The notes below the pieces were generated by a model. The model was not told the DNA's origin and ran no database searches. It saw nothing but the letters and a program-made list of their open reading frames with translations. From a virus, in the IMG/VR virus record IMGVR_UViG_3300032086_004119, positions 1 through 52,011 of that record: 52,011 nucleotides of DNA, one strand, 5' to 3'. Position 1 is the first letter of the stretch, and each line of letters opens with the position of its first letter. Shown here piece by piece: positions 1 through 52,011 of the stretch. The position numbers were made by a program, and so were the translations under genes.

Positions 1-102
1 AATCCGCACTGTTTTTTCATCGCCTCCCGTTTTATCCAACCCTTGTGAGAAATCGAAAATTTGCGTGGTGGGTGTCTCGCTATCTGGCGCATCGCGGATT
101 TC

Positions 103-127
103 GGGGGTCGGGGGCCGGGGGGGTGGG
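103..127 (+). other. G-quadruplex-type tract
   Basis: Four G-runs of 5, 5, 7 and 3 are separated by loops of only 2, 2 and 1 nt, which fits the canonical quadruplex rule on the plus strand. The same tract is present in the right repeat at 51812-51836. It lies immediately before the tandem TATGACAC repeat in a non-coding region. That is consistent with a role at the genome end or junction, but its function is not shown. Confidence 0.7.
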
Positions 128-129
128 TT

Positions 130-151
130 TTATGACACGCTTATGACACGC
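130..151 (+). repeat. Tandem 11-bp repeat containing TATGACAC twice
   Basis: Two exact copies of TTATGACACGC stand back to back; the octamer TATGACAC is at 131-138 and 142-149. This is the same octamer that precedes minus-strand promoters elsewhere, but here it lies on the plus strand, and no -10-like hexamer is seen at the usual distance. The right terminal repeat carries the same pair. It may be a binding site for the same protein. Confidence 0.7.
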
Positions 152-307
152 CGATCCGGCTCGATCCCTGCCACTTGGCATGGATCTGCACAGGTTATGA
201 GCGAGGCATTCGGCCCGATCAAAATGTCCGAGTTTACTAAGGTTTAAGCACATTCGCTCGAGTTAACGTCGCATAATCTTCGCTATGTAAAGTTGCGACC
301 CCTGATT

Positions 308-1069
308 TTATTGGGTTTTATCATCCTGCGACACATTGTCACACGGTTTCGGGGTTTCAATCTCTGCGTCGAGATCATAATTGAGAATCCCTACGTCGCC
401 AGAGACCACCGAGAGACCGTCGCTTCCCCGGCCTTTGAGATCCAAAGCCTCCCGATGCTCCTGACCGGAATTCTGTCGACTCACCTTGGTCAAACGCTCG
501 AGGGTTTGAGCCAGCATGGCATGCTCTGACGGCTTTATCGGACGCTGAAAATGCCCCATTTTATGGTCATAATCGTTGATCATGCCGGTCTCGAGTTGCT
601 CCCTGACACAGGCCATCTGAAGCTCCACCATCGCCAGACTTTGCGCGATCTGGCGATCAGAATGTGCAGTCACCTCCTGCACCATGGCCCTGCGAGCAGC
701 CTCCAGAGCCTCCTCTGCGGTCGCCCTGTTGAACTCATGGGCAATCACCTGCCACCACTTCTCGCGCTTCCAGTCGATCAGGGTGCGCTCTGCTACGCCG
801 AACTTCTCCATGATCTGGGCATGGCTCCTGCCATAGACGAGGATCTCCTTCGCAATCGTCACCCTCTCAGCGTGGCTGAAACGGCTCCCTGCTGGCTTCC
901 TGACATCCATGACCTCGAGTACCCGGTCGACGGCGTTTTCCTCCTGTGGAGCCTGTGGGGGCTTCTGACGCTCAAGATAACTGATCTCCTCCTTCGTCAG
1001 GGTCTTGCCCTCATCGAGCTTGCGCTTGAGGTTCGTCTCGAACATGGCCACCAGATCCTGCTCTTTCAC
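308..1069 (-). CDS. HTH protein, candidate small terminase subunit
   Basis: A 253-residue protein. I start it at GTG 1069 because GGGAGGG lies just upstream and the start overlaps the stop of the resolvase-like gene (GTGA). Residues about 22-35 are polar and helical (LTKEEISYLERQ). Residues about 68-104 form a helix-turn-helix (KFGVAERTLIDWKREKWW), followed by a long Ala/Glu-rich helical stretch, and the C-terminus is acidic. An N-terminal HTH plus helical oligomerisation region is the usual plan of small terminases. It is the last gene before the genome end, so on a circular map it is about 5.3 kb upstream of terL rather than adjacent. No sequence signature proves the assignment; a transcription regulator is the alternative. 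Confidence 0.5.
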   Translation of the reverse strand: MKEQDLVAMFETNLKRKLDEGKTLTKEEISYLERQKPPQAPQEENAVDRVLEVMDVRKPAGSRFSHAERVTIAKEILVYGRSHAQIMEKFGVAERTLIDWKREKWWQVIAHEFNRATAEEALEAARRAMVQEVTAHSDRQIAQSLAMVELQMACVREQLETGMINDYDHKMGHFQRPIKPSEHAMLAQTLERLTKVSRQNSGQEHREALDLKGRGSDGLSVVSGDVGILNYDLDAEIETPKPCDNVSQDDKTQ

Positions 1070-1503
1070 GACGGCCCTCCCGGCGATTCGGTCATCGCTC
1101 CACCGTGATCGGCGTCGTCGATCTTGTCCCAGTAGAACTGCGAGTCGATTGCTGATCGATGGCCGTGTGAATGCTGCTTGAACCACCAGAGCTTTGAGAC
1201 CAGCCTGAGAACGTCTGAGAGGCGCACTACAAGCACCCACGGCTTGCCATTCTTACGGTGTAGGACGACAGGTACTTTGCCGTTACAATCGCTCTCAGCT
1301 TGTTTCAGGGCGTCCCAGAGCTTGAACGCTTCCACCCGTTTGACCTCGAAGTGTATTCCGGGGATATCGGTGACGACATCAGGGCTGTCCCCGCCTCCAC
1401 TGAACTGCTGTCCTCTCCGGGCTTCGCACCCCAGAACCCTCGCCAATTCCTTGGCCGCTTCGCGCTCTCCGCGCTTGCCCTTTTCACGACTTTTTCTGCT
1501 CAT
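1066..1503 (-). CDS. Hjc-like Holliday junction resolvase / PD-(D/E)XK endonuclease
   Basis: A 145-residue protein started at ATG 1503, with AGG in the last of three upstream 12-bp repeats as a plausible ribosome binding site; a longer frame to 1554 would run through those repeats. The basic N-terminus (SRKSREKGKRGEREAAKEL) and the motif SPDVV followed by HFEVKR (about D42, E53, K55) match the PD-(D/E)XK arrangement of archaeal-type Hjc and small phage resolvases. The Gln/Arg/Gly loop before PDV and the hydrophobic strand VPVVLHRKNGKPWVLVV are also typical. It would cleave branched replication or packaging intermediates before terminase action. It overlaps the next gene by 4 nt. Confidence 0.75.
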   Translation of the reverse strand: MSRKSREKGKRGEREAAKELARVLGCEARRGQQFSGGGDSPDVVTDIPGIHFEVKRVEAFKLWDALKQAESDCNGKVPVVLHRKNGKPWVLVVRLSDVLRLVSKLWWFKQHSHGHRSAIDSQFYWDKIDDADHGGAMTESPGGPS

Positions 1504-1506
1504 AAT

Positions 1507-1539
1507 TTGACCTGATTTTTGACCTGATTTTTGACCTGA
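1507..1539 (-). repeat. Three 12-bp tandem repeats before the resolvase gene
   Basis: The minus strand reads TCAGGTCAAAAA almost three times in tandem with a 12-nt period, ending in the ribosome binding site of the resolvase-like gene. Each unit contains AGGTC, so the repeat supplies several overlapping Shine-Dalgarno-like cores, or alternatively an operator. Confidence 0.7.
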
Positions 1540-1554
1540 AATCGACTGTGGCAA

Positions 1555-1771
1555 TGACCCCCCAGATTATTGTTTGTTTCTTTCAGTGGGTACAGTGCTG
1601 TAGCACACTGTTGACCCACTCGAAAACACAATAAACATGGGGCAATCGAGTGTGGCAACTGCCCCACTCAAAATCGAGTGTGGCAAGTGTCAATGCCCCA
1701 CTGCCACACTCACCCATTTTCGCCCTCAAAAACGCACTTTTCCATACAGCTTTATACCCATCAATTTTCAC
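1555..1771. other. Repeat-rich non-coding region, candidate origin or control region
   Basis: The stretch has no convincing gene. It holds a direct repeat of ATCGAGTGTGGCAA (1645-1658 and 1673-1686, 28-bp period), TGCCCCACT twice (1660-1668 and 1694-1702) and an inverted repeat AGTGTGGCA / TGCCACACT (1677-1685 / 1702-1710). It also holds a separate hairpin with arms AGTGGGT / ACCCACT (1585-1591 / 1614-1620) and an inner CAGTG/CACTG pair. Iteron-like direct repeats with hairpins in the only sizeable gap of this gene cluster suggest a replication origin or operator; neither is proven. Confidence 0.6.
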
Positions 1772-2080
1772 CTAAAATCTACCCCTCCTGAAACGCTCTG
1801 AAATGCGCCCTGAGAGCATGCAAATGCCAGCCATGAATTGGTAGCTGGCAGACCTGAACGGACGCTCCTGCGCCATCCTGAACGCTTTGACGATCATTTT
1901 CGCATGGTCACCTTCCCCGGCTAGAATACGCTCGGCTTTCAGGAGCCTGTTCTTGAGCAACCTGACCTTCCCCCGCTCCGCTGACAAATCGCGCTCGAGA
2001 TCCTCGATGACGTTTTGCTGGCTCAGTATACGCATGCTGGCCTCTGCGAGACGATGAGCCATCTGCTCGGGTGTTTCCAT
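1772..2080 (-). CDS. Small coiled-coil protein, unknown function
   Basis: A 102-residue protein from ATG 2080, with GGAGG 9 nt upstream and an ATGA overlap with the preceding gene's stop. Residues about 10-55 form a heptad-like, highly charged helix (NVIEDLERDLSAERGKVRLL), and the C-terminus is basic (RISERFRRGRF). The composition suggests a dimeric DNA- or protein-binding accessory factor. I do not recognise the family. The longer in-frame extension to 2257 overlaps two better supported genes and is not used. Confidence 0.6.
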   Translation of the reverse strand: METPEQMAHRLAEASMRILSQQNVIEDLERDLSAERGKVRLLKNRLLKAERILAGEGDHAKMIVKAFRMAQERPFRSASYQFMAGICMLSGRISERFRRGRF

Positions 2081-2208
2081 CAGGGTAACCTCCGAAGCCG
2101 TACAGCGCAAATGAGAGCCTCCTGATTGCAGGATTCGATCAGTAGTCCAGCCATCAATACCAGCAGGAATATCATGATGAAGTCGGATATCTCTGAATCC
2201 CGGATCAT
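2080..2208 (-). CDS. 42-residue single-pass membrane protein
   Basis: It starts at ATG 2208 overlapping the TGA of the HNH gene (ATGA), with GGAGG 9 nt upstream. Residues 10-25 (DFIMIFLLVLMAGLLIES) form one hydrophobic segment, followed by a short basic tail with two cysteines. Size and topology would also suit a holin-like or host-membrane-modifying peptide, but nothing specific identifies it. Translation appears coupled to both neighbours. Confidence 0.55.
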   Translation of the reverse strand: MIRDSEISDFIMIFLLVLMAGLLIESCNQEALICAVRLRRLP

Positions 2209-2513
2209 GATCGAGTCCTCCGGGTTGCCGCCAGACACGTCGCCCGGACACTGGCATTCCATGTGCGCCAATTGCCCATGTGGCCTACTGTGAGATGACA
2301 TCGCTTGGCACACAGTGTCATGAGGTTGCCGGGGTCTCCAGCCATCTCAGGGGCAACTGAGACGGGTACAACGTGATGGACGTGAACGGACTTTGACCGT
2401 CCACAGAAAGAACACTTCGGGTGATTGCGCCGGTGTTCGGCCATGGCGCGTCTCACCTTGGGCAGGGTTCGCACATTCCTGATGGCGAACTGCGGGTTCC
2501 TGACCTCAAACAC
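2205..2513 (-). CDS. HNH endonuclease
   Basis: A 102-residue frame opening with GTG 2513. The HNH signature is clear: zinc pair CSFC (34, 37), the HVHHVVP motif (H46-H47), N63 in GDPGNLMTL, and the second zinc half CAKRCH with H78. The nicking/cutting core thus fills the protein, as in stand-alone phage HNH enzymes that assist packaging or recombination. An internal ATG at residue 24 is an alternative start. It is far from terL on this map, although packaging HNH proteins are often adjacent to the terminase. The activity is inferred from the motif only. Confidence 0.8.
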   Translation of the reverse strand: MFEVRNPQFAIRNVRTLPKVRRAMAEHRRNHPKCSFCGRSKSVHVHHVVPVSVAPEMAGDPGNLMTLCAKRCHLTVGHMGNWRTWNASVRATCLAATRRTRS

Positions 2514-2560
2514 GTTCGCACCCCACAGCGATTAACCGAGAGGTGCGACGTGCTTTCGAG

Positions 2561-2599
2561 GGATCGTACCGCCAGCGTTTTTTGCCGACAGTACGATCC
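2561..2599 (-). other. Inverted repeat upstream of the HNH gene
   Basis: Arms GGATCGTAC and GTACGATCC (2561-2569 and 2591-2599) pair perfectly, and part of the intervening sequence can extend the stem. It occupies the 107-nt gap between the 36-residue gene and the HNH gene. No U-run follows on the minus strand, so it is more likely an operator or RNA-stability element than an intrinsic terminator. Confidence 0.55.
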
Positions 2600-2620
2600 G
2601 CTCGCTTTTTGGGGGATGGT

Positions 2621-2731
2621 TTATTTTTCCTCATCCAGATCATCCAGAGTCGCGGACTTGTCGACGTAGATCCAGAACAGCCAAGGGCCGACGACGACTG
2701 TGAGCAATACGATTTCAGTGAATGTCAACAT
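2621..2731 (-). CDS. 36-residue single-pass membrane peptide
   Basis: It starts at ATG 2731 behind AAAGGAG with 7-nt spacing. Residues 3-22 (TFTEIVLLTVVVGPWLFWIY) form one transmembrane helix, followed by a short acidic cytoplasmic-type tail (DKSATLDDLDEEK). The strong ribosome binding site and clean stop support a real gene; the function is unknown. Small early membrane peptides of this kind often modify the host envelope in phages, but nothing here shows that directly. Confidence 0.6.
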   Translation of the reverse strand: MLTFTEIVLLTVVVGPWLFWIYVDKSATLDDLDEEK

Positions 2732-2765
2732 ATCATTCTCCTTTCTGCCTGATGGCTTTTGTTTG

Positions 2766-3422
2766 TCAAGTGAATTGCAGGTCGCAGACATCGTCGTAAT
2801 CGGCCTCCGGCACATACACGCTGAAGCGCACATCGAACTGCCCAACCGCATCAACCTGAAAGATGTACTCGGTCACATCGATCTTCTCGAGCAACTCTGC
2901 AATGGCTTTCGGGTCGGCATTCTGATCATGATGAAAGCCTCGCTCAAACCCGTCATGCACAAGCTTGTATCCATGCTCGGTGAGGTCGATGGTCTGCGGT
3001 GCAGAGATCCAGTGACTACCAGCGCAGGTCTCGAGAACCTCATCGATGTGGTCGTCGATGCAGTGATGGCATATCAACTCGCAATCGTTGAGTACGAAGT
3101 AGCTCTGATGCCAGCCATAGCTGTCTGGCTGAGTTCGGAAAGGCTTACTGCACTCACTGCACTCTGACCACTCGTCATGCCAATGCAACTCGACATCGAT
3201 GCTCTCGAGCATGCGACCGATTCGAAACATCGGATCTCGAGGATCTTTGCTGTTGATGTAATTCCAGTCCCCGAATGCACGGGTGGCGATGTCATCATAC
3301 CCCGGCTCCGCAGTGCGGCCATCGAACCATGATAACGTATCGAACCGAGATTGCAGTTCGGGGTTGGATTCGGCAACGCGCTCCCACGCGGTGAGGATTC
3401 TGGTGAGTTTTTGATTCGTCAT
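2766..3422 (-). CDS. Unknown protein with zinc-binding cysteine pairs
   Basis: A 218-residue acidic protein. A central segment contains CSECSKPF, then a spacer and CELICHHC. These C-x2-C pairs about 35 residues apart resemble a treble-clef or zinc-ribbon site. The N-terminal third is rich in Trp/Asp, and the C-terminus (about 180-218) looks like a beta-rich domain. It is expressed downstream of the zinc-knuckle protein at 3440-4393, with a 17-nt gap holding its ribosome binding site. Family not recognised. Confidence 0.7.
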   Translation of the reverse strand: MTNQKLTRILTAWERVAESNPELQSRFDTLSWFDGRTAEPGYDDIATRAFGDWNYINSKDPRDPMFRIGRMLESIDVELHWHDEWSECSECSKPFRTQPDSYGWHQSYFVLNDCELICHHCIDDHIDEVLETCAGSHWISAPQTIDLTEHGYKLVHDGFERGFHHDQNADPKAIAELLEKIDVTEYIFQVDAVGQFDVRFSVYVPEADYDDVCDLQFT

Positions 3423-3439
3423 TCTACTTTCTCCTTCGT

Positions 3440-4393
3440 TTAGTTTTTGAAATTTGAGTCGACAACCGAGAGAGCCTCGGTTGCCGCTTTTTTAGTTGCG
3501 AAGCCATCAACAATCACAACGTCATTGCATACGATGTCCCACCGCTTGCTCTCAGGGTTCTTGACCACCTCGAGATCACCATCGATCACAGTAGGCAATG
3601 TGAAGCTACTGAACGACGGGCGACTGATGGAGGTTTGCTTCTCACCCTTCCACTCGTCGTGCGACTTGATGGTCGTCGACTTCAGGAACACGCGCTCGCC
3701 CTTGTCGAACGACTGGGGACTTGAGGTGAACCACTTGACCGAGTTGCCATTGGCATCGCGGAAGTTCAAAATCCAAGTCTCACCGAATCGACCTTCGAAC
3801 GATGACTCGAATACGAACTCGAGTACGACGTTCTGGATTTTGCCGCCGACCTCGCCGATCCACTCGCTGGTCTTTGCCAGTTCATCGCGCTTCGCTTTTT
3901 CAGCGCGACGACGGCGCACGTTCTCGACCTCGCGCTGGAGGACGGCGATTTGCTTCTCGCTAGGGATAGACGCGCCACGGCTACGAGCAGAAATGTCGAA
4001 TGCAATTCCGCGAAACTCGAGATGCGTGTCTGCCCATCCGGGAACGAGTTCCTCGATGTCTGCCTCCCACTTAGCTATGGCGGCTTCTACCCGGAGACGC
4101 TCACGCTCTGCACGAGCATTGGCCTGACGTGTGAGCTTGGCATCCTGCTCGACGGCGAAGGCTATGAAAGCCTCTGTGGGTTCGCCATCGAATTTCCATG
4201 ACCAAGACCGTGGGTCAACACGCGCACCCCGGCAACGGAAGCACACACCCAGCGGGTGCTGTCCACTGCCACCACAACGGATGCAGGGATCTACTGCCTT
4301 GGTTGCAGTCACACCGCTGCTCTCGAAGCGGTCAACAAACTTCGCCAATCGGTTAGGGTCTACGTCGAATACTAATTTTTTGAGTGCTGTCAT
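3440..4393 (-). CDS. DnaJ-type zinc-knuckle protein with OB-like C-terminal domain
   Basis: A 317-residue protein. Residues about 37-60 carry CIRCGGSG...CFRCRGAR, a CxxCxGxG pair as in DnaJ-type zinc fingers. A charged helical segment (about 95-190) follows, then a beta-rich domain containing ETWILNFRDANGNSV and ending in SRPSFSSF. That last domain resembles the C-terminus of the protein at 5158-5925 (TWKVLVQLADGRKV ... SRPSKAKL), so the two look like diverged paralogues. It starts at ATG 4393 behind leader A. Nucleic-acid binding is a reasonable inference; the precise role is unknown. Confidence 0.7.
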   Translation of the reverse strand: MTALKKLVFDVDPNRLAKFVDRFESSGVTATKAVDPCIRCGGSGQHPLGVCFRCRGARVDPRSWSWKFDGEPTEAFIAFAVEQDAKLTRQANARAERERLRVEAAIAKWEADIEELVPGWADTHLEFRGIAFDISARSRGASIPSEKQIAVLQREVENVRRRRAEKAKRDELAKTSEWIGEVGGKIQNVVLEFVFESSFEGRFGETWILNFRDANGNSVKWFTSSPQSFDKGERVFLKSTTIKSHDEWKGEKQTSISRPSFSSFTLPTVIDGDLEVVKNPESKRWDIVCNDVVIVDGFATKKAATEALSVVDSNFKN

Positions 4394-4490
4394 TTTATCT
4401 GTTCCTTAGTGTTACCAGCGAGGCTCATCCTCGCCATGGGTGGATCTTACACGATTCTGAATCGAAAGGCGAAGCCTATGTTGTGTCATA
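4394..4490 (-). promoter_or_regulatory. Promoter-leader unit A
   Basis: Reading the minus strand: TATGACAC (4483-4490), then after 33 nt a -10-like TAAGAT (4444-4449). A weak -35-like TTCGCC (4468-4473) stands 18 nt from it. The palindrome CGATTCAGAATCG overlaps the spacer. The 5' leader then forms a stem GCGAGG/CCTCGC (4418-4434) and ends with AAGGAACAG before the start codon. Units B and C share the order and spacing. Confidence 0.7.
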
Positions 4491-4516
4491 AAAAAAAAGG
4501 GGGGCTTTCGCCCCCC
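4489..4516 (-). terminator. Intrinsic terminator after the 4528-5028 gene
   Basis: The minus-strand hairpin GGGGGGC-GAAA-GCCCCCC (4499-4516) is followed by a run of nine T. The GAAA tetraloop and pure GC stem are almost identical to the hairpins at 5122-5150 and 7416-7437. The T-run leads directly into the TATGACAC octamer of the next unit. Confidence 0.85.
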
Positions 4517-4527
4517 CCTGATGTTCG

Positions 4528-5028
4528 TTACCGCAAAATATCCAAAGCGAAGTGATCGACCTCCCATGTGGCGTCCCACCGCTCTGAGACAGGTAGATCC
4601 TTGTCGTCAAAAGCCTTGCCGGTGGATACTAGCTCGACGCCACACACCTCGTCGTGACTGAAGATCTCGTTCAACTTCGAACGGGTGATGGAGTCAACGT
4701 AGGCGAGCAGATCGTCTATACGCTCCCCGTCACTGTCGAGGGGGACGATCTCCAACTCACGGGAGATGAAGTCCACTTCGGGAGTCCTGCGGAGTTCGTC
4801 GCGACCTGCTTTCAGGAGGTCGTTGACTTCGCTGATCTTGGTTTCCGACGTTGGGTGTTGAAGCTTCACGCCCTCGACGAATCCTTTCCAGTGCGCCTCC
4901 AGACGCTCCGGGCTGGTGATGCCGACATCGGCACTGATGGAGTGCGACTTGCCCGTCACCGACTCGTAAAACCAGTACCGCCCGTCGTTCTGTGCGATAC
5001 TAAAACTGCCTTCCTGCCTGATTATCAT
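4528..5028 (-). CDS. Unknown 166-residue acidic protein under leader B
   Basis: It starts at ATG 5028, chosen because the conserved AAGGAACAGATA leader places the ribosome binding site 7 nt upstream; the longer frame to 5070 would translate the leader stem. The protein is soluble and acidic. It opens with a short beta-rich segment (GSFSIAQNDGRYWFYE) followed by mainly helical sequence and ends in ATWEVDHFALDIL. It has its own promoter-leader and terminator and so forms a monocistronic unit. The gene at 7447-7902 also ends part of its sequence with a DASWEI-like segment, but I cannot claim homology. Function unknown. Confidence 0.7.
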   Translation of the reverse strand: MIIRQEGSFSIAQNDGRYWFYESVTGKSHSISADVGITSPERLEAHWKGFVEGVKLQHPTSETKISEVNDLLKAGRDELRRTPEVDFISRELEIVPLDSDGERIDDLLAYVDSITRSKLNEIFSHDEVCGVELVSTGKAFDDKDLPVSERWDATWEVDHFALDILR

Positions 5029-5123
5029 TATCTGTTCCTTGATGTTACCGGCGAGGTTCATCCCCGCCATGGGTGCAGTCTACACGATTCTGGTTCAAAA
5101 GGTGAAGCCTATCGTGTGTCATA
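5029..5123 (-). promoter_or_regulatory. Promoter-leader unit B
   Basis: Same architecture as unit A: TATGACAC at 5116-5123, 33 nt, -10-like TAGACT (5077-5082), and a weak TTCACC 18 nt upstream of it. The leader stem is GCGGGG/CCTCGC (5051-5067), closed by one G-U pair in RNA. AAGGAACAGATA stands before the start codon at 5028. Confidence 0.7.
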
Positions 5124-5150
5124 AAAAAGGGGGGGGCTTTCGCCCCCCCC
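5122..5150 (-). terminator. Intrinsic terminator after the 5158-5925 gene
   Basis: The minus-strand hairpin GGGGGGGC-GAAA-GCCCCCCC is followed by six T, directly abutting the TATGACAC of unit B. It has the same tetraloop and stem design as the terminator at 4489-4516. Confidence 0.85.
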
Positions 5151-5157
5151 TGATGTT

Positions 5158-5925
5158 TTAGCTGTGAATCAGCTTGGCCTTTGAGGGGCGAGAAAAGAAG
5201 CCGAAATGGCCATCGTCCTTTGACTTCTCAACTCGAGCTGTAAACGTAATCGTGTCGCCCTTCTCGCAAGGCACTGGCTGAGTGCCGTAGACCTTCCGGC
5301 CATCAGCCAATTGGACGAGAACTTTCCATGTTGATCCATAGCCATTCTCCCTGCACTTGCGAGATATCACAGTGCCGGTGATCTCGTAGCGGCCCTCGTC
5401 CAGTTCAGCCACTCCTGCCATTGCTTCTGCGTTCTGCTCTTCGCGCTGCTTCAAAGAGGCTGCGAAGCTGATCTGCTTTGGCGACAGCTCGCCCCATTTC
5501 GCCAACCGCTTGTGCATGTCCTTGCCGATGCGATTCTTGGTCTCGCTCATCCAACGAATCACTTCCTGATTCTCTGCACTCTGGGCATCGACGAATCGGC
5601 TCACCTTGGCTTTTGCCGCTACGCGCTTTTTCAGTCTGCCGGTGGCGTAGTTGATGTCGAGAGATTGCGCGAGTTGCAGATCAGTCGCGCAACGACTTCC
5701 GAGGTCGTACAGCTCTCCGGTAGGGCGATGCACGACAATGGTGTTATACTTCACCTTTTGATTGCAGCATGCACAGCGAAAAGTCGGTTCCTTCCTTCTG
5801 TTTTCCCACCACTGGTTGTACAGGTCGTCATTCCAGATTTCCACTTCTGGATCTTGGCCTCCCACCGTGACGGCAACGAGGTCGAATTGGTTTGCTGGAA
5901 TCTGCTTGAATTGTGCTGGTGTCAT
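5158..5925 (-). CDS. Zinc-binding protein with OB-like C-terminal domain, unknown role
   Basis: A 255-residue protein from ATG 5925, directly behind leader C. Residues about 51-80 contain CACCNQKV followed by GSRCATDLQ, a probable zinc-binding module; residues about 95-170 are basic and helical. The last 80 residues form a beta-rich domain (TWKVLVQLADGRKV, KGDTITFTARVEKS, SRPSKAKL) that parallels the C-terminus of the protein at 3440-4393. I infer two paralogues with different zinc-binding N-termini, perhaps single-strand nucleic-acid binders. Its ribosome binding site, start codon and first two further codons are complementary to a segment in the upstream terminator loop (6039-6060). Confidence 0.75.
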   Translation of the reverse strand: MTPAQFKQIPANQFDLVAVTVGGQDPEVEIWNDDLYNQWWENRRKEPTFRCACCNQKVKYNTIVVHRPTGELYDLGSRCATDLQLAQSLDINYATGRLKKRVAAKAKVSRFVDAQSAENQEVIRWMSETKNRIGKDMHKRLAKWGELSPKQISFAASLKQREEQNAEAMAGVAELDEGRYEITGTVISRKCRENGYGSTWKVLVQLADGRKVYGTQPVPCEKGDTITFTARVEKSKDDGHFGFFSRPSKAKLIHS

Positions 5926-6018
5926 TATCTGTTCCTTGGTTACCAGCGGGGTTCATCCCCGCCATGGGTGGATCTTAAACGATTCTGGCTCAAAAGGTGA
6001 AGCCTATCGTGTGTCATA
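5926..6018 (-). promoter_or_regulatory. Promoter-leader unit C
   Basis: TATGACAC at 6011-6018 is followed after 33 nt by -10-like TAAGAT (5972-5977), with TTCACC 18 nt upstream of it. The leader has a perfect stem GCGGGG/CCCCGC (5946-5962) around an ATGAA loop and then AAGGAACAGATAATG. Comparison with units A and B shows an A-U to G-U to G-C series at one stem pair. Confidence 0.75.
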
Positions 6019-6066
6019 AAAAAACCCGGTGATGCCGCAGGAACAGATAATCGCGACACCACCGGG
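6018..6066 (-). terminator. Terminator whose loop carries an anti-leader sequence
   Basis: Arms CCCGGTG/CACCGGG (6060-6066 and 6025-6031 in minus-strand order) are followed by seven T. The unusually large loop (28 nt) contains, on the transcribed strand, ATTATCTGTTCCT (complement of 6039-6051). This is the exact complement of the conserved leader segment AGGAACAGATAAT. With a 3-nt bulge (CGC) the complementarity extends through GACACC of the downstream gene. Confidence 0.75.
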
Positions 6067-6087
6067 CATATGTTTGTTGTTGCTCGA

Positions 6088-6285
6088 TCAACCGAATATT
6101 GCGTCTTGGCAGCTTTGGCAAAACCCGCTGATCGAAAACTCCTTCAGGCTTAAAGCATCATCGAAGCTCGTGGCCTTTTGACCGCATCGGGTGCATACCC
6201 AATTGCGAATACTTTCACGCCGATCTACGCCACTCAATCCCTTCAACTGATTCTCAACCTCTTGCGTTTTCCATGTCGGCTTCAT
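6088..6285 (-). CDS. 65-residue zinc-ribbon protein
   Basis: It starts at ATG 6285, behind GAGGGATGT and overlapping the stop of the previous gene by 4 nt; the longer frame would run deep into that gene. Two pairs CTRC and CQSC, about 24 residues apart, form a compact zinc ribbon near the C-terminus after a charged N-terminal helix. Small proteins of this plan are common in phage early regions, with roles from transcription modulation to unknown. It is the last gene of its unit and precedes the terminator at 6018-6066. Confidence 0.7.
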   Translation of the reverse strand: MKPTWKTQEVENQLKGLSGVDRRESIRNWVCTRCGQKATSFDDALSLKEFSISGFCQSCQDAIFG

Positions 6286-6671
6286 ACATCCCTCACTTTC
6301 ACGATGTCGTGATAATCCATACTGCAAAGTGCAAGTACCTCTCTGGACGCATTGCTGGTAACCTCTGCGAACCTCACAGCTCCCAGAGCATGCCCCTGAA
6401 TGTACTCCGGGCGAATACTACTGAACAGCATCTCTGCATCGATCTTCACCCAGTCCTCGACATTCAACGCGCCCTCGACGATGTAGCTACAGGCCATCCA
6501 TGTTCCTGCCTCATTCGCAGTCATTGCATAGGTTGCGCCTTCAGGAGTAAACGCCTTGCGATGCAAACGCTCCTCCTTCCTGCAAACTTTTTCGATTGCA
6601 TCGAAATGCTTTGCGCTCACCGCTGACCGAATTTGCCGTCGCGCCTCTTTAACTCTATCCTTCAACTTCAC
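6282..6671 (-). CDS. Unknown 129-residue protein
   Basis: It starts at ATG 6671, overlapping the stop of the preceding gene by 4 nt, with GGAGGTGACG-type spacing. The N-terminus is strongly basic and helical (KDRVKEARRQIRSAVSAKHF). The remainder is mixed with no metal-binding or catalytic signature that I recognise. It is translationally coupled to both neighbours, which supports it as a real member of this early-type operon. Confidence 0.65.
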   Translation of the reverse strand: MKLKDRVKEARRQIRSAVSAKHFDAIEKVCRKEERLHRKAFTPEGATYAMTANEAGTWMACSYIVEGALNVEDWVKIDAEMLFSSIRPEYIQGHALGAVRFAEVTSNASREVLALCSMDYHDIVKVRDV

Positions 6672-6946
6672 ACGTCACCTCCTTTCGCTTTCACCCAACG
6701 ATTCAGCGCACGTCGATCCTGCACTACGATGAAACTCTGTGCGCGAGGATGCGCCTTCAAAAGTTTCTTGACCGTCGACCGGGTCTTGCCCTTGGTCTGA
6801 TCAAGTACCTCTCGACGATCATATTCCGCGCACCAGATCGGCACAGGACGACGCCTGATGTACCGGCCACTGCCGGTTATCCAGTAGCTGGCGATTGTCG
6901 CACCTCCAGCCTTTTCCAACTCAATTGCATTGCTTCTACTACTCAT
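6668..6946 (-). CDS. Basic 92-residue protein
   Basis: Strongly basic throughout (for example GSGRYIRRRPVPIW and KGKTRSTVKKLLKAHPRAQS). It has a short beta segment followed by a helix and a C-terminal KAKGGDV. The size and charge suggest nucleic-acid binding, but there is no identifiable fold signature. It follows the 145-residue gene by 11 nt and overlaps the next start. Confidence 0.6.
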   Translation of the reverse strand: MSSRSNAIELEKAGGATIASYWITGSGRYIRRRPVPIWCAEYDRREVLDQTKGKTRSTVKKLLKAHPRAQSFIVVQDRRALNRWVKAKGGDV

Positions 6947-6957
6947 TACTTCTACTC

Positions 6958-7395
6958 CTACTTGTGTGTTTCTGTTACATAATTACGCCAACTTAGTGGC
7001 GCGTCACGGTGTTCGAATTCAAATGCATCGCATGCATCCTCAAAGCTATCTCCGCATGCGCCGGAGATATACTTCCCGGACACATATATCTGGTAGCAAG
7101 CCCTACTGTTGACCCACCGACAGGTGATCTTTTTGCCGACAGGCCAATCCGAACGATGCCTTTGTCCAGCCAACTCGTTACGCCACTCCTTGAGCCTTTC
7201 CACCCCTCGCAAAATGGTGATGGGCAGAACGTCGCGGTCGGTCAAAGTCTGTCCACAGAAATTGCGCTCGGCAACATACCTGCGACGGACTACCTCGCCT
7301 TTTGAATTGTACGTCGTAAGAACGTCGACAACCGTGCTTACGTTTTCGCTGTCCCGGATATACTGTGTTCCAATTTTAATATCTTCTGATGTCAT
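6958..7395 (-). CDS. Unknown 145-residue protein, KOW/tudor-like beta N-terminus possible
   Basis: It starts at ATG 7395 behind the conserved AAGGAACAGATA ribosome binding site. The first 60 residues look beta-rich (KIGTQYIRDSENVSTVVDVL, then a charged turn and YVAERNF). The C-terminal part contains four cysteines in KKITCRW, SRACYQ, SGACGDSFEDACDAF. I do not recognise a family. Between it and the upstream gene is a G/C hairpin but no promoter, so it is probably expressed from unit D. Confidence 0.65.
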   Translation of the reverse strand: MTSEDIKIGTQYIRDSENVSTVVDVLTTYNSKGEVVRRRYVAERNFCGQTLTDRDVLPITILRGVERLKEWRNELAGQRHRSDWPVGKKITCRWVNSRACYQIYVSGKYISGACGDSFEDACDAFEFEHRDAPLSWRNYVTETHK

Positions 7396-7446
7396 TATCT
7401 GTTCCTTATTTTGCAGGGGGGGCTTTCGCCCCCCCCCTTGGGTTTG
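7396..7446 (-). other. Intercistronic GC hairpin and conserved RBS (leader E)
   Basis: The minus strand carries GGGGGGGC-GAAA-GCCCCCCC (7416-7437), the same hairpin as the two terminators but followed by TGCAAAATAAGG rather than a T-run. It is therefore unlikely to terminate efficiently. The segment AGGAACAGATAAT (7394-7406) is identical to leaders B, C and D. The hairpin may stabilise the downstream message end. Confidence 0.6.
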
Positions 7447-7902
7447 TTAAATATCAATCTCATCAGTTCCGGCTACGCCATTCACACTGGCAAGCCACTT
7501 CCGGCCTTCGCGATCTTTGTCGATAAAAATGTCGGTTACGATAATTCTACGACGCTCAAGATCGGGCAAAACTACCCGCAAAGGCCGACTCGAAATGCAA
7601 CTGCCCAACGTCAACTCGTTGATCAGCGTTACACCATCGTTGCATTTGAAAACGTAAAATACCCGCAACCTTTTCTCGCGCTCATCGCGCTCATCGTAAC
7701 CGTACACCAACTCGTCGCAGGTGAAGCATGCCAAAACTTCACCATGGCCGGGTGTTACCGTACCCGGCTGTGCATTTTTGATTTCCCATGAAGCGTCAAA
7801 ACCTTCTCCGAAATTTTCACGGTTAGCGAATTTTAAAGCATCCTCAACGGTGCTGTGCAGTTTGATCTCAAATGTTTTTTCTGGCTTTACTGTATTCTTC
7901 AT
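7447..7902 (-). CDS. Unknown 151-residue protein under leader D
   Basis: It starts at ATG 7902, directly after the conserved AAGGAACAGATA; the in-frame extension to 7998 would cover the leader. The protein is acidic to neutral. It has CFTCDELVYGYDERDERE in the middle (one C-x2-C pair), beta-rich C-terminal segments, and ends in GTDEIDI. No family is recognised. It is the first gene of the unit running to 6088. Confidence 0.65.
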   Translation of the reverse strand: MKNTVKPEKTFEIKLHSTVEDALKFANRENFGEGFDASWEIKNAQPGTVTPGHGEVLACFTCDELVYGYDERDEREKRLRVFYVFKCNDGVTLINELTLGSCISSRPLRVVLPDLERRRIIVTDIFIDKDREGRKWLASVNGVAGTDEIDI

Positions 7903-7999
7903 TATCTGTTCCTTAGTTTCACCAGAGGGGTCATTCCCGCTGGCGATGTGTAGACACTGCCACAGCTCCCCCCAAGGGGCAACGCCATGCTGTGTCATA
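7903..7999 (-). promoter_or_regulatory. Divergent promoter-leader unit D
   Basis: TATGACAC at 7992-7999 begins the unit immediately after the primase-helicase stop. The leader keeps the stem-loop around an ATGA loop (GGGAATGACCC within a longer CCAG/CTGG-closed stem) and the identical AAGGAACAGATAATG. The middle is different: a G/C-rich hairpin and GTGTCTACAC replace the -10-like block, which is offset by about 4 nt. It may be a weaker or differently regulated member of the family. Confidence 0.55.
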
Positions 8000-8001
8000 A
8001 A

Positions 8002-10005
8002 TCAGGAAGATAATTTCATCTCGATTTCCATCTCATGAGCCTTCTGCTTTTGACTCGGAAGGTAAACAAACGCCTTCCTTCTCTGCCCGGAAATTGGCTC
8101 GCCAACAACGATTGCACCGTCGCTCGCCAGCTTGGCCTTTATGTTTTTTGCAGTGCCGTTGGACACATCAAAATGATTCTGAATCTGATCGATGAAATGT
8201 CGAACCCCGAAAATTGGCCCGGTATCCATCAGCAACTTTTCTACCTGATGACGATCCTCGACGTGATCTCTGTCACCAGCCTTTTTCTTTCGAGCCGACG
8301 ACGTGGTCTCCGCTATAGGTGGATGACTCGTTCGCTCGAGTACACAATTTTCGAACACTGCGGTGAACGCATCAGGAGACTTGTAGTTTCGATTCAGGAT
8401 GTCGACAACGATTGCGTTTTCAACTTCTGCGTGATGAGTGAGCGTCATGACTGTGTCAACTGCTCGCACTCCAGTGTTCGATCCCGAGCCACGATCTCGC
8501 GTGTCTCGATCACCCGGTTTGCCTTTCGCATCATGATGGCTGTAGACCAACGCGCAACCGACCTCCTCCATGATCGTGTCGAAAAACATCATCAAGTCGT
8601 TCATGACCTCTGCGTCGTTTTCGCTTCCATCGATGATCGAGTAGAGCGGATCAATGATCACCACGTCGGCTTGTATTTGATCAGCCTTGTTGATGATCGC
8701 TTTCCGCATGTTCGTCACTCGCTGACCTCGAGCATTGACGATGTGAAAATTTTCCATCAGCTCTGGTTTGTTTAAGCCTGACCCCCGGACGAATGCCGAG
8801 TACCTTTCCTGCTGCCATTTCTGTTTCACCTCAAACTGTATAAGCAAAACTTTTCGCGCAACCGGAACTTCGAGACCGAGGAAGTCAGTGCCTGTAGCTA
8901 TGCACATCGCCATCTGCTGAAGCATCCAAGACTTGTAACTTTTCGACGGCGCGATCAGCGTCATCTTATCCATCTTCTCGAACAGAAAATCGATGACCGG
9001 ATCTTTCGGTTCTCGCTCCATTCCGAAAAATGTTTTGCCATCAAAACTGATCAAGCCATCCTGCTCTGCGACCTCTCGGGTAACTATAGCTTGCGGCATC
9101 CTCCAACCTGCGTTCTGGGCGAGATGGAAAAGACTTTCAATTTCAATTTTCGAATTGCCTTTGCCAAAACTTTTCCAGACGCGACTGAGATCCTGTTCGT
9201 CGAACTTGTTTCCAGTGTCGTGAAGGTCACTCCACTCTCGCCAAATCTGGTATCCGGCAAACGATGGATAGCGAGCATGTATCGCCATACCCATTCTCAA
9301 CCAAACGTCTCGATCATCCGGGGACACCCAGCAGAGCGCATCCCTGATCTCGGCGGCTCTTTCGTTTGTCATCAGGATGTCGAGGGCATCGGCGTGATCT
9401 GATTGCTGTACAGGTTCAGGCAGATGCTCTGCCATGCTGTAGCGTCGAAACGTCCTCGCCTTTTCGTTTTCCACCAAATTGCTATCCCAACTCGTGAATC
9501 GAAGACGGTTCTCATTCTTGCCCGAGGGGTCAGCATTCAGTCCGTAGTTCGCTCTGAAGTACCCGGCGAGACCTCGCCATGCGTCGGCATGCCTCGCGCT
9601 GTCGATCAACACAATCGCAGCCAGACCCTTCCCGCTCGCAGTGATGAAGGCACACCGAACGAACTCGTCCTGACCGAGCTGGTCGATCAGATCGGGCGCA
9701 CCATCCAGAACAGGATTGTCTTGCAGGTCGAAGTCCATGCAGATCAAACCACTGTGCTGGATTCGATTTTCGATGTGATGACCACCCTGAAAAGTTCCCG
9801 ACACCGTGAAGCAGGGCAGAGTGTTTTTGGCGGCACTTCCAGAACGAACTTTCGCGACCTGCGTTTGATGCTCACCGCCAGAAACCATCTCGATGAATGA
9901 CTCAAGAGATACCGTCTCAGGATTTTTCGACGACAAATGATCGAACATTGAAAAGCTGTATTCCTGCACGACTTCACCACGCTGTGTACACCAATCAATT
10001 CTCAT
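8002..10005 (-). CDS. Primase-helicase (VirE_N/BT4734-like, PriCT-2, RepA-like ATPase)
   Basis: A 667-residue protein. I start it at ATG 10005 behind GGAGGG, overlapping the helicase stop by 11 nt. Residues about 60-200 resemble the BT4734/VirE_N primase-like domain (DFD at 91-93, then ASGKGLAAIV and NRLRFTSWDSN). Residues about 230-320 match a PriCT-2 region (WVSPDDRDVWLRMGMAIHAR). From about 345 there is a RecA/RepA-type hexameric helicase core. Its Walker A variant is APSKSYKS (352-359) and its Walker B is ADVVIIDP (D452), followed by SHHDAKGK. It probably primes and unwinds during phage replication. No phage DNA polymerase is visible, so it would recruit the host enzyme. Confidence 0.85.
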   Translation of the reverse strand: MRIDWCTQRGEVVQEYSFSMFDHLSSKNPETVSLESFIEMVSGGEHQTQVAKVRSGSAAKNTLPCFTVSGTFQGGHHIENRIQHSGLICMDFDLQDNPVLDGAPDLIDQLGQDEFVRCAFITASGKGLAAIVLIDSARHADAWRGLAGYFRANYGLNADPSGKNENRLRFTSWDSNLVENEKARTFRRYSMAEHLPEPVQQSDHADALDILMTNERAAEIRDALCWVSPDDRDVWLRMGMAIHARYPSFAGYQIWREWSDLHDTGNKFDEQDLSRVWKSFGKGNSKIEIESLFHLAQNAGWRMPQAIVTREVAEQDGLISFDGKTFFGMEREPKDPVIDFLFEKMDKMTLIAPSKSYKSWMLQQMAMCIATGTDFLGLEVPVARKVLLIQFEVKQKWQQERYSAFVRGSGLNKPELMENFHIVNARGQRVTNMRKAIINKADQIQADVVIIDPLYSIIDGSENDAEVMNDLMMFFDTIMEEVGCALVYSHHDAKGKPGDRDTRDRGSGSNTGVRAVDTVMTLTHHAEVENAIVVDILNRNYKSPDAFTAVFENCVLERTSHPPIAETTSSARKKKAGDRDHVEDRHQVEKLLMDTGPIFGVRHFIDQIQNHFDVSNGTAKNIKAKLASDGAIVVGEPISGQRRKAFVYLPSQKQKAHEMEIEMKLSS

Positions 10006-11638
10006 TAAGCATGCCCTCCAGTGCTGTGGGTAGGAAATGATGACCAACCACGTTCCTCCACTTGCCGTCCTGCTCGACACAAATGTATTTTGGCTTCGGC
10101 CAAAGGGTGTTCAAGGCTTGATCTAAACTCATGTCGAAATCATATCCTCTATCCTTCGCCCATTGGCGAGCTTTTTTGGCGGCGTAACCTCGCTGGCCAA
10201 AGCACACCCACTCTCTCGGGGGGTTATCCCCAAAGCTCCCAAAATGCGCTGTACTGTCATCTGAGAGCTTGTAGGTCACACGCATGCTCACATTGCCATT
10301 GCGCGACGTATGCGGCTCATACCTCACGTCATCGACAGCATGCCATATTTGCGCTCGTGGCCTCTCCCGGAGGATCTCCTCGACACTGGCGGTCTCGTCA
10401 AAAGGCTTTTGCTCCCGAGCAGGATAAACATAATTGCAATGCTCGCAGACTCTCGCTGTGGCAGGGATCAGCACCTCACACGCTGGACAGGATTTGGCAG
10501 AACTCTTGTTCTTTTTCTTGCCCTCGCCATCACCTTTCACTGAGAGCGCATTTAAAGGGCCGTGGCGAACGACATTTCCACCATAGTCAAGTACTAGGCA
10601 ATCCTCTTTGCCCTCGGCAGGGCGCAAGCCACGGCCTACCATCTGCACATACAGGGCTGTACTCTCCGTCGCTCGAATAATAACGATGCAATCGATTCCG
10701 GGAGCGTCAAAACCAGTCGTGAAAACGCCGACGTTTATCAGGTGTGTAAGCTCACCCGTCCTGATGGCCTCCACGATCTCTCTACGCTCCTGTGCGGGGG
10801 TTTTGCCGGTAACCGTAGCCACCTGCCCTGCCGGAATTCCACGCCCTACAAGCTCCTCATGGACGTTCTCCGCGTGTGCTATCGACGCGCAAAAGATCAG
10901 CTTGCGTCGACCTTCCCCCCGAGCAATCATATCGGTGATGGTAGCGGTGACCAGCTCTGGCTGATCGAACGCCGCAGCCATCTCTCCCTGATTGAAATCA
11001 TGACCTGTCCTCCTGACCTGCGAGAGGTCTGCACAGCCTTTTTTGTCTCCGCACATCGGCACTGGTTTAACCAGATACCCTCTGTCGATCAGCGTCCTGA
11101 TTTCTGTCTCGTGCGAGGGGCCACTAAATATTGCGTCGTCGCCATCCCAGAGATATCCCTGATTCAATCGAAACGGTGTGGCCGTGAACCCCACGACATC
11201 GAGATCAGGATTGACCTCCTTCATGGAGTCGATGAATGATCGATACCTTCCCTGCTGCCGGGTGTTGATGAGGTGGCATTCATCGACGATGATGCGATCT
11301 ATCTTGCCAAACAATTCATGCTTGCCAAACACACTCTGGATGCCGCCGCAAATGATCCTGTTGTCAGTGTCTCGACACTTCAGACCTGCGGAATAAATTC
11401 CTACATCGAGATCAGGATTGATCGACTTCATTGCTCGATAATTTTGCTCGATCAATTCCTTCACATGAGTCAGCATCATGAATCTGAAATCGGATCGGCG
11501 AGTGACGTGCGCGGCGATCACAACGCTCTTGCCAGCACCTGTCGGCTCAACCAAAACTGGATTGCCACCCTTCTCATCGACATACCTGTCGATGGAGTTC
11601 TCTGCGTCTTGCTGATAATCTCGTAGCTCAATCTGCAT
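9995..11638 (-). CDS. Superfamily 2 DNA helicase
   Basis: A 547-residue protein with a complete SF2 core. It has the Q-motif-like LRDYQQDA, Walker A PTGAGKS (32-38), DECH box (119-122), GFTATPFR (motif III region), motif V NVGVFTTGFDAPGID and motif VI QMVGRGLRP. A zinc ribbon CPAC...CEHC follows at about residues 385-405, and a C-terminal accessory domain comes after it. The layout matches phage type III restriction-like/UvsW-like helicases acting in replication fork repair or recombination. It overlaps the nuclease upstream (11 nt) and the primase-helicase downstream (11 nt), so the three are co-translated. Confidence 0.93.
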   Translation of the reverse strand: MQIELRDYQQDAENSIDRYVDEKGGNPVLVEPTGAGKSVVIAAHVTRRSDFRFMMLTHVKELIEQNYRAMKSINPDLDVGIYSAGLKCRDTDNRIICGGIQSVFGKHELFGKIDRIIVDECHLINTRQQGRYRSFIDSMKEVNPDLDVVGFTATPFRLNQGYLWDGDDAIFSGPSHETEIRTLIDRGYLVKPVPMCGDKKGCADLSQVRRTGHDFNQGEMAAAFDQPELVTATITDMIARGEGRRKLIFCASIAHAENVHEELVGRGIPAGQVATVTGKTPAQERREIVEAIRTGELTHLINVGVFTTGFDAPGIDCIVIIRATESTALYVQMVGRGLRPAEGKEDCLVLDYGGNVVRHGPLNALSVKGDGEGKKKNKSSAKSCPACEVLIPATARVCEHCNYVYPAREQKPFDETASVEEILRERPRAQIWHAVDDVRYEPHTSRNGNVSMRVTYKLSDDSTAHFGSFGDNPPREWVCFGQRGYAAKKARQWAKDRGYDFDMSLDQALNTLWPKPKYICVEQDGKWRNVVGHHFLPTALEGMLNEN

Positions 11639-12656
11639 CGACCACTACCTCCGCTCCAAATTCTTTTTTAACGAGATCTATGCTCGCCAAATTTTTACAG
11701 TACTTGGCCGCGCTCATTTCCTTGCTGGTCATGTAAACGTCGCACTCGACAGGAAACTCTCTTGATGTGCAGTTAGAAATTTTCAAACCATCGTGGTCAT
11801 AAACGACGTATCCATCGTCACCGTAGATCTCCTGCATCGCGATCATTGACGGATTGAAAACGTGAAGGTCGCAACCCCTTCGAGAAATATCTTCAGGAAT
11901 ATTTTTCCCCCAGATCTCGCATAGCCATTGACCATCATCAACTGGAGTTGAATGAGCGCACGTCCTGCAATTGGTAGACGGTATTTCATCACCATGACAA
12001 ATGTCTTTGAAGTCACACCAGCGGCAAATCCAAAACGCGGGTGACTCACTCAGCCTGTCAGGTGCAACTGGTGATTCGATTATCCTCTTCGCCTTCGTAC
12101 CCAAAGATTTAAAAACGACTTCATCAAAATCGATATACTCCTCGTACAAGTCAGAGTTATCTTTATTCTCAGCAAGGTAGTACGCTCGTTCCAATCCGAG
12201 CAATCCCATGTAAACTTGGCATTGAGCAAAGTGTATAGGCTTGCTCTTTCGAACCCCTTCCTTCTCAAGCTTCGCAAAAGATTTGTGATTGTGACTCTTG
12301 AACTCGAGCAGGTGCATCACATTCTCTTTACCGGGGAAGCCGATACCTTTGCCATCGGCGTGACCACCGAAGTGTCCGCGCACAGCTTTCATAGCAAATT
12401 GCTCGCCATCCTCATCATGCTGGTAGACGGTAATCCCCGCATCGCGAAGTTCGTCAACCAATACATCCTCCAGCCGGTGGCCGTAATTAAACAGCCTGTG
12501 CATGCGACCTATGAACTCAGGTTTTTTCGCCCAACGAAAGTTGTACCACAACTTGCGCTCGCACTCATCGCCAATCGCGCTACCACCCAGATATGTTCTG
12601 CTGTCCTGCTGATTGCGCGAGCCATAACTCTCAAATATTTTGTCAGTGATTTTCAT
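11628..12656 (-). CDS. Cas4/AddB-like PD-(D/E)XK nuclease with Fe-S cluster cysteines
   Basis: A 342-residue protein. Nuclease motifs: GHADG (D101), LLEFKS (E118, K120) and the RecB-type QxxxY (Q145-Y149). Cysteine C32 together with C211, C214 and C220 (ICRWCDFKDIC) reproduces the four-cysteine 4Fe-4S arrangement of Cas4 and AddB nucleases. Beyond residue 225 is a further Cys-rich segment (CRTCAHS, WLCEIWG, RRGCDLH) that is not part of the minimal Cas4 fold. Adjacent to a helicase, a Sak4-like ATPase and an ssDNA-binding candidate, it most likely resects DNA ends for phage recombination. It starts at ATG 12656 with AAGGAAC upstream, just after a terminator, so read-through may limit its expression. 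Confidence 0.85.
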   Translation of the reverse strand: MKITDKIFESYGSRNQQDSRTYLGGSAIGDECERKLWYNFRWAKKPEFIGRMHRLFNYGHRLEDVLVDELRDAGITVYQHDEDGEQFAMKAVRGHFGGHADGKGIGFPGKENVMHLLEFKSHNHKSFAKLEKEGVRKSKPIHFAQCQVYMGLLGLERAYYLAENKDNSDLYEEYIDFDEVVFKSLGTKAKRIIESPVAPDRLSESPAFWICRWCDFKDICHGDEIPSTNCRTCAHSTPVDDGQWLCEIWGKNIPEDISRRGCDLHVFNPSMIAMQEIYGDDGYVVYDHDGLKISNCTSREFPVECDVYMTSKEMSAAKYCKNLASIDLVKKEFGAEVVVDAD

Positions 12657-12672
12657 TTATGTTCCTTCAGTT

Positions 12673-12706
12673 AAAAAAAATGGGTGACCCCCGAAGGGGC
12701 CACCCG
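12673..12706 (-). terminator. Intrinsic terminator after the DUF669-like gene
   Basis: On the minus strand the stem GGGTGGCCCC / GGGGGTCACCC closes around a TTC(G) loop and is followed by eight T. It separates the Sak4/DUF669 genes from the nuclease-helicase-primase genes; no new promoter is evident behind it, so partial read-through is expected. Confidence 0.85.
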
Positions 12707-12725
12707 AGTGTTGAATGAGTGGTGG

Positions 12726-13193
12726 CTACCAGTCGCTGTCGGCTGTCGCCTTGCTCGGCTGGTCTCCACCTTTTGGAGTAACTGGCTCCTCACCGGGCGG
12801 TGATTGTTCGCCAGTTTTTGAGTAAGCAACTATGTCCTGATCGTCCTTTTTATTGTACCGGATCTTCACGCAGAAAATTTTGCCGGTAACCATGTCGGTG
12901 TCGTTGAGACGCCCACCCTCGGGAACACCAACCGCATAGGCAAGCTGGTTGAGCTTTTCTGCGGCGATCTTGAGAGCGACATCGCTTGAGTGTTTCGTCA
13001 GGTGATTCGCAAAGATTTTTGCGCCCTTGCGATCACCTTCGATCACGCTCATCTCGACCTTAATCATAATGCCGTCACCGGCCTTCGTCTCGACCACAGA
13101 GCAGTCATCGACGAACACTTTGTAAGTACCTGCCGGGAGACGCTCATATGTTTTCGTCTCTTCAGCAAGTGTTGAATCATATTCGAACTTCAT
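12726..13193 (-). CDS. DUF669-like single-stranded DNA-binding protein candidate
   Basis: A 155-residue protein resembling the DUF669 family that accompanies Sak-type annealing ATPases in phages. It has an N-terminal FEYDS and RLPAGTYKVFVDDCS, then a strand pattern (GDGIMIKVEMSVIEG, GAKIFANHLTKH), and the conserved LNQLAYAVGVPEGG helix with a KIFCVKIRYNKK strand. The C-terminus is disordered and acidic (KATADSDW), like SSB tails that dock partner proteins. It lies 3 nt after the Sak4-like gene. It would coat ssDNA during replication and annealing. Confidence 0.8.
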   Translation of the reverse strand: MKFEYDSTLAEETKTYERLPAGTYKVFVDDCSVVETKAGDGIMIKVEMSVIEGDRKGAKIFANHLTKHSSDVALKIAAEKLNQLAYAVGVPEGGRLNDTDMVTGKIFCVKIRYNKKDDQDIVAYSKTGEQSPPGEEPVTPKGGDQPSKATADSDW

Positions 13194-13196
13194 GTT

Positions 13197-13970
13197 CTAC
13201 TTTCCTTCCTTGTTTATGTTTTCAGTTAAATCTTTCCACGTCTTCAGCGGGAGTTCAGGTGGCAGAGAGTCACGGTTTTTCGCTTCAAAAGCTGGACGCT
13301 GCTCTGTGTAGATGACTCGGTCACCTTCACCAACTGCCCGTGTCCGCTGATTGCCAAAACCCTCATCCTCTTTCACGGTGTAAGTCTTGTAGGTAACGAA
13401 GAGCAATGCATCGCACCACTCCTTGACAGCGTCTGCCGCCTTGCGATGAAGGCGTGGCTCGTAACGATCAAACGACTCACTGTCAGGTGGCTCATGCTTT
13501 TTGACAGTATCGTGCGCGATCAGAATTACGTTCATGCCTCGCTCACTTCGCAACTTGTCGAAGCCCCGGAGAAGATGCCGCCACTCTGCCGTAGCGTAGG
13601 TGTATCCCTTGCCGAATCCGTAGCCTTCAATGTCGGTTACCTCTCTGCCTTTGTCGTCGACCGGGCGCGTGTCGATGACTCTTTGCCATAGCAGTGGCTC
13701 CAATCGAGTCAGTCCGTCGACGACGACGGTTTTATATTTGTGGTCCTCTGTTAACAACCACTTTACCTGTTGAGCTACATCGTCATAGCTCTCGCAGATG
13801 CCGAAGCTGTTCAACTTCAGGTTGCCGTCGCCCTCTTCAGTCTGAATGAAGAACGGTGAAGGTGCGGTGTGCGCGAGCGTAGTTTTACCTACGCCTCCCA
13901 CTCCGTACACCACGACACGGCGAGGCGCGTCCTTGGTTGGTTTTTTTAGTGTTCCAAGCTTGATAGCCAT
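13197..13970 (-). CDS. Sak4-like RecA-fold ATPase (phage nucleotide-binding protein)
   Basis: A 257-residue single-domain P-loop protein. It has Walker A GVGGVGKTT (23-31), Walker B-like KTVVVDGLTRLEP, the sensor strand NVILIAHDTV, and a C-terminal VKEWCDALLFVTYKT strand. The lack of a RecA N- or C-terminal domain and the pairing with a DUF669-type protein match Sak4 single-strand annealing/recombination proteins. It would support homologous recombination and replication restart of phage DNA. It belongs to the operon started by the promoter at 14548-14577. Confidence 0.85.
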   Translation of the reverse strand: MAIKLGTLKKPTKDAPRRVVVYGVGGVGKTTLAHTAPSPFFIQTEEGDGNLKLNSFGICESYDDVAQQVKWLLTEDHKYKTVVVDGLTRLEPLLWQRVIDTRPVDDKGREVTDIEGYGFGKGYTYATAEWRHLLRGFDKLRSERGMNVILIAHDTVKKHEPPDSESFDRYEPRLHRKAADAVKEWCDALLFVTYKTYTVKEDEGFGNQRTRAVGEGDRVIYTEQRPAFEAKNRDSLPPELPLKTWKDLTENINKEGK

Positions 13971-13973
13971 TTT

Positions 13974-14432
13974 CTACTCTCCTTCTTTTTTCTTTTTCAA
14001 TACAAAGCCAACCTTGCGTGGCTTTTCGGTTACACAGGAAGCTACCTGCTTCCAGACAATTGGCTGAATGTCTGCGAGATTTTTGTAGGCAGACTCATCC
14101 AGACTCAAAGTTATTTTCGAACATACGCTGGCAAGGTGTGGCACAGATTCGAGAAGATCAAAAAGTTGCTTTGCTTGAATTTCGATCTTGTACTTGACCG
14201 GGTGCAGATCCGGCGGGATCTCGTCGCGAATAGATTTCCATTCGTCTTCATCGATGGTGCGAGCTAAACTGCCCTTCAGGGTAAGAGCAAACTCATCAAA
14301 GTGATGAGTGGTTTGGCCATCTTCTTTGTGGCCGATTTCGTTGACGACTTCGTCGCGAATTTCGTCAGCTTCTTGAGACAGCTTTTTAATCTGCTCTGTC
14401 AGCGCAGAATACTTCTCCAACTTTTCCTTCAT
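13974..14432 (-). CDS. Unknown 152-residue protein of the recombination operon
   Basis: It starts at ATG 14432 behind GAAGGAAG; the longer frame to 14486 crosses the presumed leader. The N-terminal 45 residues are a charged coiled-coil-like helix (KYSALTEQIKKLSQEADEIR), followed by a mixed domain and a very basic end (KPRKVGFVLKKKKEGE). It is the first gene of the unit and stands 3 nt upstream of the Sak4-like ATPase. This position and its charge suggest a DNA-linked accessory role, but no family is recognised. Confidence 0.7.
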   Translation of the reverse strand: MKEKLEKYSALTEQIKKLSQEADEIRDEVVNEIGHKEDGQTTHHFDEFALTLKGSLARTIDEDEWKSIRDEIPPDLHPVKYKIEIQAKQLFDLLESVPHLASVCSKITLSLDESAYKNLADIQPIVWKQVASCVTEKPRKVGFVLKKKKEGE

Positions 14433-14547
14433 GTTTACTTCCTTCTTATCGGTTAACAATAAGCTGAATGGTAGACACACAAACATTTGCCCTGCCGGAA
14501 TCGACGGTGCAAAAGTGTGGAAAACAAATTCCCATTCAACGGGGGGG

Positions 14548-14577
14548 AGTAAACACCCAGACAGTATTTTGTGTCAA
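14548..14577 (-). promoter_or_regulatory. Sigma70-type promoter of the recombination/replication operon
   Basis: A perfect TTGACA (14572-14577) is followed after 18 nt by TTTACT (14548-14553), which would start transcription near 14541. A leader of about 110 nt follows before the gene at 14432. The promoter lies in the only gap (14433-14622) between the virion genes and the replication genes; otherwise I see no gene in that gap. Confidence 0.7.
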
Positions 14578-14622
14578 CGCTTTTTTTCAACCATCTGGAA
14601 TTGGTGTCGAGAAGCTTAGAAT

Positions 14623-14802
14623 CTACGACTCTTCCGGTGATTCAGATGCATCTTGTTTACGCATGAGGGCGATTAGTTCGTCGACAAATTTATCTCTCTG
14701 ATCTCCGCTCATTTGAACGGCCAAATCATGAGGTTCAAAACCTCCGTTTTCAGTGTCAGAGCTGGATTCCGCGACTCTCTGCGATTGTTCTAAATTCTTC
14801 AT
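14623..14802 (-). CDS. 59-residue acidic protein overlapping the giant gene's end
   Basis: It runs from ATG 14802 to TAG 14623, out of frame with and overlapping the last 47 nt of the 2563-residue gene. GAAGAG lies about 10 nt upstream. The product begins MKNLEQSQRVAESS and continues with an amphipathic, acidic helix (RDKFVDELIALMRKQ). Composition and overlap style match its neighbours, but the length is small and the function unknown. It is the final gene of the virion unit. Confidence 0.55.
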   Translation of the reverse strand: MKNLEQSQRVAESSSDTENGGFEPHDLAVQMSGDQRDKFVDELIALMRKQDASESPEES

Positions 14803-17800
14803 TATAACTACTCTTCAAGTTGGATTCGTCTTCGCCTCTGAGCTTTGCCCAAAGATCTTTTTCTGGATACCAGAGGATGGCTTGAATGTCAGCATTTGTG
14901 GTCGACATTCCATCAGATTCCAATCGCGCTCTCACCTTGTTTACAATCCTGCTTATTACTTCGCGATCCTGATCGCTCGGAACATCCACAGGCTTGACCG
15001 AATTTGCCAGCACTGTAGCGGCTTTTGCCCACTCAGGCTTCCCGTCGTTTACATCATCTTTGTTTATAACCGCATCGTAGCCAAGCTTACGCAATCGATC
15101 TGCTCGATATTCACCGACCTTCTTCTTCTTCTTAGATTCTTTTGATAGAGATTTATAGTCCTTGTTTATTTTGTCTATTACACGCTTATTACTTTTAGCA
15201 ATTTCCTCAAGAGTCATTTGTCCAGATTTCAGCTTATCTAAATTTTCTCTTGTAGTAGAAACTACTTTTTTAATCTTACCGCTTTCTGGATCTATAGTAT
15301 CTATTTGCAATGATCGATACAATGCTTGCCAATCGGCTGCGATTTTTATGGAGTCTTGAATGATTGACTCGCCCCATTCAGCATCGTTTTCTATTCTAAA
15401 TACAACTTGATCGCTGACGCTTTTGTACGCGGTTCCGCTCTTGCGATAGCGAGTAACTGTACGCATGCCCTTCAAGCTTTCAGGCAATCTTTTAGCATCA
15501 CGCAATGCATCGATCAAACGCGCCAGACGTTCGTCTGTAACCCCCGGCCCAAGAACATCGCCTGTCCACCTACCCCAAGTACGTCGCATCCAAAGATCTA
15601 TTGTGACGGGATCGTAATTGCCTAAAAGATTTTGTAAAAATCCTTGCCCGATTTTAGGCCCAAAAATAGCTGCGCCCTGCACGACATCTTCTTTACGTCC
15701 AGCGATTGTAACCTTTTTGCCACTGACCTTTGCAGCCGCAGCTTCCAGCTCTTTTACTGAAAATGTTTTGCCAATAAATGTCTCAAGCTCCTGCCACCCG
15801 ACTTTGTCAATCATCCTGTTGGCAAGGTCGAGATTACCACTTATTGATGACGCCTTCTCACCATACTCTTTAGAAGGATCAAATTTTCCGGTTTTTGCAA
15901 TAGCCGCAAACTGCTCTTCAGCAAATCTGCTATTTAACTTAACACTCAAGTTTTGAGATGTTGCCGCCATGGCTATGAACATGGCCATTTTGGCTGCGCT
16001 CGAATTAGGGAATCCACTGGCTTTAGCCGCTTCATCGTCGACAAGCTCTGGATGGATCTTGCCCATAATTTCAATCGCTTCGCGCACGTCTTCGGTGTAC
16101 CAATCGGCAGCATCCTTGCCGTCTGCTTGAAGAGCCGCATAAACTTCTGACACTGCTATGTCGACGATTTCGTCCTCTACCCCTTCTCGCTGATCGATAT
16201 TAGAACTTGTAACGATTTCGCCATCCCAATAATTTTCCGCAGTCGACTGTATCTGCTTTGCCACTTTAGAATTTGAAACTTTCTTCTCCGGTTTCGGCAA
16301 AACATCTGAATCGTTGTAGAGTACGTTGACCGCGCCCTGCGGGGCAGATACCGCACCCGGCTCAAATCTGTCCCCTGACCTTTCGCTTTCGATTTCTGCA
16401 AAAACATTATCACTGCTGATCGTTAAATCCTCTGGAGATAATATTACAATTTCATTTGGAAGACCATCACCTGAGTCACGATCTCCGTCGTAAATGTGAA
16501 TCGAATCATAGCCATCTTCGATAAGTGAATTTTTCGCCTCTTCAGTTATCAGTCTGGGGAATTCAGAAAAACCCTCTCCATATGTTTCATTTGCCCAGTC
16601 TCTGGTGTCGGCATCCCATACAAGAGGGGATTTAGCTTTTGAGTAAGCTTTTATGACCCGCTCTCCTTGAGACTTTTTATTGTGGTAGGCTGGAGTGTTT
16701 TGCGGGTCTGGACTCAAGAAGATAACACTACCTGAAGGCCCAACCAATGTCCGAGTCCTTCCCTGATCATCTACCCAACTTTCTGTTGATGGGTCAGCTC
16801 CACCCGGAAGGAACTCATCAAAAGCCGACCACGTCTTGTGATATAGCGGAGTGCTTACATCAAAACCGTTCTCCTTTGCTTTTGATTCAGTTGCAGTGTG
16901 CGGCTCAAACCTCTCCTTCAAAACGCCTTTGCTTTGCAACTGCGCCTTCTGCTGATCGGGAACTGCCTGAACCTCGCCTGATGTAAATTTACCAGCAGAA
17001 ATTTCAGCCACTGCGTCTAAAGCAAACTCTAACAAGCTGACTTCCTTACCCGGTTTCAAGTTCATCATCTCAGCGATTGCATCGACAATAACCTGCCAAA
17101 GATTTCTGCGAGCTTCAGGCACTTCTATCTGACGCAATGCGTCTTGCAAGTTTTCATCACTCATTACAGCGGCGATAAACTCATGAGTATTCGCCAACTC
17201 ATAAAGACCTCCCTGTGCATCAGCCTTATCAGCGTCAACAGCTTGATCTCCGAGCATCGGTTGAGAAATTCTTCTCTTGGTGATGAACGGCACTACTGCT
17301 GGGTCGCCAGCAGATTCGTCATAGAACTCATCCTGATTTAACCAGTCTTGAACATACTCTTTCGGAATTTTGACAGCATACTTGCCTTCGCCAATAATCT
17401 CTATGTCGACATCTTTTGCTGATCCACCGATGGCATTCATCGATCTTGCAACGTCCATCGCGAGAGACATTATTTGTTGCTTGGAATCAGCAGTTACAAC
17501 ATGTCCTTTTTCCAAAAGATTTTCTAGCCGTGATCCACCATAAACTAACTCACTCTCATAAGTTATGGTTGTATTGCCCTTCATGAAAGGAGCAACTTCA
17601 TCCAGAGCTTTTAGGTATGCATACTCCAATCGCTCAAACGCATCACCATCAACATCCGCTGAACGCTTAATCGCGTCGAGATATTCTCTGCCTGACTTTT
17701 TGCGATACCCTCTTTCGACTGCACGTTTTGCCAATCTTCCAGAAGTGTATACATGAGAGACCTCATGCAGGATTGTAGACTCAGGACTTTTCGGTTTTAC

Positions 17801-20800
17801 CTGAACAGATACTGGGCGATTCGTTGAAAAATAATGACCCGGTCTTTCATCCTTCGACTCCATGATCAACTTGCCAGCTTTGTTAGTCCATACAGTGTTT
17901 CGCATTGGACTTCTGTTTACAGCTTTGTCGAGAGCTTTCGCTATTGGTGCGAGCCTGTTATCTGAATTGCCAATCATCTGAAGCGATTCGCTTACGGTCT
18001 TCCCCTCCACATCACTGCCGCGAATTTGTCCGGGTACACCCGGCTGAAAACGCTCAGTCTCTACGTCTTCGCTTGATTCAAAGATTTTATCTTTAATCCA
18101 CATAGCAGCATCGCGCATCTCATCAGGATTCGAAAAATCAACAATTCGGCTTCCAGTCACTTTGCCAAATTCTTTTTCTCTCAGCGGAGATACTTCATGG
18201 TCTCTTATAGAAAACTTTTGATCACCAATCTCAACGTAGATGCTTCCACCTGCCGCCCTGAATGATCGACCTTTCACACCACGATTGCTAGGGTTCAAGA
18301 TATCAACATAATCATTTATAGATGATAAACTTTGATCACCCTGATCAACAGATGAATAATCTTCATCCAGAATTGTTTCCAGCTCGCTTATGGCATCCGA
18401 TAAAGAATCAAATTCATAAGTTCTATCTTCTATTGAAAAGTTAGCGGAGCCATCTGTGTTTTCGTAAACAAGTGGAGCTGTGAATTCTGATCCGTCATTC
18501 TTCCGAAACAATTGCTTATTCAAAACGTCTGCATAGACTGAAGCAACATCAGAATCAGGATTGTCATCTAAAGCGTCTTGTAAAAGTTCATCATCAGGCT
18601 CGAGCTTTACTTTGCTTTGAGAGTCAACGTCCGCAGAACTTTTTACACTTGCGTCGTACCACTCCTGCACGTCATTTGTAAAATTATCTAATTGTAACTG
18701 TTGCTCTTGCTTGAGCTTTGCTGCTTCGGCATCTGCTTTGTCTTGGGCTTGCTGGTCGAGTCGCTTGAAGGCTTCATCAATCTGCCTATTGATACGGCTT
18801 GCCGCGAGGGTGTTGTTTCCGCTGAGATGGTCTCTAAGCTCTCCAAGTAAGCCCCTATAATCTTCCTCCGATGGGAATTCGATAGTTGTTGCTCGCCGCT
18901 CTTTTCCTCGGTAGTTAATGTTCTGTTCGAATGTTGATATTTTTCTCGCGTCATCTTCTGACAAAGCTCCTAGAATTAAAACATTATTCATTTCATCGAT
19001 GGTGTATCCAGCACCTAAACCAAATTGGTTGGTCTTGTCTACCGCATCCTGCAACTCTTGCTTGCTCCCAAAGGTGTACCTGAACTCTGCATGCTCGCCA
19101 TCAGGACTTTCGGTGGACAGGTAAATCCCTTGCTGAATTCCTCCGGGGGCCAGCGCACCGACCAAAGCGGCAAAGCCTTTAACAAGCACAGGATCAGCAT
19201 CGTCGATCTCAATCAAACGAGAAGGTTCGACAATGTTTTTATTCACGTCTGTATCGAACCATCCACCAATTGCATCAATGTTTCGCTGAGTCCCAAGTCC
19301 AAGATCTCTGGCTATATCTTGAGAGATTTTTCTGAAGTCTTCTGCCTCTGGACTTTGTTGAGCATCTCGGATCTCTTCCAGAGTTTCTCCTTGGGCATTG
19401 CGGAATGGTGCAGCACCAACTGTCGGAGGCACAAACCTTCCTTGCTCGTATCGTCTCGATGCCATGCCGTAGTCAAAAGCCAAAGCTCTGCCTTCGACTT
19501 CTTTAATACTGGCAATGCGATCAATGCGCCTCGCTCGAACGAGAGAACCCTCGCGACCGCTTTCAAATCCCCCTTCGTCCTTCACACCAAGAAAGTCAAA
19601 AATCTCCTGTGCCATCTGGCGAGCGACTCTCGGATTCGGATCGAGGTCTGTAGCACCCGGCAAGCCATTCATATGGTTATTAAATAGCTGTGCAGTTTTC
19701 TCTACGAATCCTTCAGGGCCATTGAATAGATCGAATTTTTTTATGCCGTTCTTACGAGCTAAAGTCTTCCTGATTTTTTCATAAAAGTGTCCATGCTCGA
19801 ACGTCACGCCAAACAAGTTACCCGCTTTAGCTTGTCGCAAGCTTAGAAATGTAACTTCTGGAGTCGACATGGGAATTCGACTGCTGTACTTGCCCCTTTT
19901 AATTGCGGCAAAATACTCAAGACGAAACGGCTTCCCTGTCTTGTCGTTTATAGAGTCGACGACAGAGCGAAGAGTTTTCTTTATGCTGTCAGGTATGCTC
20001 GGATTGAGATCTACAAGATCTAAAGTCTCTTCATCAATTTTGCCAGAAAAGGATTCATCATCATTGTAGCTCAACTCTGAATCGTCTGCATTTAAAATGG
20101 TCTCGTGCAAAGCTTCGTTAATTTGCTTGGCCGCTTTATCTCGCTCTGATTTGGTCATGGCGATAGGCTTGCCATCAAGACCACGCTTGATCGTTCCATC
20201 GGGATTGACCTTAAACAGAGTGCCTTTGGTGGCTTCGAGTTTTCGCTCGCTACCAATCAGGTCATCAGGCGTAAGCATCACAGACTTATCTTCTGCTTGA
20301 GATGCCACGAATCTTTTGACCTGCTTGTTTCTCAGGTTGACGTAATCAATAATTACTCTGTCGACTGCTCGGCTCTTCTTTAGCTTTCCGAATACATCTG
20401 AGTCGACTGTGACAGGATTGCCGTTCGCATCCAGCACTGTGCCGTCAGGACTCATCTCGATACCCATGGCCTGAAGACCTCGAGCCATAAAATTCAAACG
20501 CTCGTTAACAATGTCTTTGACCGTTCCAAAACCAAGTCGCTGTTTTTTATTGAGACGCTTGCCGGTCAGGATCGACTTCACATGTTCCGCTGCCACCTCG
20601 TGGAAGATGTCATTCCATCTGTCTACTGTAGTTTGTTGCGTAGTTAGATCTGCACCAGTTCGCCCAAGACGCTTATTGTACTCGACTTCAAGTTGAACCA
20701 GCTCCTCTGGTGTATACAAGCCACCAGTAGGTCTTCCATTTTCATCAAAGTCGCCGATGAGTTCTCTGCGAAGACGCGCACCAAGACCGATCACATCTCC

Positions 20801-22447
20801 GTCTGCGTCTTCCAAATCAATGAGCGCATGCGTCATTTCATGGACAGGCGTACCCTCGCCAGCCACATCTGCGTTGATGTATATCTGAGGCTTACCGCTT
20901 ACCATGCGTGAGACACCGCCAGTGTTGGCTCGCTCATCACCAACGATTTTTGCATACTCGTCCTGACGCAGGTAAGTTATGTTTGCGTCCGATCCAGAGT
21001 CGGCCATCGCGCCTCTTAAAAACACTTCGAGGGCGGCTGCGTTCAAAAGTTTTTTAGAGTCCCCGCCACTCCACTTCATCAAAGCATCTTGCTCTGCTTC
21101 GCTTTTTGTCGCGACATAACGCATCGCCGACTCATTCGCGATTCTCGCTCGCTCAACAGGATTAACTTTTTCGTTTACGAATCCAGCGGTTGCCCCACCG
21201 GCTCCGAACAAAGCACCTTCGCCAACCTCCTGACCGATCTCTCCCCAGTCATCCAGAGCTATGCCCATCAAAACAAGATCTGATGCTCCACCGGCTGCGG
21301 CTCCAGCTACAAACCGAGCGGGAAAATCTCTTCCGGGTATTCGGTTAAAAATTCTGTACCCAGCGGCAGCGACCGGGCTGTCAGTAACGCGAGCGGCAGC
21401 TTCTGCTGCGCTCATTACCTGCGCCCCTACAACGCGCTGACCCTTGCCGATGTCTTCGAGAACTTTTCCCGCCACCTTTGACGCACCAGTTACCTGTGCT
21501 AAACCGCGAATGATATCATTGCTCACAAAGCCTGTAGCAAGCAGTGTCAAATAGGAGGTTACCTGCGCGGCCTTGGCCGAATCATTGATTCCCATTTGTT
21601 TTAAAAGTGCTGATGATGCGTCAGCGACTCTTTCCGCTGTGGCCACCATTTTATTCGCAGGAACCTGCGCTGCGCGACCGACGCGCTCTGCTGCTGGAGC
21701 AATAACCTTTCGACCAACACCGCCGATGTTCTGAGCGGCCTTCAGTCCAGCACCCGCAGGAAGAACATTTTGAGGATCTAAAGGCTCCATCAAAAGTGCT
21801 ATGTCTTCGTCGACCGGAACGGCATTGTCTATAAGGTCGTTCGCTACATCATTAAAACCCAAGCTGGCAAGAATCGTTGCCACGCTCATGATCGAAGCAC
21901 CGGCAGGATCACTTGAAAACAACTCCTGCTCACGGCGACGTTTGTGTCTCGCCTTAAATCGCTCGAAGTCTGCCTCTTCGTCAGTAGAGACCAAGCTTGC
22001 CAAGCCACTTCCGAAATTTCGAACTATCGGCCCCATCTCCTGAATGTTTCCGACCACTCCTGATGACATGCTCGCGAGCGTAGTGTCCAGCGGAGTTTCT
22101 GGAAGCTTTTTCAAACCGCGCACCATGCCGGTCGCCAAATCGTACATGCCCTCTTTTACACCCATCTCAAATTCAGACGCCCTCTCAAGAAGAGGCTGAT
22201 TGCGATAGTGATTGAACATGATTCGATAATCGTTATCGGTCAGCTCATGATATGGGTTGGTGCGATTCTTTTCTATCTCCTCTTGTACCTGCTGAAAGGT
22301 TTCATTCGGAGGTCTTTTCAATTCCTCCTTGGCCTTGCGAAGCTCTTCACTTCTAGCAATCTTAGGAATAAGATTTTGTACTTCCTCTTCGCTTAACCCA
22401 TCAGGAATTTTGACCGGGCCAACACCTTCAATATTAATTTCTGCCAT
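14756..22447 (-). CDS. Giant 2563-residue ejection/polyvalent protein with two zincin motifs and an ART-like domain
   Basis: It opens with the IEGVGPVKIPDGLSEEEVQN segment typical of phage internal virion proteins. Residues about 379-445 are hydrophobic and Ala/Gly-rich and could enter a membrane. A first zinc-peptidase site HEMTH is at 536-540, with a later IFHEVAAEH helix. A second, HEVSH, is at 1561-1565, followed by an ELANTHEFIAAVMSD segment as in phage-type zincins. Residues about 1855-2010 resemble an ADP-ribosyltransferase of the polyvalent type (YHKT at 1869-1872, glutamate E1999 in NEIVILSP). The last 500 residues are a further conserved-looking helical region ending in Lys-rich sequence. 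Proteins of this kind are packaged in the capsid and injected with DNA to act on host defence or envelope. As the last long gene of the tail/ejection block, it fits that role. Activities are inferred from motifs. Confidence 0.85.
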   Translation of the reverse strand: MAEINIEGVGPVKIPDGLSEEEVQNLIPKIARSEELRKAKEELKRPPNETFQQVQEEIEKNRTNPYHELTDNDYRIMFNHYRNQPLLERASEFEMGVKEGMYDLATGMVRGLKKLPETPLDTTLASMSSGVVGNIQEMGPIVRNFGSGLASLVSTDEEADFERFKARHKRRREQELFSSDPAGASIMSVATILASLGFNDVANDLIDNAVPVDEDIALLMEPLDPQNVLPAGAGLKAAQNIGGVGRKVIAPAAERVGRAAQVPANKMVATAERVADASSALLKQMGINDSAKAAQVTSYLTLLATGFVSNDIIRGLAQVTGASKVAGKVLEDIGKGQRVVGAQVMSAAEAAARVTDSPVAAAGYRIFNRIPGRDFPARFVAGAAAGGASDLVLMGIALDDWGEIGQEVGEGALFGAGGATAGFVNEKVNPVERARIANESAMRYVATKSEAEQDALMKWSGGDSKKLLNAAALEVFLRGAMADSGSDANITYLRQDEYAKIVGDERANTGGVSRMVSGKPQIYINADVAGEGTPVHEMTHALIDLEDADGDVIGLGARLRRELIGDFDENGRPTGGLYTPEELVQLEVEYNKRLGRTGADLTTQQTTVDRWNDIFHEVAAEHVKSILTGKRLNKKQRLGFGTVKDIVNERLNFMARGLQAMGIEMSPDGTVLDANGNPVTVDSDVFGKLKKSRAVDRVIIDYVNLRNKQVKRFVASQAEDKSVMLTPDDLIGSERKLEATKGTLFKVNPDGTIKRGLDGKPIAMTKSERDKAAKQINEALHETILNADDSELSYNDDESFSGKIDEETLDLVDLNPSIPDSIKKTLRSVVDSINDKTGKPFRLEYFAAIKRGKYSSRIPMSTPEVTFLSLRQAKAGNLFGVTFEHGHFYEKIRKTLARKNGIKKFDLFNGPEGFVEKTAQLFNNHMNGLPGATDLDPNPRVARQMAQEIFDFLGVKDEGGFESGREGSLVRARRIDRIASIKEVEGRALAFDYGMASRRYEQGRFVPPTVGAAPFRNAQGETLEEIRDAQQSPEAEDFRKISQDIARDLGLGTQRNIDAIGGWFDTDVNKNIVEPSRLIEIDDADPVLVKGFAALVGALAPGGIQQGIYLSTESPDGEHAEFRYTFGSKQELQDAVDKTNQFGLGAGYTIDEMNNVLILGALSEDDARKISTFEQNINYRGKERRATTIEFPSEEDYRGLLGELRDHLSGNNTLAASRINRQIDEAFKRLDQQAQDKADAEAAKLKQEQQLQLDNFTNDVQEWYDASVKSSADVDSQSKVKLEPDDELLQDALDDNPDSDVASVYADVLNKQLFRKNDGSEFTAPLVYENTDGSANFSIEDRTYEFDSLSDAISELETILDEDYSSVDQGDQSLSSINDYVDILNPSNRGVKGRSFRAAGGSIYVEIGDQKFSIRDHEVSPLREKEFGKVTGSRIVDFSNPDEMRDAAMWIKDKIFESSEDVETERFQPGVPGQIRGSDVEGKTVSESLQMIGNSDNRLAPIAKALDKAVNRSPMRNTVWTNKAGKLIMESKDERPGHYFSTNRPVSVQVKPKSPESTILHEVSHVYTSGRLAKRAVERGYRKKSGREYLDAIKRSADVDGDAFERLEYAYLKALDEVAPFMKGNTTITYESELVYGGSRLENLLEKGHVVTADSKQQIMSLAMDVARSMNAIGGSAKDVDIEIIGEGKYAVKIPKEYVQDWLNQDEFYDESAGDPAVVPFITKRRISQPMLGDQAVDADKADAQGGLYELANTHEFIAAVMSDENLQDALRQIEVPEARRNLWQVIVDAIAEMMNLKPGKEVSLLEFALDAVAEISAGKFTSGEVQAVPDQQKAQLQSKGVLKERFEPHTATESKAKENGFDVSTPLYHKTWSAFDEFLPGGADPSTESWVDDQGRTRTLVGPSGSVIFLSPDPQNTPAYHNKKSQGERVIKAYSKAKSPLVWDADTRDWANETYGEGFSEFPRLITEEAKNSLIEDGYDSIHIYDGDRDSGDGLPNEIVILSPEDLTISSDNVFAEIESERSGDRFEPGAVSAPQGAVNVLYNDSDVLPKPEKKVSNSKVAKQIQSTAENYWDGEIVTSSNIDQREGVEDEIVDIAVSEVYAALQADGKDAADWYTEDVREAIEIMGKIHPELVDDEAAKASGFPNSSAAKMAMFIAMAATSQNLSVKLNSRFAEEQFAAIAKTGKFDPSKEYGEKASSISGNLDLANRMIDKVGWQELETFIGKTFSVKELEAAAAKVSGKKVTIAGRKEDVVQGAAIFGPKIGQGFLQNLLGNYDPVTIDLWMRRTWGRWTGDVLGPGVTDERLARLIDALRDAKRLPESLKGMRTVTRYRKSGTAYKSVSDQVVFRIENDAEWGESIIQDSIKIAADWQALYRSLQIDTIDPESGKIKKVVSTTRENLDKLKSGQMTLEEIAKSNKRVIDKINKDYKSLSKESKKKKKVGEYRADRLRKLGYDAVINKDDVNDGKPEWAKAATVLANSVKPVDVPSDQDREVISRIVNKVRARLESDGMSTTNADIQAILWYPEKDLWAKLRGEDESNLKSSYNEEFRTIAESRGIQL

Positions 22448-22474
22448 AGCGATTCTCTGTATACGGTCGATTAA

Positions 22475-24019
22475 TTATTTGATCAGATTGCCAGATGCAT
22501 CATAAGAAGGAATTAGATCTTTCTGTTTTTGTACCTGAGTTCCAGCAGACTCTACCTCATCGAACTCAACTCCCCCGCGCAGATATTTCTCTCCGACATC
22601 TTTATGCTTACCTAGAAGGAATCCATCCAAACCAGCGACGGCAAGATCAACCTCAACCTTTGCTTCGTTAGCTTTCTCGTTAAAGCTTTCTCGGGCGGTA
22701 TTCACTATCGCAGTACGCATTTCAGGAGTCAGCAATTCGCCCTTAGTAAGTTTACGACCTTTTCGGAAAAACTCGTCCGCAAAACCTACAATATCTATGG
22801 CTGCACGAAATTCACTCTCACGAACAACACTTCCCGGATCAAGTATTTTCATAAATTTAAAAACCATTGCTATATCGTTTGAAGCGGCGTGAGGTGCGTC
22901 AGGGTCAACCATCAGCCTCGGGTTTGGTTTCCCAACATCCTCTGGAATTGGAACGTAACCTGTACCGTTGTATTTTACCCCCTCTGGGTTATTCGCGCTG
23001 CCTTCAGCAAGTGCTTGCAGCTCCGCAAAAGACACCTTTGCCTTTTTGTAATCAGTGTACTGATCATTCGTCAACAATTTGTCTCGACGTGATTTCAATT
23101 CATCTTGAGCCAATTCAGGCAACTTCATAAATGGATGCGCGTCGATTGCACCCAGTTGGATTTGCTTCATGACGTAATCTATTTGTTCAGGCGTCATGTC
23201 TGCCATGAAATCTGGATCGTCTTCGAAAGCCTGATGAAAGTCATTACTGCTTCGCATAGCTGTTGCGATTCGAGTCCACTTTGAATTCTGTGCAGCTCTA
23301 ACAGATCGCTCAAGAGACGTGGCAAGCGGTTGACGGCCTTTTGCATCAGGATGCGAAGCGGCGGTCACATACTGCTCCAGAATTCTCTGGTAAGCAGCTC
23401 GCATCTCAGGATCTTTGCTTTGAGCAAGATGCTCATAACGAATCTTCATTCGCTCTAAATCATCAGCCCTTTTAGTAGCAGCTTCCTCTCCTTTATCCTG
23501 AGTTAAAAGTATTTTCCTCTTCTGAAGCTCACCCGCTGGCCCTTGAGCAACTTTTGATTTGGGTATTCCATACTGAATCTCATGAAGCTCATCATCAATA
23601 CGATCAAGAGATTGCTCTCTTTCCTCTTCAAGCTCAAGCGCGGCATCCTGATCACGCTTCTGCTTTTTCAGAGTCATCCTGTCTATGCGAGCCTGTCTCT
23701 TGAACTGTTCAAGAGATTGAGCATGCGCTATTTTCGCTCGCTCGTTGGTCTGATGAAGATATTCATTCTCGATTTGCTGCTGTTGCAACTCAGCTTGATC
23801 CTGCTGATAATCCCTCATCTTTTCGTATGCGAATTTGTCGCGCAAAAGATCTGCATGCTCTCTCTTAAACTCAAAATCTCTACGCATGGATTCGACATTC
23901 GCGAGCGTTTGAATACCCTGCAATGATGTTTGAATTCCTAAAGCAACATCATCTGTTAGGGTGATAGGCTCACCGCTCTGCGGAGAGACGTATGGTTGAC
24001 CGGGTAATTGTAAAGTCAT
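22475..24019 (-). CDS. Coiled-coil internal/ejection protein
   Basis: A 514-residue protein dominated from about 55 to 175 by a long charged, Gln-rich coiled coil (YQQDQAELQQQQIENEYLHQ), followed by more helices. The N-terminus reads PGQPYVSPQSGEPITLTDDV. It has no signal peptide or catalytic motif. Position between a Gly/Pro-rich virion protein and the giant polyvalent protein matches the run of three internal proteins that many podoviruses eject to form a DNA conduit. Role inferred from context and composition. Confidence 0.65.
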   Translation of the reverse strand: MTLQLPGQPYVSPQSGEPITLTDDVALGIQTSLQGIQTLANVESMRRDFEFKREHADLLRDKFAYEKMRDYQQDQAELQQQQIENEYLHQTNERAKIAHAQSLEQFKRQARIDRMTLKKQKRDQDAALELEEEREQSLDRIDDELHEIQYGIPKSKVAQGPAGELQKRKILLTQDKGEEAATKRADDLERMKIRYEHLAQSKDPEMRAAYQRILEQYVTAASHPDAKGRQPLATSLERSVRAAQNSKWTRIATAMRSSNDFHQAFEDDPDFMADMTPEQIDYVMKQIQLGAIDAHPFMKLPELAQDELKSRRDKLLTNDQYTDYKKAKVSFAELQALAEGSANNPEGVKYNGTGYVPIPEDVGKPNPRLMVDPDAPHAASNDIAMVFKFMKILDPGSVVRESEFRAAIDIVGFADEFFRKGRKLTKGELLTPEMRTAIVNTARESFNEKANEAKVEVDLAVAGLDGFLLGKHKDVGEKYLRGGVEFDEVESAGTQVQKQKDLIPSYDASGNLIK

Positions 24020-24044
24020 AGTTAATCTCTTTTATTATTATCCA

Positions 24045-26039
24045 TCAATCTAAAGAAGATCCTCCAAATGCTCCTATGATTGCACCAGCAGAATTTCTCG
24101 TTGCATCGGAGGTGTCTCGGCCCCCACTGCCGGGATCGCCAGATTGCTCAACAATGTTTTGAGTAGCCGTAATGACTTCCTGATAAGTTGGTTTATAGCC
24201 ATAAACTGCCTCATATGCATCATAAAAAGAAATTGTCGATCCTCTCCGACCTGTAGATCCTCGACCAGTAGATCTGCCTCCTTCTCCGGGCAATCTCCAT
24301 TCAAAATGATCTGCTCCGGTATCGTAAATAATTCCATCAAATCCTGTTTCGATATCTTTGCCTCCGTCGTCGAACGGATTATTTTTAATCCAGTTAGCGA
24401 CACCAAGCCAATTCTGCGTGATGAAATTCGCAGCGAGTTCGCCAACAGCCAATGCTTGCTGACTGCCGGACAGCTTACCACCGGCTGTTCCTTGAAGATT
24501 TGTTCCAGCCATATGATGGACGTAAGCGCGATTTGCATCATCCAAAGTTTTCACTTCCCTTTTAACAGACTTCACATCTGCGTCAGTCGGATTCGCTGCA
24601 AACGCTTTTTGGTAAGCTTGTTTGTATGTACCAAATTTTTCCCCATTCCATTCAAAACGCTCACCTTTTTTAGCAGTTACATCGTACCGAATAACACTGT
24701 CCTGCCCGACATACGTTGGAAGTATTTTTACCGGGTTCGGCGGGGGTGGCTGGCCACCACTTGCTGGCTGGCCACCTCCAGCTCCAGCCGGAGCCTGACC
24801 ACCAGTTGGCGGCTGGCCACCAGTTGGCGGCTGAAGACCTCCGGGGAAGCACACAATCTGCCCATTCGGCAAAGTTCTACAATTCGGTTTCTGAGTCCCT
24901 CCGGGCGCAGTTTGGCCACCACTTGTCCCTCCGGGCGCAGTTTGGCCACCACTTGTCCCTGTCGCCAAGACCTTCGCCCAATCAGGAACTTTTATTCCAA
25001 GCGACTCCATTACCGACACAGCGAGCGGCCCATATTCTCGAATATAGTCCATGATGTTTTTGTCTTCAGGACTAGCGAAGTTCAAATTCGGAACAGGGTA
25101 TCGTGACTGGCCACGATCAAAGGCCGCAAGCTCTGCAACCGACCTTGCATAAGGATCTGCCGCCGCCTCTGCATTCAGCCTTTCCTGCTCTTCCGTTTGA
25201 AACCCTCTGTTGTTGTAAGCCTCAATACTTACCGCTCTGCCGACTGCTTGGTCTGGACTTATCGTCAATCTCGGAACAGCGTTATTAAACGCGGTTTCCG
25301 CGCCAACCGAAGTCAAGCTCGCCGCTCGAAGCGGATCAGTGATCAAATTCTGAGCAGTAGTTCTATCCAACTGCTGTTGCTGTTGAGCGATTCCACTGAA
25401 AGCCAAAAGACCTTGCTGAGAAGCGTCACGCATGCCGAGGCCGGCAATGGTTTGACCCATGCCACCTCCAACACCTCGAGATGCCGCCATGTTGGAAAAA
25501 TTTCTACGCAGAAGATTTTCTGTGGCTCTCGAGATGCCAGCGTTCTGCAAAGCAGACAAAGCCGTCTGGCTTACTTGAGCGGCCAATGCGCTCGACTGCG
25601 GATTAACCTCACCCAGCCTTGCCTGATATTGCTGACCCTTGCTTAAACTTGATTGAGATGCGAGGTCAGTGGTTCGTCCAAAATTTTCGTAATTGAACTG
25701 CGCCGTTTCATCGGCAAAACCAAGAGACCTTTGCAAGCCTCCGTAATTAAATTGACCTGCCTGTCCAGCCACCTGAAATTGGTCGGTAGTGATCGGGCGA
25801 AATGGAGCTACTCCGGCGATGCTACCAGAGGCGGCTCGCAAAAGATCATGGCCGATTGAGTCGGCTGTAGGACTTCTGTCAACAAATTGATTTCCTTCAG
25901 GAAGTAAACTTCCGTTTGGCCCTCTCGTGCCAATCTGAACTCCAAAACTATTGAAAACCGGAGTGCCAATAACCATGTTGTTTGAACCTTGATTATTACC
26001 CTGCCCGATACCTCGGCCTTTTCCAAATTGTGTTGCCAT
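24045..26039 (-). CDS. Gly/Pro-rich virion or ejection protein
   Basis: A 664-residue protein. The N-terminal 340 residues are Ala/Gln/Gly-rich and helical (for example NPQSSALAAQVSQTALSALQ), similar in style to podoviral internal proteins. Residues about 360-440 form a low-complexity linker of repeated GGQ, PPTGGQ and APGGTSGGQT units. A part of it is an exact 30-bp tandem duplication at 24901-24960. The C-terminal 200 residues look globular. It starts 1 nt after the adaptor-like gene stop. I infer an ejection or internal virion protein; a tail-fibre hinge is an alternative. Confidence 0.65.
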   Translation of the reverse strand: MATQFGKGRGIGQGNNQGSNNMVIGTPVFNSFGVQIGTRGPNGSLLPEGNQFVDRSPTADSIGHDLLRAASGSIAGVAPFRPITTDQFQVAGQAGQFNYGGLQRSLGFADETAQFNYENFGRTTDLASQSSLSKGQQYQARLGEVNPQSSALAAQVSQTALSALQNAGISRATENLLRRNFSNMAASRGVGGGMGQTIAGLGMRDASQQGLLAFSGIAQQQQQLDRTTAQNLITDPLRAASLTSVGAETAFNNAVPRLTISPDQAVGRAVSIEAYNNRGFQTEEQERLNAEAAADPYARSVAELAAFDRGQSRYPVPNLNFASPEDKNIMDYIREYGPLAVSVMESLGIKVPDWAKVLATGTSGGQTAPGGTSGGQTAPGGTQKPNCRTLPNGQIVCFPGGLQPPTGGQPPTGGQAPAGAGGGQPASGGQPPPPNPVKILPTYVGQDSVIRYDVTAKKGERFEWNGEKFGTYKQAYQKAFAANPTDADVKSVKREVKTLDDANRAYVHHMAGTNLQGTAGGKLSGSQQALAVGELAANFITQNWLGVANWIKNNPFDDGGKDIETGFDGIIYDTGADHFEWRLPGEGGRSTGRGSTGRRGSTISFYDAYEAVYGYKPTYQEVITATQNIVEQSGDPGSGGRDTSDATRNSAGAIIGAFGGSSLD
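24901..24960 (-). repeat. Exact 30-bp tandem duplication in the Gly/Pro linker
   Basis: The 30-mer at 24901-24930 is repeated without change at 24931-24960 and keeps the reading frame, encoding two copies of a ten-residue Thr/Gly/Gln/Pro unit. Identical copies indicate recent expansion by slippage or recombination. Confidence 0.9.
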
Positions 26040-26040
26040 C

Positions 26041-27012
26041 TTAATACTCCGAATCTGTTAAGTCTGCTGGGCTTCCATGGCGCGAGTAATTTAACTGACC
26101 AGCGTGTATTCCACTGCCTTGGCTCATATACATATGAAGCATTTTCTGCGCCTCTTTTTTCGTGCGGCTTGCAACATCATGATCCTGAATATTGTCACTG
26201 TCGTAAAGACGCAAAGCGCGAATGTAATGTCGGTAGATAACGCTCAGACCAACAGGAAGAACATCATCATCGTGCGCCACAACGGACAGCTTACGTTTAG
26301 CCATTGCTGTTATCTGCTTCGCACACCCAGAGACCTCATATATCTTAAAAAACGGACTCAATTCGCGAGGATGAAATCGTGCAATTAGATCCTGATTGCT
26401 ACCATCGTCGTCACAGGCAAACAGGTATACATACCCTTTGGTGACCGGCTTGCTGATCGATATAACTTTGGACACATATCTGGAAGTCATTTTAGGAGAC
26501 TGCGGATCATCAGCACTGCTTCCGACAAGCGGCAAATTCTCTACATCAAAACCCCCATGGAAAAACTCTTTCCCATTTCCATCCACATAACGAATTCCAA
26601 CATTCGCACCAGTGTCCTCTGCCCGATCACTCACAAAGAAAACTCTCCGGGGAGTGGAAGGGTTTTTGAAAACAGGAGAGAATCCTCGGTCGTGCAACTC
26701 GACCTCGCATCCAGAGTTGTCGATTCTTCCCGGCCCTGAAAACAAAAACTCAAAGTGACGATTCCTGATAGTCACAGGATCTCCACAAGCTTGTGCCGAA
26801 TTCAGACTTTCGTACTGGTAGGGAACGCTGACCTGACCATCGCAAACATTGAGACATATCCTGTCTTGTTGCACCGTAAAGCAGTCCTCCAGATGAATCA
26901 TTTGATTCGCTCTGTTGACCATGGTAATCAGTTCTTCATCGTCCGCGCAGGTATTTACTACGTCAAAGATTTCAGAGCGCAACTGACCTAAAGTTAATGG
27001 ATAGTAATTCAT
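26041..27012 (-). CDS. Candidate head-tail adaptor / tail tube protein
   Basis: A 323-residue protein beginning MNYYPLTLGQLRSEIFDVVN and continuing with EELITMVNRANQMIH. Podoviral adaptor (gp4/gp11-like) proteins typically start with a comparable helical segment that packs on the portal. The middle is beta-rich with scattered cysteines, and the C-terminus is helical. It lies next to the nozzle-like gene, as in T7- and P22-like tails. The assignment rests on N-terminal pattern and gene order, not on a definitive motif. Confidence 0.55.
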   Translation of the reverse strand: MNYYPLTLGQLRSEIFDVVNTCADDEELITMVNRANQMIHLEDCFTVQQDRICLNVCDGQVSVPYQYESLNSAQACGDPVTIRNRHFEFLFSGPGRIDNSGCEVELHDRGFSPVFKNPSTPRRVFFVSDRAEDTGANVGIRYVDGNGKEFFHGGFDVENLPLVGSSADDPQSPKMTSRYVSKVISISKPVTKGYVYLFACDDDGSNQDLIARFHPRELSPFFKIYEVSGCAKQITAMAKRKLSVVAHDDDVLPVGLSVIYRHYIRALRLYDSDNIQDHDVASRTKKEAQKMLHMYMSQGSGIHAGQLNYSRHGSPADLTDSEY

Positions 27013-27013
27013 T

Positions 27014-27442
27014 TTAATTGAAAGGTACTGGGTAGCCTACATACCGGCACAAAGCTAAAGTATCTGTGCCATCAGAAATGGTTGGTGCGCCACTAACTTT
27101 TTCCCAAGGGACGTCGACAGTGTTCTCCTCGATGTAGACGCATGCTCCGAGATCGAGGAGGCGTAGCATTCCCCGATATCCTCCTCCATAGTAAAATTCA
27201 ATGTCGTCAACTCTCTGCCCGGTCTGCTCGTCAGTAGCGATCTTGACAAGACCTTTAAGCTCGTCAGGAGGGTTTCCTGAACCGACGTAAACAAGCTGGA
27301 CACCGTTGGCAGCACCGCTCAAACGAACTCGTGCGTTCTTCCTAAAAAGACGCATGAGGTTGTTAAACATCCGAGCTATGCAACTCTCATTTGGATCTGC
27401 ATCAGCTACATCTATCAGTAGCTGTAGGCCATTGTTCGCCAT
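27014..27442 (-). CDS. Unknown 142-residue tail-region protein
   Basis: It starts at ATG 27442, behind GGAG and overlapping the preceding gene by 41 nt; the frame extends to 27478, but that ATG lacks a comparable site. The N-terminal helix (MANNGLQLLIDVADADPNES) is followed by a beta-rich domain with a Gly/Tyr turn (EFYYGGGYRGML). A small connector or completion protein of the neck is plausible by position between nozzle and adaptor candidates. No family signature is recognised. Confidence 0.65.
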   Translation of the reverse strand: MANNGLQLLIDVADADPNESCIARMFNNLMRLFRKNARVRLSGAANGVQLVYVGSGNPPDELKGLVKIATDEQTGQRVDDIEFYYGGGYRGMLRLLDLGACVYIEENTVDVPWEKVSGAPTISDGTDTLALCRYVGYPVPFN

Positions 27443-29324
27443 AACTATTCTCCACGCTTTCTGAATATTCGTAATCATTCTGGCACGTCACGAGCATCGG
27501 ATCTTCATCAACATCTCGAAGATCTCGACAATCGACTTTTAGCTCGCTCCCACCGCCGCCGTCAGCCACCCTGCTGGCCACCAGCTCTATGTTGTCCAAC
27601 TTAAAATGACCTGTGCCATTCACCTGAATCCTTAACTCATGACCTGTCGTCCGCAGTTTACTCCTGCCGGGCAAGCATTCCTTTTTAGGAAACTTAGGCA
27701 AAGGAATGCGGCGATATGACTGCGGGAACAAACCCGCATTCTGATCGAAGCAATCCTCGTCGACAACGCCATTACAAAAATCAACTGGAACTTTCTTTGA
27801 TATCTTTGACCAATCATTCCAGACAGGATCTTCATCAAAGCTGTACTTCATGTTTAGCTCAAGATCCCCCTGAACGTCGCTAAACGAAACATACCCGCCA
27901 GTCACCCTCTTAACATCAGATATGTCTGACTCCTGAAATTGAGCTATGCCCAAATCCAGACGAGTCCTTATTCGAGTATTGCCGTCATCGTGGACTGCGC
28001 CCGTAGTCTGCTCCCAAAGTTCATTCTTCCCATCAGGAGTTTTCACCATTAAAAACATGCGCTCTTCGCCAGCTACGACTCCGCTCGTAACGCCAGAAAT
28101 TTTTCTGCCCGGATAAGTCCACAGGCCGGAGTACACGCTGGGGTGATCATCGCTGAGTCCGGTCATCACGTTGAACTCGTGAACGAAAAGTCCGCGATGA
28201 ACAACCTCAGACCTGATGTCATTTTTATCTGAAATGATTAACTGCTCGGGCATCGCAGTGCTGAACCATTGCCGGTCAAAAACACATCCACTGCCCTGAT
28301 CGGCCATCCAGCTCACTTCATGATCGAGCCATCCATCAAGTTCATGGCTGATCGATTTGTGCTGTAAACGCTCTGTGTGAGTTGCGCGGCTGTAACGAAT
28401 TGTTCGCAAACCATCATGAGATTTAAACCCCATGTCACCATTGAGGTTGACTATATTTTCATGACCGACGCTTCCGACATCCTTGAGGACTTCGCTTCCA
28501 ATTTGTTGCGCCACCCACTCCTGCCGAGGTATTCCGAAATCGTATGCCCAAATGCCTCGACTATGACCGACGATCAATGGGCCATGCCCACCAGCACGGT
28601 CAAGCTGGCTCATAAAACCCATCGAGGTTATCGGGCCAATTCCTGAATCCGCTGGAGCAAAACTTCCTTTATCTAAATAGTATGCTGTCGCGTCGTTGAA
28701 AGTCAAAGGCCCATAGGATGATTTGGTTATCGGGTTTGTCGTCGATCCGGTATACTTGATTCCGTTGTCTCCACCATAGTGATCGCTCACCCAAAACTTT
28801 GAACGGTCAGGAGACGACACAAACAAGTATCCACTACCGCTCGCCATGTAATAACCGAGAGGTAATTCTGAATCGACAGGATTTCTTACAATGCCGCCAT
28901 CGATGATAACTGGAGCCGTAACACCATCCTGCTTCAGCATATATCGATTGTGCTGTTGAAAGACAACTCTATCAGCTTCAGGAGATCCTGCCCCGGATGG
29001 CGGGTTCGCGATCCTCGCCTTCATGTTGTCGAGCGAGATCCTGAAAATGTTTCCGCTTACGCAAACATGCAGTTCGCTTTGACCGGGTTGCGTATAAATC
29101 GCCATCCCCTGAAACTTGCCTTCTTCAAAAATATTTTTACTTGAAGTTCGAGAAGACCAATTGATGTCGTCAGTAAGATTTTCCGCGCCCGGACGGGTGC
29201 GCCAGTACCCGCCTTTGACAGTCATGTTAATGGCTTTGGAGCAATGGGCAGGGTCGAGCAAGCGTGGATCTCTACCGCTATGCATGCCTTTGTTGAATGA
29301 GGCATATATGGCTCGCAAGTTCAA
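27402..29324 (-). CDS. Tail nozzle / DNA-stabilisation (P22 gp10-like) candidate
   Basis: A 640-residue beta-rich protein. The start MNLRAIYASFNKGMHSGRDP, then RLLDPAHCSKAINM and GGYWRTRPG, fits the common opening of podoviral nozzle/stabilisation proteins (a statement of the genome parts that are 'owned' followed by propeller repeats). The middle shows repeated short strands with VGHSRGIWAYDF and MGFKSHDGLRTI, consistent with a beta-propeller. The C-terminal 200 residues contain several cysteines. It would close the portal-proximal channel after packaging. Family assignment is by pattern only. Confidence 0.6.
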   Translation of the reverse strand: MNLRAIYASFNKGMHSGRDPRLLDPAHCSKAINMTVKGGYWRTRPGAENLTDDINWSSRTSSKNIFEEGKFQGMAIYTQPGQSELHVCVSGNIFRISLDNMKARIANPPSGAGSPEADRVVFQQHNRYMLKQDGVTAPVIIDGGIVRNPVDSELPLGYYMASGSGYLFVSSPDRSKFWVSDHYGGDNGIKYTGSTTNPITKSSYGPLTFNDATAYYLDKGSFAPADSGIGPITSMGFMSQLDRAGGHGPLIVGHSRGIWAYDFGIPRQEWVAQQIGSEVLKDVGSVGHENIVNLNGDMGFKSHDGLRTIRYSRATHTERLQHKSISHELDGWLDHEVSWMADQGSGCVFDRQWFSTAMPEQLIISDKNDIRSEVVHRGLFVHEFNVMTGLSDDHPSVYSGLWTYPGRKISGVTSGVVAGEERMFLMVKTPDGKNELWEQTTGAVHDDGNTRIRTRLDLGIAQFQESDISDVKRVTGGYVSFSDVQGDLELNMKYSFDEDPVWNDWSKISKKVPVDFCNGVVDEDCFDQNAGLFPQSYRRIPLPKFPKKECLPGRSKLRTTGHELRIQVNGTGHFKLDNIELVASRVADGGGGSELKVDCRDLRDVDEDPMLVTCQNDYEYSESVENSYGEQWPTATDRCS

Positions 29325-29330
29325 ATGAGT

Positions 29331-30548
29331 TTATCCTACAGTAATAGCGACATAAGTGCCAGTAACTGCCCGAGTGTTAGGGTCATTATTAATTCCATCT
29401 GGTTCTCCATTAAGAACCATTGCCCAATATTTTCCTTCGGGAACAAGAAATGTTCCAGATACAGATGTGCCACTAGTTACAGTAGATATTTTACCAACCT
29501 CCACATCATTGAGACTCATTCCAGAATTGTCTGCAATAATAAAGGTAAGCCCATAATTATCAGGGTTTGCTCCGTCTACAGCATTTTCCAAAGTTACAGT
29601 CACCATGGTATTTACAGCAGCCAAAAAGCTTGCGCCCGTTGATTGTTCGAGTGTAGTCCCATGCTCCCCTGAGTCAGGGTGATCATTTGTAAAGTATGAT
29701 GCAAGAGTATTAACTGACCCATACGACCAATCCGCTGGCGAATAAGGAGTCGGCGTGTTTGTAACGTCGCTGTAATCGACATCGCCGACAACGAACTTAT
29801 CACCATCCCATTTCATATATGCCGTCACGCCATCCGAACCCTGAAGTGTGTAGGGTCGACACTGACCATCCAAAAATCCTGTGAGGTAATGAAGGTAGTT
29901 CACAGGATTGCCATCGGTATCGACAGCAGTGTTCTCCTTCTTCATCACATACGCTAAACCGTTTTCGAGGTAGATCACCCCGCAGATCGGATTATCGTCT
30001 TCACCGCCAACAGCATCCGGGTCTTGGGGATTGAAAAGCTTTACGCATTTAATCTCATCGTCGCATCCGCAAGGATCGTCAGTCTCGACAACAAGCAATC
30101 TTCCCAACTCAACAGGCGGCACGTTCTGTGTGCAAAGGCCATTATCGTAATGCTCTTTAACCACCCAGACTTTCAGGCTCTTGCCGACGTTTAAACCTGC
30201 TGCCGGATTTCCCGGCCAACTTGTACGCTGAACGGTGAGCGTACAACTACCATCAGAATTCTCTGTCGTGTTTGTGATTTTGAGTTCAGCATAAAGAATA
30301 TCCATGACGAGAATCGTTTGGCCGGTACTGAACTTGCATGAGCATACCCGGATCTCGGCAGACGCGCCATCGGCTGGCATGGTCAAGTTATCGTCACTGC
30401 CCCATTCCCAGAATGTGTCGGAGCTACAACCGTTCGGGAACAGGTCGGCATTGACACCGGACGAAGGCGTTTCGTAGGTCGGTTCGAGGACGTTTAGCTC
30501 TGTCGCATCGCAGGAACACTTTTCTTTACATCCGCAATTACAGCTCAT
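29331..30548 (-). CDS. Cys-rich virion structural / fibre-like protein
   Basis: A 405-residue protein. The N-terminus is MSCNCGCKEKCSCD, a dense cysteine knot-like cap of six Cys in 13 residues. The rest is Thr/Asp/Gly-rich and almost wholly beta (for example TENSDGSCTLTVQRTSWPG), with further CGCDDEIKC. The C-terminal 120 residues look like a small beta domain with a VPEGKYWAMVLNGEP turn. It overlaps the membrane-protein stop by 4 nt. A head-fibre or tail-spike accessory is likely; the N-terminal cysteines could bind metal or crosslink to the similarly Cys-rich capsid protein. Confidence 0.6.
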   Translation of the reverse strand: MSCNCGCKEKCSCDATELNVLEPTYETPSSGVNADLFPNGCSSDTFWEWGSDDNLTMPADGASAEIRVCSCKFSTGQTILVMDILYAELKITNTTENSDGSCTLTVQRTSWPGNPAAGLNVGKSLKVWVVKEHYDNGLCTQNVPPVELGRLLVVETDDPCGCDDEIKCVKLFNPQDPDAVGGEDDNPICGVIYLENGLAYVMKKENTAVDTDGNPVNYLHYLTGFLDGQCRPYTLQGSDGVTAYMKWDGDKFVVGDVDYSDVTNTPTPYSPADWSYGSVNTLASYFTNDHPDSGEHGTTLEQSTGASFLAAVNTMVTVTLENAVDGANPDNYGLTFIIADNSGMSLNDVEVGKISTVTSGTSVSGTFLVPEGKYWAMVLNGEPDGINNDPNTRAVTGTYVAITVG

Positions 30549-30910
30549 GGGTTTTCTCCATTCTTAATATCTCGACGAACTTCATCGAGCGTGTCGTTTA
30601 AAATTCCTATGTTTATATCTAGCTTGGTAAAAGCAATGTCATGAGATTTTAAAGCCTCACCCAGCTCGCGCATAACGACAATGCTTCTTTCCTGAATATC
30701 GTGGCAAGCCTGAACTCGAGCTTCGGTCAGCTTCTCATTACGCTTCCATTCCTCGAGATGCGCGGCTTCACGCGCATGCAGGTAATAAAGAAACCCAAAT
30801 GTTATAGCCATGATGGTCACAAGCTCTGGCGCACGATCAACGAATCGCGAAGCGGCTTGTGCGGGAGCGGTAATAGTCTCCGGCACTTCGATCTTTATGT
30901 CGCTTGACAT
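30545..30910 (-). CDS. Single-pass membrane protein with coiled coil, holin-like or phage envelope factor
   Basis: It starts at ATG 30910 with GGAGG 7 nt upstream, overlapping the Stealth-gene stop. A single hydrophobic helix (ELVTIMAITFGFLYYLHA, about residues 29-46) is followed by about 70 residues of charged helix with heptads. Topology is N-out/C-in or the reverse without a signal sequence. Size and shape (121 residues, one segment, cytoplasmic coil) occur among holins and spanin-like or superinfection proteins. It is the best membrane-permeabilisation candidate in the virion block, but no lysis cassette surrounds it. Confidence 0.6.
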   Translation of the reverse strand: MSSDIKIEVPETITAPAQAASRFVDRAPELVTIMAITFGFLYYLHAREAAHLEEWKRNEKLTEARVQACHDIQERSIVVMRELGEALKSHDIAFTKLDINIGILNDTLDEVRRDIKNGENP

Positions 30911-31824
30911 CGAAGCCTCCACAAAAACTTAGCATGGCGAATTTGATTCTCAAAAGATGATGGATACCCGAAAAGAGATTTAAACAATCTCTGAACTGAC
31001 TTTGCGCTTCCGTAATTTATGTGACCGAGCTTGAAATCTCTGACACCCTGCTCGATCTTTCTCCTGCCAGCCACAGAGACTTGCGAGTACTCGCCAACAC
31101 CCATGTGCATAGACATGTGCGGTATCAGAAACGAACTCGGACACACGTCAGTAACGCTTCGAAACTTCGCGTGAGTCGTAATGCTCAGAGATTTGGAGAA
31201 CATTCTCCATGCTTCGGCGTAAAGAGATTTGGTCAGCGGGTAAGCAACATGCTTAATGCGATGACGTGTGCTTTCACCGAAAGCGGCATCCAGCAGTGCG
31301 TTGGCATTTTTTATTCCGCAAAGATACCCGTCTCGAACATCAGCATCACCCTTCTCGCCGACAATCTGCATGTTCTCAAAAACTTTTATTTTGTCTCCGC
31401 AGAAAAAGTCATCATGACTAACAGGCTGATTGATGAAGTAGTCATCGCACATGTAAACAAACTTTTCAGACAGACCGGGAATGCGATGCAGGTTCGCTTC
31501 AATAGCATGAGAGTTAAATGTTGGAAGTGAATCTTGCGGCATTATTTCTGAATCATCCACAATGCAGATTTTATCGTGATCCAAATCGAGCCAAGACGGT
31601 CTCTGGCCAAAGGATGTAACTATGAAAATCTTTCTCACCCAAGAAGCGTTTTCTTCTATGGAGCGAAGACAAAACCTCAACTGCTCGGCATCTTCCCATC
31701 GGCCTTTGACTAAAGAGCCTTTGACAGCTCTTCCGGTATATGCTCGGGCATGGCGTTGCAACTGACGGCCACGATCATCGTCGCTGCCGTCAACCCAACT
31801 TATGACGATATCGACATCGTCCAT
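30895..31824 (-). CDS. Stealth-family hexose-1-phosphate transferase
   Basis: A 309-residue protein with Stealth conserved regions in order. CR1 is DVDIVISWVDGSDDD (2-17). CR2 runs from about 43 to 134 and includes LRFCLRSIEENASWVRKIFI, the NSHAIEANLHRIPGLSEKF segment and CDDYF. A CR3-like segment has HVAYPLTKSLYAEAW and then FRSVTDVC. A CR4-like end reads LFGYPSSFE. Bacterial Stealth proteins transfer hexose-1-phosphate in capsule synthesis; the animal homologue makes the mannose-6-phosphate tag. Length matches minimal bacterial members. It sits among fibre-like virion genes, with ATGs overlapping on both sides. A phosphoglycan modification of host surface or phage particle is the simplest role. 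Confidence 0.85.
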   Translation of the reverse strand: MDDVDIVISWVDGSDDDRGRQLQRHARAYTGRAVKGSLVKGRWEDAEQLRFCLRSIEENASWVRKIFIVTSFGQRPSWLDLDHDKICIVDDSEIMPQDSLPTFNSHAIEANLHRIPGLSEKFVYMCDDYFINQPVSHDDFFCGDKIKVFENMQIVGEKGDADVRDGYLCGIKNANALLDAAFGESTRHRIKHVAYPLTKSLYAEAWRMFSKSLSITTHAKFRSVTDVCPSSFLIPHMSMHMGVGEYSQVSVAGRRKIEQGVRDFKLGHINYGSAKSVQRLFKSLFGYPSSFENQIRHAKFLWRLRCQAT

Positions 31825-32222
31825 TAAATTTGATTCCTTATAGCCAATGCGATTTCTTGCGCCTTGGCAAACATGGCTTCTGCGGTAACCTCAACGGTTA
31901 CTCCAGATCGAGTTTCGTTTACAAAGTGGCGAGCGGTCTCAACGAGAACTGAGAGAGTTGGCTCCAAGTTTTCGATAGCAAACTGAACCTCCTGAACGTC
32001 AAGATCTGCACGAGCTTGAGTGCGCCGATCAAGTTCCTCGGGCGATGCTATAACGATCTCGCCATCGACGATGTCACACAAACTGATGTCTGCCGGAAGC
32101 TCGTATTCAGCAGACTTGTAAACTGAGCTTTCTGTATCGACGGCAGTCGACTGATCAATTGACAGCATAGGTATCTGCTGAATTTCAATATCACCCTTTT
32201 TGTATAAAATAAAATCTGGCAT
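31824..32222 (-). CDS. Unknown 132-residue acidic protein
   Basis: An acidic protein with a beta-like N-terminus (PDFILYKKGDIEIQQIPMLS) and a mainly helical C-terminal half (DRRTQARADLDVQEVQFAIE). It shares one nucleotide with the Stealth gene start and follows the LamG-like gene by 2 nt. Gene order suggests a fibre chaperone or a small decoration protein, as often placed after receptor-binding genes, but there is no family match that I recognise. Confidence 0.65.
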   Translation of the reverse strand: MPDFILYKKGDIEIQQIPMLSIDQSTAVDTESSVYKSAEYELPADISLCDIVDGEIVIASPEELDRRTQARADLDVQEVQFAIENLEPTLSVLVETARHFVNETRSGVTVEVTAEAMFAKAQEIALAIRNQI

Positions 32223-32224
32223 AA

Positions 32225-32971
32225 CTATCTCGCGAATGAATTTGTTTTTACTACTACCGGCGCATTTGCTCCTTGGACTTCATTGAATTCTACATTTGCA
32301 GAGCCATGATCAACTACGATGTCGCCGGAAACAATTGAGTCGCCATTAAACCTATTACGAGGTCGCATGCGCCAATCTGATACAAGACCAACTCTGCTGT
32401 AATTAGCGAATCTGGACTTGGCCATCCAATTCATCTGAGCAGATCCAAGCGGTCTATTGTAAAGTATTACTCGATGCAAAGTCCCCTTCATCCACTTTCC
32501 GTTATTCCATCGAGCGTACCCTATTGAAAGCTTTGAGTTTCCTGTTGGTATGGTGTTCGACACAGCATTCGTTTTTAACAAGGAAACGTCTGACCTGTTG
32601 TACGAAGCGTGAATCGTCTCATCGCCAGCATAGTTGTACGAGAAGAAGGCTGCGACCAAATCGTTCACAACATAAGCATCGACGGTATCTACGGTAACAT
32701 TAGCACCTGCGCCAGACATCAAAAGAGTCATCCTTTGATCATTAGCACTGTACGTCGAGTTGGCTTCGTATCCGTTGGCTCCGTTCGAGCCGCTGGCATT
32801 GCTGAACATCCGCTGGAAGCTCCCGCCACCAGTTATGTCTCGAGTAAGCAAACATGCTAAAGTCCATCGGTCTCCTGATGAAGAAAACCTTGAGGGATGG
32901 CTTGACGATATGGTGTCAGTGCCGTCAGGATTTTTTAAATACATCCCAGCGTTGTCGAACTGAATACTCAT
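32225..32971 (-). CDS. LamG/concanavalin-like lectin-domain protein
   Basis: A 248-residue protein in which almost the entire length resembles a LamG-type jelly-roll. RWTLACLLTRDITGGG, then SYNYAGDETIHASYNRSDV, KLSIGYARWNNGKWMKGTLH and RVILYNRPLG follow the usual strand order of the laminin-G/pentraxin-like domains found in phage fibres and decoration proteins. There is no signal peptide or enzyme motif. It would present a carbohydrate-binding surface on the virion, in keeping with the nearby glycan-active genes. Confidence 0.75.
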   Translation of the reverse strand: MSIQFDNAGMYLKNPDGTDTISSSHPSRFSSSGDRWTLACLLTRDITGGGSFQRMFSNASGSNGANGYEANSTYSANDQRMTLLMSGAGANVTVDTVDAYVVNDLVAAFFSYNYAGDETIHASYNRSDVSLLKTNAVSNTIPTGNSKLSIGYARWNNGKWMKGTLHRVILYNRPLGSAQMNWMAKSRFANYSRVGLVSDWRMRPRNRFNGDSIVSGDIVVDHGSANVEFNEVQGANAPVVVKTNSFAR

Positions 32972-32978
32972 CGCTCGA

Positions 32979-33578
32979 TTAGTCGATCTTTACGACGAGG
33001 CTTGTGGCTATAAAATCGCCGGGAGCATCAGTTCCCGAAACGCTTGAACCATGCGTTCTCGACAAATAAAATATAAGCTCATCACCCTCAGTCGCAGTCA
33101 AATTGATTACTACTTGCTGAGATGACAAGCTTGAGCTACTGCCAGATACACTGCCAGCAGTTGTGCCAGACACAGGAGCCACATCTCCATTCAGAGATGC
33201 GTCGACTGTCCACTCAACCTCGCCAAAAGCAGTGGCCCACCCCTTAATCGTAAACGTCACATCTTCAGCAGAAAGATCTCGAGGAATGTGCGCGTGAAAT
33301 GGGCCAGCGATTTCATCAGTAGTTGAATCGAACGCTGCACCCAAGAGCAACGTATTTGTACCTGTCGCTTCGTAAGGATCTGGAGATTGGCCCAATCCTG
33401 TAGGGCCACCTTCAGCCATGAAGCGAAAGCCTTCCCATACCTGAGTAAAGGATGAGGAGCTGGAACTGCCACCACCGCCAGTCCCAGCATCCTCAAGAGC
33501 TACAATTCTATCGAGAAGGCACTGAAGGAATTTACCCGCTCGACTGTTCGAATATAGCTTTCCGTTAAAACAGAACAT
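32979..33578 (-). CDS. Modular virion surface protein, anchor plus beta domain (paralogue 2)
   Basis: A 199-residue protein. The first 30 residues (MFCFNGKLYSNSRAGKFLQC) resemble the N-terminus of the next upstream protein. A Gly/Ser linker (about 33-45) follows and then a beta-rich domain with Thr/Ser-rich strands, ending FIATSLVVKID. The arrangement of anchor, flexible linker and beta head is typical of head fibres or capsid decoration. It shares one nucleotide with the preceding stop (TAATG). Confidence 0.65.
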   Translation of the reverse strand: MFCFNGKLYSNSRAGKFLQCLLDRIVALEDAGTGGGGSSSSSSFTQVWEGFRFMAEGGPTGLGQSPDPYEATGTNTLLLGAAFDSTTDEIAGPFHAHIPRDLSAEDVTFTIKGWATAFGEVEWTVDASLNGDVAPVSGTTAGSVSGSSSSLSSQQVVINLTATEGDELIFYLSRTHGSSVSGTDAPGDFIATSLVVKID

Positions 33579-34120
33579 TATGAGCCACTACCCGTGCTTG
33601 TTGCATTCTGACTGGACTGAGGATAGAAGCAAATCCGAGCATTGACTAAGTCGGTAGCTGTATTACCAGAATCGACATTTGCAATTGCCGCTCGCAAAAC
33701 TTGCTTACCACCCACCACGTCAGCCACAAGGGTAAGGTCACTGGTGTTTCCATTCGTTGAATTGAAAAGAACCAACGTACCTCCGATAAGGCCAGCAGCT
33801 ATAGTATTGCCCTGATCATCGTTAGCATTTGCGCTATCGACCAATGCCGCTCCAGTGTTCTGAATGTATCCGGTGAATTCACCACCTGCGCCAAACCCGT
33901 CAGGGTCATCAATGGCTTGGATGGTAGCAGTCACGCGAAACATGTGAGAACCGAGAGGAACTTCATAGTACTCAGAGCTGGTGTTTGAGCCGCTTACGTT
34001 TAGGCACGTTCCAGAACCACCCGCTTGAGCGATCTTTTTCAGCTTACAGTAAATGCAATCAAGGACATGGCCGAGTTGGCTTATAGAATACGATTTGTTT
34101 AGGAATCGAAATGCATGCAT
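33578..34120 (-). CDS. Modular virion surface protein, anchor plus beta domain (paralogue 1)
   Basis: It starts at ATG 34120 behind GGGAG (8-nt spacing), so the longer frame to 34159 is not used. It is about 180 residues. The opening (MHAFRFLNKSYSISQLGHVL) and DCIYCKLKKIAQ align with the N-terminus of the following protein; a GGSG linker follows and then a beta domain (for example GSHMFRVTATIQAIDD). It is the first gene after the capsid protein, which points to decoration of the head or the collar. Confidence 0.65.
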   Translation of the reverse strand: MHAFRFLNKSYSISQLGHVLDCIYCKLKKIAQAGGSGTCLNVSGSNTSSEYYEVPLGSHMFRVTATIQAIDDPDGFGAGGEFTGYIQNTGAALVDSANANDDQGNTIAAGLIGGTLVLFNSTNGNTSDLTLVADVVGGKQVLRAAIANVDSGNTATDLVNARICFYPQSSQNATSTGSGS

Positions 34121-34185
34121 AATTTTCTCCCAATAAAAATGGGAGGGGTCAGACCTCAATTGAAGCCTGACCCGCTCCCGTTAGA

Positions 34186-35970
34186 TTAAACCGCTTCTAC
34201 AGACAGGACGCCATCGCCACTGGTGCAACTTACAGCCACACCTGTGAACTCGACAACGAGGGTCGGATCAGCATAGCTCTGAACTGAGCCAATGCGCGTT
34301 CCAACAACGTCACCGAAGTTAACCGATACGTCATCTCCAGCCACGACTCCGAGTCCAGCGACATCAACTTCCAATGCGCTGGTGAATCCAGCGGCAGGTG
34401 TTGCGGACGCACACGCGAGAGGCGTGGGGTCTTCAGCAGGACACTCGCAAGTAGCGTCGGCAGGATCAGCAGGAACTGCACCTGACACCACCTCGAGAAT
34501 CTCGATGGGGCCACCACAGCATCCGCAGGTAACAGCTTCATCAAACTCGAAGCCGTAGCGATGCGGTTGACCAGCAACTGCAAACTGACCAGTGATGGTC
34601 GCCAACTTGGTAGAACGATCACCGAACTTGACGGTGGCCTGTGTCCAACCAGCGGGTAACGCTTCGGTAAGATTGATCAGAAGGGTGTTGTCATCAACGC
34701 CCTGAACACAACCATTAGGTGTTTCCACTTTGATCGACTCCGGTGCGGTAGGTGTAGTGTAGTTACTCAAGAATGCTCCCTTGATGAATGAATCACGATG
34801 CAAACGCTCTACGAGGATAACGCCGCCACGATCTGCATACATCGGAAGAGAAGCCTGTTCGAGCTTCGCTCGAAACTGACCTTTGTTTCCGTCTTTGTTA
34901 CAGTCGTTATCTTGGACGTTGTTCCAGTACGGCATGCCCGTGTAATTCTGCGGCTTGAACGTCATCGGGCCAACTTGCGCGATGGCATTCGGAACGAGAA
35001 TCTCGAGAGACATGCTGTTCGGGAAATAAACTTCCTCGTAAGGAGCTTGTGTAGGATCTACATACTCAGGATTGTCAATTGAGTACTCACCCTTCTTGCC
35101 TTCGCTGACAGTAATCCGAGGCTGAACCTGAACAAGCTCACCAGTGATCTGGTCGACCTTGTAACGATTCGGGTAACGAATTGTTGATGCAACGAAGTTG
35201 CCCACGCGAGTTGTGCCACCGCCAATGGGGTTCAGCAACTGCGAAGGATTCGCTTCGAGAATGATCTGCTTGTAATCAGGATCGATATGAATCAGATCTT
35301 CATACATCTCATCACCGATAATCATTTGAAGCAACGGTGCATTGTTGATCATTCCAGCGGGTGAATCACCTGCGTCATTGGAGCGAAGGCGAGAGTACAC
35401 ATCGCGAAGCATGCGAGGTGTAAGCATAGAAGTCGGGTACTGACCCTGCGGGTAGTCTCCGATTTCGCTCGGGTATCCCGGACGCGCAACCCAGTGAACA
35501 CTCACTTCTTTGAAAGCGTACTTCGTCCAATCGCGATCAGCGATACGAACATTCCGGCTCAAAGACTGCAAGTGACCGTTTGCGATACGAGCGCGAGCGA
35601 CTTTGTCACGCAACTCTTCCAGACATACGAATTCAGTTTCGAATCCTGTGCGAACCAGACAGGAACTGCGAAGCTCTTGCCCAATCTTTACAGTCTCATA
35701 ACTCCAATCGCAACTACGTCCGTTACACTGATCCGAACGAACCCAACGCGAGGGGTTATCATCAATATCAGCACTGCGGAAAATAAGTGCTTGGTTGTTT
35801 GCGGGTCCGTCTTCCCAAGAACGCCGCTTAAAAACACTACGCCATGGATTCTCGAGCATTGCCATCCGAGTGATCACCTTGTGATACTTCGGAGTTTCGC
35901 GAAGCAATTCATTGTTGGCGGCTTCGCAATCGCCAGACACTACTGTGCCAGTGTGAGGGCCATCAGCCAT
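34186..35970 (-). CDS. Major capsid protein candidate with C-terminal decoration domains
   Basis: A 594-residue protein, abundantly expressed by inference: its own strong promoter and GGAGAGAATAAAATG start. Residues 1-400 are mixed alpha/beta in the style of HK97-type or large podoviral capsid proteins (MAMLENPWRSVFKRRSWED, then NAPLLQMIIGDEMYEDLIHI). Beyond about 420 come one or two Ig-like beta domains with a Cys-rich joint (TCGCCGGPIEILE, ATCECPAEDPTPLACAS). It lies downstream of portal and scaffold and upstream of fibre-like genes. That, plus size and promoter, supports the call; no diagnostic motif exists. Confidence 0.7.
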   Translation of the reverse strand: MADGPHTGTVVSGDCEAANNELLRETPKYHKVITRMAMLENPWRSVFKRRSWEDGPANNQALIFRSADIDDNPSRWVRSDQCNGRSCDWSYETVKIGQELRSSCLVRTGFETEFVCLEELRDKVARARIANGHLQSLSRNVRIADRDWTKYAFKEVSVHWVARPGYPSEIGDYPQGQYPTSMLTPRMLRDVYSRLRSNDAGDSPAGMINNAPLLQMIIGDEMYEDLIHIDPDYKQIILEANPSQLLNPIGGGTTRVGNFVASTIRYPNRYKVDQITGELVQVQPRITVSEGKKGEYSIDNPEYVDPTQAPYEEVYFPNSMSLEILVPNAIAQVGPMTFKPQNYTGMPYWNNVQDNDCNKDGNKGQFRAKLEQASLPMYADRGGVILVERLHRDSFIKGAFLSNYTTPTAPESIKVETPNGCVQGVDDNTLLINLTEALPAGWTQATVKFGDRSTKLATITGQFAVAGQPHRYGFEFDEAVTCGCCGGPIEILEVVSGAVPADPADATCECPAEDPTPLACASATPAAGFTSALEVDVAGLGVVAGDDVSVNFGDVVGTRIGSVQSYADPTLVVEFTGVAVSCTSGDGVLSVEAV

Positions 35971-36000
35971 TTTATTCTCTCCGTAAGGTTAACAAAAAAC

Positions 36001-36017
36001 TCATGCATAATGCATGA
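36001..36017 (-). other. Palindrome followed by T-run in the capsid leader
   Basis: A perfect inverted repeat TCATGCAT-A-ATGCATGA is followed on the minus strand by GTTTTTTG, about 30 nt before the capsid start codon. The stem is A/T-rich and only 8 bp, so it could be a weak attenuator, a 5' stabilising hairpin or an operator half-site pair. Confidence 0.6.
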
Positions 36018-36114
36018 ACGATTTATTCTCTTTAGCCGGAGACGCTGGGCGAGATGCCAAATACTCCCGAAAACATTCCTGACCTCAGAATGCAAATTTT
36101 TAGGTCTAACCCCA

Positions 36115-36144
36115 ATTACAATCACACTGTCGATCTGGTGTCAA
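36115..36144 (-). promoter_or_regulatory. Strong sigma70-type promoter of the capsid/tail unit
   Basis: A perfect TTGACA (36139-36144) is followed after 18 nt by TGTAAT (36115-36120), five of six consensus bases. It lies just past the stop of the metallophosphoesterase and gives a leader of about 140 nt before the capsid gene. No TATGACAC octamer is present here, so it differs from the early-type units. Confidence 0.75.
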
Positions 36145-36146
36145 TC

Positions 36147-37910
36147 TTAAAGTTTAGCATTGGCATGCCACTTCATTGACTTACCACCGACATCTCTCAT
36201 GGTAACAATGCATCTTTTCCCATTTTTATAGGTCACGATTGAGCTGTGCGACCAACTGCTCATTCCGACGTTATACCCCATATCAAGCTTACCAATCACG
36301 CCAGCAGTGTAAACGCCATCGATAATGCCAGCAGAGTGAGTATGCCCGGTGTTCATTCTACTGCCACACCTTCTGTAGCACTGCGGAGTCCCCCTGCTAC
36401 CGTTCGGACCTCGGTGACCATGAACACCACACTCAATTCCACCGGAGTCTTTGCAGATCATGTAGCTATCGTCCTCCGGCAAGAACAACACGTTATCCAA
36501 ATTGCCCACAGCAAATTCCAAAGAAGATCTTCTGTCACCAGACTCCACAGCGCAATGCATTTTATAATTTAGATAGTGCCAGTATTTAGCGTTCGCAGGA
36601 TCTTCACACCCGGATGGATCTTTCAGCCACCGTGTTAAAGCTTGATCATGATTTGATTCGACGACAACCGTCATGCATTCTGGCTTCGAAATCTTTTGCA
36701 GAAATTTTCTGACAGCAATAATTTCGCTTTGGACAGAATCGGTTTTGTCCGAATACATTTTAGCTAGATGGTATGGATCTTTTTTATTGTGATGTGATCT
36801 AGCCATAAAATCCGTCACATCATGAATGAACTGATGACGAGGTTTAAGGACACTCATCATGCTACGCTTTCCCACCCAAGCGGCGTTGACCGCTTTAGGA
36901 TCTACCTTCTCGAGATGAACGTCGCCCCAACTTATGCCCTCGACTGGATGAGAATCGCCATCCACTCCATCGGGAGTGTAAAGCGTGTTCAGGTCGTAAA
37001 AAGATCCATCGTTTGTCGCAGAAATCTGCCTGACATACCATTCGCCTTGCGACCCCTCCTCGACGATCAACGCTCCGAAGACATGGTGATGTTCAGCTTT
37101 CTGCCCAGCTTTACGTTGTATGTAATTACGCAAAGTTACAGCACCTGTAGTGTACATAAACTTCACAGGATCATTTTTCATCGTGGGAATTGATGCCATG
37201 TGCATTTTCGCATGAGGAACTATTCCGCTATCGGATTTGGTGTATGAGTCCAAGCCACTCAGCGGAACGGCTGCTGTAGGCAGGATATCCAGCTCGCCGC
37301 AAAAAACTAAACCATCACAAACCTGAACCTGCTCGTCGACAAAGTACGGATGCAATCTTTCATCGTACCAAAGCTCATCGGAGCCTTTGAGTATGTTGTG
37401 AGCCTGAGACCACCCATCCTTGTTGTACGAAAACCTACCGACATAAATTGATGCATTCCTGTGATGCGCCAAATGCTCTAAGCTCTTAAAAAATCCGTCA
37501 TGCACTTTGGTATTGTTTTGAGCCGAAGTAAAAATAAAGCACTTTCCAGTAAGCCTTTTCCGGTCTGTGGTCGGCGGCTGGACGTAACCGCCACTGGTCT
37601 CCTTTACCCTATCCTCGCACTCCCGGCAAACTTCGTTAAACCAAATTGTGCGGAACTCGAAACCTTGCTGGCGCAGGATTCTTGCAGCAGCCTTGACGTT
37701 GCCATCAGTTGCCTCGAGCGCGATTACTATCTGACTATTTGATGGACGCTTGCTGTGATCAAGTCGGCTCCGATCTCGAAGCATGGCGCACTGCTCGACC
37801 ATCCACGTTGCACGAAATGAATAACCAACAGAACGCAAATGCTTTGCTGCCGCGTTAATGCTTCCATGTACCTCGAGAGCATTAATGATCTCGCTGTCGC
37901 TTGGCTTCAT
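36147..37910 (-). CDS. Calcineurin-like metallophosphoesterase with two N-terminal repeats
   Basis: A 587-residue protein. Residues 3-41 and 56-95 are tandem repeats of one about 38-residue HTH-like unit (SEIINALEVHGSINAAAKHL and SQIVIALEATDGNVKAAARI). A large domain carries metallophosphoesterase motifs: SNHDQA (N420-H421-D422, the GNHD position), HGHRGPNG, and GHTHSAG (522-528) with the final GYNVGMSSW. Comparable late metal-dependent phosphoesterases occur in T5-type phages (A1-like). Here it lies between the hydrolase and the capsid gene. It may act on nucleotides or host DNA; the substrate is unknown. Confidence 0.75.
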   Translation of the reverse strand: MKPSDSEIINALEVHGSINAAAKHLRSVGYSFRATWMVEQCAMLRDRSRLDHSKRPSNSQIVIALEATDGNVKAAARILRQQGFEFRTIWFNEVCRECEDRVKETSGGYVQPPTTDRKRLTGKCFIFTSAQNNTKVHDGFFKSLEHLAHHRNASIYVGRFSYNKDGWSQAHNILKGSDELWYDERLHPYFVDEQVQVCDGLVFCGELDILPTAAVPLSGLDSYTKSDSGIVPHAKMHMASIPTMKNDPVKFMYTTGAVTLRNYIQRKAGQKAEHHHVFGALIVEEGSQGEWYVRQISATNDGSFYDLNTLYTPDGVDGDSHPVEGISWGDVHLEKVDPKAVNAAWVGKRSMMSVLKPRHQFIHDVTDFMARSHHNKKDPYHLAKMYSDKTDSVQSEIIAVRKFLQKISKPECMTVVVESNHDQALTRWLKDPSGCEDPANAKYWHYLNYKMHCAVESGDRRSSLEFAVGNLDNVLFLPEDDSYMICKDSGGIECGVHGHRGPNGSRGTPQCYRRCGSRMNTGHTHSAGIIDGVYTAGVIGKLDMGYNVGMSSWSHSSIVTYKNGKRCIVTMRDVGGKSMKWHANAKL

Positions 37911-38509
37911 AAAATCTTTCGTTCAGCTTCCACTATTTTTCCAAGCAGAAAAAGTATTCCGCTACCACTAAACCAATTCTTGCTATGATTCCATTCGCCG
38001 ACAAGGGACAATCGTTCGATCTCGTACACTCTGTCGCAATCGTTTTTCAAAAATCCAAAATTCGCCGCCGCTCCAAACGGATGGCCAAGCATAATGGATG
38101 ACGACAACGTAGCGAGATCTGCCGGATTTTTATAAACGCACAAAGACTCAAACTGGTTGCAAACAGGTTTAAAATTTGTTCGCACGTTCATGGCTGGAGC
38201 AACCATGTGTATCAAGTCGACCTTAACCCCGTGACGCTTTAAAGCTACCCAAATGACGTAGCACCCGAAAGAATGCCCGACCAAACTGATTGCGTGTCCG
38301 GGATGACTTTCCCGCAAATCCAAAATCATTCCCTTGAGACGCTTTGCAAGACTGCCGACTCGCCACAAAGCGGTGATCGCGTTTACCGGCCTGTAGATTA
38401 GCTGGTAAACAATTGCGCCATCTGTGCATGACAACTCACTCGCTATCACTCCTGTCGTGCGCGAGCGGCTATCATGAATACCGTTGATCGTTATGTATAT
38501 CAATTCCAA
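37907..38509 (-). CDS. Alpha/beta-hydrolase (lipase/esterase-like)
   Basis: A 200-residue protein with the nucleophile elbow SLVGHSFGCYV (S80 in GHSFG), an oxyanion-type N-terminal INGIH, a following VDLIHMVAPAM strand with an acid candidate, and a late EWNHSKNWF histidine candidate. The fold and small size match minimal lipases/esterases. It stands directly after two lipoproteins and before the capsid block, with 4- and 10-nt overlaps. No endolysin is visible, so it may help attack the envelope, or it may remove acyl groups from host surface polysaccharide. Confidence 0.75.
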   Translation of the reverse strand: MELIYITINGIHDSRSRTTGVIASELSCTDGAIVYQLIYRPVNAITALWRVGSLAKRLKGMILDLRESHPGHAISLVGHSFGCYVIWVALKRHGVKVDLIHMVAPAMNVRTNFKPVCNQFESLCVYKNPADLATLSSSIMLGHPFGAAANFGFLKNDCDRVYEIERLSLVGEWNHSKNWFSGSGILFLLGKIVEAERKIL

Positions 38510-39903
38510 CCCTGCGGAGGATCTACTCTTGCATAAGGTGGCCGATCACTCAGCCACTTGCTCGACGCAAGACTTATCGATCCTTCACGCGGAATGGTGA
38601 CTTTCTGATAGCTATGAATAGCACTCGGAGAAACTCGTATTTTAAAATCTCCTTTATGGCCAGCCTTGATAGTGTTCGGCAGCTCATACAAATTAGGATT
38701 TGAAGTCCTGATGAAAACGTGTCGAGTTGGGCCAGCATTTTCCACCAAAAAATTACTGACCTCTCCCTGACCTCTGTTCGCCTCCTTGCCTCGAAGCCAA
38801 TCATTGCTCGACCTCTCAAGCTTTGACAGGTAGTCGCTCACCACCATATACTTTCCGTTGAAAAGCATCTCGAGTTTATCTACATCGACATCAGACTTCG
38901 ATGTCTCTGGCTGGCCACCGCTCGTTGGCTTTGGAATGCCCTTGACGACTTTTCTCTTCCCTCCATTTATCGACCACTCGTAGGTCATTCCAGAATGACT
39001 TTCGACAACAATTTTTCCATCACCAGAAACCTTCGGCCCATACCACGTCTCGCGAAACCCATTCGATATCGAATTGGGGCGATACGCCTTCCCCATTACT
39101 GTTATAGACTTTGCTCTCATGGGGTAAGGTATCAGCACTGCACCTTCTCCCCCGCCATCTCTCTCAGGCTTCCAAGTCATCTCCTGAACAGTATAAACAT
39201 TGCCCGGTCTCAAGATGTCATTGCCCTTGCCCATTTTCAAGTCGTTGGGATTCAAAGACGCAGGATCATCAGAGTCAGATTTGCCTTCAGGGTTTGATCC
39301 CTTCTCTATCATTTCGACGACATCATCTATCGACACGTCACCACCAGACGGCTCATCACCGCCAGACTCTGAAATCAACTTCAGTCTTTCATTCTCAGCT
39401 TTTATTTTTATTAGCTCGACCTGATTGCCAGCTATAATTTTCGCGACCTCCACAGTGTTGCTCACGCTACTTCTATCGTCATTCCGAAGTTTAACAGAAC
39501 TCTTCTGCATCTCGAGTATCGATTTAACCGTCTCAACCCCGGCAGAACCATCAGTCGTCCATGTATTAAACTCGATTAGGCTTTTGCTCTTTGCTCCAGC
39601 GATGGGGAAGAATGACATTGCCGTCTTCAGCCAACCAGCATCGTTTGCAAGTGCCGCGCCAGCCCTGACGCCAGCCAAAGCGGCCTGTGCAGGATCATTT
39701 AAGTTTTCGGTTACAGTTTCATTCTGTATGTCTGCGTCCGTTCCACCAAGTTTCAATCCATCGTATGATACGACATAAATATCTTTACCCGCCGCCAACG
39801 CTGCGAGCTGTAGCTCAGTGGATGGCAATGACCGCTTGCTGACAGACTGGCAAGCTGTCAGACTAAGGATTGGCAGGAGCAGAAGGATCAATTTCAGTTT
39901 CAT
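38500..39903 (-). CDS. Large lipoprotein, unknown function
   Basis: A 467-residue protein. The N-terminus MKLKLILLLLPILSLTACQS is a textbook lipoprotein signal with lipobox LTAC. Residues about 130-190 are charged and coiled (for example EVAKIIAGNQVELIKIKAEN), followed by an acidic Gly/Ser-rich linker and a beta-rich C-terminal domain ending in RVDPPQGWN. It starts inside the end of the preceding lipoprotein gene (41-nt overlap), implying translational coupling. Phage lipoproteins can exclude superinfection, or be the outer-membrane half of a spanin; its size is large for either. Confidence 0.7.
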   Translation of the reverse strand: MKLKLILLLLPILSLTACQSVSKRSLPSTELQLAALAAGKDIYVVSYDGLKLGGTDADIQNETVTENLNDPAQAALAGVRAGAALANDAGWLKTAMSFFPIAGAKSKSLIEFNTWTTDGSAGVETVKSILEMQKSSVKLRNDDRSSVSNTVEVAKIIAGNQVELIKIKAENERLKLISESGGDEPSGGDVSIDDVVEMIEKGSNPEGKSDSDDPASLNPNDLKMGKGNDILRPGNVYTVQEMTWKPERDGGGEGAVLIPYPMRAKSITVMGKAYRPNSISNGFRETWYGPKVSGDGKIVVESHSGMTYEWSINGGKRKVVKGIPKPTSGGQPETSKSDVDVDKLEMLFNGKYMVVSDYLSKLERSSNDWLRGKEANRGQGEVSNFLVENAGPTRHVFIRTSNPNLYELPNTIKAGHKGDFKIRVSPSAIHSYQKVTIPREGSISLASSKWLSDRPPYARVDPPQGWN

Positions 39904-40057
39904 GTTTCAACTCGGTTTCTATTTCGTTCTTATCGAAGTCGCTCGCGCCGACCAAAGTCGAGTTATCAAACCCGATCTTGATCGACACGTTGATACAGCT
40001 CGCGCATGCAATCAGCAAAGCGAAGCTCAATATTTTATTGAAGGTCGTAAAGGCCAC
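39863..40057 (-). CDS. Small lipoprotein, o-spanin-like candidate
   Basis: I start it at GTG 40057 (AGGGG upstream), which overlaps the scaffold end; this gives a 64-residue product with signal FNKILSFALLIAC and lipobox LIAC at about residue 18. The mature part is short and ends in an acidic and Pro-containing tail (EIDPSAPANP). It partly overlaps the next lipoprotein gene, as Rz1-type genes do with a partner, but the partner here is itself a lipoprotein. A longer in-frame start (40108) exists. Function inferred only from the lipobox and size. Confidence 0.55.
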   Translation of the reverse strand: MAFTTFNKILSFALLIACASCINVSIKIGFDNSTLVGASDFDKNEIETELKHETEIDPSAPANP

Positions 40058-41129
40058 CGCCTTTTGCCCCTGTTGATGCCACCTCACCACCCGCTCCAGT
40101 ACCGGCAAAATCCATGCCGCCCTGCTCGAGCAGTTTACGCAAGTTCATAATTTCAGCTTGTTGCTGAACGGCTAAGTTTCGGTAAGGCTCAACGAGCTGT
40201 GCTGACAGTGCATTGGATACATGATCCCTCACTGTATACTTCTGCTCTGCAAAATTGTTTTGCACTTGCGCCATCGCGCTTTGACCCTCTTCAGAATGCC
40301 ACCACTGTGTACTGGTCATAGCATTGTTCATTGCTTCGTCAAAATGTCGGCGAGCAACAATTGCATCCTGCTGAATCCTCTGAGCCTCGACGCGCTGCTC
40401 GGCGTCACGACGCTCCTGCTGAATTCTGGCTCGAGTTGATTCAACATCTTCCATGGCTTGTGATCTTGATTGCATTTTCGAACTCACAGAATTGAGCTGA
40501 GTCTGCACTGCTTGCATTACCATGGCCGCAGCAGGATCTTCAGCATCAGCAGTAAGCCTCGCAATCTCTGCGACACGATCAAACTCATCCATCTTACTGA
40601 GCTTCTCAACAGTACCTTCGGTAATCCCCACTTTGTCAGCAAGCTTTTTAGCGGTAGTCAACTCCTGAGAATAATCGTACTTCGCCTGAAAGTCGGGATC
40701 GTTTTCAAGATCAAGAATTTTCAAACGCTCCTTCATCTCTGATGAAGATTGGTTTATAGATTCCATTTCACTTTGCATCTGCTGATACTGATCATTCAGA
40801 TCATTGTATTTGGTCTCCCACTCGCCCCCACCATCTCCGCTCGCCTCGGCGAGACGGTCTTCGAACTGCTTGCGGAGCTTGTCGAAGTTCTCTCGTGCCG
40901 CCAAGCTCGGTTGAAACTCGTGCAGGGGGTCAGCATCAGAACCAGAGCTTCCGGCATCGCCATCAGCCACTACAGGAGCTGGATCGTCTACAGGAGCTGG
41001 ATCGTCTACAGGGGCAGGTTCTGCCGGAGAGCCTTCGCTCAGAGGGTCTGCGACAGTTGCCGGTTCAGACTTTGCACTCTCGCCCAAGTCGAAAGCACCG
41101 CCATCATTGTCATCTATTTCGTCAACCAT
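40035..41129 (-). CDS. Capsid scaffolding protein
   Basis: A 364-residue protein that is very acidic at the N-terminus (MVDEIDDNDGGAFDLGE), with three tandem PAPVDD units encoded by near-exact 18-bp repeats around 40980-41015. A long coiled-coil follows from about 100 to 310 (YNDLNDQYQQMQSEMES, ARIQQERRDAEQRVEAQRIQ). The C-terminus is small, with basic and Gly-rich residues that could bind the coat protein. Portal upstream and capsid downstream give the usual portal-scaffold-capsid order, though four genes intervene before the capsid. Confidence 0.8.
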   Translation of the reverse strand: MVDEIDDNDGGAFDLGESAKSEPATVADPLSEGSPAEPAPVDDPAPVDDPAPVVADGDAGSSGSDADPLHEFQPSLAARENFDKLRKQFEDRLAEASGDGGGEWETKYNDLNDQYQQMQSEMESINQSSSEMKERLKILDLENDPDFQAKYDYSQELTTAKKLADKVGITEGTVEKLSKMDEFDRVAEIARLTADAEDPAAAMVMQAVQTQLNSVSSKMQSRSQAMEDVESTRARIQQERRDAEQRVEAQRIQQDAIVARRHFDEAMNNAMTSTQWWHSEEGQSAMAQVQNNFAEQKYTVRDHVSNALSAQLVEPYRNLAVQQQAEIMNLRKLLEQGGMDFAGTGAGGEVASTGAKGGGLYDLQ

Positions 41130-41424
41130 TTTCTATTTCCTTCTCTGTTTGTTTAACCTCGCCATCACTGTACGGGGGAGGTGGTTCAGCAAGTTGCGCC
41201 AGCGGCACACCCATAAGCTCAATGCTGTTCACCAGCATCTTAAAAGTTCGAGACTCCGCACTGTGAATCGTGCCATACTTCAAAACGTCTTCGTCAGGAT
41301 GGATCGTTAGCGAGGGATCACACGATCCAAGCGCATCTAAAAATGCTTGACCTAATTCGCTTTCTATAAATTGCCTGAACGGCTTTTGGAGTTCTGTTGT
41401 GGTGCGGAACTTATTTAGATTCAC
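41122..41424 (-). CDS. Unknown 100-residue protein between portal and scaffold
   Basis: I start it at GTG 41424, overlapping the last codons of portal; the longer frame to 41517 would run 107 nt into portal. It has a helical middle (FRQFIESELGQAFLDALGSC), a Pro-rich patch (AEPPPPYSDGE) and a charged tail. It overlaps the scaffold start by 8 nt. Small genes in this position often assist head assembly; here nothing identifies one. Confidence 0.6.
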   Translation of the reverse strand: MNLNKFRTTTELQKPFRQFIESELGQAFLDALGSCDPSLTIHPDEDVLKYGTIHSAESRTFKMLVNSIELMGVPLAQLAEPPPPYSDGEVKQTEKEIENG

Positions 41425-43771
41425 TCTGTGATACCCTTCTCTGTGCTTCGAGTTGAATTTGCTTTGCTTCAATTTCCAAGTTGTGCTTATCGCGAATAAT
41501 CTGTTGCTCAGTCTCAAACTTCTGCTGCATCATTTCCATCTCCACCTGATGCTTTTGCGCTTGATATTCCAAAGCAGCCTGTTCCTTCTGAACGCGGATC
41601 TGCTCCACAGGATCTGGCTGATCTTCGCCTTGCATGTTGGCTTCTTGTTCAGCTTGCTGTTGCTCACCGATCTCAGCCTCAAGCTTTTGCATCATTCCAC
41701 TAAACTGCCCCCACGAAGCCAACAGCTCTTCTACTTGCTGTGCCGCATCCTGAGACTGGCGAACGATGTTCACATGACCCATCATACCGCCCTGAGATCC
41801 ATCGCCCATGCAATGCTCCCACAGGATTCGCATCTCCTGCGCGAACTCCACCTTATCCTTCAACTCTGGCCCTACAAGCTGGTCTTCATACAGACTCATT
41901 CGTTGCATCGCATAACCTGTATGCGCGAAAGCATGAGCGAGGTGATTGTCTCGAGTGCCGGGTGAAACGTAAACGCCGGCCCTGAACGATGCGTTCTCGA
42001 TTTGAGCCTTTTGTTCCTGCGAATTATCCAACTGCTCTGCACTGCCGGGAATTATTTCAGCGGCAAAATCTGGACTAGCTGCTTGCGACAAATATTCACG
42101 TCGCACACTTTTTTGAGCCTCCGGGTCGAAGGAGCTAATATCACCCATCACCAGAGTAAGTTGCTCGAGAGTCGGCGGGAATTTAACTTTGCAAGTTTCA
42201 TTATCAATTCCGAGGACGGCCTCGACAGGCACTTGATCTTCATTGACCAGCTTGAGCAAAACCTTGTTAAGCAAAGTGCTTCCCGGATGCACTCGATCCA
42301 TCAGCCGCATGTCCTGCGGAGACACATCGGCGAGAGGCAAATTCAAATCCGTAATCTGCTTCTGAATCCGAGACATGATCGTGCTGTGTATTTCGGTCAT
42401 GTGGTTATTGAAAAAGTCTATCGAGTACTGTGACAACTGAACCCGACGACTCTGCTCTCCGACGAATTGTCGAGCGGTCTTTTGAGGGCCACGCTCGAGT
42501 TCACCACTCGACGTGCTACGAGTGTTGCCATCGGAAATCTGACCAAACCGTTCGGCGATCAAAAGCAGTTCGTTGTTATGGCGAAGCTGATTCTGAACGA
42601 CGTTCAAACCAGCGGGTAGGTATGTGCCATCAAAATCCCACATGATTTGATTCCACTTAGCTTCATCACCTTCGTAAGCACCTTGAATAATCAGAGAGCT
42701 ATTGATCATTGCGGAGTTAACCGCTGAATTCATCAGCTTATCTCTCGCCATCGTCGGCGTAGTAAGTAAGTCACCCAAGCCTTTTATGTCCGAAAACTTA
42801 AATTCGATATCATAAGGCATGCTGTTGATGAACTCGCATGCGTCGTAATAACGTCGCTCGCCCTCGAACAAAAAACCTTCCTTGCCGTTGAGGGTAAAGA
42901 TCGACTCGCTCCACTGGCCATCAAATTCTTTGATGTAATTTCGAACAACGACAATGTCATCAAACTTGCTGTAGCTCTTGTACAAAAGCTCTTCGGACAG
43001 ATCCAAAGGTGCAATTTCTGGACGATCATTTATCATGCTTACGTCGACAGTTTCGTTTTCACTGAAATGCTTTATCGCCTTTTCAACCTGCTCCTTATTC
43101 CAACCCTTGACGCTCAATCCCTGCGCCTTGCGATTATTCATAGCGGTCAAAACAGATACCAGCTCATGAACCTTCATCGAATCGACTATCTGGCAAAACC
43201 ACCATTCGCTCTGGTCGCATGACGTACCCGCCGGGAGCAGTAACGTGCGAGCAGGTCGAGAGCTGAACTGCCAAGAGTTTGCGTGTGGCCAAATGACAGG
43301 GCCATACCCGAACATCGCTCGCTCTTTCAAAAACAACATGCACTGTGTCGAGTACTGCTTCCACCGGGTGAGCAACTCTTTGTATCGACCAGACCACGCG
43401 GTCATCCAGTAATCGCGTTCCCAAATTTCGCCATGCAACGTCTCCCACTTCGCGGGAGTCGCGCCGGTCATGATCATCGAGTAATAAGGCTGGACATCGC
43501 TTCGAATGCCAGATCGAAACTCGCCCGTATTAAAATTAGCTAGGTGGCCCTTACCAATGCGCTCGAGATGTTTTGGATTCTCGGGAGGGCGCATTCCGTA
43601 CTGGCCCTGAAACCTGTACCAGTCACCCCCTCTGCGAGTCTTTGTCGACATCTTCTCGACAAGATTACCCGCGAGACCGCGAGCATCGTCGGCAGTGCGA
43701 ATCCTCTTTTTCGGCTGAGAAGAATCACCACCAGCTTTCGCTGCTGCAATAACTTTTCCGTCATCGGCCAT
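41411..43771 (-). CDS. Portal protein (podoviral type)
   Basis: A 786-residue protein, the size of P22/T7-like-to-large podoviral portals. The N-terminal part (GGDWYRFQGQYGMRPPENPK) and the long alternating helix/strand body with WKQYSTQCMLFLKERAMFG and TTPTMARDKLMNSAVNSAMI fit portal wing/stem regions. The C-terminal 120 residues form a Gln/Glu-rich coiled barrel-type helix (EAEIGEQQQAEQEANMQGE), ending in VSQSESK. It lies downstream of terL and small genes and upstream of scaffold. No database check was possible, but gene order and style are strongly consistent. Confidence 0.8.
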   Translation of the reverse strand: MADDGKVIAAAKAGGDSSQPKKRIRTADDARGLAGNLVEKMSTKTRRGGDWYRFQGQYGMRPPENPKHLERIGKGHLANFNTGEFRSGIRSDVQPYYSMIMTGATPAKWETLHGEIWERDYWMTAWSGRYKELLTRWKQYSTQCMLFLKERAMFGYGPVIWPHANSWQFSSRPARTLLLPAGTSCDQSEWWFCQIVDSMKVHELVSVLTAMNNRKAQGLSVKGWNKEQVEKAIKHFSENETVDVSMINDRPEIAPLDLSEELLYKSYSKFDDIVVVRNYIKEFDGQWSESIFTLNGKEGFLFEGERRYYDACEFINSMPYDIEFKFSDIKGLGDLLTTPTMARDKLMNSAVNSAMINSSLIIQGAYEGDEAKWNQIMWDFDGTYLPAGLNVVQNQLRHNNELLLIAERFGQISDGNTRSTSSGELERGPQKTARQFVGEQSRRVQLSQYSIDFFNNHMTEIHSTIMSRIQKQITDLNLPLADVSPQDMRLMDRVHPGSTLLNKVLLKLVNEDQVPVEAVLGIDNETCKVKFPPTLEQLTLVMGDISSFDPEAQKSVRREYLSQAASPDFAAEIIPGSAEQLDNSQEQKAQIENASFRAGVYVSPGTRDNHLAHAFAHTGYAMQRMSLYEDQLVGPELKDKVEFAQEMRILWEHCMGDGSQGGMMGHVNIVRQSQDAAQQVEELLASWGQFSGMMQKLEAEIGEQQQAEQEANMQGEDQPDPVEQIRVQKEQAALEYQAQKHQVEMEMMQQKFETEQQIIRDKHNLEIEAKQIQLEAQRRVSQSESK

Positions 43772-43774
43772 CGT

Positions 43775-43990
43775 TTACTCCTTCCCGGCAAAACTGCCGG
43801 TGATCGCATTGCGCGACATTTCGAAGTCAGCATATGACTGAGCCGCAGAGGTAAGACTTTCCAAAGCTCGATGACTTGACTTTGGCTTTTCAAGCTCGCC
43901 CACGATCAGGCTTTGAAACTTGGCAAGAACTGCCAAGCAATTATCGTTCATCTGGCTGTGAATTTCTTCAGGCGTTGGTTCGTTACTCAT
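43775..43990 (-). CDS. Unknown 71-residue helical protein
   Basis: It starts at ATG 43990, immediately after the stop of the preceding gene, and ends 3 nt before portal. The sequence is nearly all helical (for example SLTSAAQSYADFEM) with no cysteine or metal motif. Position suggests a portal-associated or packaging accessory factor; the family is not recognised. Confidence 0.65.
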   Translation of the reverse strand: MSNEPTPEEIHSQMNDNCLAVLAKFQSLIVGELEKPKSSHRALESLTSAAQSYADFEMSRNAITGSFAGKE

Positions 43991-44176
43991 TTATAAATCC
44001 TCTACGATTCTGTGATATCCTTCAAATTCAGGATGCTTTTCAATTCGGCAATTCATTGTGAAAATCTCTTTCTTGCTATTGCCGCTTTTCCGAAACCACT
44101 GGTCGGCAAAAAAATGTGCAATCTGCAAATCCGGGTAAATCTTGTACCACTTCAGTTCTGGTGCGTCATCGGGCAT
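43991..44176 (-). CDS. Unknown 61-residue protein
   Basis: It starts at ATG 44176 directly behind GGAGGAT and next to the stop of the Cys-rich gene, so the longer frame to 44254 is rejected. The product (MPDDAPELKWYKIYPDLQIA) is a short mixed alpha/beta sequence rich in aromatic residues and ends IVEDL. The reliable ribosome binding site and tight packing support it; the function is unknown. Confidence 0.65.
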   Translation of the reverse strand: MPDDAPELKWYKIYPDLQIAHFFADQWFRKSGNSKKEIFTMNCRIEKHPEFEGYHRIVEDL

Positions 44177-44177
44177 A

Positions 44178-44810
44178 TCATCCTCCACATGTTGAGCAGG
44201 AACTAATTCCTGCAATCGACAAACTCTTTCCAGCGGCTCCTGCCGACTGCTCAAGATTTTTGATCATCCAGCATTTTGGTGGGCATGCATCAACTTCCTT
44301 TTGAGACAAAGACATCTCGACAATGTCTTGAGCAATATGCACTTTTGATTTCAGCGGACATCCGCATGATGAGCATGTTCCTAAACGACGATCATAACGA
44401 GTCTCCCTGTCACCAATAGCTGATATCATTTTTCTGGCGGCTACAGCGGACAGTCCAGACCTACTGGATGACCTGTTATTCGGACACCCTTTGCAAACAC
44501 TGGCCCTCTTAGTCGCCAGCGCGTGATTAACAAAAGCTCTTTGCCCTCGAGATTTTATCAGCGCGTATGCCGCAGCACCGCTGGCTAACTTTTTTAGAGA
44601 GAGAGAGTCTGGCGTGGCATTCTCGACGCAGCAGTCCTGAACCCCATTTGATTTCAAATGCTCACAGATGTAGTCTGTGATTTCAGAAACCACTTGCGCG
44701 TAGTTGGCCACTTCATCAGAATTGATCGAGCGCAATCTGACAACCTCCTGAGAGGCTGTGCTTATCGATATCACTTTAACCGAAATTCCGGTCACTGGAT
44801 CTTTAAACAT
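44178..44810 (-). CDS. Cys-rich zinc protein of the head region, start uncertain
   Basis: The C-terminal half carries CKGCPNN, CSSCGCPLKSKVH, CPPKCW and STCGG, enough ligands for two zinc sites; the N-terminal half is a long helix-rich domain. I start it at ATG 44810, behind GAGGGTGTT. The frame stays open to 44963 and would add DICRKC and about 45 residues, but a strong terminator (44922-44955) sits in that extension. Coding-like residues just upstream of 44810 leave a start between the two possible. It lies between packaging and portal genes; the role is unknown. Confidence 0.6.
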   Translation of the reverse strand: MFKDPVTGISVKVISISTASQEVVRLRSINSDEVANYAQVVSEITDYICEHLKSNGVQDCCVENATPDSLSLKKLASGAAAYALIKSRGQRAFVNHALATKRASVCKGCPNNRSSSRSGLSAVAARKMISAIGDRETRYDRRLGTCSSCGCPLKSKVHIAQDIVEMSLSQKEVDACPPKCWMIKNLEQSAGAAGKSLSIAGISSCSTCGG

Positions 44811-44921
44811 AACACCCTCGGGAGGAATGCACACTTGCTCTCGCAAGGAATATTTTCCAGCTCCGGTCACAGGCGCGGATTTCACCACGCATTTGCGACA
44901 AATGTCAAGTTTATTGACAAC

Positions 44922-44955
44922 AAAAACCCCCACTCGCTTTTGGCGAAATGGGGGT
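44922..44955 (-). terminator. Intrinsic terminator after the 44982-45302 gene
   Basis: The minus-strand stem ACCCCCA..TCGC / GCGA..TGGGGGT is followed by five T. An inverted repeat TGTCA...TGACA occurs right after it (44895-44915 region), which could be an operator for the portal unit. The presence of this signal is the reason to prefer a downstream start for the next gene. Confidence 0.75.
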
Positions 44956-44981
44956 CTCTGCAATCTAATTTGTCCTGCCTA

Positions 44982-45302
44982 CTACTTCATGTCCAACTCC
45001 TTAATAAATTCTGCGGTTTCCCGCCTGTCGTTCTTGAATTGCGTCACGGCCTCACACAGACCTCTCACCAATTCGTCCTTTCCCGGCTGGATGTGCAACC
45101 ATGAGCTGAAGTCCTCAATGGTGTAATCAGAATGACTCTTCTCGGAAGCAACATCCTGTTGAGGATTCAGGTTCCGGTTCAGCCATCCGATCAAGCCCGT
45201 CTTGTCTGTTGGCACTTCAAAGTCCACCCGGTTCGATGCGCGGCCAGCTTCCTTTTGAGTACCGACGATCTTGCCGTCGTCCTTGCGAAAGTATAACTTC
45301 AC
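44982..45302 (-). CDS. Unknown 106-residue protein
   Basis: It starts at GTG 45302, with GTGA overlapping the TGA of the previous small gene and AAGGAGG upstream. The opening (KLYFRKDDGKIVGTQKEAGR) is beta-like and basic; the middle contains TGLIGWLNRNLNPQQDV and the end is helical (TAEFIKELDMK). A packaging or head accessory role is likely from position. No family recognised. Confidence 0.65.
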   Translation of the reverse strand: MKLYFRKDDGKIVGTQKEAGRASNRVDFEVPTDKTGLIGWLNRNLNPQQDVASEKSHSDYTIEDFSSWLHIQPGKDELVRGLCEAVTQFKNDRRETAEFIKELDMK

Positions 45303-45469
45303 GCAGCACCTCCTTCGACCAGCTTGCGCTTAACGAAAGTGCGACCGCGAAGCTCAACCTGCTTGTTGCTCTTCGGGCGCAACAGAATCTGCACGACGTT
45401 GAACGCCGAATCCTCTGGTGTCAACTCCACCAGAGCCTGTCCTTGAATTTCAAAAATCTTCTCGCTCAT
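45299..45469 (-). CDS. 56-residue protein upstream of the portal block
   Basis: It begins at ATG 45469 behind AGGAG with the leader of the TATGACAC unit upstream. The product (MSEKIFEIQGQALVELTPED) is beta-rich, with a basic middle (LLRPKSNKQVELRGRTF) and ends VEGGAA. The excellent ribosome binding site and the coupled GTGA overlap with the next gene make it convincing despite its length; the function is unknown. Confidence 0.75.
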   Translation of the reverse strand: MSEKIFEIQGQALVELTPEDSAFNVVQILLRPKSNKQVELRGRTFVKRKLVEGGAA

Positions 45470-45571
45470 AAAACACTCCTAACTAACTAACAATTAACCA
45501 CCAGCACCTTACTGGCTTGGGGACAGTTTACACCAGTAGCATTCAATAAGGCAATTTGCTGGTGTGTCATA
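45470..45571 (-). promoter_or_regulatory. Promoter-leader unit before the portal block
   Basis: TATGACAC (45564-45571) follows the terL terminator. After exactly 33 nt comes -10-like TAAACT (45525-45530) with TTGCCT (45549-45554) 18 nt from it. The leader contains CCAG...CTGG and a tandem GTTA repeat and ends AGGAGTGTTTT before ATG 45469. The leader sequence is unrelated to units A-D but the promoter geometry is the same. Confidence 0.7.
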
Positions 45572-45603
45572 AAAAAGCCCCACCCACCAGATGGTGGGCA
45601 GGG
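45571..45603 (-). terminator. Intrinsic terminator after terL
   Basis: On the minus strand CCCTGCCCACCA / TGGTGGGTGGGG form a long stem with a 2-nt loop (ATC region), followed by six T running into TATGACAC. Between it and the terL stop (45604-45784) I see no convincing gene; there is a tight palindrome GACGTCC-CC-GGACGTC at 45766-45781 just after the stop. Confidence 0.85.
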
Positions 45604-45784
45604 TTTCCGGTCGGAACATCAAGTGGCTTACTGCCGGATTTCAGCCACACTTCCATACGCCGAAGTCGCGTCCGATCAAGTACGCTCAAAAAACCTCTCG
45701 GCTATCGATCTCCCTGACCAGCGATTGCATCATACATCAACTGGGTTGCAAAGGCAAAGCGCAGGGACGTCCCCGGACGTCGCG

Positions 45785-47758
45785 CTAATCGTACCCGCCA
45801 AATGCACGTCGAGATCCAATGCCCGTCCGCTTGGGCATTGATGTCGGCACATAGTCTCCTGATTCAGAATACTGAGAAGGTCTATTGTGTGATGCGTAGC
45901 CAACACTGTCGCGCATGGCATCAACCTGCTTGCTCACCAGTCTGTCGAGATCGGTATCACCACCCGGATGGATTCCGTACACCTCGCGAAGCGTCGTCAA
46001 TGCGACGGCAAATGCGTCAGCTTCATCCCAGTCATCACTGCCGGTCTCATCCTTTGGTACGATCTGCATCGGAGTTGCCGTGGCTTTTATTTCGCGAGAC
46101 GTAATTTGTTCCATCACCTCTTTCGGCATGTTTCGAATGTGACCATGCAAAACAAACTGACGGATGTTCATGTATATCTCTGTCGGTCTATCCTTGTAAG
46201 CTTTACTGCAAAGCGTCGGGTCGCTGGCAGATACAGTCTGCACTTGTCTCCCAGCTTTTTTCGCAGCAGACGTTCGACCAGATATCCCCTCGCCAAATCC
46301 AATCTTGTAAATGCCCTTGCCCAGACTTCTCTCGATAGCATTGGCCACAACGATCTGGCCGACGCTTGCATCGATACCCCCGTCTCGAGGCGTCAGGTTG
46401 TGAGGATCTAAAATTGATTTCAAACCGCTCACCAATTGGTCTTCAATATCTTGTCGAGGGTTCAAACGAATATCATGCTTCTCCGCATTCCTGATAATCA
46501 ACTTCTCTTTCTGGTCGACCAGTGCGACACCGACCTCCAGCAGCATGACGCTTGCTTTGTTCTTCCCCTGATACGATGGATCAAATCCGAAAACCATTCT
46601 GTGAATCCTCACCCACGTCACGTCATCATCCATTGCATTGTTATCCATGACTTGACCTTCGGACAAAACAGTATTGCTCGTGCCGTCCGGGGGGATCATC
46701 CCGATGGCTTGCACCCAGTAAAAAAATGAGTCTGTTCCACCAGAGCTTTTTGCAATGCGTTCCATGTCTTTAAACGAAGGCAGAAACGGGTAAGCCTTCA
46801 TCCCGGCAACAGGCCCGTCAGGATGATTCACACTCGGATTCAAACGGCCATCCTGAAAGAGCGCGAGACCTTTTTTCGTTCGCCACCATTTCGGTATCGC
46901 ATTCAAATCATGATACAAAGATTTCCGCGTCCTGTGGCTCGGAACCATGTCGGCTCCGGCGGGATCAAGCCAGCTCGCGCCATTCATGAATTTCAATTCC
47001 TTGTAAGATCCATCGCCGACAATACCCAAGTTAATACCGGCTTGCGTGGCCGATTCAGCAACAGCATTCGCTTCATCCTGAAACATCCTCGTGCGCTTTG
47101 CATGACGACCTATTTGCTTCTGCACCGATTGCAGGGTCTCGCCCGGAGGTGCGCTCACACAAATCAAACCAGTCCGTCGCGAACCATCCGGGTAGAGTAT
47201 GATGCCTTGCGGATTCTGCTTTTGCGATTTGCCGAACTTGGCCTCGTAAGCTTTTCGTCCCTGACGCTCTGCGAGGTACTCGTGGTACGTCAGTATGCTA
47301 CCGTAAATACGATCATTGAGGATGACCAGCGAAGTAGAGATCAGGATGCACAATGTGTTCTTGGGGTCAGCCTTAAAGTCTTCGTAAGCGACCATCGCCC
47401 AGACGGCTGACTTGCCAAGGCCACCCGGCCCCGTATTGCAACACTGGTCACCGACATCACCCGTTGGCAAATTGCCTGTCTTTGGATCGCGAAGAGCTTC
47501 CTGAATGTTCGCTGGTGCGTCTTCCCACTTCCCCCCCAGAGTGCAGAACGCCTGAAAGTAATCATCACAATACTCGTGATGCGTATACACCTGCTGACTC
47601 CCGTCCTGCGGGAAGTCACATAGCGTCATGTTTCGCAAATGCTCCCACTCGGGTAATGCATGTGGATTGTTTTCGCGAAGCTCGAGATCGCGATACATGC
47701 GAGCCTCGATTGCCCAAGGCGTAAAATTTTTAGGCCAATCAATCCCGTACTTTTTCAT
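45785..47758 (-). CDS. terL: Terminase large subunit
   Basis: A 657-residue protein. The packaging ATPase has Walker A GPGGLGKSA (110-118), an adenine-type Q/W-rich N-terminus, and Walker B MFQDEANAV (D228-E229) preceded by the ETLQSVQKQIGRHAKR coupling segment. The RNase H-fold nuclease begins at VFGFDPSYQG (D393), with later acidic residues in GGIDASVGQIVVA and GSDDWDEADAFAV. The length is a little above the usual 450-600. It follows the glycosyltransferase-like gene by a 20-nt overlap and ends in its own terminator. It cuts and pumps DNA into the procapsid through the portal. Confidence 0.92.
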   Translation of the reverse strand: MKKYGIDWPKNFTPWAIEARMYRDLELRENNPHALPEWEHLRNMTLCDFPQDGSQQVYTHHEYCDDYFQAFCTLGGKWEDAPANIQEALRDPKTGNLPTGDVGDQCCNTGPGGLGKSAVWAMVAYEDFKADPKNTLCILISTSLVILNDRIYGSILTYHEYLAERQGRKAYEAKFGKSQKQNPQGIILYPDGSRRTGLICVSAPPGETLQSVQKQIGRHAKRTRMFQDEANAVAESATQAGINLGIVGDGSYKELKFMNGASWLDPAGADMVPSHRTRKSLYHDLNAIPKWWRTKKGLALFQDGRLNPSVNHPDGPVAGMKAYPFLPSFKDMERIAKSSGGTDSFFYWVQAIGMIPPDGTSNTVLSEGQVMDNNAMDDDVTWVRIHRMVFGFDPSYQGKNKASVMLLEVGVALVDQKEKLIIRNAEKHDIRLNPRQDIEDQLVSGLKSILDPHNLTPRDGGIDASVGQIVVANAIERSLGKGIYKIGFGEGISGRTSAAKKAGRQVQTVSASDPTLCSKAYKDRPTEIYMNIRQFVLHGHIRNMPKEVMEQITSREIKATATPMQIVPKDETGSDDWDEADAFAVALTTLREVYGIHPGGDTDLDRLVSKQVDAMRDSVGYASHNRPSQYSESGDYVPTSMPKRTGIGSRRAFGGYD

Positions 47759-48386
47759 TTTTGCGCTTCAGTATTTCAACGGCACGATCCAGCTTCGGGA
47801 TCTTCTCCCTCCCGGCGGCGTGATAAAAAAATGCATCATCATCATAGTGAGCGGACATGCGATGCCAGCCCTGCGGGAAATAGAACCAAGGTATCTCGCC
47901 CTTGTACGAGAAATACGCACACGCCTCTTCATCGGTTAAACCAAGAACCAACTTTTTGTGCCGCCAGCGATTCAGCTCATGCATCATCTGCAATGCATGT
48001 CGATAATTCCATTTGACCATCGAGGTCACCGGGAACGGCCAAATGTTCGGGCATCCCAGACGGTTAAATTTTCGACGCCATGCCCTCGGAGCATGATCGA
48101 CCTCATCATGCCGACAGAAAAACAATCGGTTGTCCAAGGCATCCCATAGCGATGGTGCGCGGACGTAATCGATTATGATGTCAAAGTCCATCCACACACT
48201 CGTCTGCTCCCTGCTGGTCAGAGAGTCGTTCATCGCATCGAACAAACTCCAGTACCTTTGCGGCCAACTGGTCTGTGGAATAATTCTCAACTCAGCATGA
48301 TGCTTCGCGCAATACTGCTTCAAAGATTCTTCGGTGTACTCAGCAATGTCATCGCCAAGTCTGCTCGTGTACATCACCCTTTCCAC
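47739..48386 (-). CDS. Glycosyltransferase-like protein (DxD)
   Basis: A 215-residue protein. The nucleotide-sugar metal motif is SVWMDFDIII (D67-F68-D69). The N-terminal half carries the Rossmann-like TEESLKQYCAKHHAELRIIP, and RYWSLFDAMNDSL before the DxD is typical of small GT-A families (alpha-1,2/1,6-type GMA12/MNN10 or LPS transferases). The C-terminal part has FYFPQGWHRMSAHYDDDAFF with His and acidic residues near the end, as in this group. Positioned between a sulfotransferase and terL, it most likely decorates a surface glycan; donor and acceptor are unknown. Confidence 0.65.
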   Translation of the reverse strand: MERVMYTSRLGDDIAEYTEESLKQYCAKHHAELRIIPQTSWPQRYWSLFDAMNDSLTSREQTSVWMDFDIIIDYVRAPSLWDALDNRLFFCRHDEVDHAPRAWRRKFNRLGCPNIWPFPVTSMVKWNYRHALQMMHELNRWRHKKLVLGLTDEEACAYFSYKGEIPWFYFPQGWHRMSAHYDDDAFFYHAAGREKIPKLDRAVEILKRKNEKVRD

Positions 48387-48955
48387 AGGTCATACCCAAA
48401 CTCATTCATGTCTTGCGCGTACAGCCATTCAATTTTTCGCGCATTGCGGTCAGTGAGCTTTTCGAGATCCTGATTTTCACTGACGTTCAACTTTGGAATC
48501 GAATCAACCTCGATACCCCACTCACAAAAAATCTCATTCAAATCTTTTTCCAGCGATTCGAATCTGGCCACGCGGTCGACACCCTCGTACCCCGGCTTCA
48601 AAAAATGGCATTGCGGCATGAAGTGCAAAGCGCATTGCGCCAAAAGCTCTGGGCCTTCGCTTTGAACAAATTCATTTATCGAACGACCCTGCAAGCAAGC
48701 TTCGAGGGTAGCCTCCCAACTCGTTATGCGATGATTGCGAACCTTCATGAAGTACCAGTACGCTGAAATGAATCGATCAACCGGGTGACGGCAAACACCC
48801 AAACTCTTGACGTCAGTCATGTCGTATAGCTCTGCCCATTCCCATATCGAGCGATGCACTTTGGTCTTATCGCTGAAGTCATTGATGACGTGTCCAGCCA
48901 GTGCCTTACGCAAACTGGTGCTGGCGGCTTTAGGATTGCAGACCAACAAAATCAT
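48374..48955 (-). CDS. Sulfotransferase (PAPS-dependent)
   Basis: A 193-residue protein. The 5'-phosphosulfate loop is CNPKAASTSLRKAL (8-15 core) and the 3'-phosphate motif is VCRHPVDRFISAYWYF (R56, S64). Both are hallmarks of cytosolic and carbohydrate sulfotransferases of the sulfotransfer-2/3 type. H34 (KVHRSIWEW) is a candidate catalytic base. The length is below the 250-300 of many members, so the lid may be reduced. It overlaps the glycosyltransferase-like gene by 13 nt, implying joint action on a polysaccharide. The host would supply PAPS. The activity is confident by motif, the acceptor unknown. Confidence 0.85.
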   Translation of the reverse strand: MILLVCNPKAASTSLRKALAGHVINDFSDKTKVHRSIWEWAELYDMTDVKSLGVCRHPVDRFISAYWYFMKVRNHRITSWEATLEACLQGRSINEFVQSEGPELLAQCALHFMPQCHFLKPGYEGVDRVARFESLEKDLNEIFCEWGIEVDSIPKLNVSENQDLEKLTDRNARKIEWLYAQDMNEFGYDLWKG

Positions 48956-49185
48956 TTTGCTTCCCGGTCCAGAGTATCCTTTTCCGCTTCCGCAAAAAAT
49001 GCAGTCTGGTCGACGCTGGGCGACACTTCGAGATCTTCTTTCGGCGGCTTACTCCCGTCCAGAGTCGTAGCCGGGACGTGGCCAATATGCAGGTTCGTAT
49101 TCATAATAAATTCGCCGCTTGCCTTCCCTTGTCTCTCGAGCGGCACGAGATCTGGAACACCAACTGCATGTTCAAAGACAGACAA
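48952..49185 (-). CDS. Unknown 77-residue protein
   Basis: It overlaps the sulfotransferase start by 4 nt and ends in acidic, disordered sequence (FFAEAEKDTLDREAK). Its N-terminal half is mixed (for example EHAVGVPDLVPLERQGKASG). No structural signature is visible. Tight coupling with the sulfotransferase suggests a partner, but this is only inference. Confidence 0.55.
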   Translation of the reverse strand: MSVFEHAVGVPDLVPLERQGKASGEFIMNTNLHIGHVPATTLDGSKPPKEDLEVSPSVDQTAFFAEAEKDTLDREAK

Positions 49186-49245
49186 AGATCAGCACACGCA
49201 GTCGACTGGCAGGGAAGGCTTACCCGTAATGAACTGCTGATCTTC

Positions 49246-49743
49246 TTACTCACTATTATTCTCTACAAAAATTTGGTTACCACCACCACTCAGGTGGAGC
49301 ATGGTTGGGCGAGACCTGCTTACCAGAACTACATCATCGAACTCAACACCAATCAAGTCCTGTTCCTTTCGCAATTCGCTTTTCAAAAATTCATTGTCCG
49401 CGTCCGGGTTGTCGAAAAGCTTACGCTGCAATTCGGTCTGAATGAAATCCTCAATATCATCAATCACGATCAACGATAAGAACGGCGTGATGATTCGCCA
49501 GCGAGCGACAGCCTCGACACAGGCATCACCACTCACCACCTGACCGCTCGTTGTGCATCGCAAAGCATTGCTGGACACGACAAAGCTATGAACGAACGGA
49601 AGGTTCAAATAAATTCCCGGAGACAAAATTATTTTGCCCACCTTGCCAAACCGCAAACGTATAGCGCACTCATCACTGTCGACAATCGTCGCCCACGTCA
49701 GCAACTCAGAAAAGTACTCGACGATAATCTCAATAAATCTCAT
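49246..49743 (-). CDS. Short SPFH/band-7 (prohibitin-like) protein
   Basis: A 165-residue protein. The hydrophobic N-terminal helix (MRFIEIIVEYFSELLTWATI) leads into a band-7 core: VDSDECAIRLRFGKVGKIIL, the PGIYLNLPFVHSF strand pair, then SSNALRCTTSGQVVSGD and EAVARWRIITPF. A D-x-x-D-rich end follows. Family members (stomatin, prohibitin, HflK/C) scaffold membrane proteases and are usually 250-400 residues; this one lacks the long C-terminal coiled coil, so it may act as a dominant or decoy subunit against host HflK/C. Ending codons ENNSE are intact, so it is not an obvious truncation by frameshift. Role inferred. Confidence 0.75.
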   Translation of the reverse strand: MRFIEIIVEYFSELLTWATIVDSDECAIRLRFGKVGKIILSPGIYLNLPFVHSFVVSSNALRCTTSGQVVSGDACVEAVARWRIITPFLSLIVIDDIEDFIQTELQRKLFDNPDADNEFLKSELRKEQDLIGVEFDDVVLVSRSRPTMLHLSGGGNQIFVENNSE

Positions 49744-49969
49744 CGATCAAATCCTCCAAATCCATATCTTCAGGATGCAGAGATGGATCACCATCAATCT
49801 CCCAACTCGAGTAGCAATCAATATCGCAAAACCCGTAGTGCCTCCGGCTCCCGGACAACGTCCTGACCAAAACTCGATCACCGCGCAACTGACATCCACA
49901 GTTATAGCAATCGACGCAATCGTATTTCGAACGCGCCACCCTACTGCCAACTGTGACGAGGTCAGGCAT
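49730..49969 (-). CDS. 79-residue Cys-rich protein
   Basis: It starts at ATG 49969, overlapping the previous stop (TGATG). It has CVDCYNCGC and GFCDIDCY, a set of five or six cysteines consistent with one or two zinc sites, and a very acidic end (MDLEDLIDEIY). It overlaps the SPFH start by 14 nt. Such short zinc proteins accumulate in this part of the genome; the role is unknown. Confidence 0.65.
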   Translation of the reverse strand: MPDLVTVGSRVARSKYDCVDCYNCGCQLRGDRVLVRTLSGSRRHYGFCDIDCYSSWEIDGDPSLHPEDMDLEDLIDEIY

Positions 49970-50166
49970 CAATTAAGTCCTGCTATGTAAATGAATTTGC
50001 CCCCGCACACTTGCACGAGGGCATGATTCACGAGACTAGCCATGCTTGTCTCGACTTCTATCCAACCAGAATTATTCCAATACTTCTGATTGATCTCTAT
50101 CCACTTGGCGTCCAAGTTTTTCATAAGTGGCAGGTTTACACCCGCCCGACGCCAACTGGCAATCAT
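49969..50166 (-). CDS. Unknown protein, 65 residues, start uncertain
   Basis: The frame is open from 50241, but its upper part lies on top of the Cys-rich gene at 50072-50254. I begin it at ATG 50166; ATG 50124 is also possible. The C-terminal half (INQKYWNNSGWIEVETSMAS and onward) looks genuinely coded, with a YIAGLN end. One of the two overlapping genes may be spurious; coding style favours both ends. Function unknown. Confidence 0.45.
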   Translation of the reverse strand: MIASWRRAGVNLPLMKNLDAKWIEINQKYWNNSGWIEVETSMASLVNHALVQVCGGKFIYIAGLN

Positions 50167-50254
50167 TTTCTTTACCAGATTCAACCCAAGCACTCTCACA
50201 CCTTGGGTGTATGCACCGTTCACGTCGGCGGCATAGCTCACAATAGTAGGTCAT
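50072..50254 (-). CDS. 60-residue Cys-rich zinc protein
   Basis: It begins at ATG 50254, with GGAGGTGG eight nt upstream and an ATGA overlap with the stop before it, the best signal in this stretch. The N-terminus CELCRRRERCIHPRC plus a later ASGGCKPAT are consistent with a small zinc knuckle, followed by a charged tail. It overlaps the frame of 49969-50166 for 95 nt. Confidence 0.55.
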   Translation of the reverse strand: MTYYCELCRRRERCIHPRCESAWVESGKENDCQLASGGCKPATYEKLGRQVDRDQSEVLE

Positions 50255-50547
50255 GAACCACCTCCCATAATCGGCAACTCAATATGAACCTCGTGCTGGG
50301 TGGCCTCGAGACACTTGCCCAACTCAATGTACTGAATGCGATCATCTATGTAGACCAGAAACTGTACGCAGTCCCAGTCCCTGTTGAATCTCACCAAACC
50401 ATCATATCGGCACTTCTCATAGTGATCGTTGCTGAAATACAGAACCTCCGTTTTGAAATCGCAGAGGTCGTGTTGCAGTTTGGGATTGACCTGCTCCATA
50501 AACGCGCAGGTCAATATCGTCTCTAAATCATCCTTGGTTATCGTCAT
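50251..50547 (-). CDS. Unknown 98-residue protein
   Basis: It starts at ATG 50547 right on the stop of the Lar-like gene (TGATG); a GTG at 50550 is the in-frame alternative. The product is acidic, with DLETILTCAFMEQVNPKL near the start and a beta-rich end (HEVHIELPIMGGGS). No motif recognised. Overlap with the following start is 4 nt. Confidence 0.65.
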   Translation of the reverse strand: MTITKDDLETILTCAFMEQVNPKLQHDLCDFKTEVLYFSNDHYEKCRYDGLVRFNRDWDCVQFLVYIDDRIQYIELGKCLEATQHEVHIELPIMGGGS

Positions 50548-50729
50548 CACTCAACGCCTCCATTCCATTCCGAATCGGCCATACAACCAAAACGCACATG
50601 GTTCGAAAAACCGTTTCCGCATCCAGAGCATCTAATAGTCAGCACGTTATTGTCAACGTAGCGTCTCGGTCGACAACCGCAAAACGGACAATCCTTCAGG
50701 TGTTCTGTATTGCATTCGTCGCTACTCAT
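50547..50729 (-). CDS. Lar-like zinc protein (possible restriction alleviation)
   Basis: A 60-residue protein with the Lar-family opening LKDCPFCGCRPRR, a second pair RCSGCGNGF and the SEWNGGVE end that parallels the usual EAWN...R. Prophage Lar proteins modulate type I restriction-modification; many phages carry relatives of unknown activity. Cys pairs at 14-17 and 34-37 should bind one zinc. It stands in a run of early-type genes, in keeping with anti-restriction use. Confidence 0.75.
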   Translation of the reverse strand: MSSDECNTEHLKDCPFCGCRPRRYVDNNVLTIRCSGCGNGFSNHVRFGCMADSEWNGGVE

Positions 50730-51024
50730 TGCTCGCCTCCTGAATTATGGAATACAAAACCGCTGCGCATTGGCGCATAGCAATTCCGTATTCGCCGGAG
50801 CATTTGCTTTTTGACCACTCATCGCAAAGGTTATGCAGACGCACGACTAGCGAATTTTTTTCGCGCTCCATTCGTCGGGCAAACGCTTCCTCCATCTCTT
50901 GGACTTCGCGCATAATCTCGCGCACTTTTGCCTTGTGTTCGGGGTCGTCAAATCCATGAACCAGTCGCCCAACTCGCACCGAGGGGCGAACAACGGGATG
51001 CAGTTCAATTTCGCTATCGCTCAT
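50722..51024 (-). CDS. Unknown 100-residue helical protein
   Basis: It begins at ATG 51024, overlapping the stop of the 26-residue gene (ATGA), with GGAAAGG upstream. The middle is a charged helix (for example KVREIMREVQEMEEAFARRM) and the end is helical with LYSIIQEASNE. The N-terminal 25 residues are extended and basic. Role unknown. Confidence 0.6.
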   Translation of the reverse strand: MSDSEIELHPVVRPSVRVGRLVHGFDDPEHKAKVREIMREVQEMEEAFARRMEREKNSLVVRLHNLCDEWSKSKCSGEYGIAMRQCAAVLYSIIQEASNE

Positions 51025-51101
51025 GACTGATCCTTTCCGTTGTACTCCTGTATCACTCGACCCATTGCGTCAATCCCTGCTTTGAAATCTCGCCTACTCA
51101 T
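51021..51101 (-). CDS. 26-residue micro-protein
   Basis: ATG 51101 overlaps the previous stop (ATGA) and has AGGAG 7 nt upstream; its TGA overlaps the next ATG. The product starts MSRRDFKAGIDAMGRVIQEY and ends NGKDQS. Perfect coupling on both sides supports translation, either as a functional micro-protein or to relay ribosomes. Confidence 0.55.
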   Translation of the reverse strand: MSRRDFKAGIDAMGRVIQEYNGKDQS

Positions 51102-51556
51102 TGCTCGACTCCTGTCTGTATTTTGTTGTTATACAAAGAAAGCGCGTCCTTAGCTCTTTCTGCGATGTTGAGTCCTCCTTGGTATGCGCGCTTTGTCCTC
51201 ATCAGTGCCTCCATCTCCGCGAGCGTTTCCTTAAGCGCGTCAGCGAGTATTTTCTCAAGCGCACCTCTGAGCCTGTCGTTCTCTTGCGCCATCGAAAGCA
51301 CTTCGGCCTCATGTCGCCTATTGATGTCTTGCAAATCATAATACTCCGCATCAGATATAGCGCACCGCAACTGCTGTGCATAACTGATGCCGTCATCATT
51401 GCTGATGACTAGGGCGGTGGTCTCAGGATCATCAATGCATTTGCCATCCGGGGCGGCAAGCTCGATGTCTCCCGAAGCCTGATACCGCACCTCGAACCCT
51501 TTGGCTTTCGCGATGCCCTCCAACTTCTGCTCTAATCTATCTGTCAACTTACTCAT
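51098..51556 (-). CDS. Coiled-coil early protein, 152 residues
   Basis: It starts at ATG 51556 behind GGAG; the longer frame to 51628 covers the promoter. The first half is mixed (KGFEVRYQASGDIELAAPDG), and the second half is a long heptad-type helix (RRHEAEVLSMAQENDRLRGA) ending in NNKIQTGVEQ. It is the first full-size gene after the right-end promoter and thus probably the earliest expressed. No family recognised. Confidence 0.65.
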   Translation of the reverse strand: MSKLTDRLEQKLEGIAKAKGFEVRYQASGDIELAAPDGKCIDDPETTALVISNDDGISYAQQLRCAISDAEYYDLQDINRRHEAEVLSMAQENDRLRGALEKILADALKETLAEMEALMRTKRAYQGGLNIAERAKDALSLYNNKIQTGVEQ

Positions 51557-51612
51557 TCTATCATGCTCCAATTTCGAGTTAACCAAACAAGACCATCCTG
51601 CCCGGTACACGC

Positions 51613-51658
51613 ATTGTAGCACAATCAAATCCCATGAGCGATCATGCAGGGTGTCATA
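51613..51658 (-). promoter_or_regulatory. Right-end promoter with TATGACAC
   Basis: TATGACAC (51651-51658) is followed after 32 nt by TACAAT (51613-51618), the best -10 match of the TATGACAC family (five of six). No good -35 is seen at 16-18 nt, which strengthens the idea that the octamer replaces or supports that contact. It would drive the genes from 51556 down to terL. Confidence 0.65.
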
Positions 51659-51661
51659 AAT

Positions 51662-51688
51662 TCAGCGAATGGTGACCTCGTTACTCAT
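51662..51688 (-). CDS. 8-codon leader ORF with a strong RBS
   Basis: ATG 51688 follows AAAAAAGGAGAGCA with ideal spacing and the product is MSNEVTIR before TGA. It ends just before TATGACAC. It may be a leader peptide for transcripts crossing the genome end, or the remnant start of a lost gene whose body has been replaced by the promoter. Confidence 0.4.
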   Translation of the reverse strand: MSNEVTIR

Positions 51689-51709
51689 TGCTCTCCTTTT
51701 TTGTTGAAA

Positions 51710-52011
51710 AATCCGCACTGTTTTTTCATCGCCTCCCGTTTTATCCAACCCTTGTGAGAAATCGAAAATTTGCGTGGTGGGTGTCTCGCTGTCTGGCGCA
51801 TCGCGGATTTTGGGGGTCGGGGGCCGGGGGGGTGGGTTTTATGACACGCTTATGACACGCCGATCCGGCTCGATCCCTGCGACTTGGCATGGATCTGCAC
51901 AGGTTATGAGCAAGGCATTTGGCCCGATCAAAATGTCCGAGTTTACTAAGGTTTAAGCACATTCGCTCGAGTTAACGTCGCATAATCTTCGCTATGTAAA
52001 GTTGCGACCCC
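51710..52011. repeat. Right copy of the 302-bp terminal direct repeat
   Basis: Same-orientation copy of 1-302 with five substitutions and no indel (at 51791, 51811, 51881, 51912 and 51920). It contains the quadruplex-type tract (51812-51836) and the tandem TATGACAC pair (51840-51858). Nothing else is coded here. If the ends join, the circular unit is 51,709 bp. Confidence 0.9.

Follow-up and report, generated by a model that had tools for sequence, protein, structure and literature searches.

Gene content of the virus record

The window analysed here is the entire 52,011-base record of an uncultured bacterial virus from IMG/VR. All clear genes are carried by the minus strand. A 300-nt direct repeat with 98% identity is present at the two ends (positions 1–300 and 51710–52009), so the record is probably near-complete. 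The terminal repeats are 98% and not 100% identical, as if the two ends came from slightly different copies or strains. Two minus-strand open reading frames define the locus of interest. The first (6088–6327) is the final gene of an upstream operon and matches phrog_19722 (E = 6e-8), while the second, gene C (5158–5925, 255 aa), is the predicted target of silencing and matches phrog_18425 (E = 1.9e-19) and phrog_4750 (E = 5.8e-17), both PHROGs of unknown function.

Distant relatives were found for a DEAD helicase (9995–11638), a primase (8002–10080), an AAA ATPase (13197–13970) and a T5 A1-like DNA transfer protein (36147–37910). The large protein encoded at 45785–47758, the 786-aa protein at 41411–43771 and the 594-aa protein at 34186–35970 have no Pfam or PHROGs match, and the first of these also has no match among 50,697 phage records; from their size and position, they are probably the terminase, portal and capsid proteins. 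The virus represents a deep lineage. A single reading frame of 2563 aa (14756–22447, minus strand) takes up ∼15% of the genome, and a search for tRNA and tmRNA genes found none.

We found no relative when gene C, the primase, and the putative portal and terminase proteins were compared with IMG/VR, when the putative terminase was compared with GTDB genomes, when the window DNA and the putative terminase were compared with phage records, or in pattern searches with the leader and the promoter box; the collections searched may leave out near copies. A 16-mer leader search returned 92 loci with one match each; inspection of the three that have an additional, shorter match (L008, L067 and L069) revealed no leader cassette. 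A helicase profile search yielded 80 loci, the best of them 41% identical and none with the leader cassette genes, and Rfam contained no matching RNA family.

A terminator complementary to the gene C start

Read along the minus strand, the stop codon of the 6088–6327 gene is followed by a terminator, a TTTATGACACA box, a leader with a small hairpin, and AGGAACAGATAATG, which is the start of gene C. The terminator hairpin (6067–6024) comprises a 5′ arm (6067–6053), a 14-nt loop with the sequence GATTATCTGTTCCT (6052–6039) and a 3′ arm (6038–6024), the arms forming a 15-pair stem with three G-U pairs. The hairpin has a calculated fold of −29.2 kcal/mol (z = −3.65) and runs into a series of T residues (6018–6024) that merges with the TTTATGACACA box. 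By its pattern, the minus-strand hairpin with its T run (6067–6018) is a real intrinsic terminator of the upstream operon.

Two segments of this hairpin are complementary to the start of gene C. The first (ATTATCTGTTCCT, 6039–6051) lies in the loop and is the exact 13-nt complement of 5924–5936, the block AGGAACAGATAAT that extends from the Shine-Dalgarno sequence to the start codon; positions 6039–6051 of the plus strand therefore also read AGGAACAGATAAT, the reverse complement of 5924–5936. The second (TGGTGTC, 6055–6061) lies in the 5′ stem arm and is the exact 7-nt complement of 5917–5923 in the region of codons 2–4 (on the plus strand, GACACCA is the reverse complement of 5917–5923). A 3-nt insertion, CGC (6052–6054), separates the two. 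The original prediction described 13 + 6 base pairs interrupted by a single 3-nt insertion, with the complement in the terminator loop. The insertion is as described, the count was one pair short (13 + 7), and the loop holds the 13-nt segment, with the 7-nt segment in the stem.

Comparison with the other leader cassettes

In agreement with what the original prediction noted, leaders B, C, D and E all carry AGGAACAGATAAT unchanged, and A matches it at 12 of 13 positions; the block is invariant even in D and E, which share little else upstream. The 7-nt extension matches gene C and no other leader, as expected of an element that acts in cis. Because the loop complements the shared block and the stem arm adds a part found in C only, the anti-leader is best read as a cis element for gene C, with possible spill-over to the leader family.

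Just upstream of the ribosome-binding site (RBS) of gene C, alignment and folding delineate the small leader hairpin GCGGGG-ATGAA-CCCCGC (5946–5962), which is kept in A as GCGAGG/CCTCGC. In cassettes A and B the terminator, and in D the hairpin ahead of the gene, has a GGGGGGGGCGAAAGCCCCCCC-type stem without an anti-leader, and this rules out the anti-leader as a common design of all cassettes. In cassette D (7395–7450, minus strand), the GGGGGGGGCGAAAGCCCCCCC hairpin stands directly before AAGGAACAGATAATG and is without a T run, promoter box or leader hairpin; it looks like a terminator fused to an RBS, perhaps by deletion.

The TTTATGACACA box at gene C (6010–6020, minus strand) is repeated exactly at 4482–4492, 5115–5125, 7991–8001 and 45563–45573, and with one mismatch at 51650–51660. 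At cassettes A and B and at 45.56 kb, as at C, the T run of a terminator continues into the box. Reading by eye, we located a TAnnnT hexamer 31–32 nt downstream of the box in A, B and C and at 45.56 kb and 51.65 kb, and this arrangement suggests a candidate phage-specific promoter class. From this repeated upstream motif (the box at 6010–6020 with its TAnnnT hexamer) we infer promoter C. A variant of the box on the opposite strand, the tandem TTTATGACACG/CTTATGACACG, is present within the 300-nt terminal repeat (129–150 and 51838–51859, plus strand).

Excess of the match over chance

The match between the terminator and gene C is the sole local inverted repeat of at least 24 nt within the window. 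When we compared the upstream complement of the RBS at 45 gene starts, gene C had by far the strongest (−33.8 kcal/mol; the mean was −16.3 kcal/mol with a standard deviation of 5.1, and the runner-up reached −27.7), and the longest exact complementary run at the other starts was 7 nt. Shuffling the letters of the terminator produced a 13-nt complement of the gene C start region five times in a million. We also surveyed 191 terminator-like hairpins from the window and 176 other viral or phage stretches (1.6 Mb). Only five of the 191 have a loop with a downstream complement of at least 9 nt (13 nt for this terminator and 9 nt for the other four), and among the sequences listed this terminator alone has its complement on a Shine-Dalgarno sequence and start codon. 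The uniqueness of the inverted repeat, the ranking among the 45 starts, the shuffles and the hairpin survey together rule out a chance origin. Something must therefore account for the match, be it selection or copying.

Predicted folding of the read-through RNA

For RNA that reads through the terminator, the predicted minimum free energy fold pairs the gene C RBS with the terminator (−62.0 kcal/mol), and the fold with an intact terminator and a free leader is at −56.0 kcal/mol, so that sequestration gains only ∼6 kcal/mol. The original prediction proposed folding this region and held that read-through would hide the gene C start. Across 30 choices of ends for the read-through RNA, the predicted pairing probability between RBS and terminator was 0.79–0.99 in 25, which favours the proposal. 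The exceptions were four RNAs ending at 5860 (0.09–0.66) and one ending at 5840 (0.56); in transcripts ending at 5860, the preference for the sequestered fold is weakened or reversed. By prediction, then, the longer upstream transcript has its RBS and start codon paired, as in T4-type sequestration.

The RBS is predicted to be ∼7–17% open in read-through RNA with its own terminator and 70–94% open when the terminator of cassette B is substituted, when there is no terminator, or when the RNA begins at the inferred promoter start. With shuffled terminators, it is on average 65–75% open, and none or one of 60 shuffles for each choice of ends closes it equally. Closing of the RBS in the model is thus a specific effect of the terminator sequence and not of any hairpin. 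In the model, however, the RBSs of E and of the 51.6-kb gene, both of which are without an anti-leader, likewise become less open on read-through; a decrease of this kind is thus not rare, and folding alone is for this reason weak evidence.

In favour of the proposal, the sequestered fold is predicted to take over once the RNA reaches 5918–5912. Against it, the RNA forms the terminator hairpin before the leader exists, and a nested refolding path out of that hairpin climbs a barrier of 21 kcal/mol (pseudoknots ignored). Sequestration would therefore need pairing to start from the loop: if the 14 open loop nucleotides paired first, a good part of the barrier would be bypassed, through a pseudoknot that is beyond the scoring of the program.

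A proposed read-through silencer acting in cis

The explanation we favour, at a probability of roughly 45%, is that the terminator doubles as a translational silencer of gene C on read-through RNA. RNA polymerase arriving from the operon above 6.08 kb would mostly halt at the hairpin (6067–6024). Where polymerase reads through, the RNA from the 6088–6327 gene would bear the silencer, with the 5′ arm and loop of the hairpin pairing with the Shine-Dalgarno sequence, start codon and codons 2–4 of gene C (13 + 7 bp). Leaky transcripts would hence yield no gene C protein, whereas transcripts would lack the complement and be translated if started at the gene's own putative promoter, which overlaps with the terminator's end. 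Antitermination in cis by the leader was considered and rejected, as the leader is transcribed after the terminator.

Other explanations

The chief rival is copying without selection, which we consider a genuine though doubtful possibility. Here, a strand switch during replication would have placed, farther upstream, an inverted copy of ∼23–40 nt from the start of gene C; this copy made or extended a hairpin by accident and now serves as a terminator only. The presence of the element in one cassette fits such an event, as does the C-specific 7-nt extension, which a local copy would carry. Weak ungapped similarity continues through the 3′ arm (41 nt, 71%), as in a longer copied tract, but stem pairing in part dictates this similarity outside the core. 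The gene start itself bears GCTGGT...ACCAGC around the RBS, and an inverted copy would therefore be a hairpin from birth. Against an unselected copy, the core is still matched at 13 of 13 and 7 of 7 positions although three gene cassettes have diverged to 67–81% identity, so either the copying is recent or the match has been held. The stem also retains its pairing, via G-U pairs, with a 5′ arm matching the gene.

Less likely is an anti-leader acting in trans, in which the released 3′-end hairpin, through its loop ATTATCTGTTCCT, would bind the start regions of leaders A–E and damp their genes, among them D and E, which head the same upstream operon. The loop is complementary to the RBS region of several targets (13 of 13 positions in four leaders and 12 of 13 in one), and its duplexes with B–E (−19.1 kcal/mol) and A (−17.6 kcal/mol) are the best sites on the whole minus strand. 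AGGAACAGATAAT is also the invariant block of B–E despite otherwise different upstream sequence in D and E, which gives the predicted pairing with a leader family part of its footing; a 13-nt block of Shine-Dalgarno sequence, spacer and start codon may, however, persist for ribosome binding or through recent duplication. Cofolding of hairpin and leader brings a gain in A, C and D, whereas B and E gain nothing, with pseudoknotted loop contacts lying outside the model. On balance we think this unlikely. Still more improbable is that one hairpin performs three jobs, ending the upstream operon, silencing gene C on read-through RNA and, as a released 3′ end, damping five leaders; if true, it would be a case of operon-to-operon translational control in a phage through a terminator loop.

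A role of the inverted repeat in DNA or on the plus strand (as a protein site, an origin element or a remnant of a plus-strand leader) is very improbable, for although the plus strand has a complete AGGAACAGATAAT block, no suitably placed start codon comes after it, Rfam gives no match and every clear gene is encoded by the minus strand.

Comparison with known systems

In IS10 and IS200, termination and a fold-back over the transposase RBS form two layers against outside transcription, and the two jobs are done by separate elements. The proposed silencer has the same two layers, but here one hairpin would do both.

Sequestration of an RBS in early but not late transcripts, to which the original prediction appealed, is classical in phage T4. 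For genes e, soc, 49 and I-TevI of T4 and mobE of Aeh1, the RBS is hidden in longer upstream transcripts, and in T4 the transcripts of the nearer, own promoter are without the 5′ strand of the sequestering hairpin (PMC3014915, PMC2988022). The gene C locus is alike in its longer transcript, which is predicted to hide the RBS, and would be alike in its shorter transcript if this begins at the putative nearer promoter and so lacks the sequestering strand. In T4, however, the hairpin is described as local, its 5′ strand lying within the late promoter or upstream of it, whereas here the sequestering strand is a terminator arm and loop ∼90 nt away and therefore competes with the terminator fold.

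In Listeria, a terminator loop of LhrC pairs with the Shine-Dalgarno region of lapB mRNA, as established by compensatory mutations (PMC4132741). Loop complementarity to Shine-Dalgarno regions is common to LhrC and the present terminator, but LhrC acts as a free-standing small RNA that carries three CU-rich sites, whereas here the complement is the 13-nt loop of an mRNA terminator and action in trans is hypothetical. In Staphylococcus aureus icaR, a segment at the mRNA 3′ end blocks initiation by base-pairing to the Shine-Dalgarno region (PMC3868564). There, UCCCCUG joins both ends of one mRNA, whereas here the complement is in a terminator and the target is the start of the next gene. The suggestion that a terminator loop directed against a family of leaders would be new was thus too strong, given read-through sequestration in T4 and the precedent of the LhrC loop (PMC4132741). 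What would be new, if real, is a single hairpin that both terminates and sequesters, as a switch between two strong folds.

Implications

If the phage uses the element in this way, the promoter from which a message originates would decide gene expression, through one compact element that both stops transcription and blocks translation of any leaked RNA. Such an element would also offer a simple, portable design for an insulator, and would provide a clear case for asking whether a downstream complement can open a preformed terminator hairpin.
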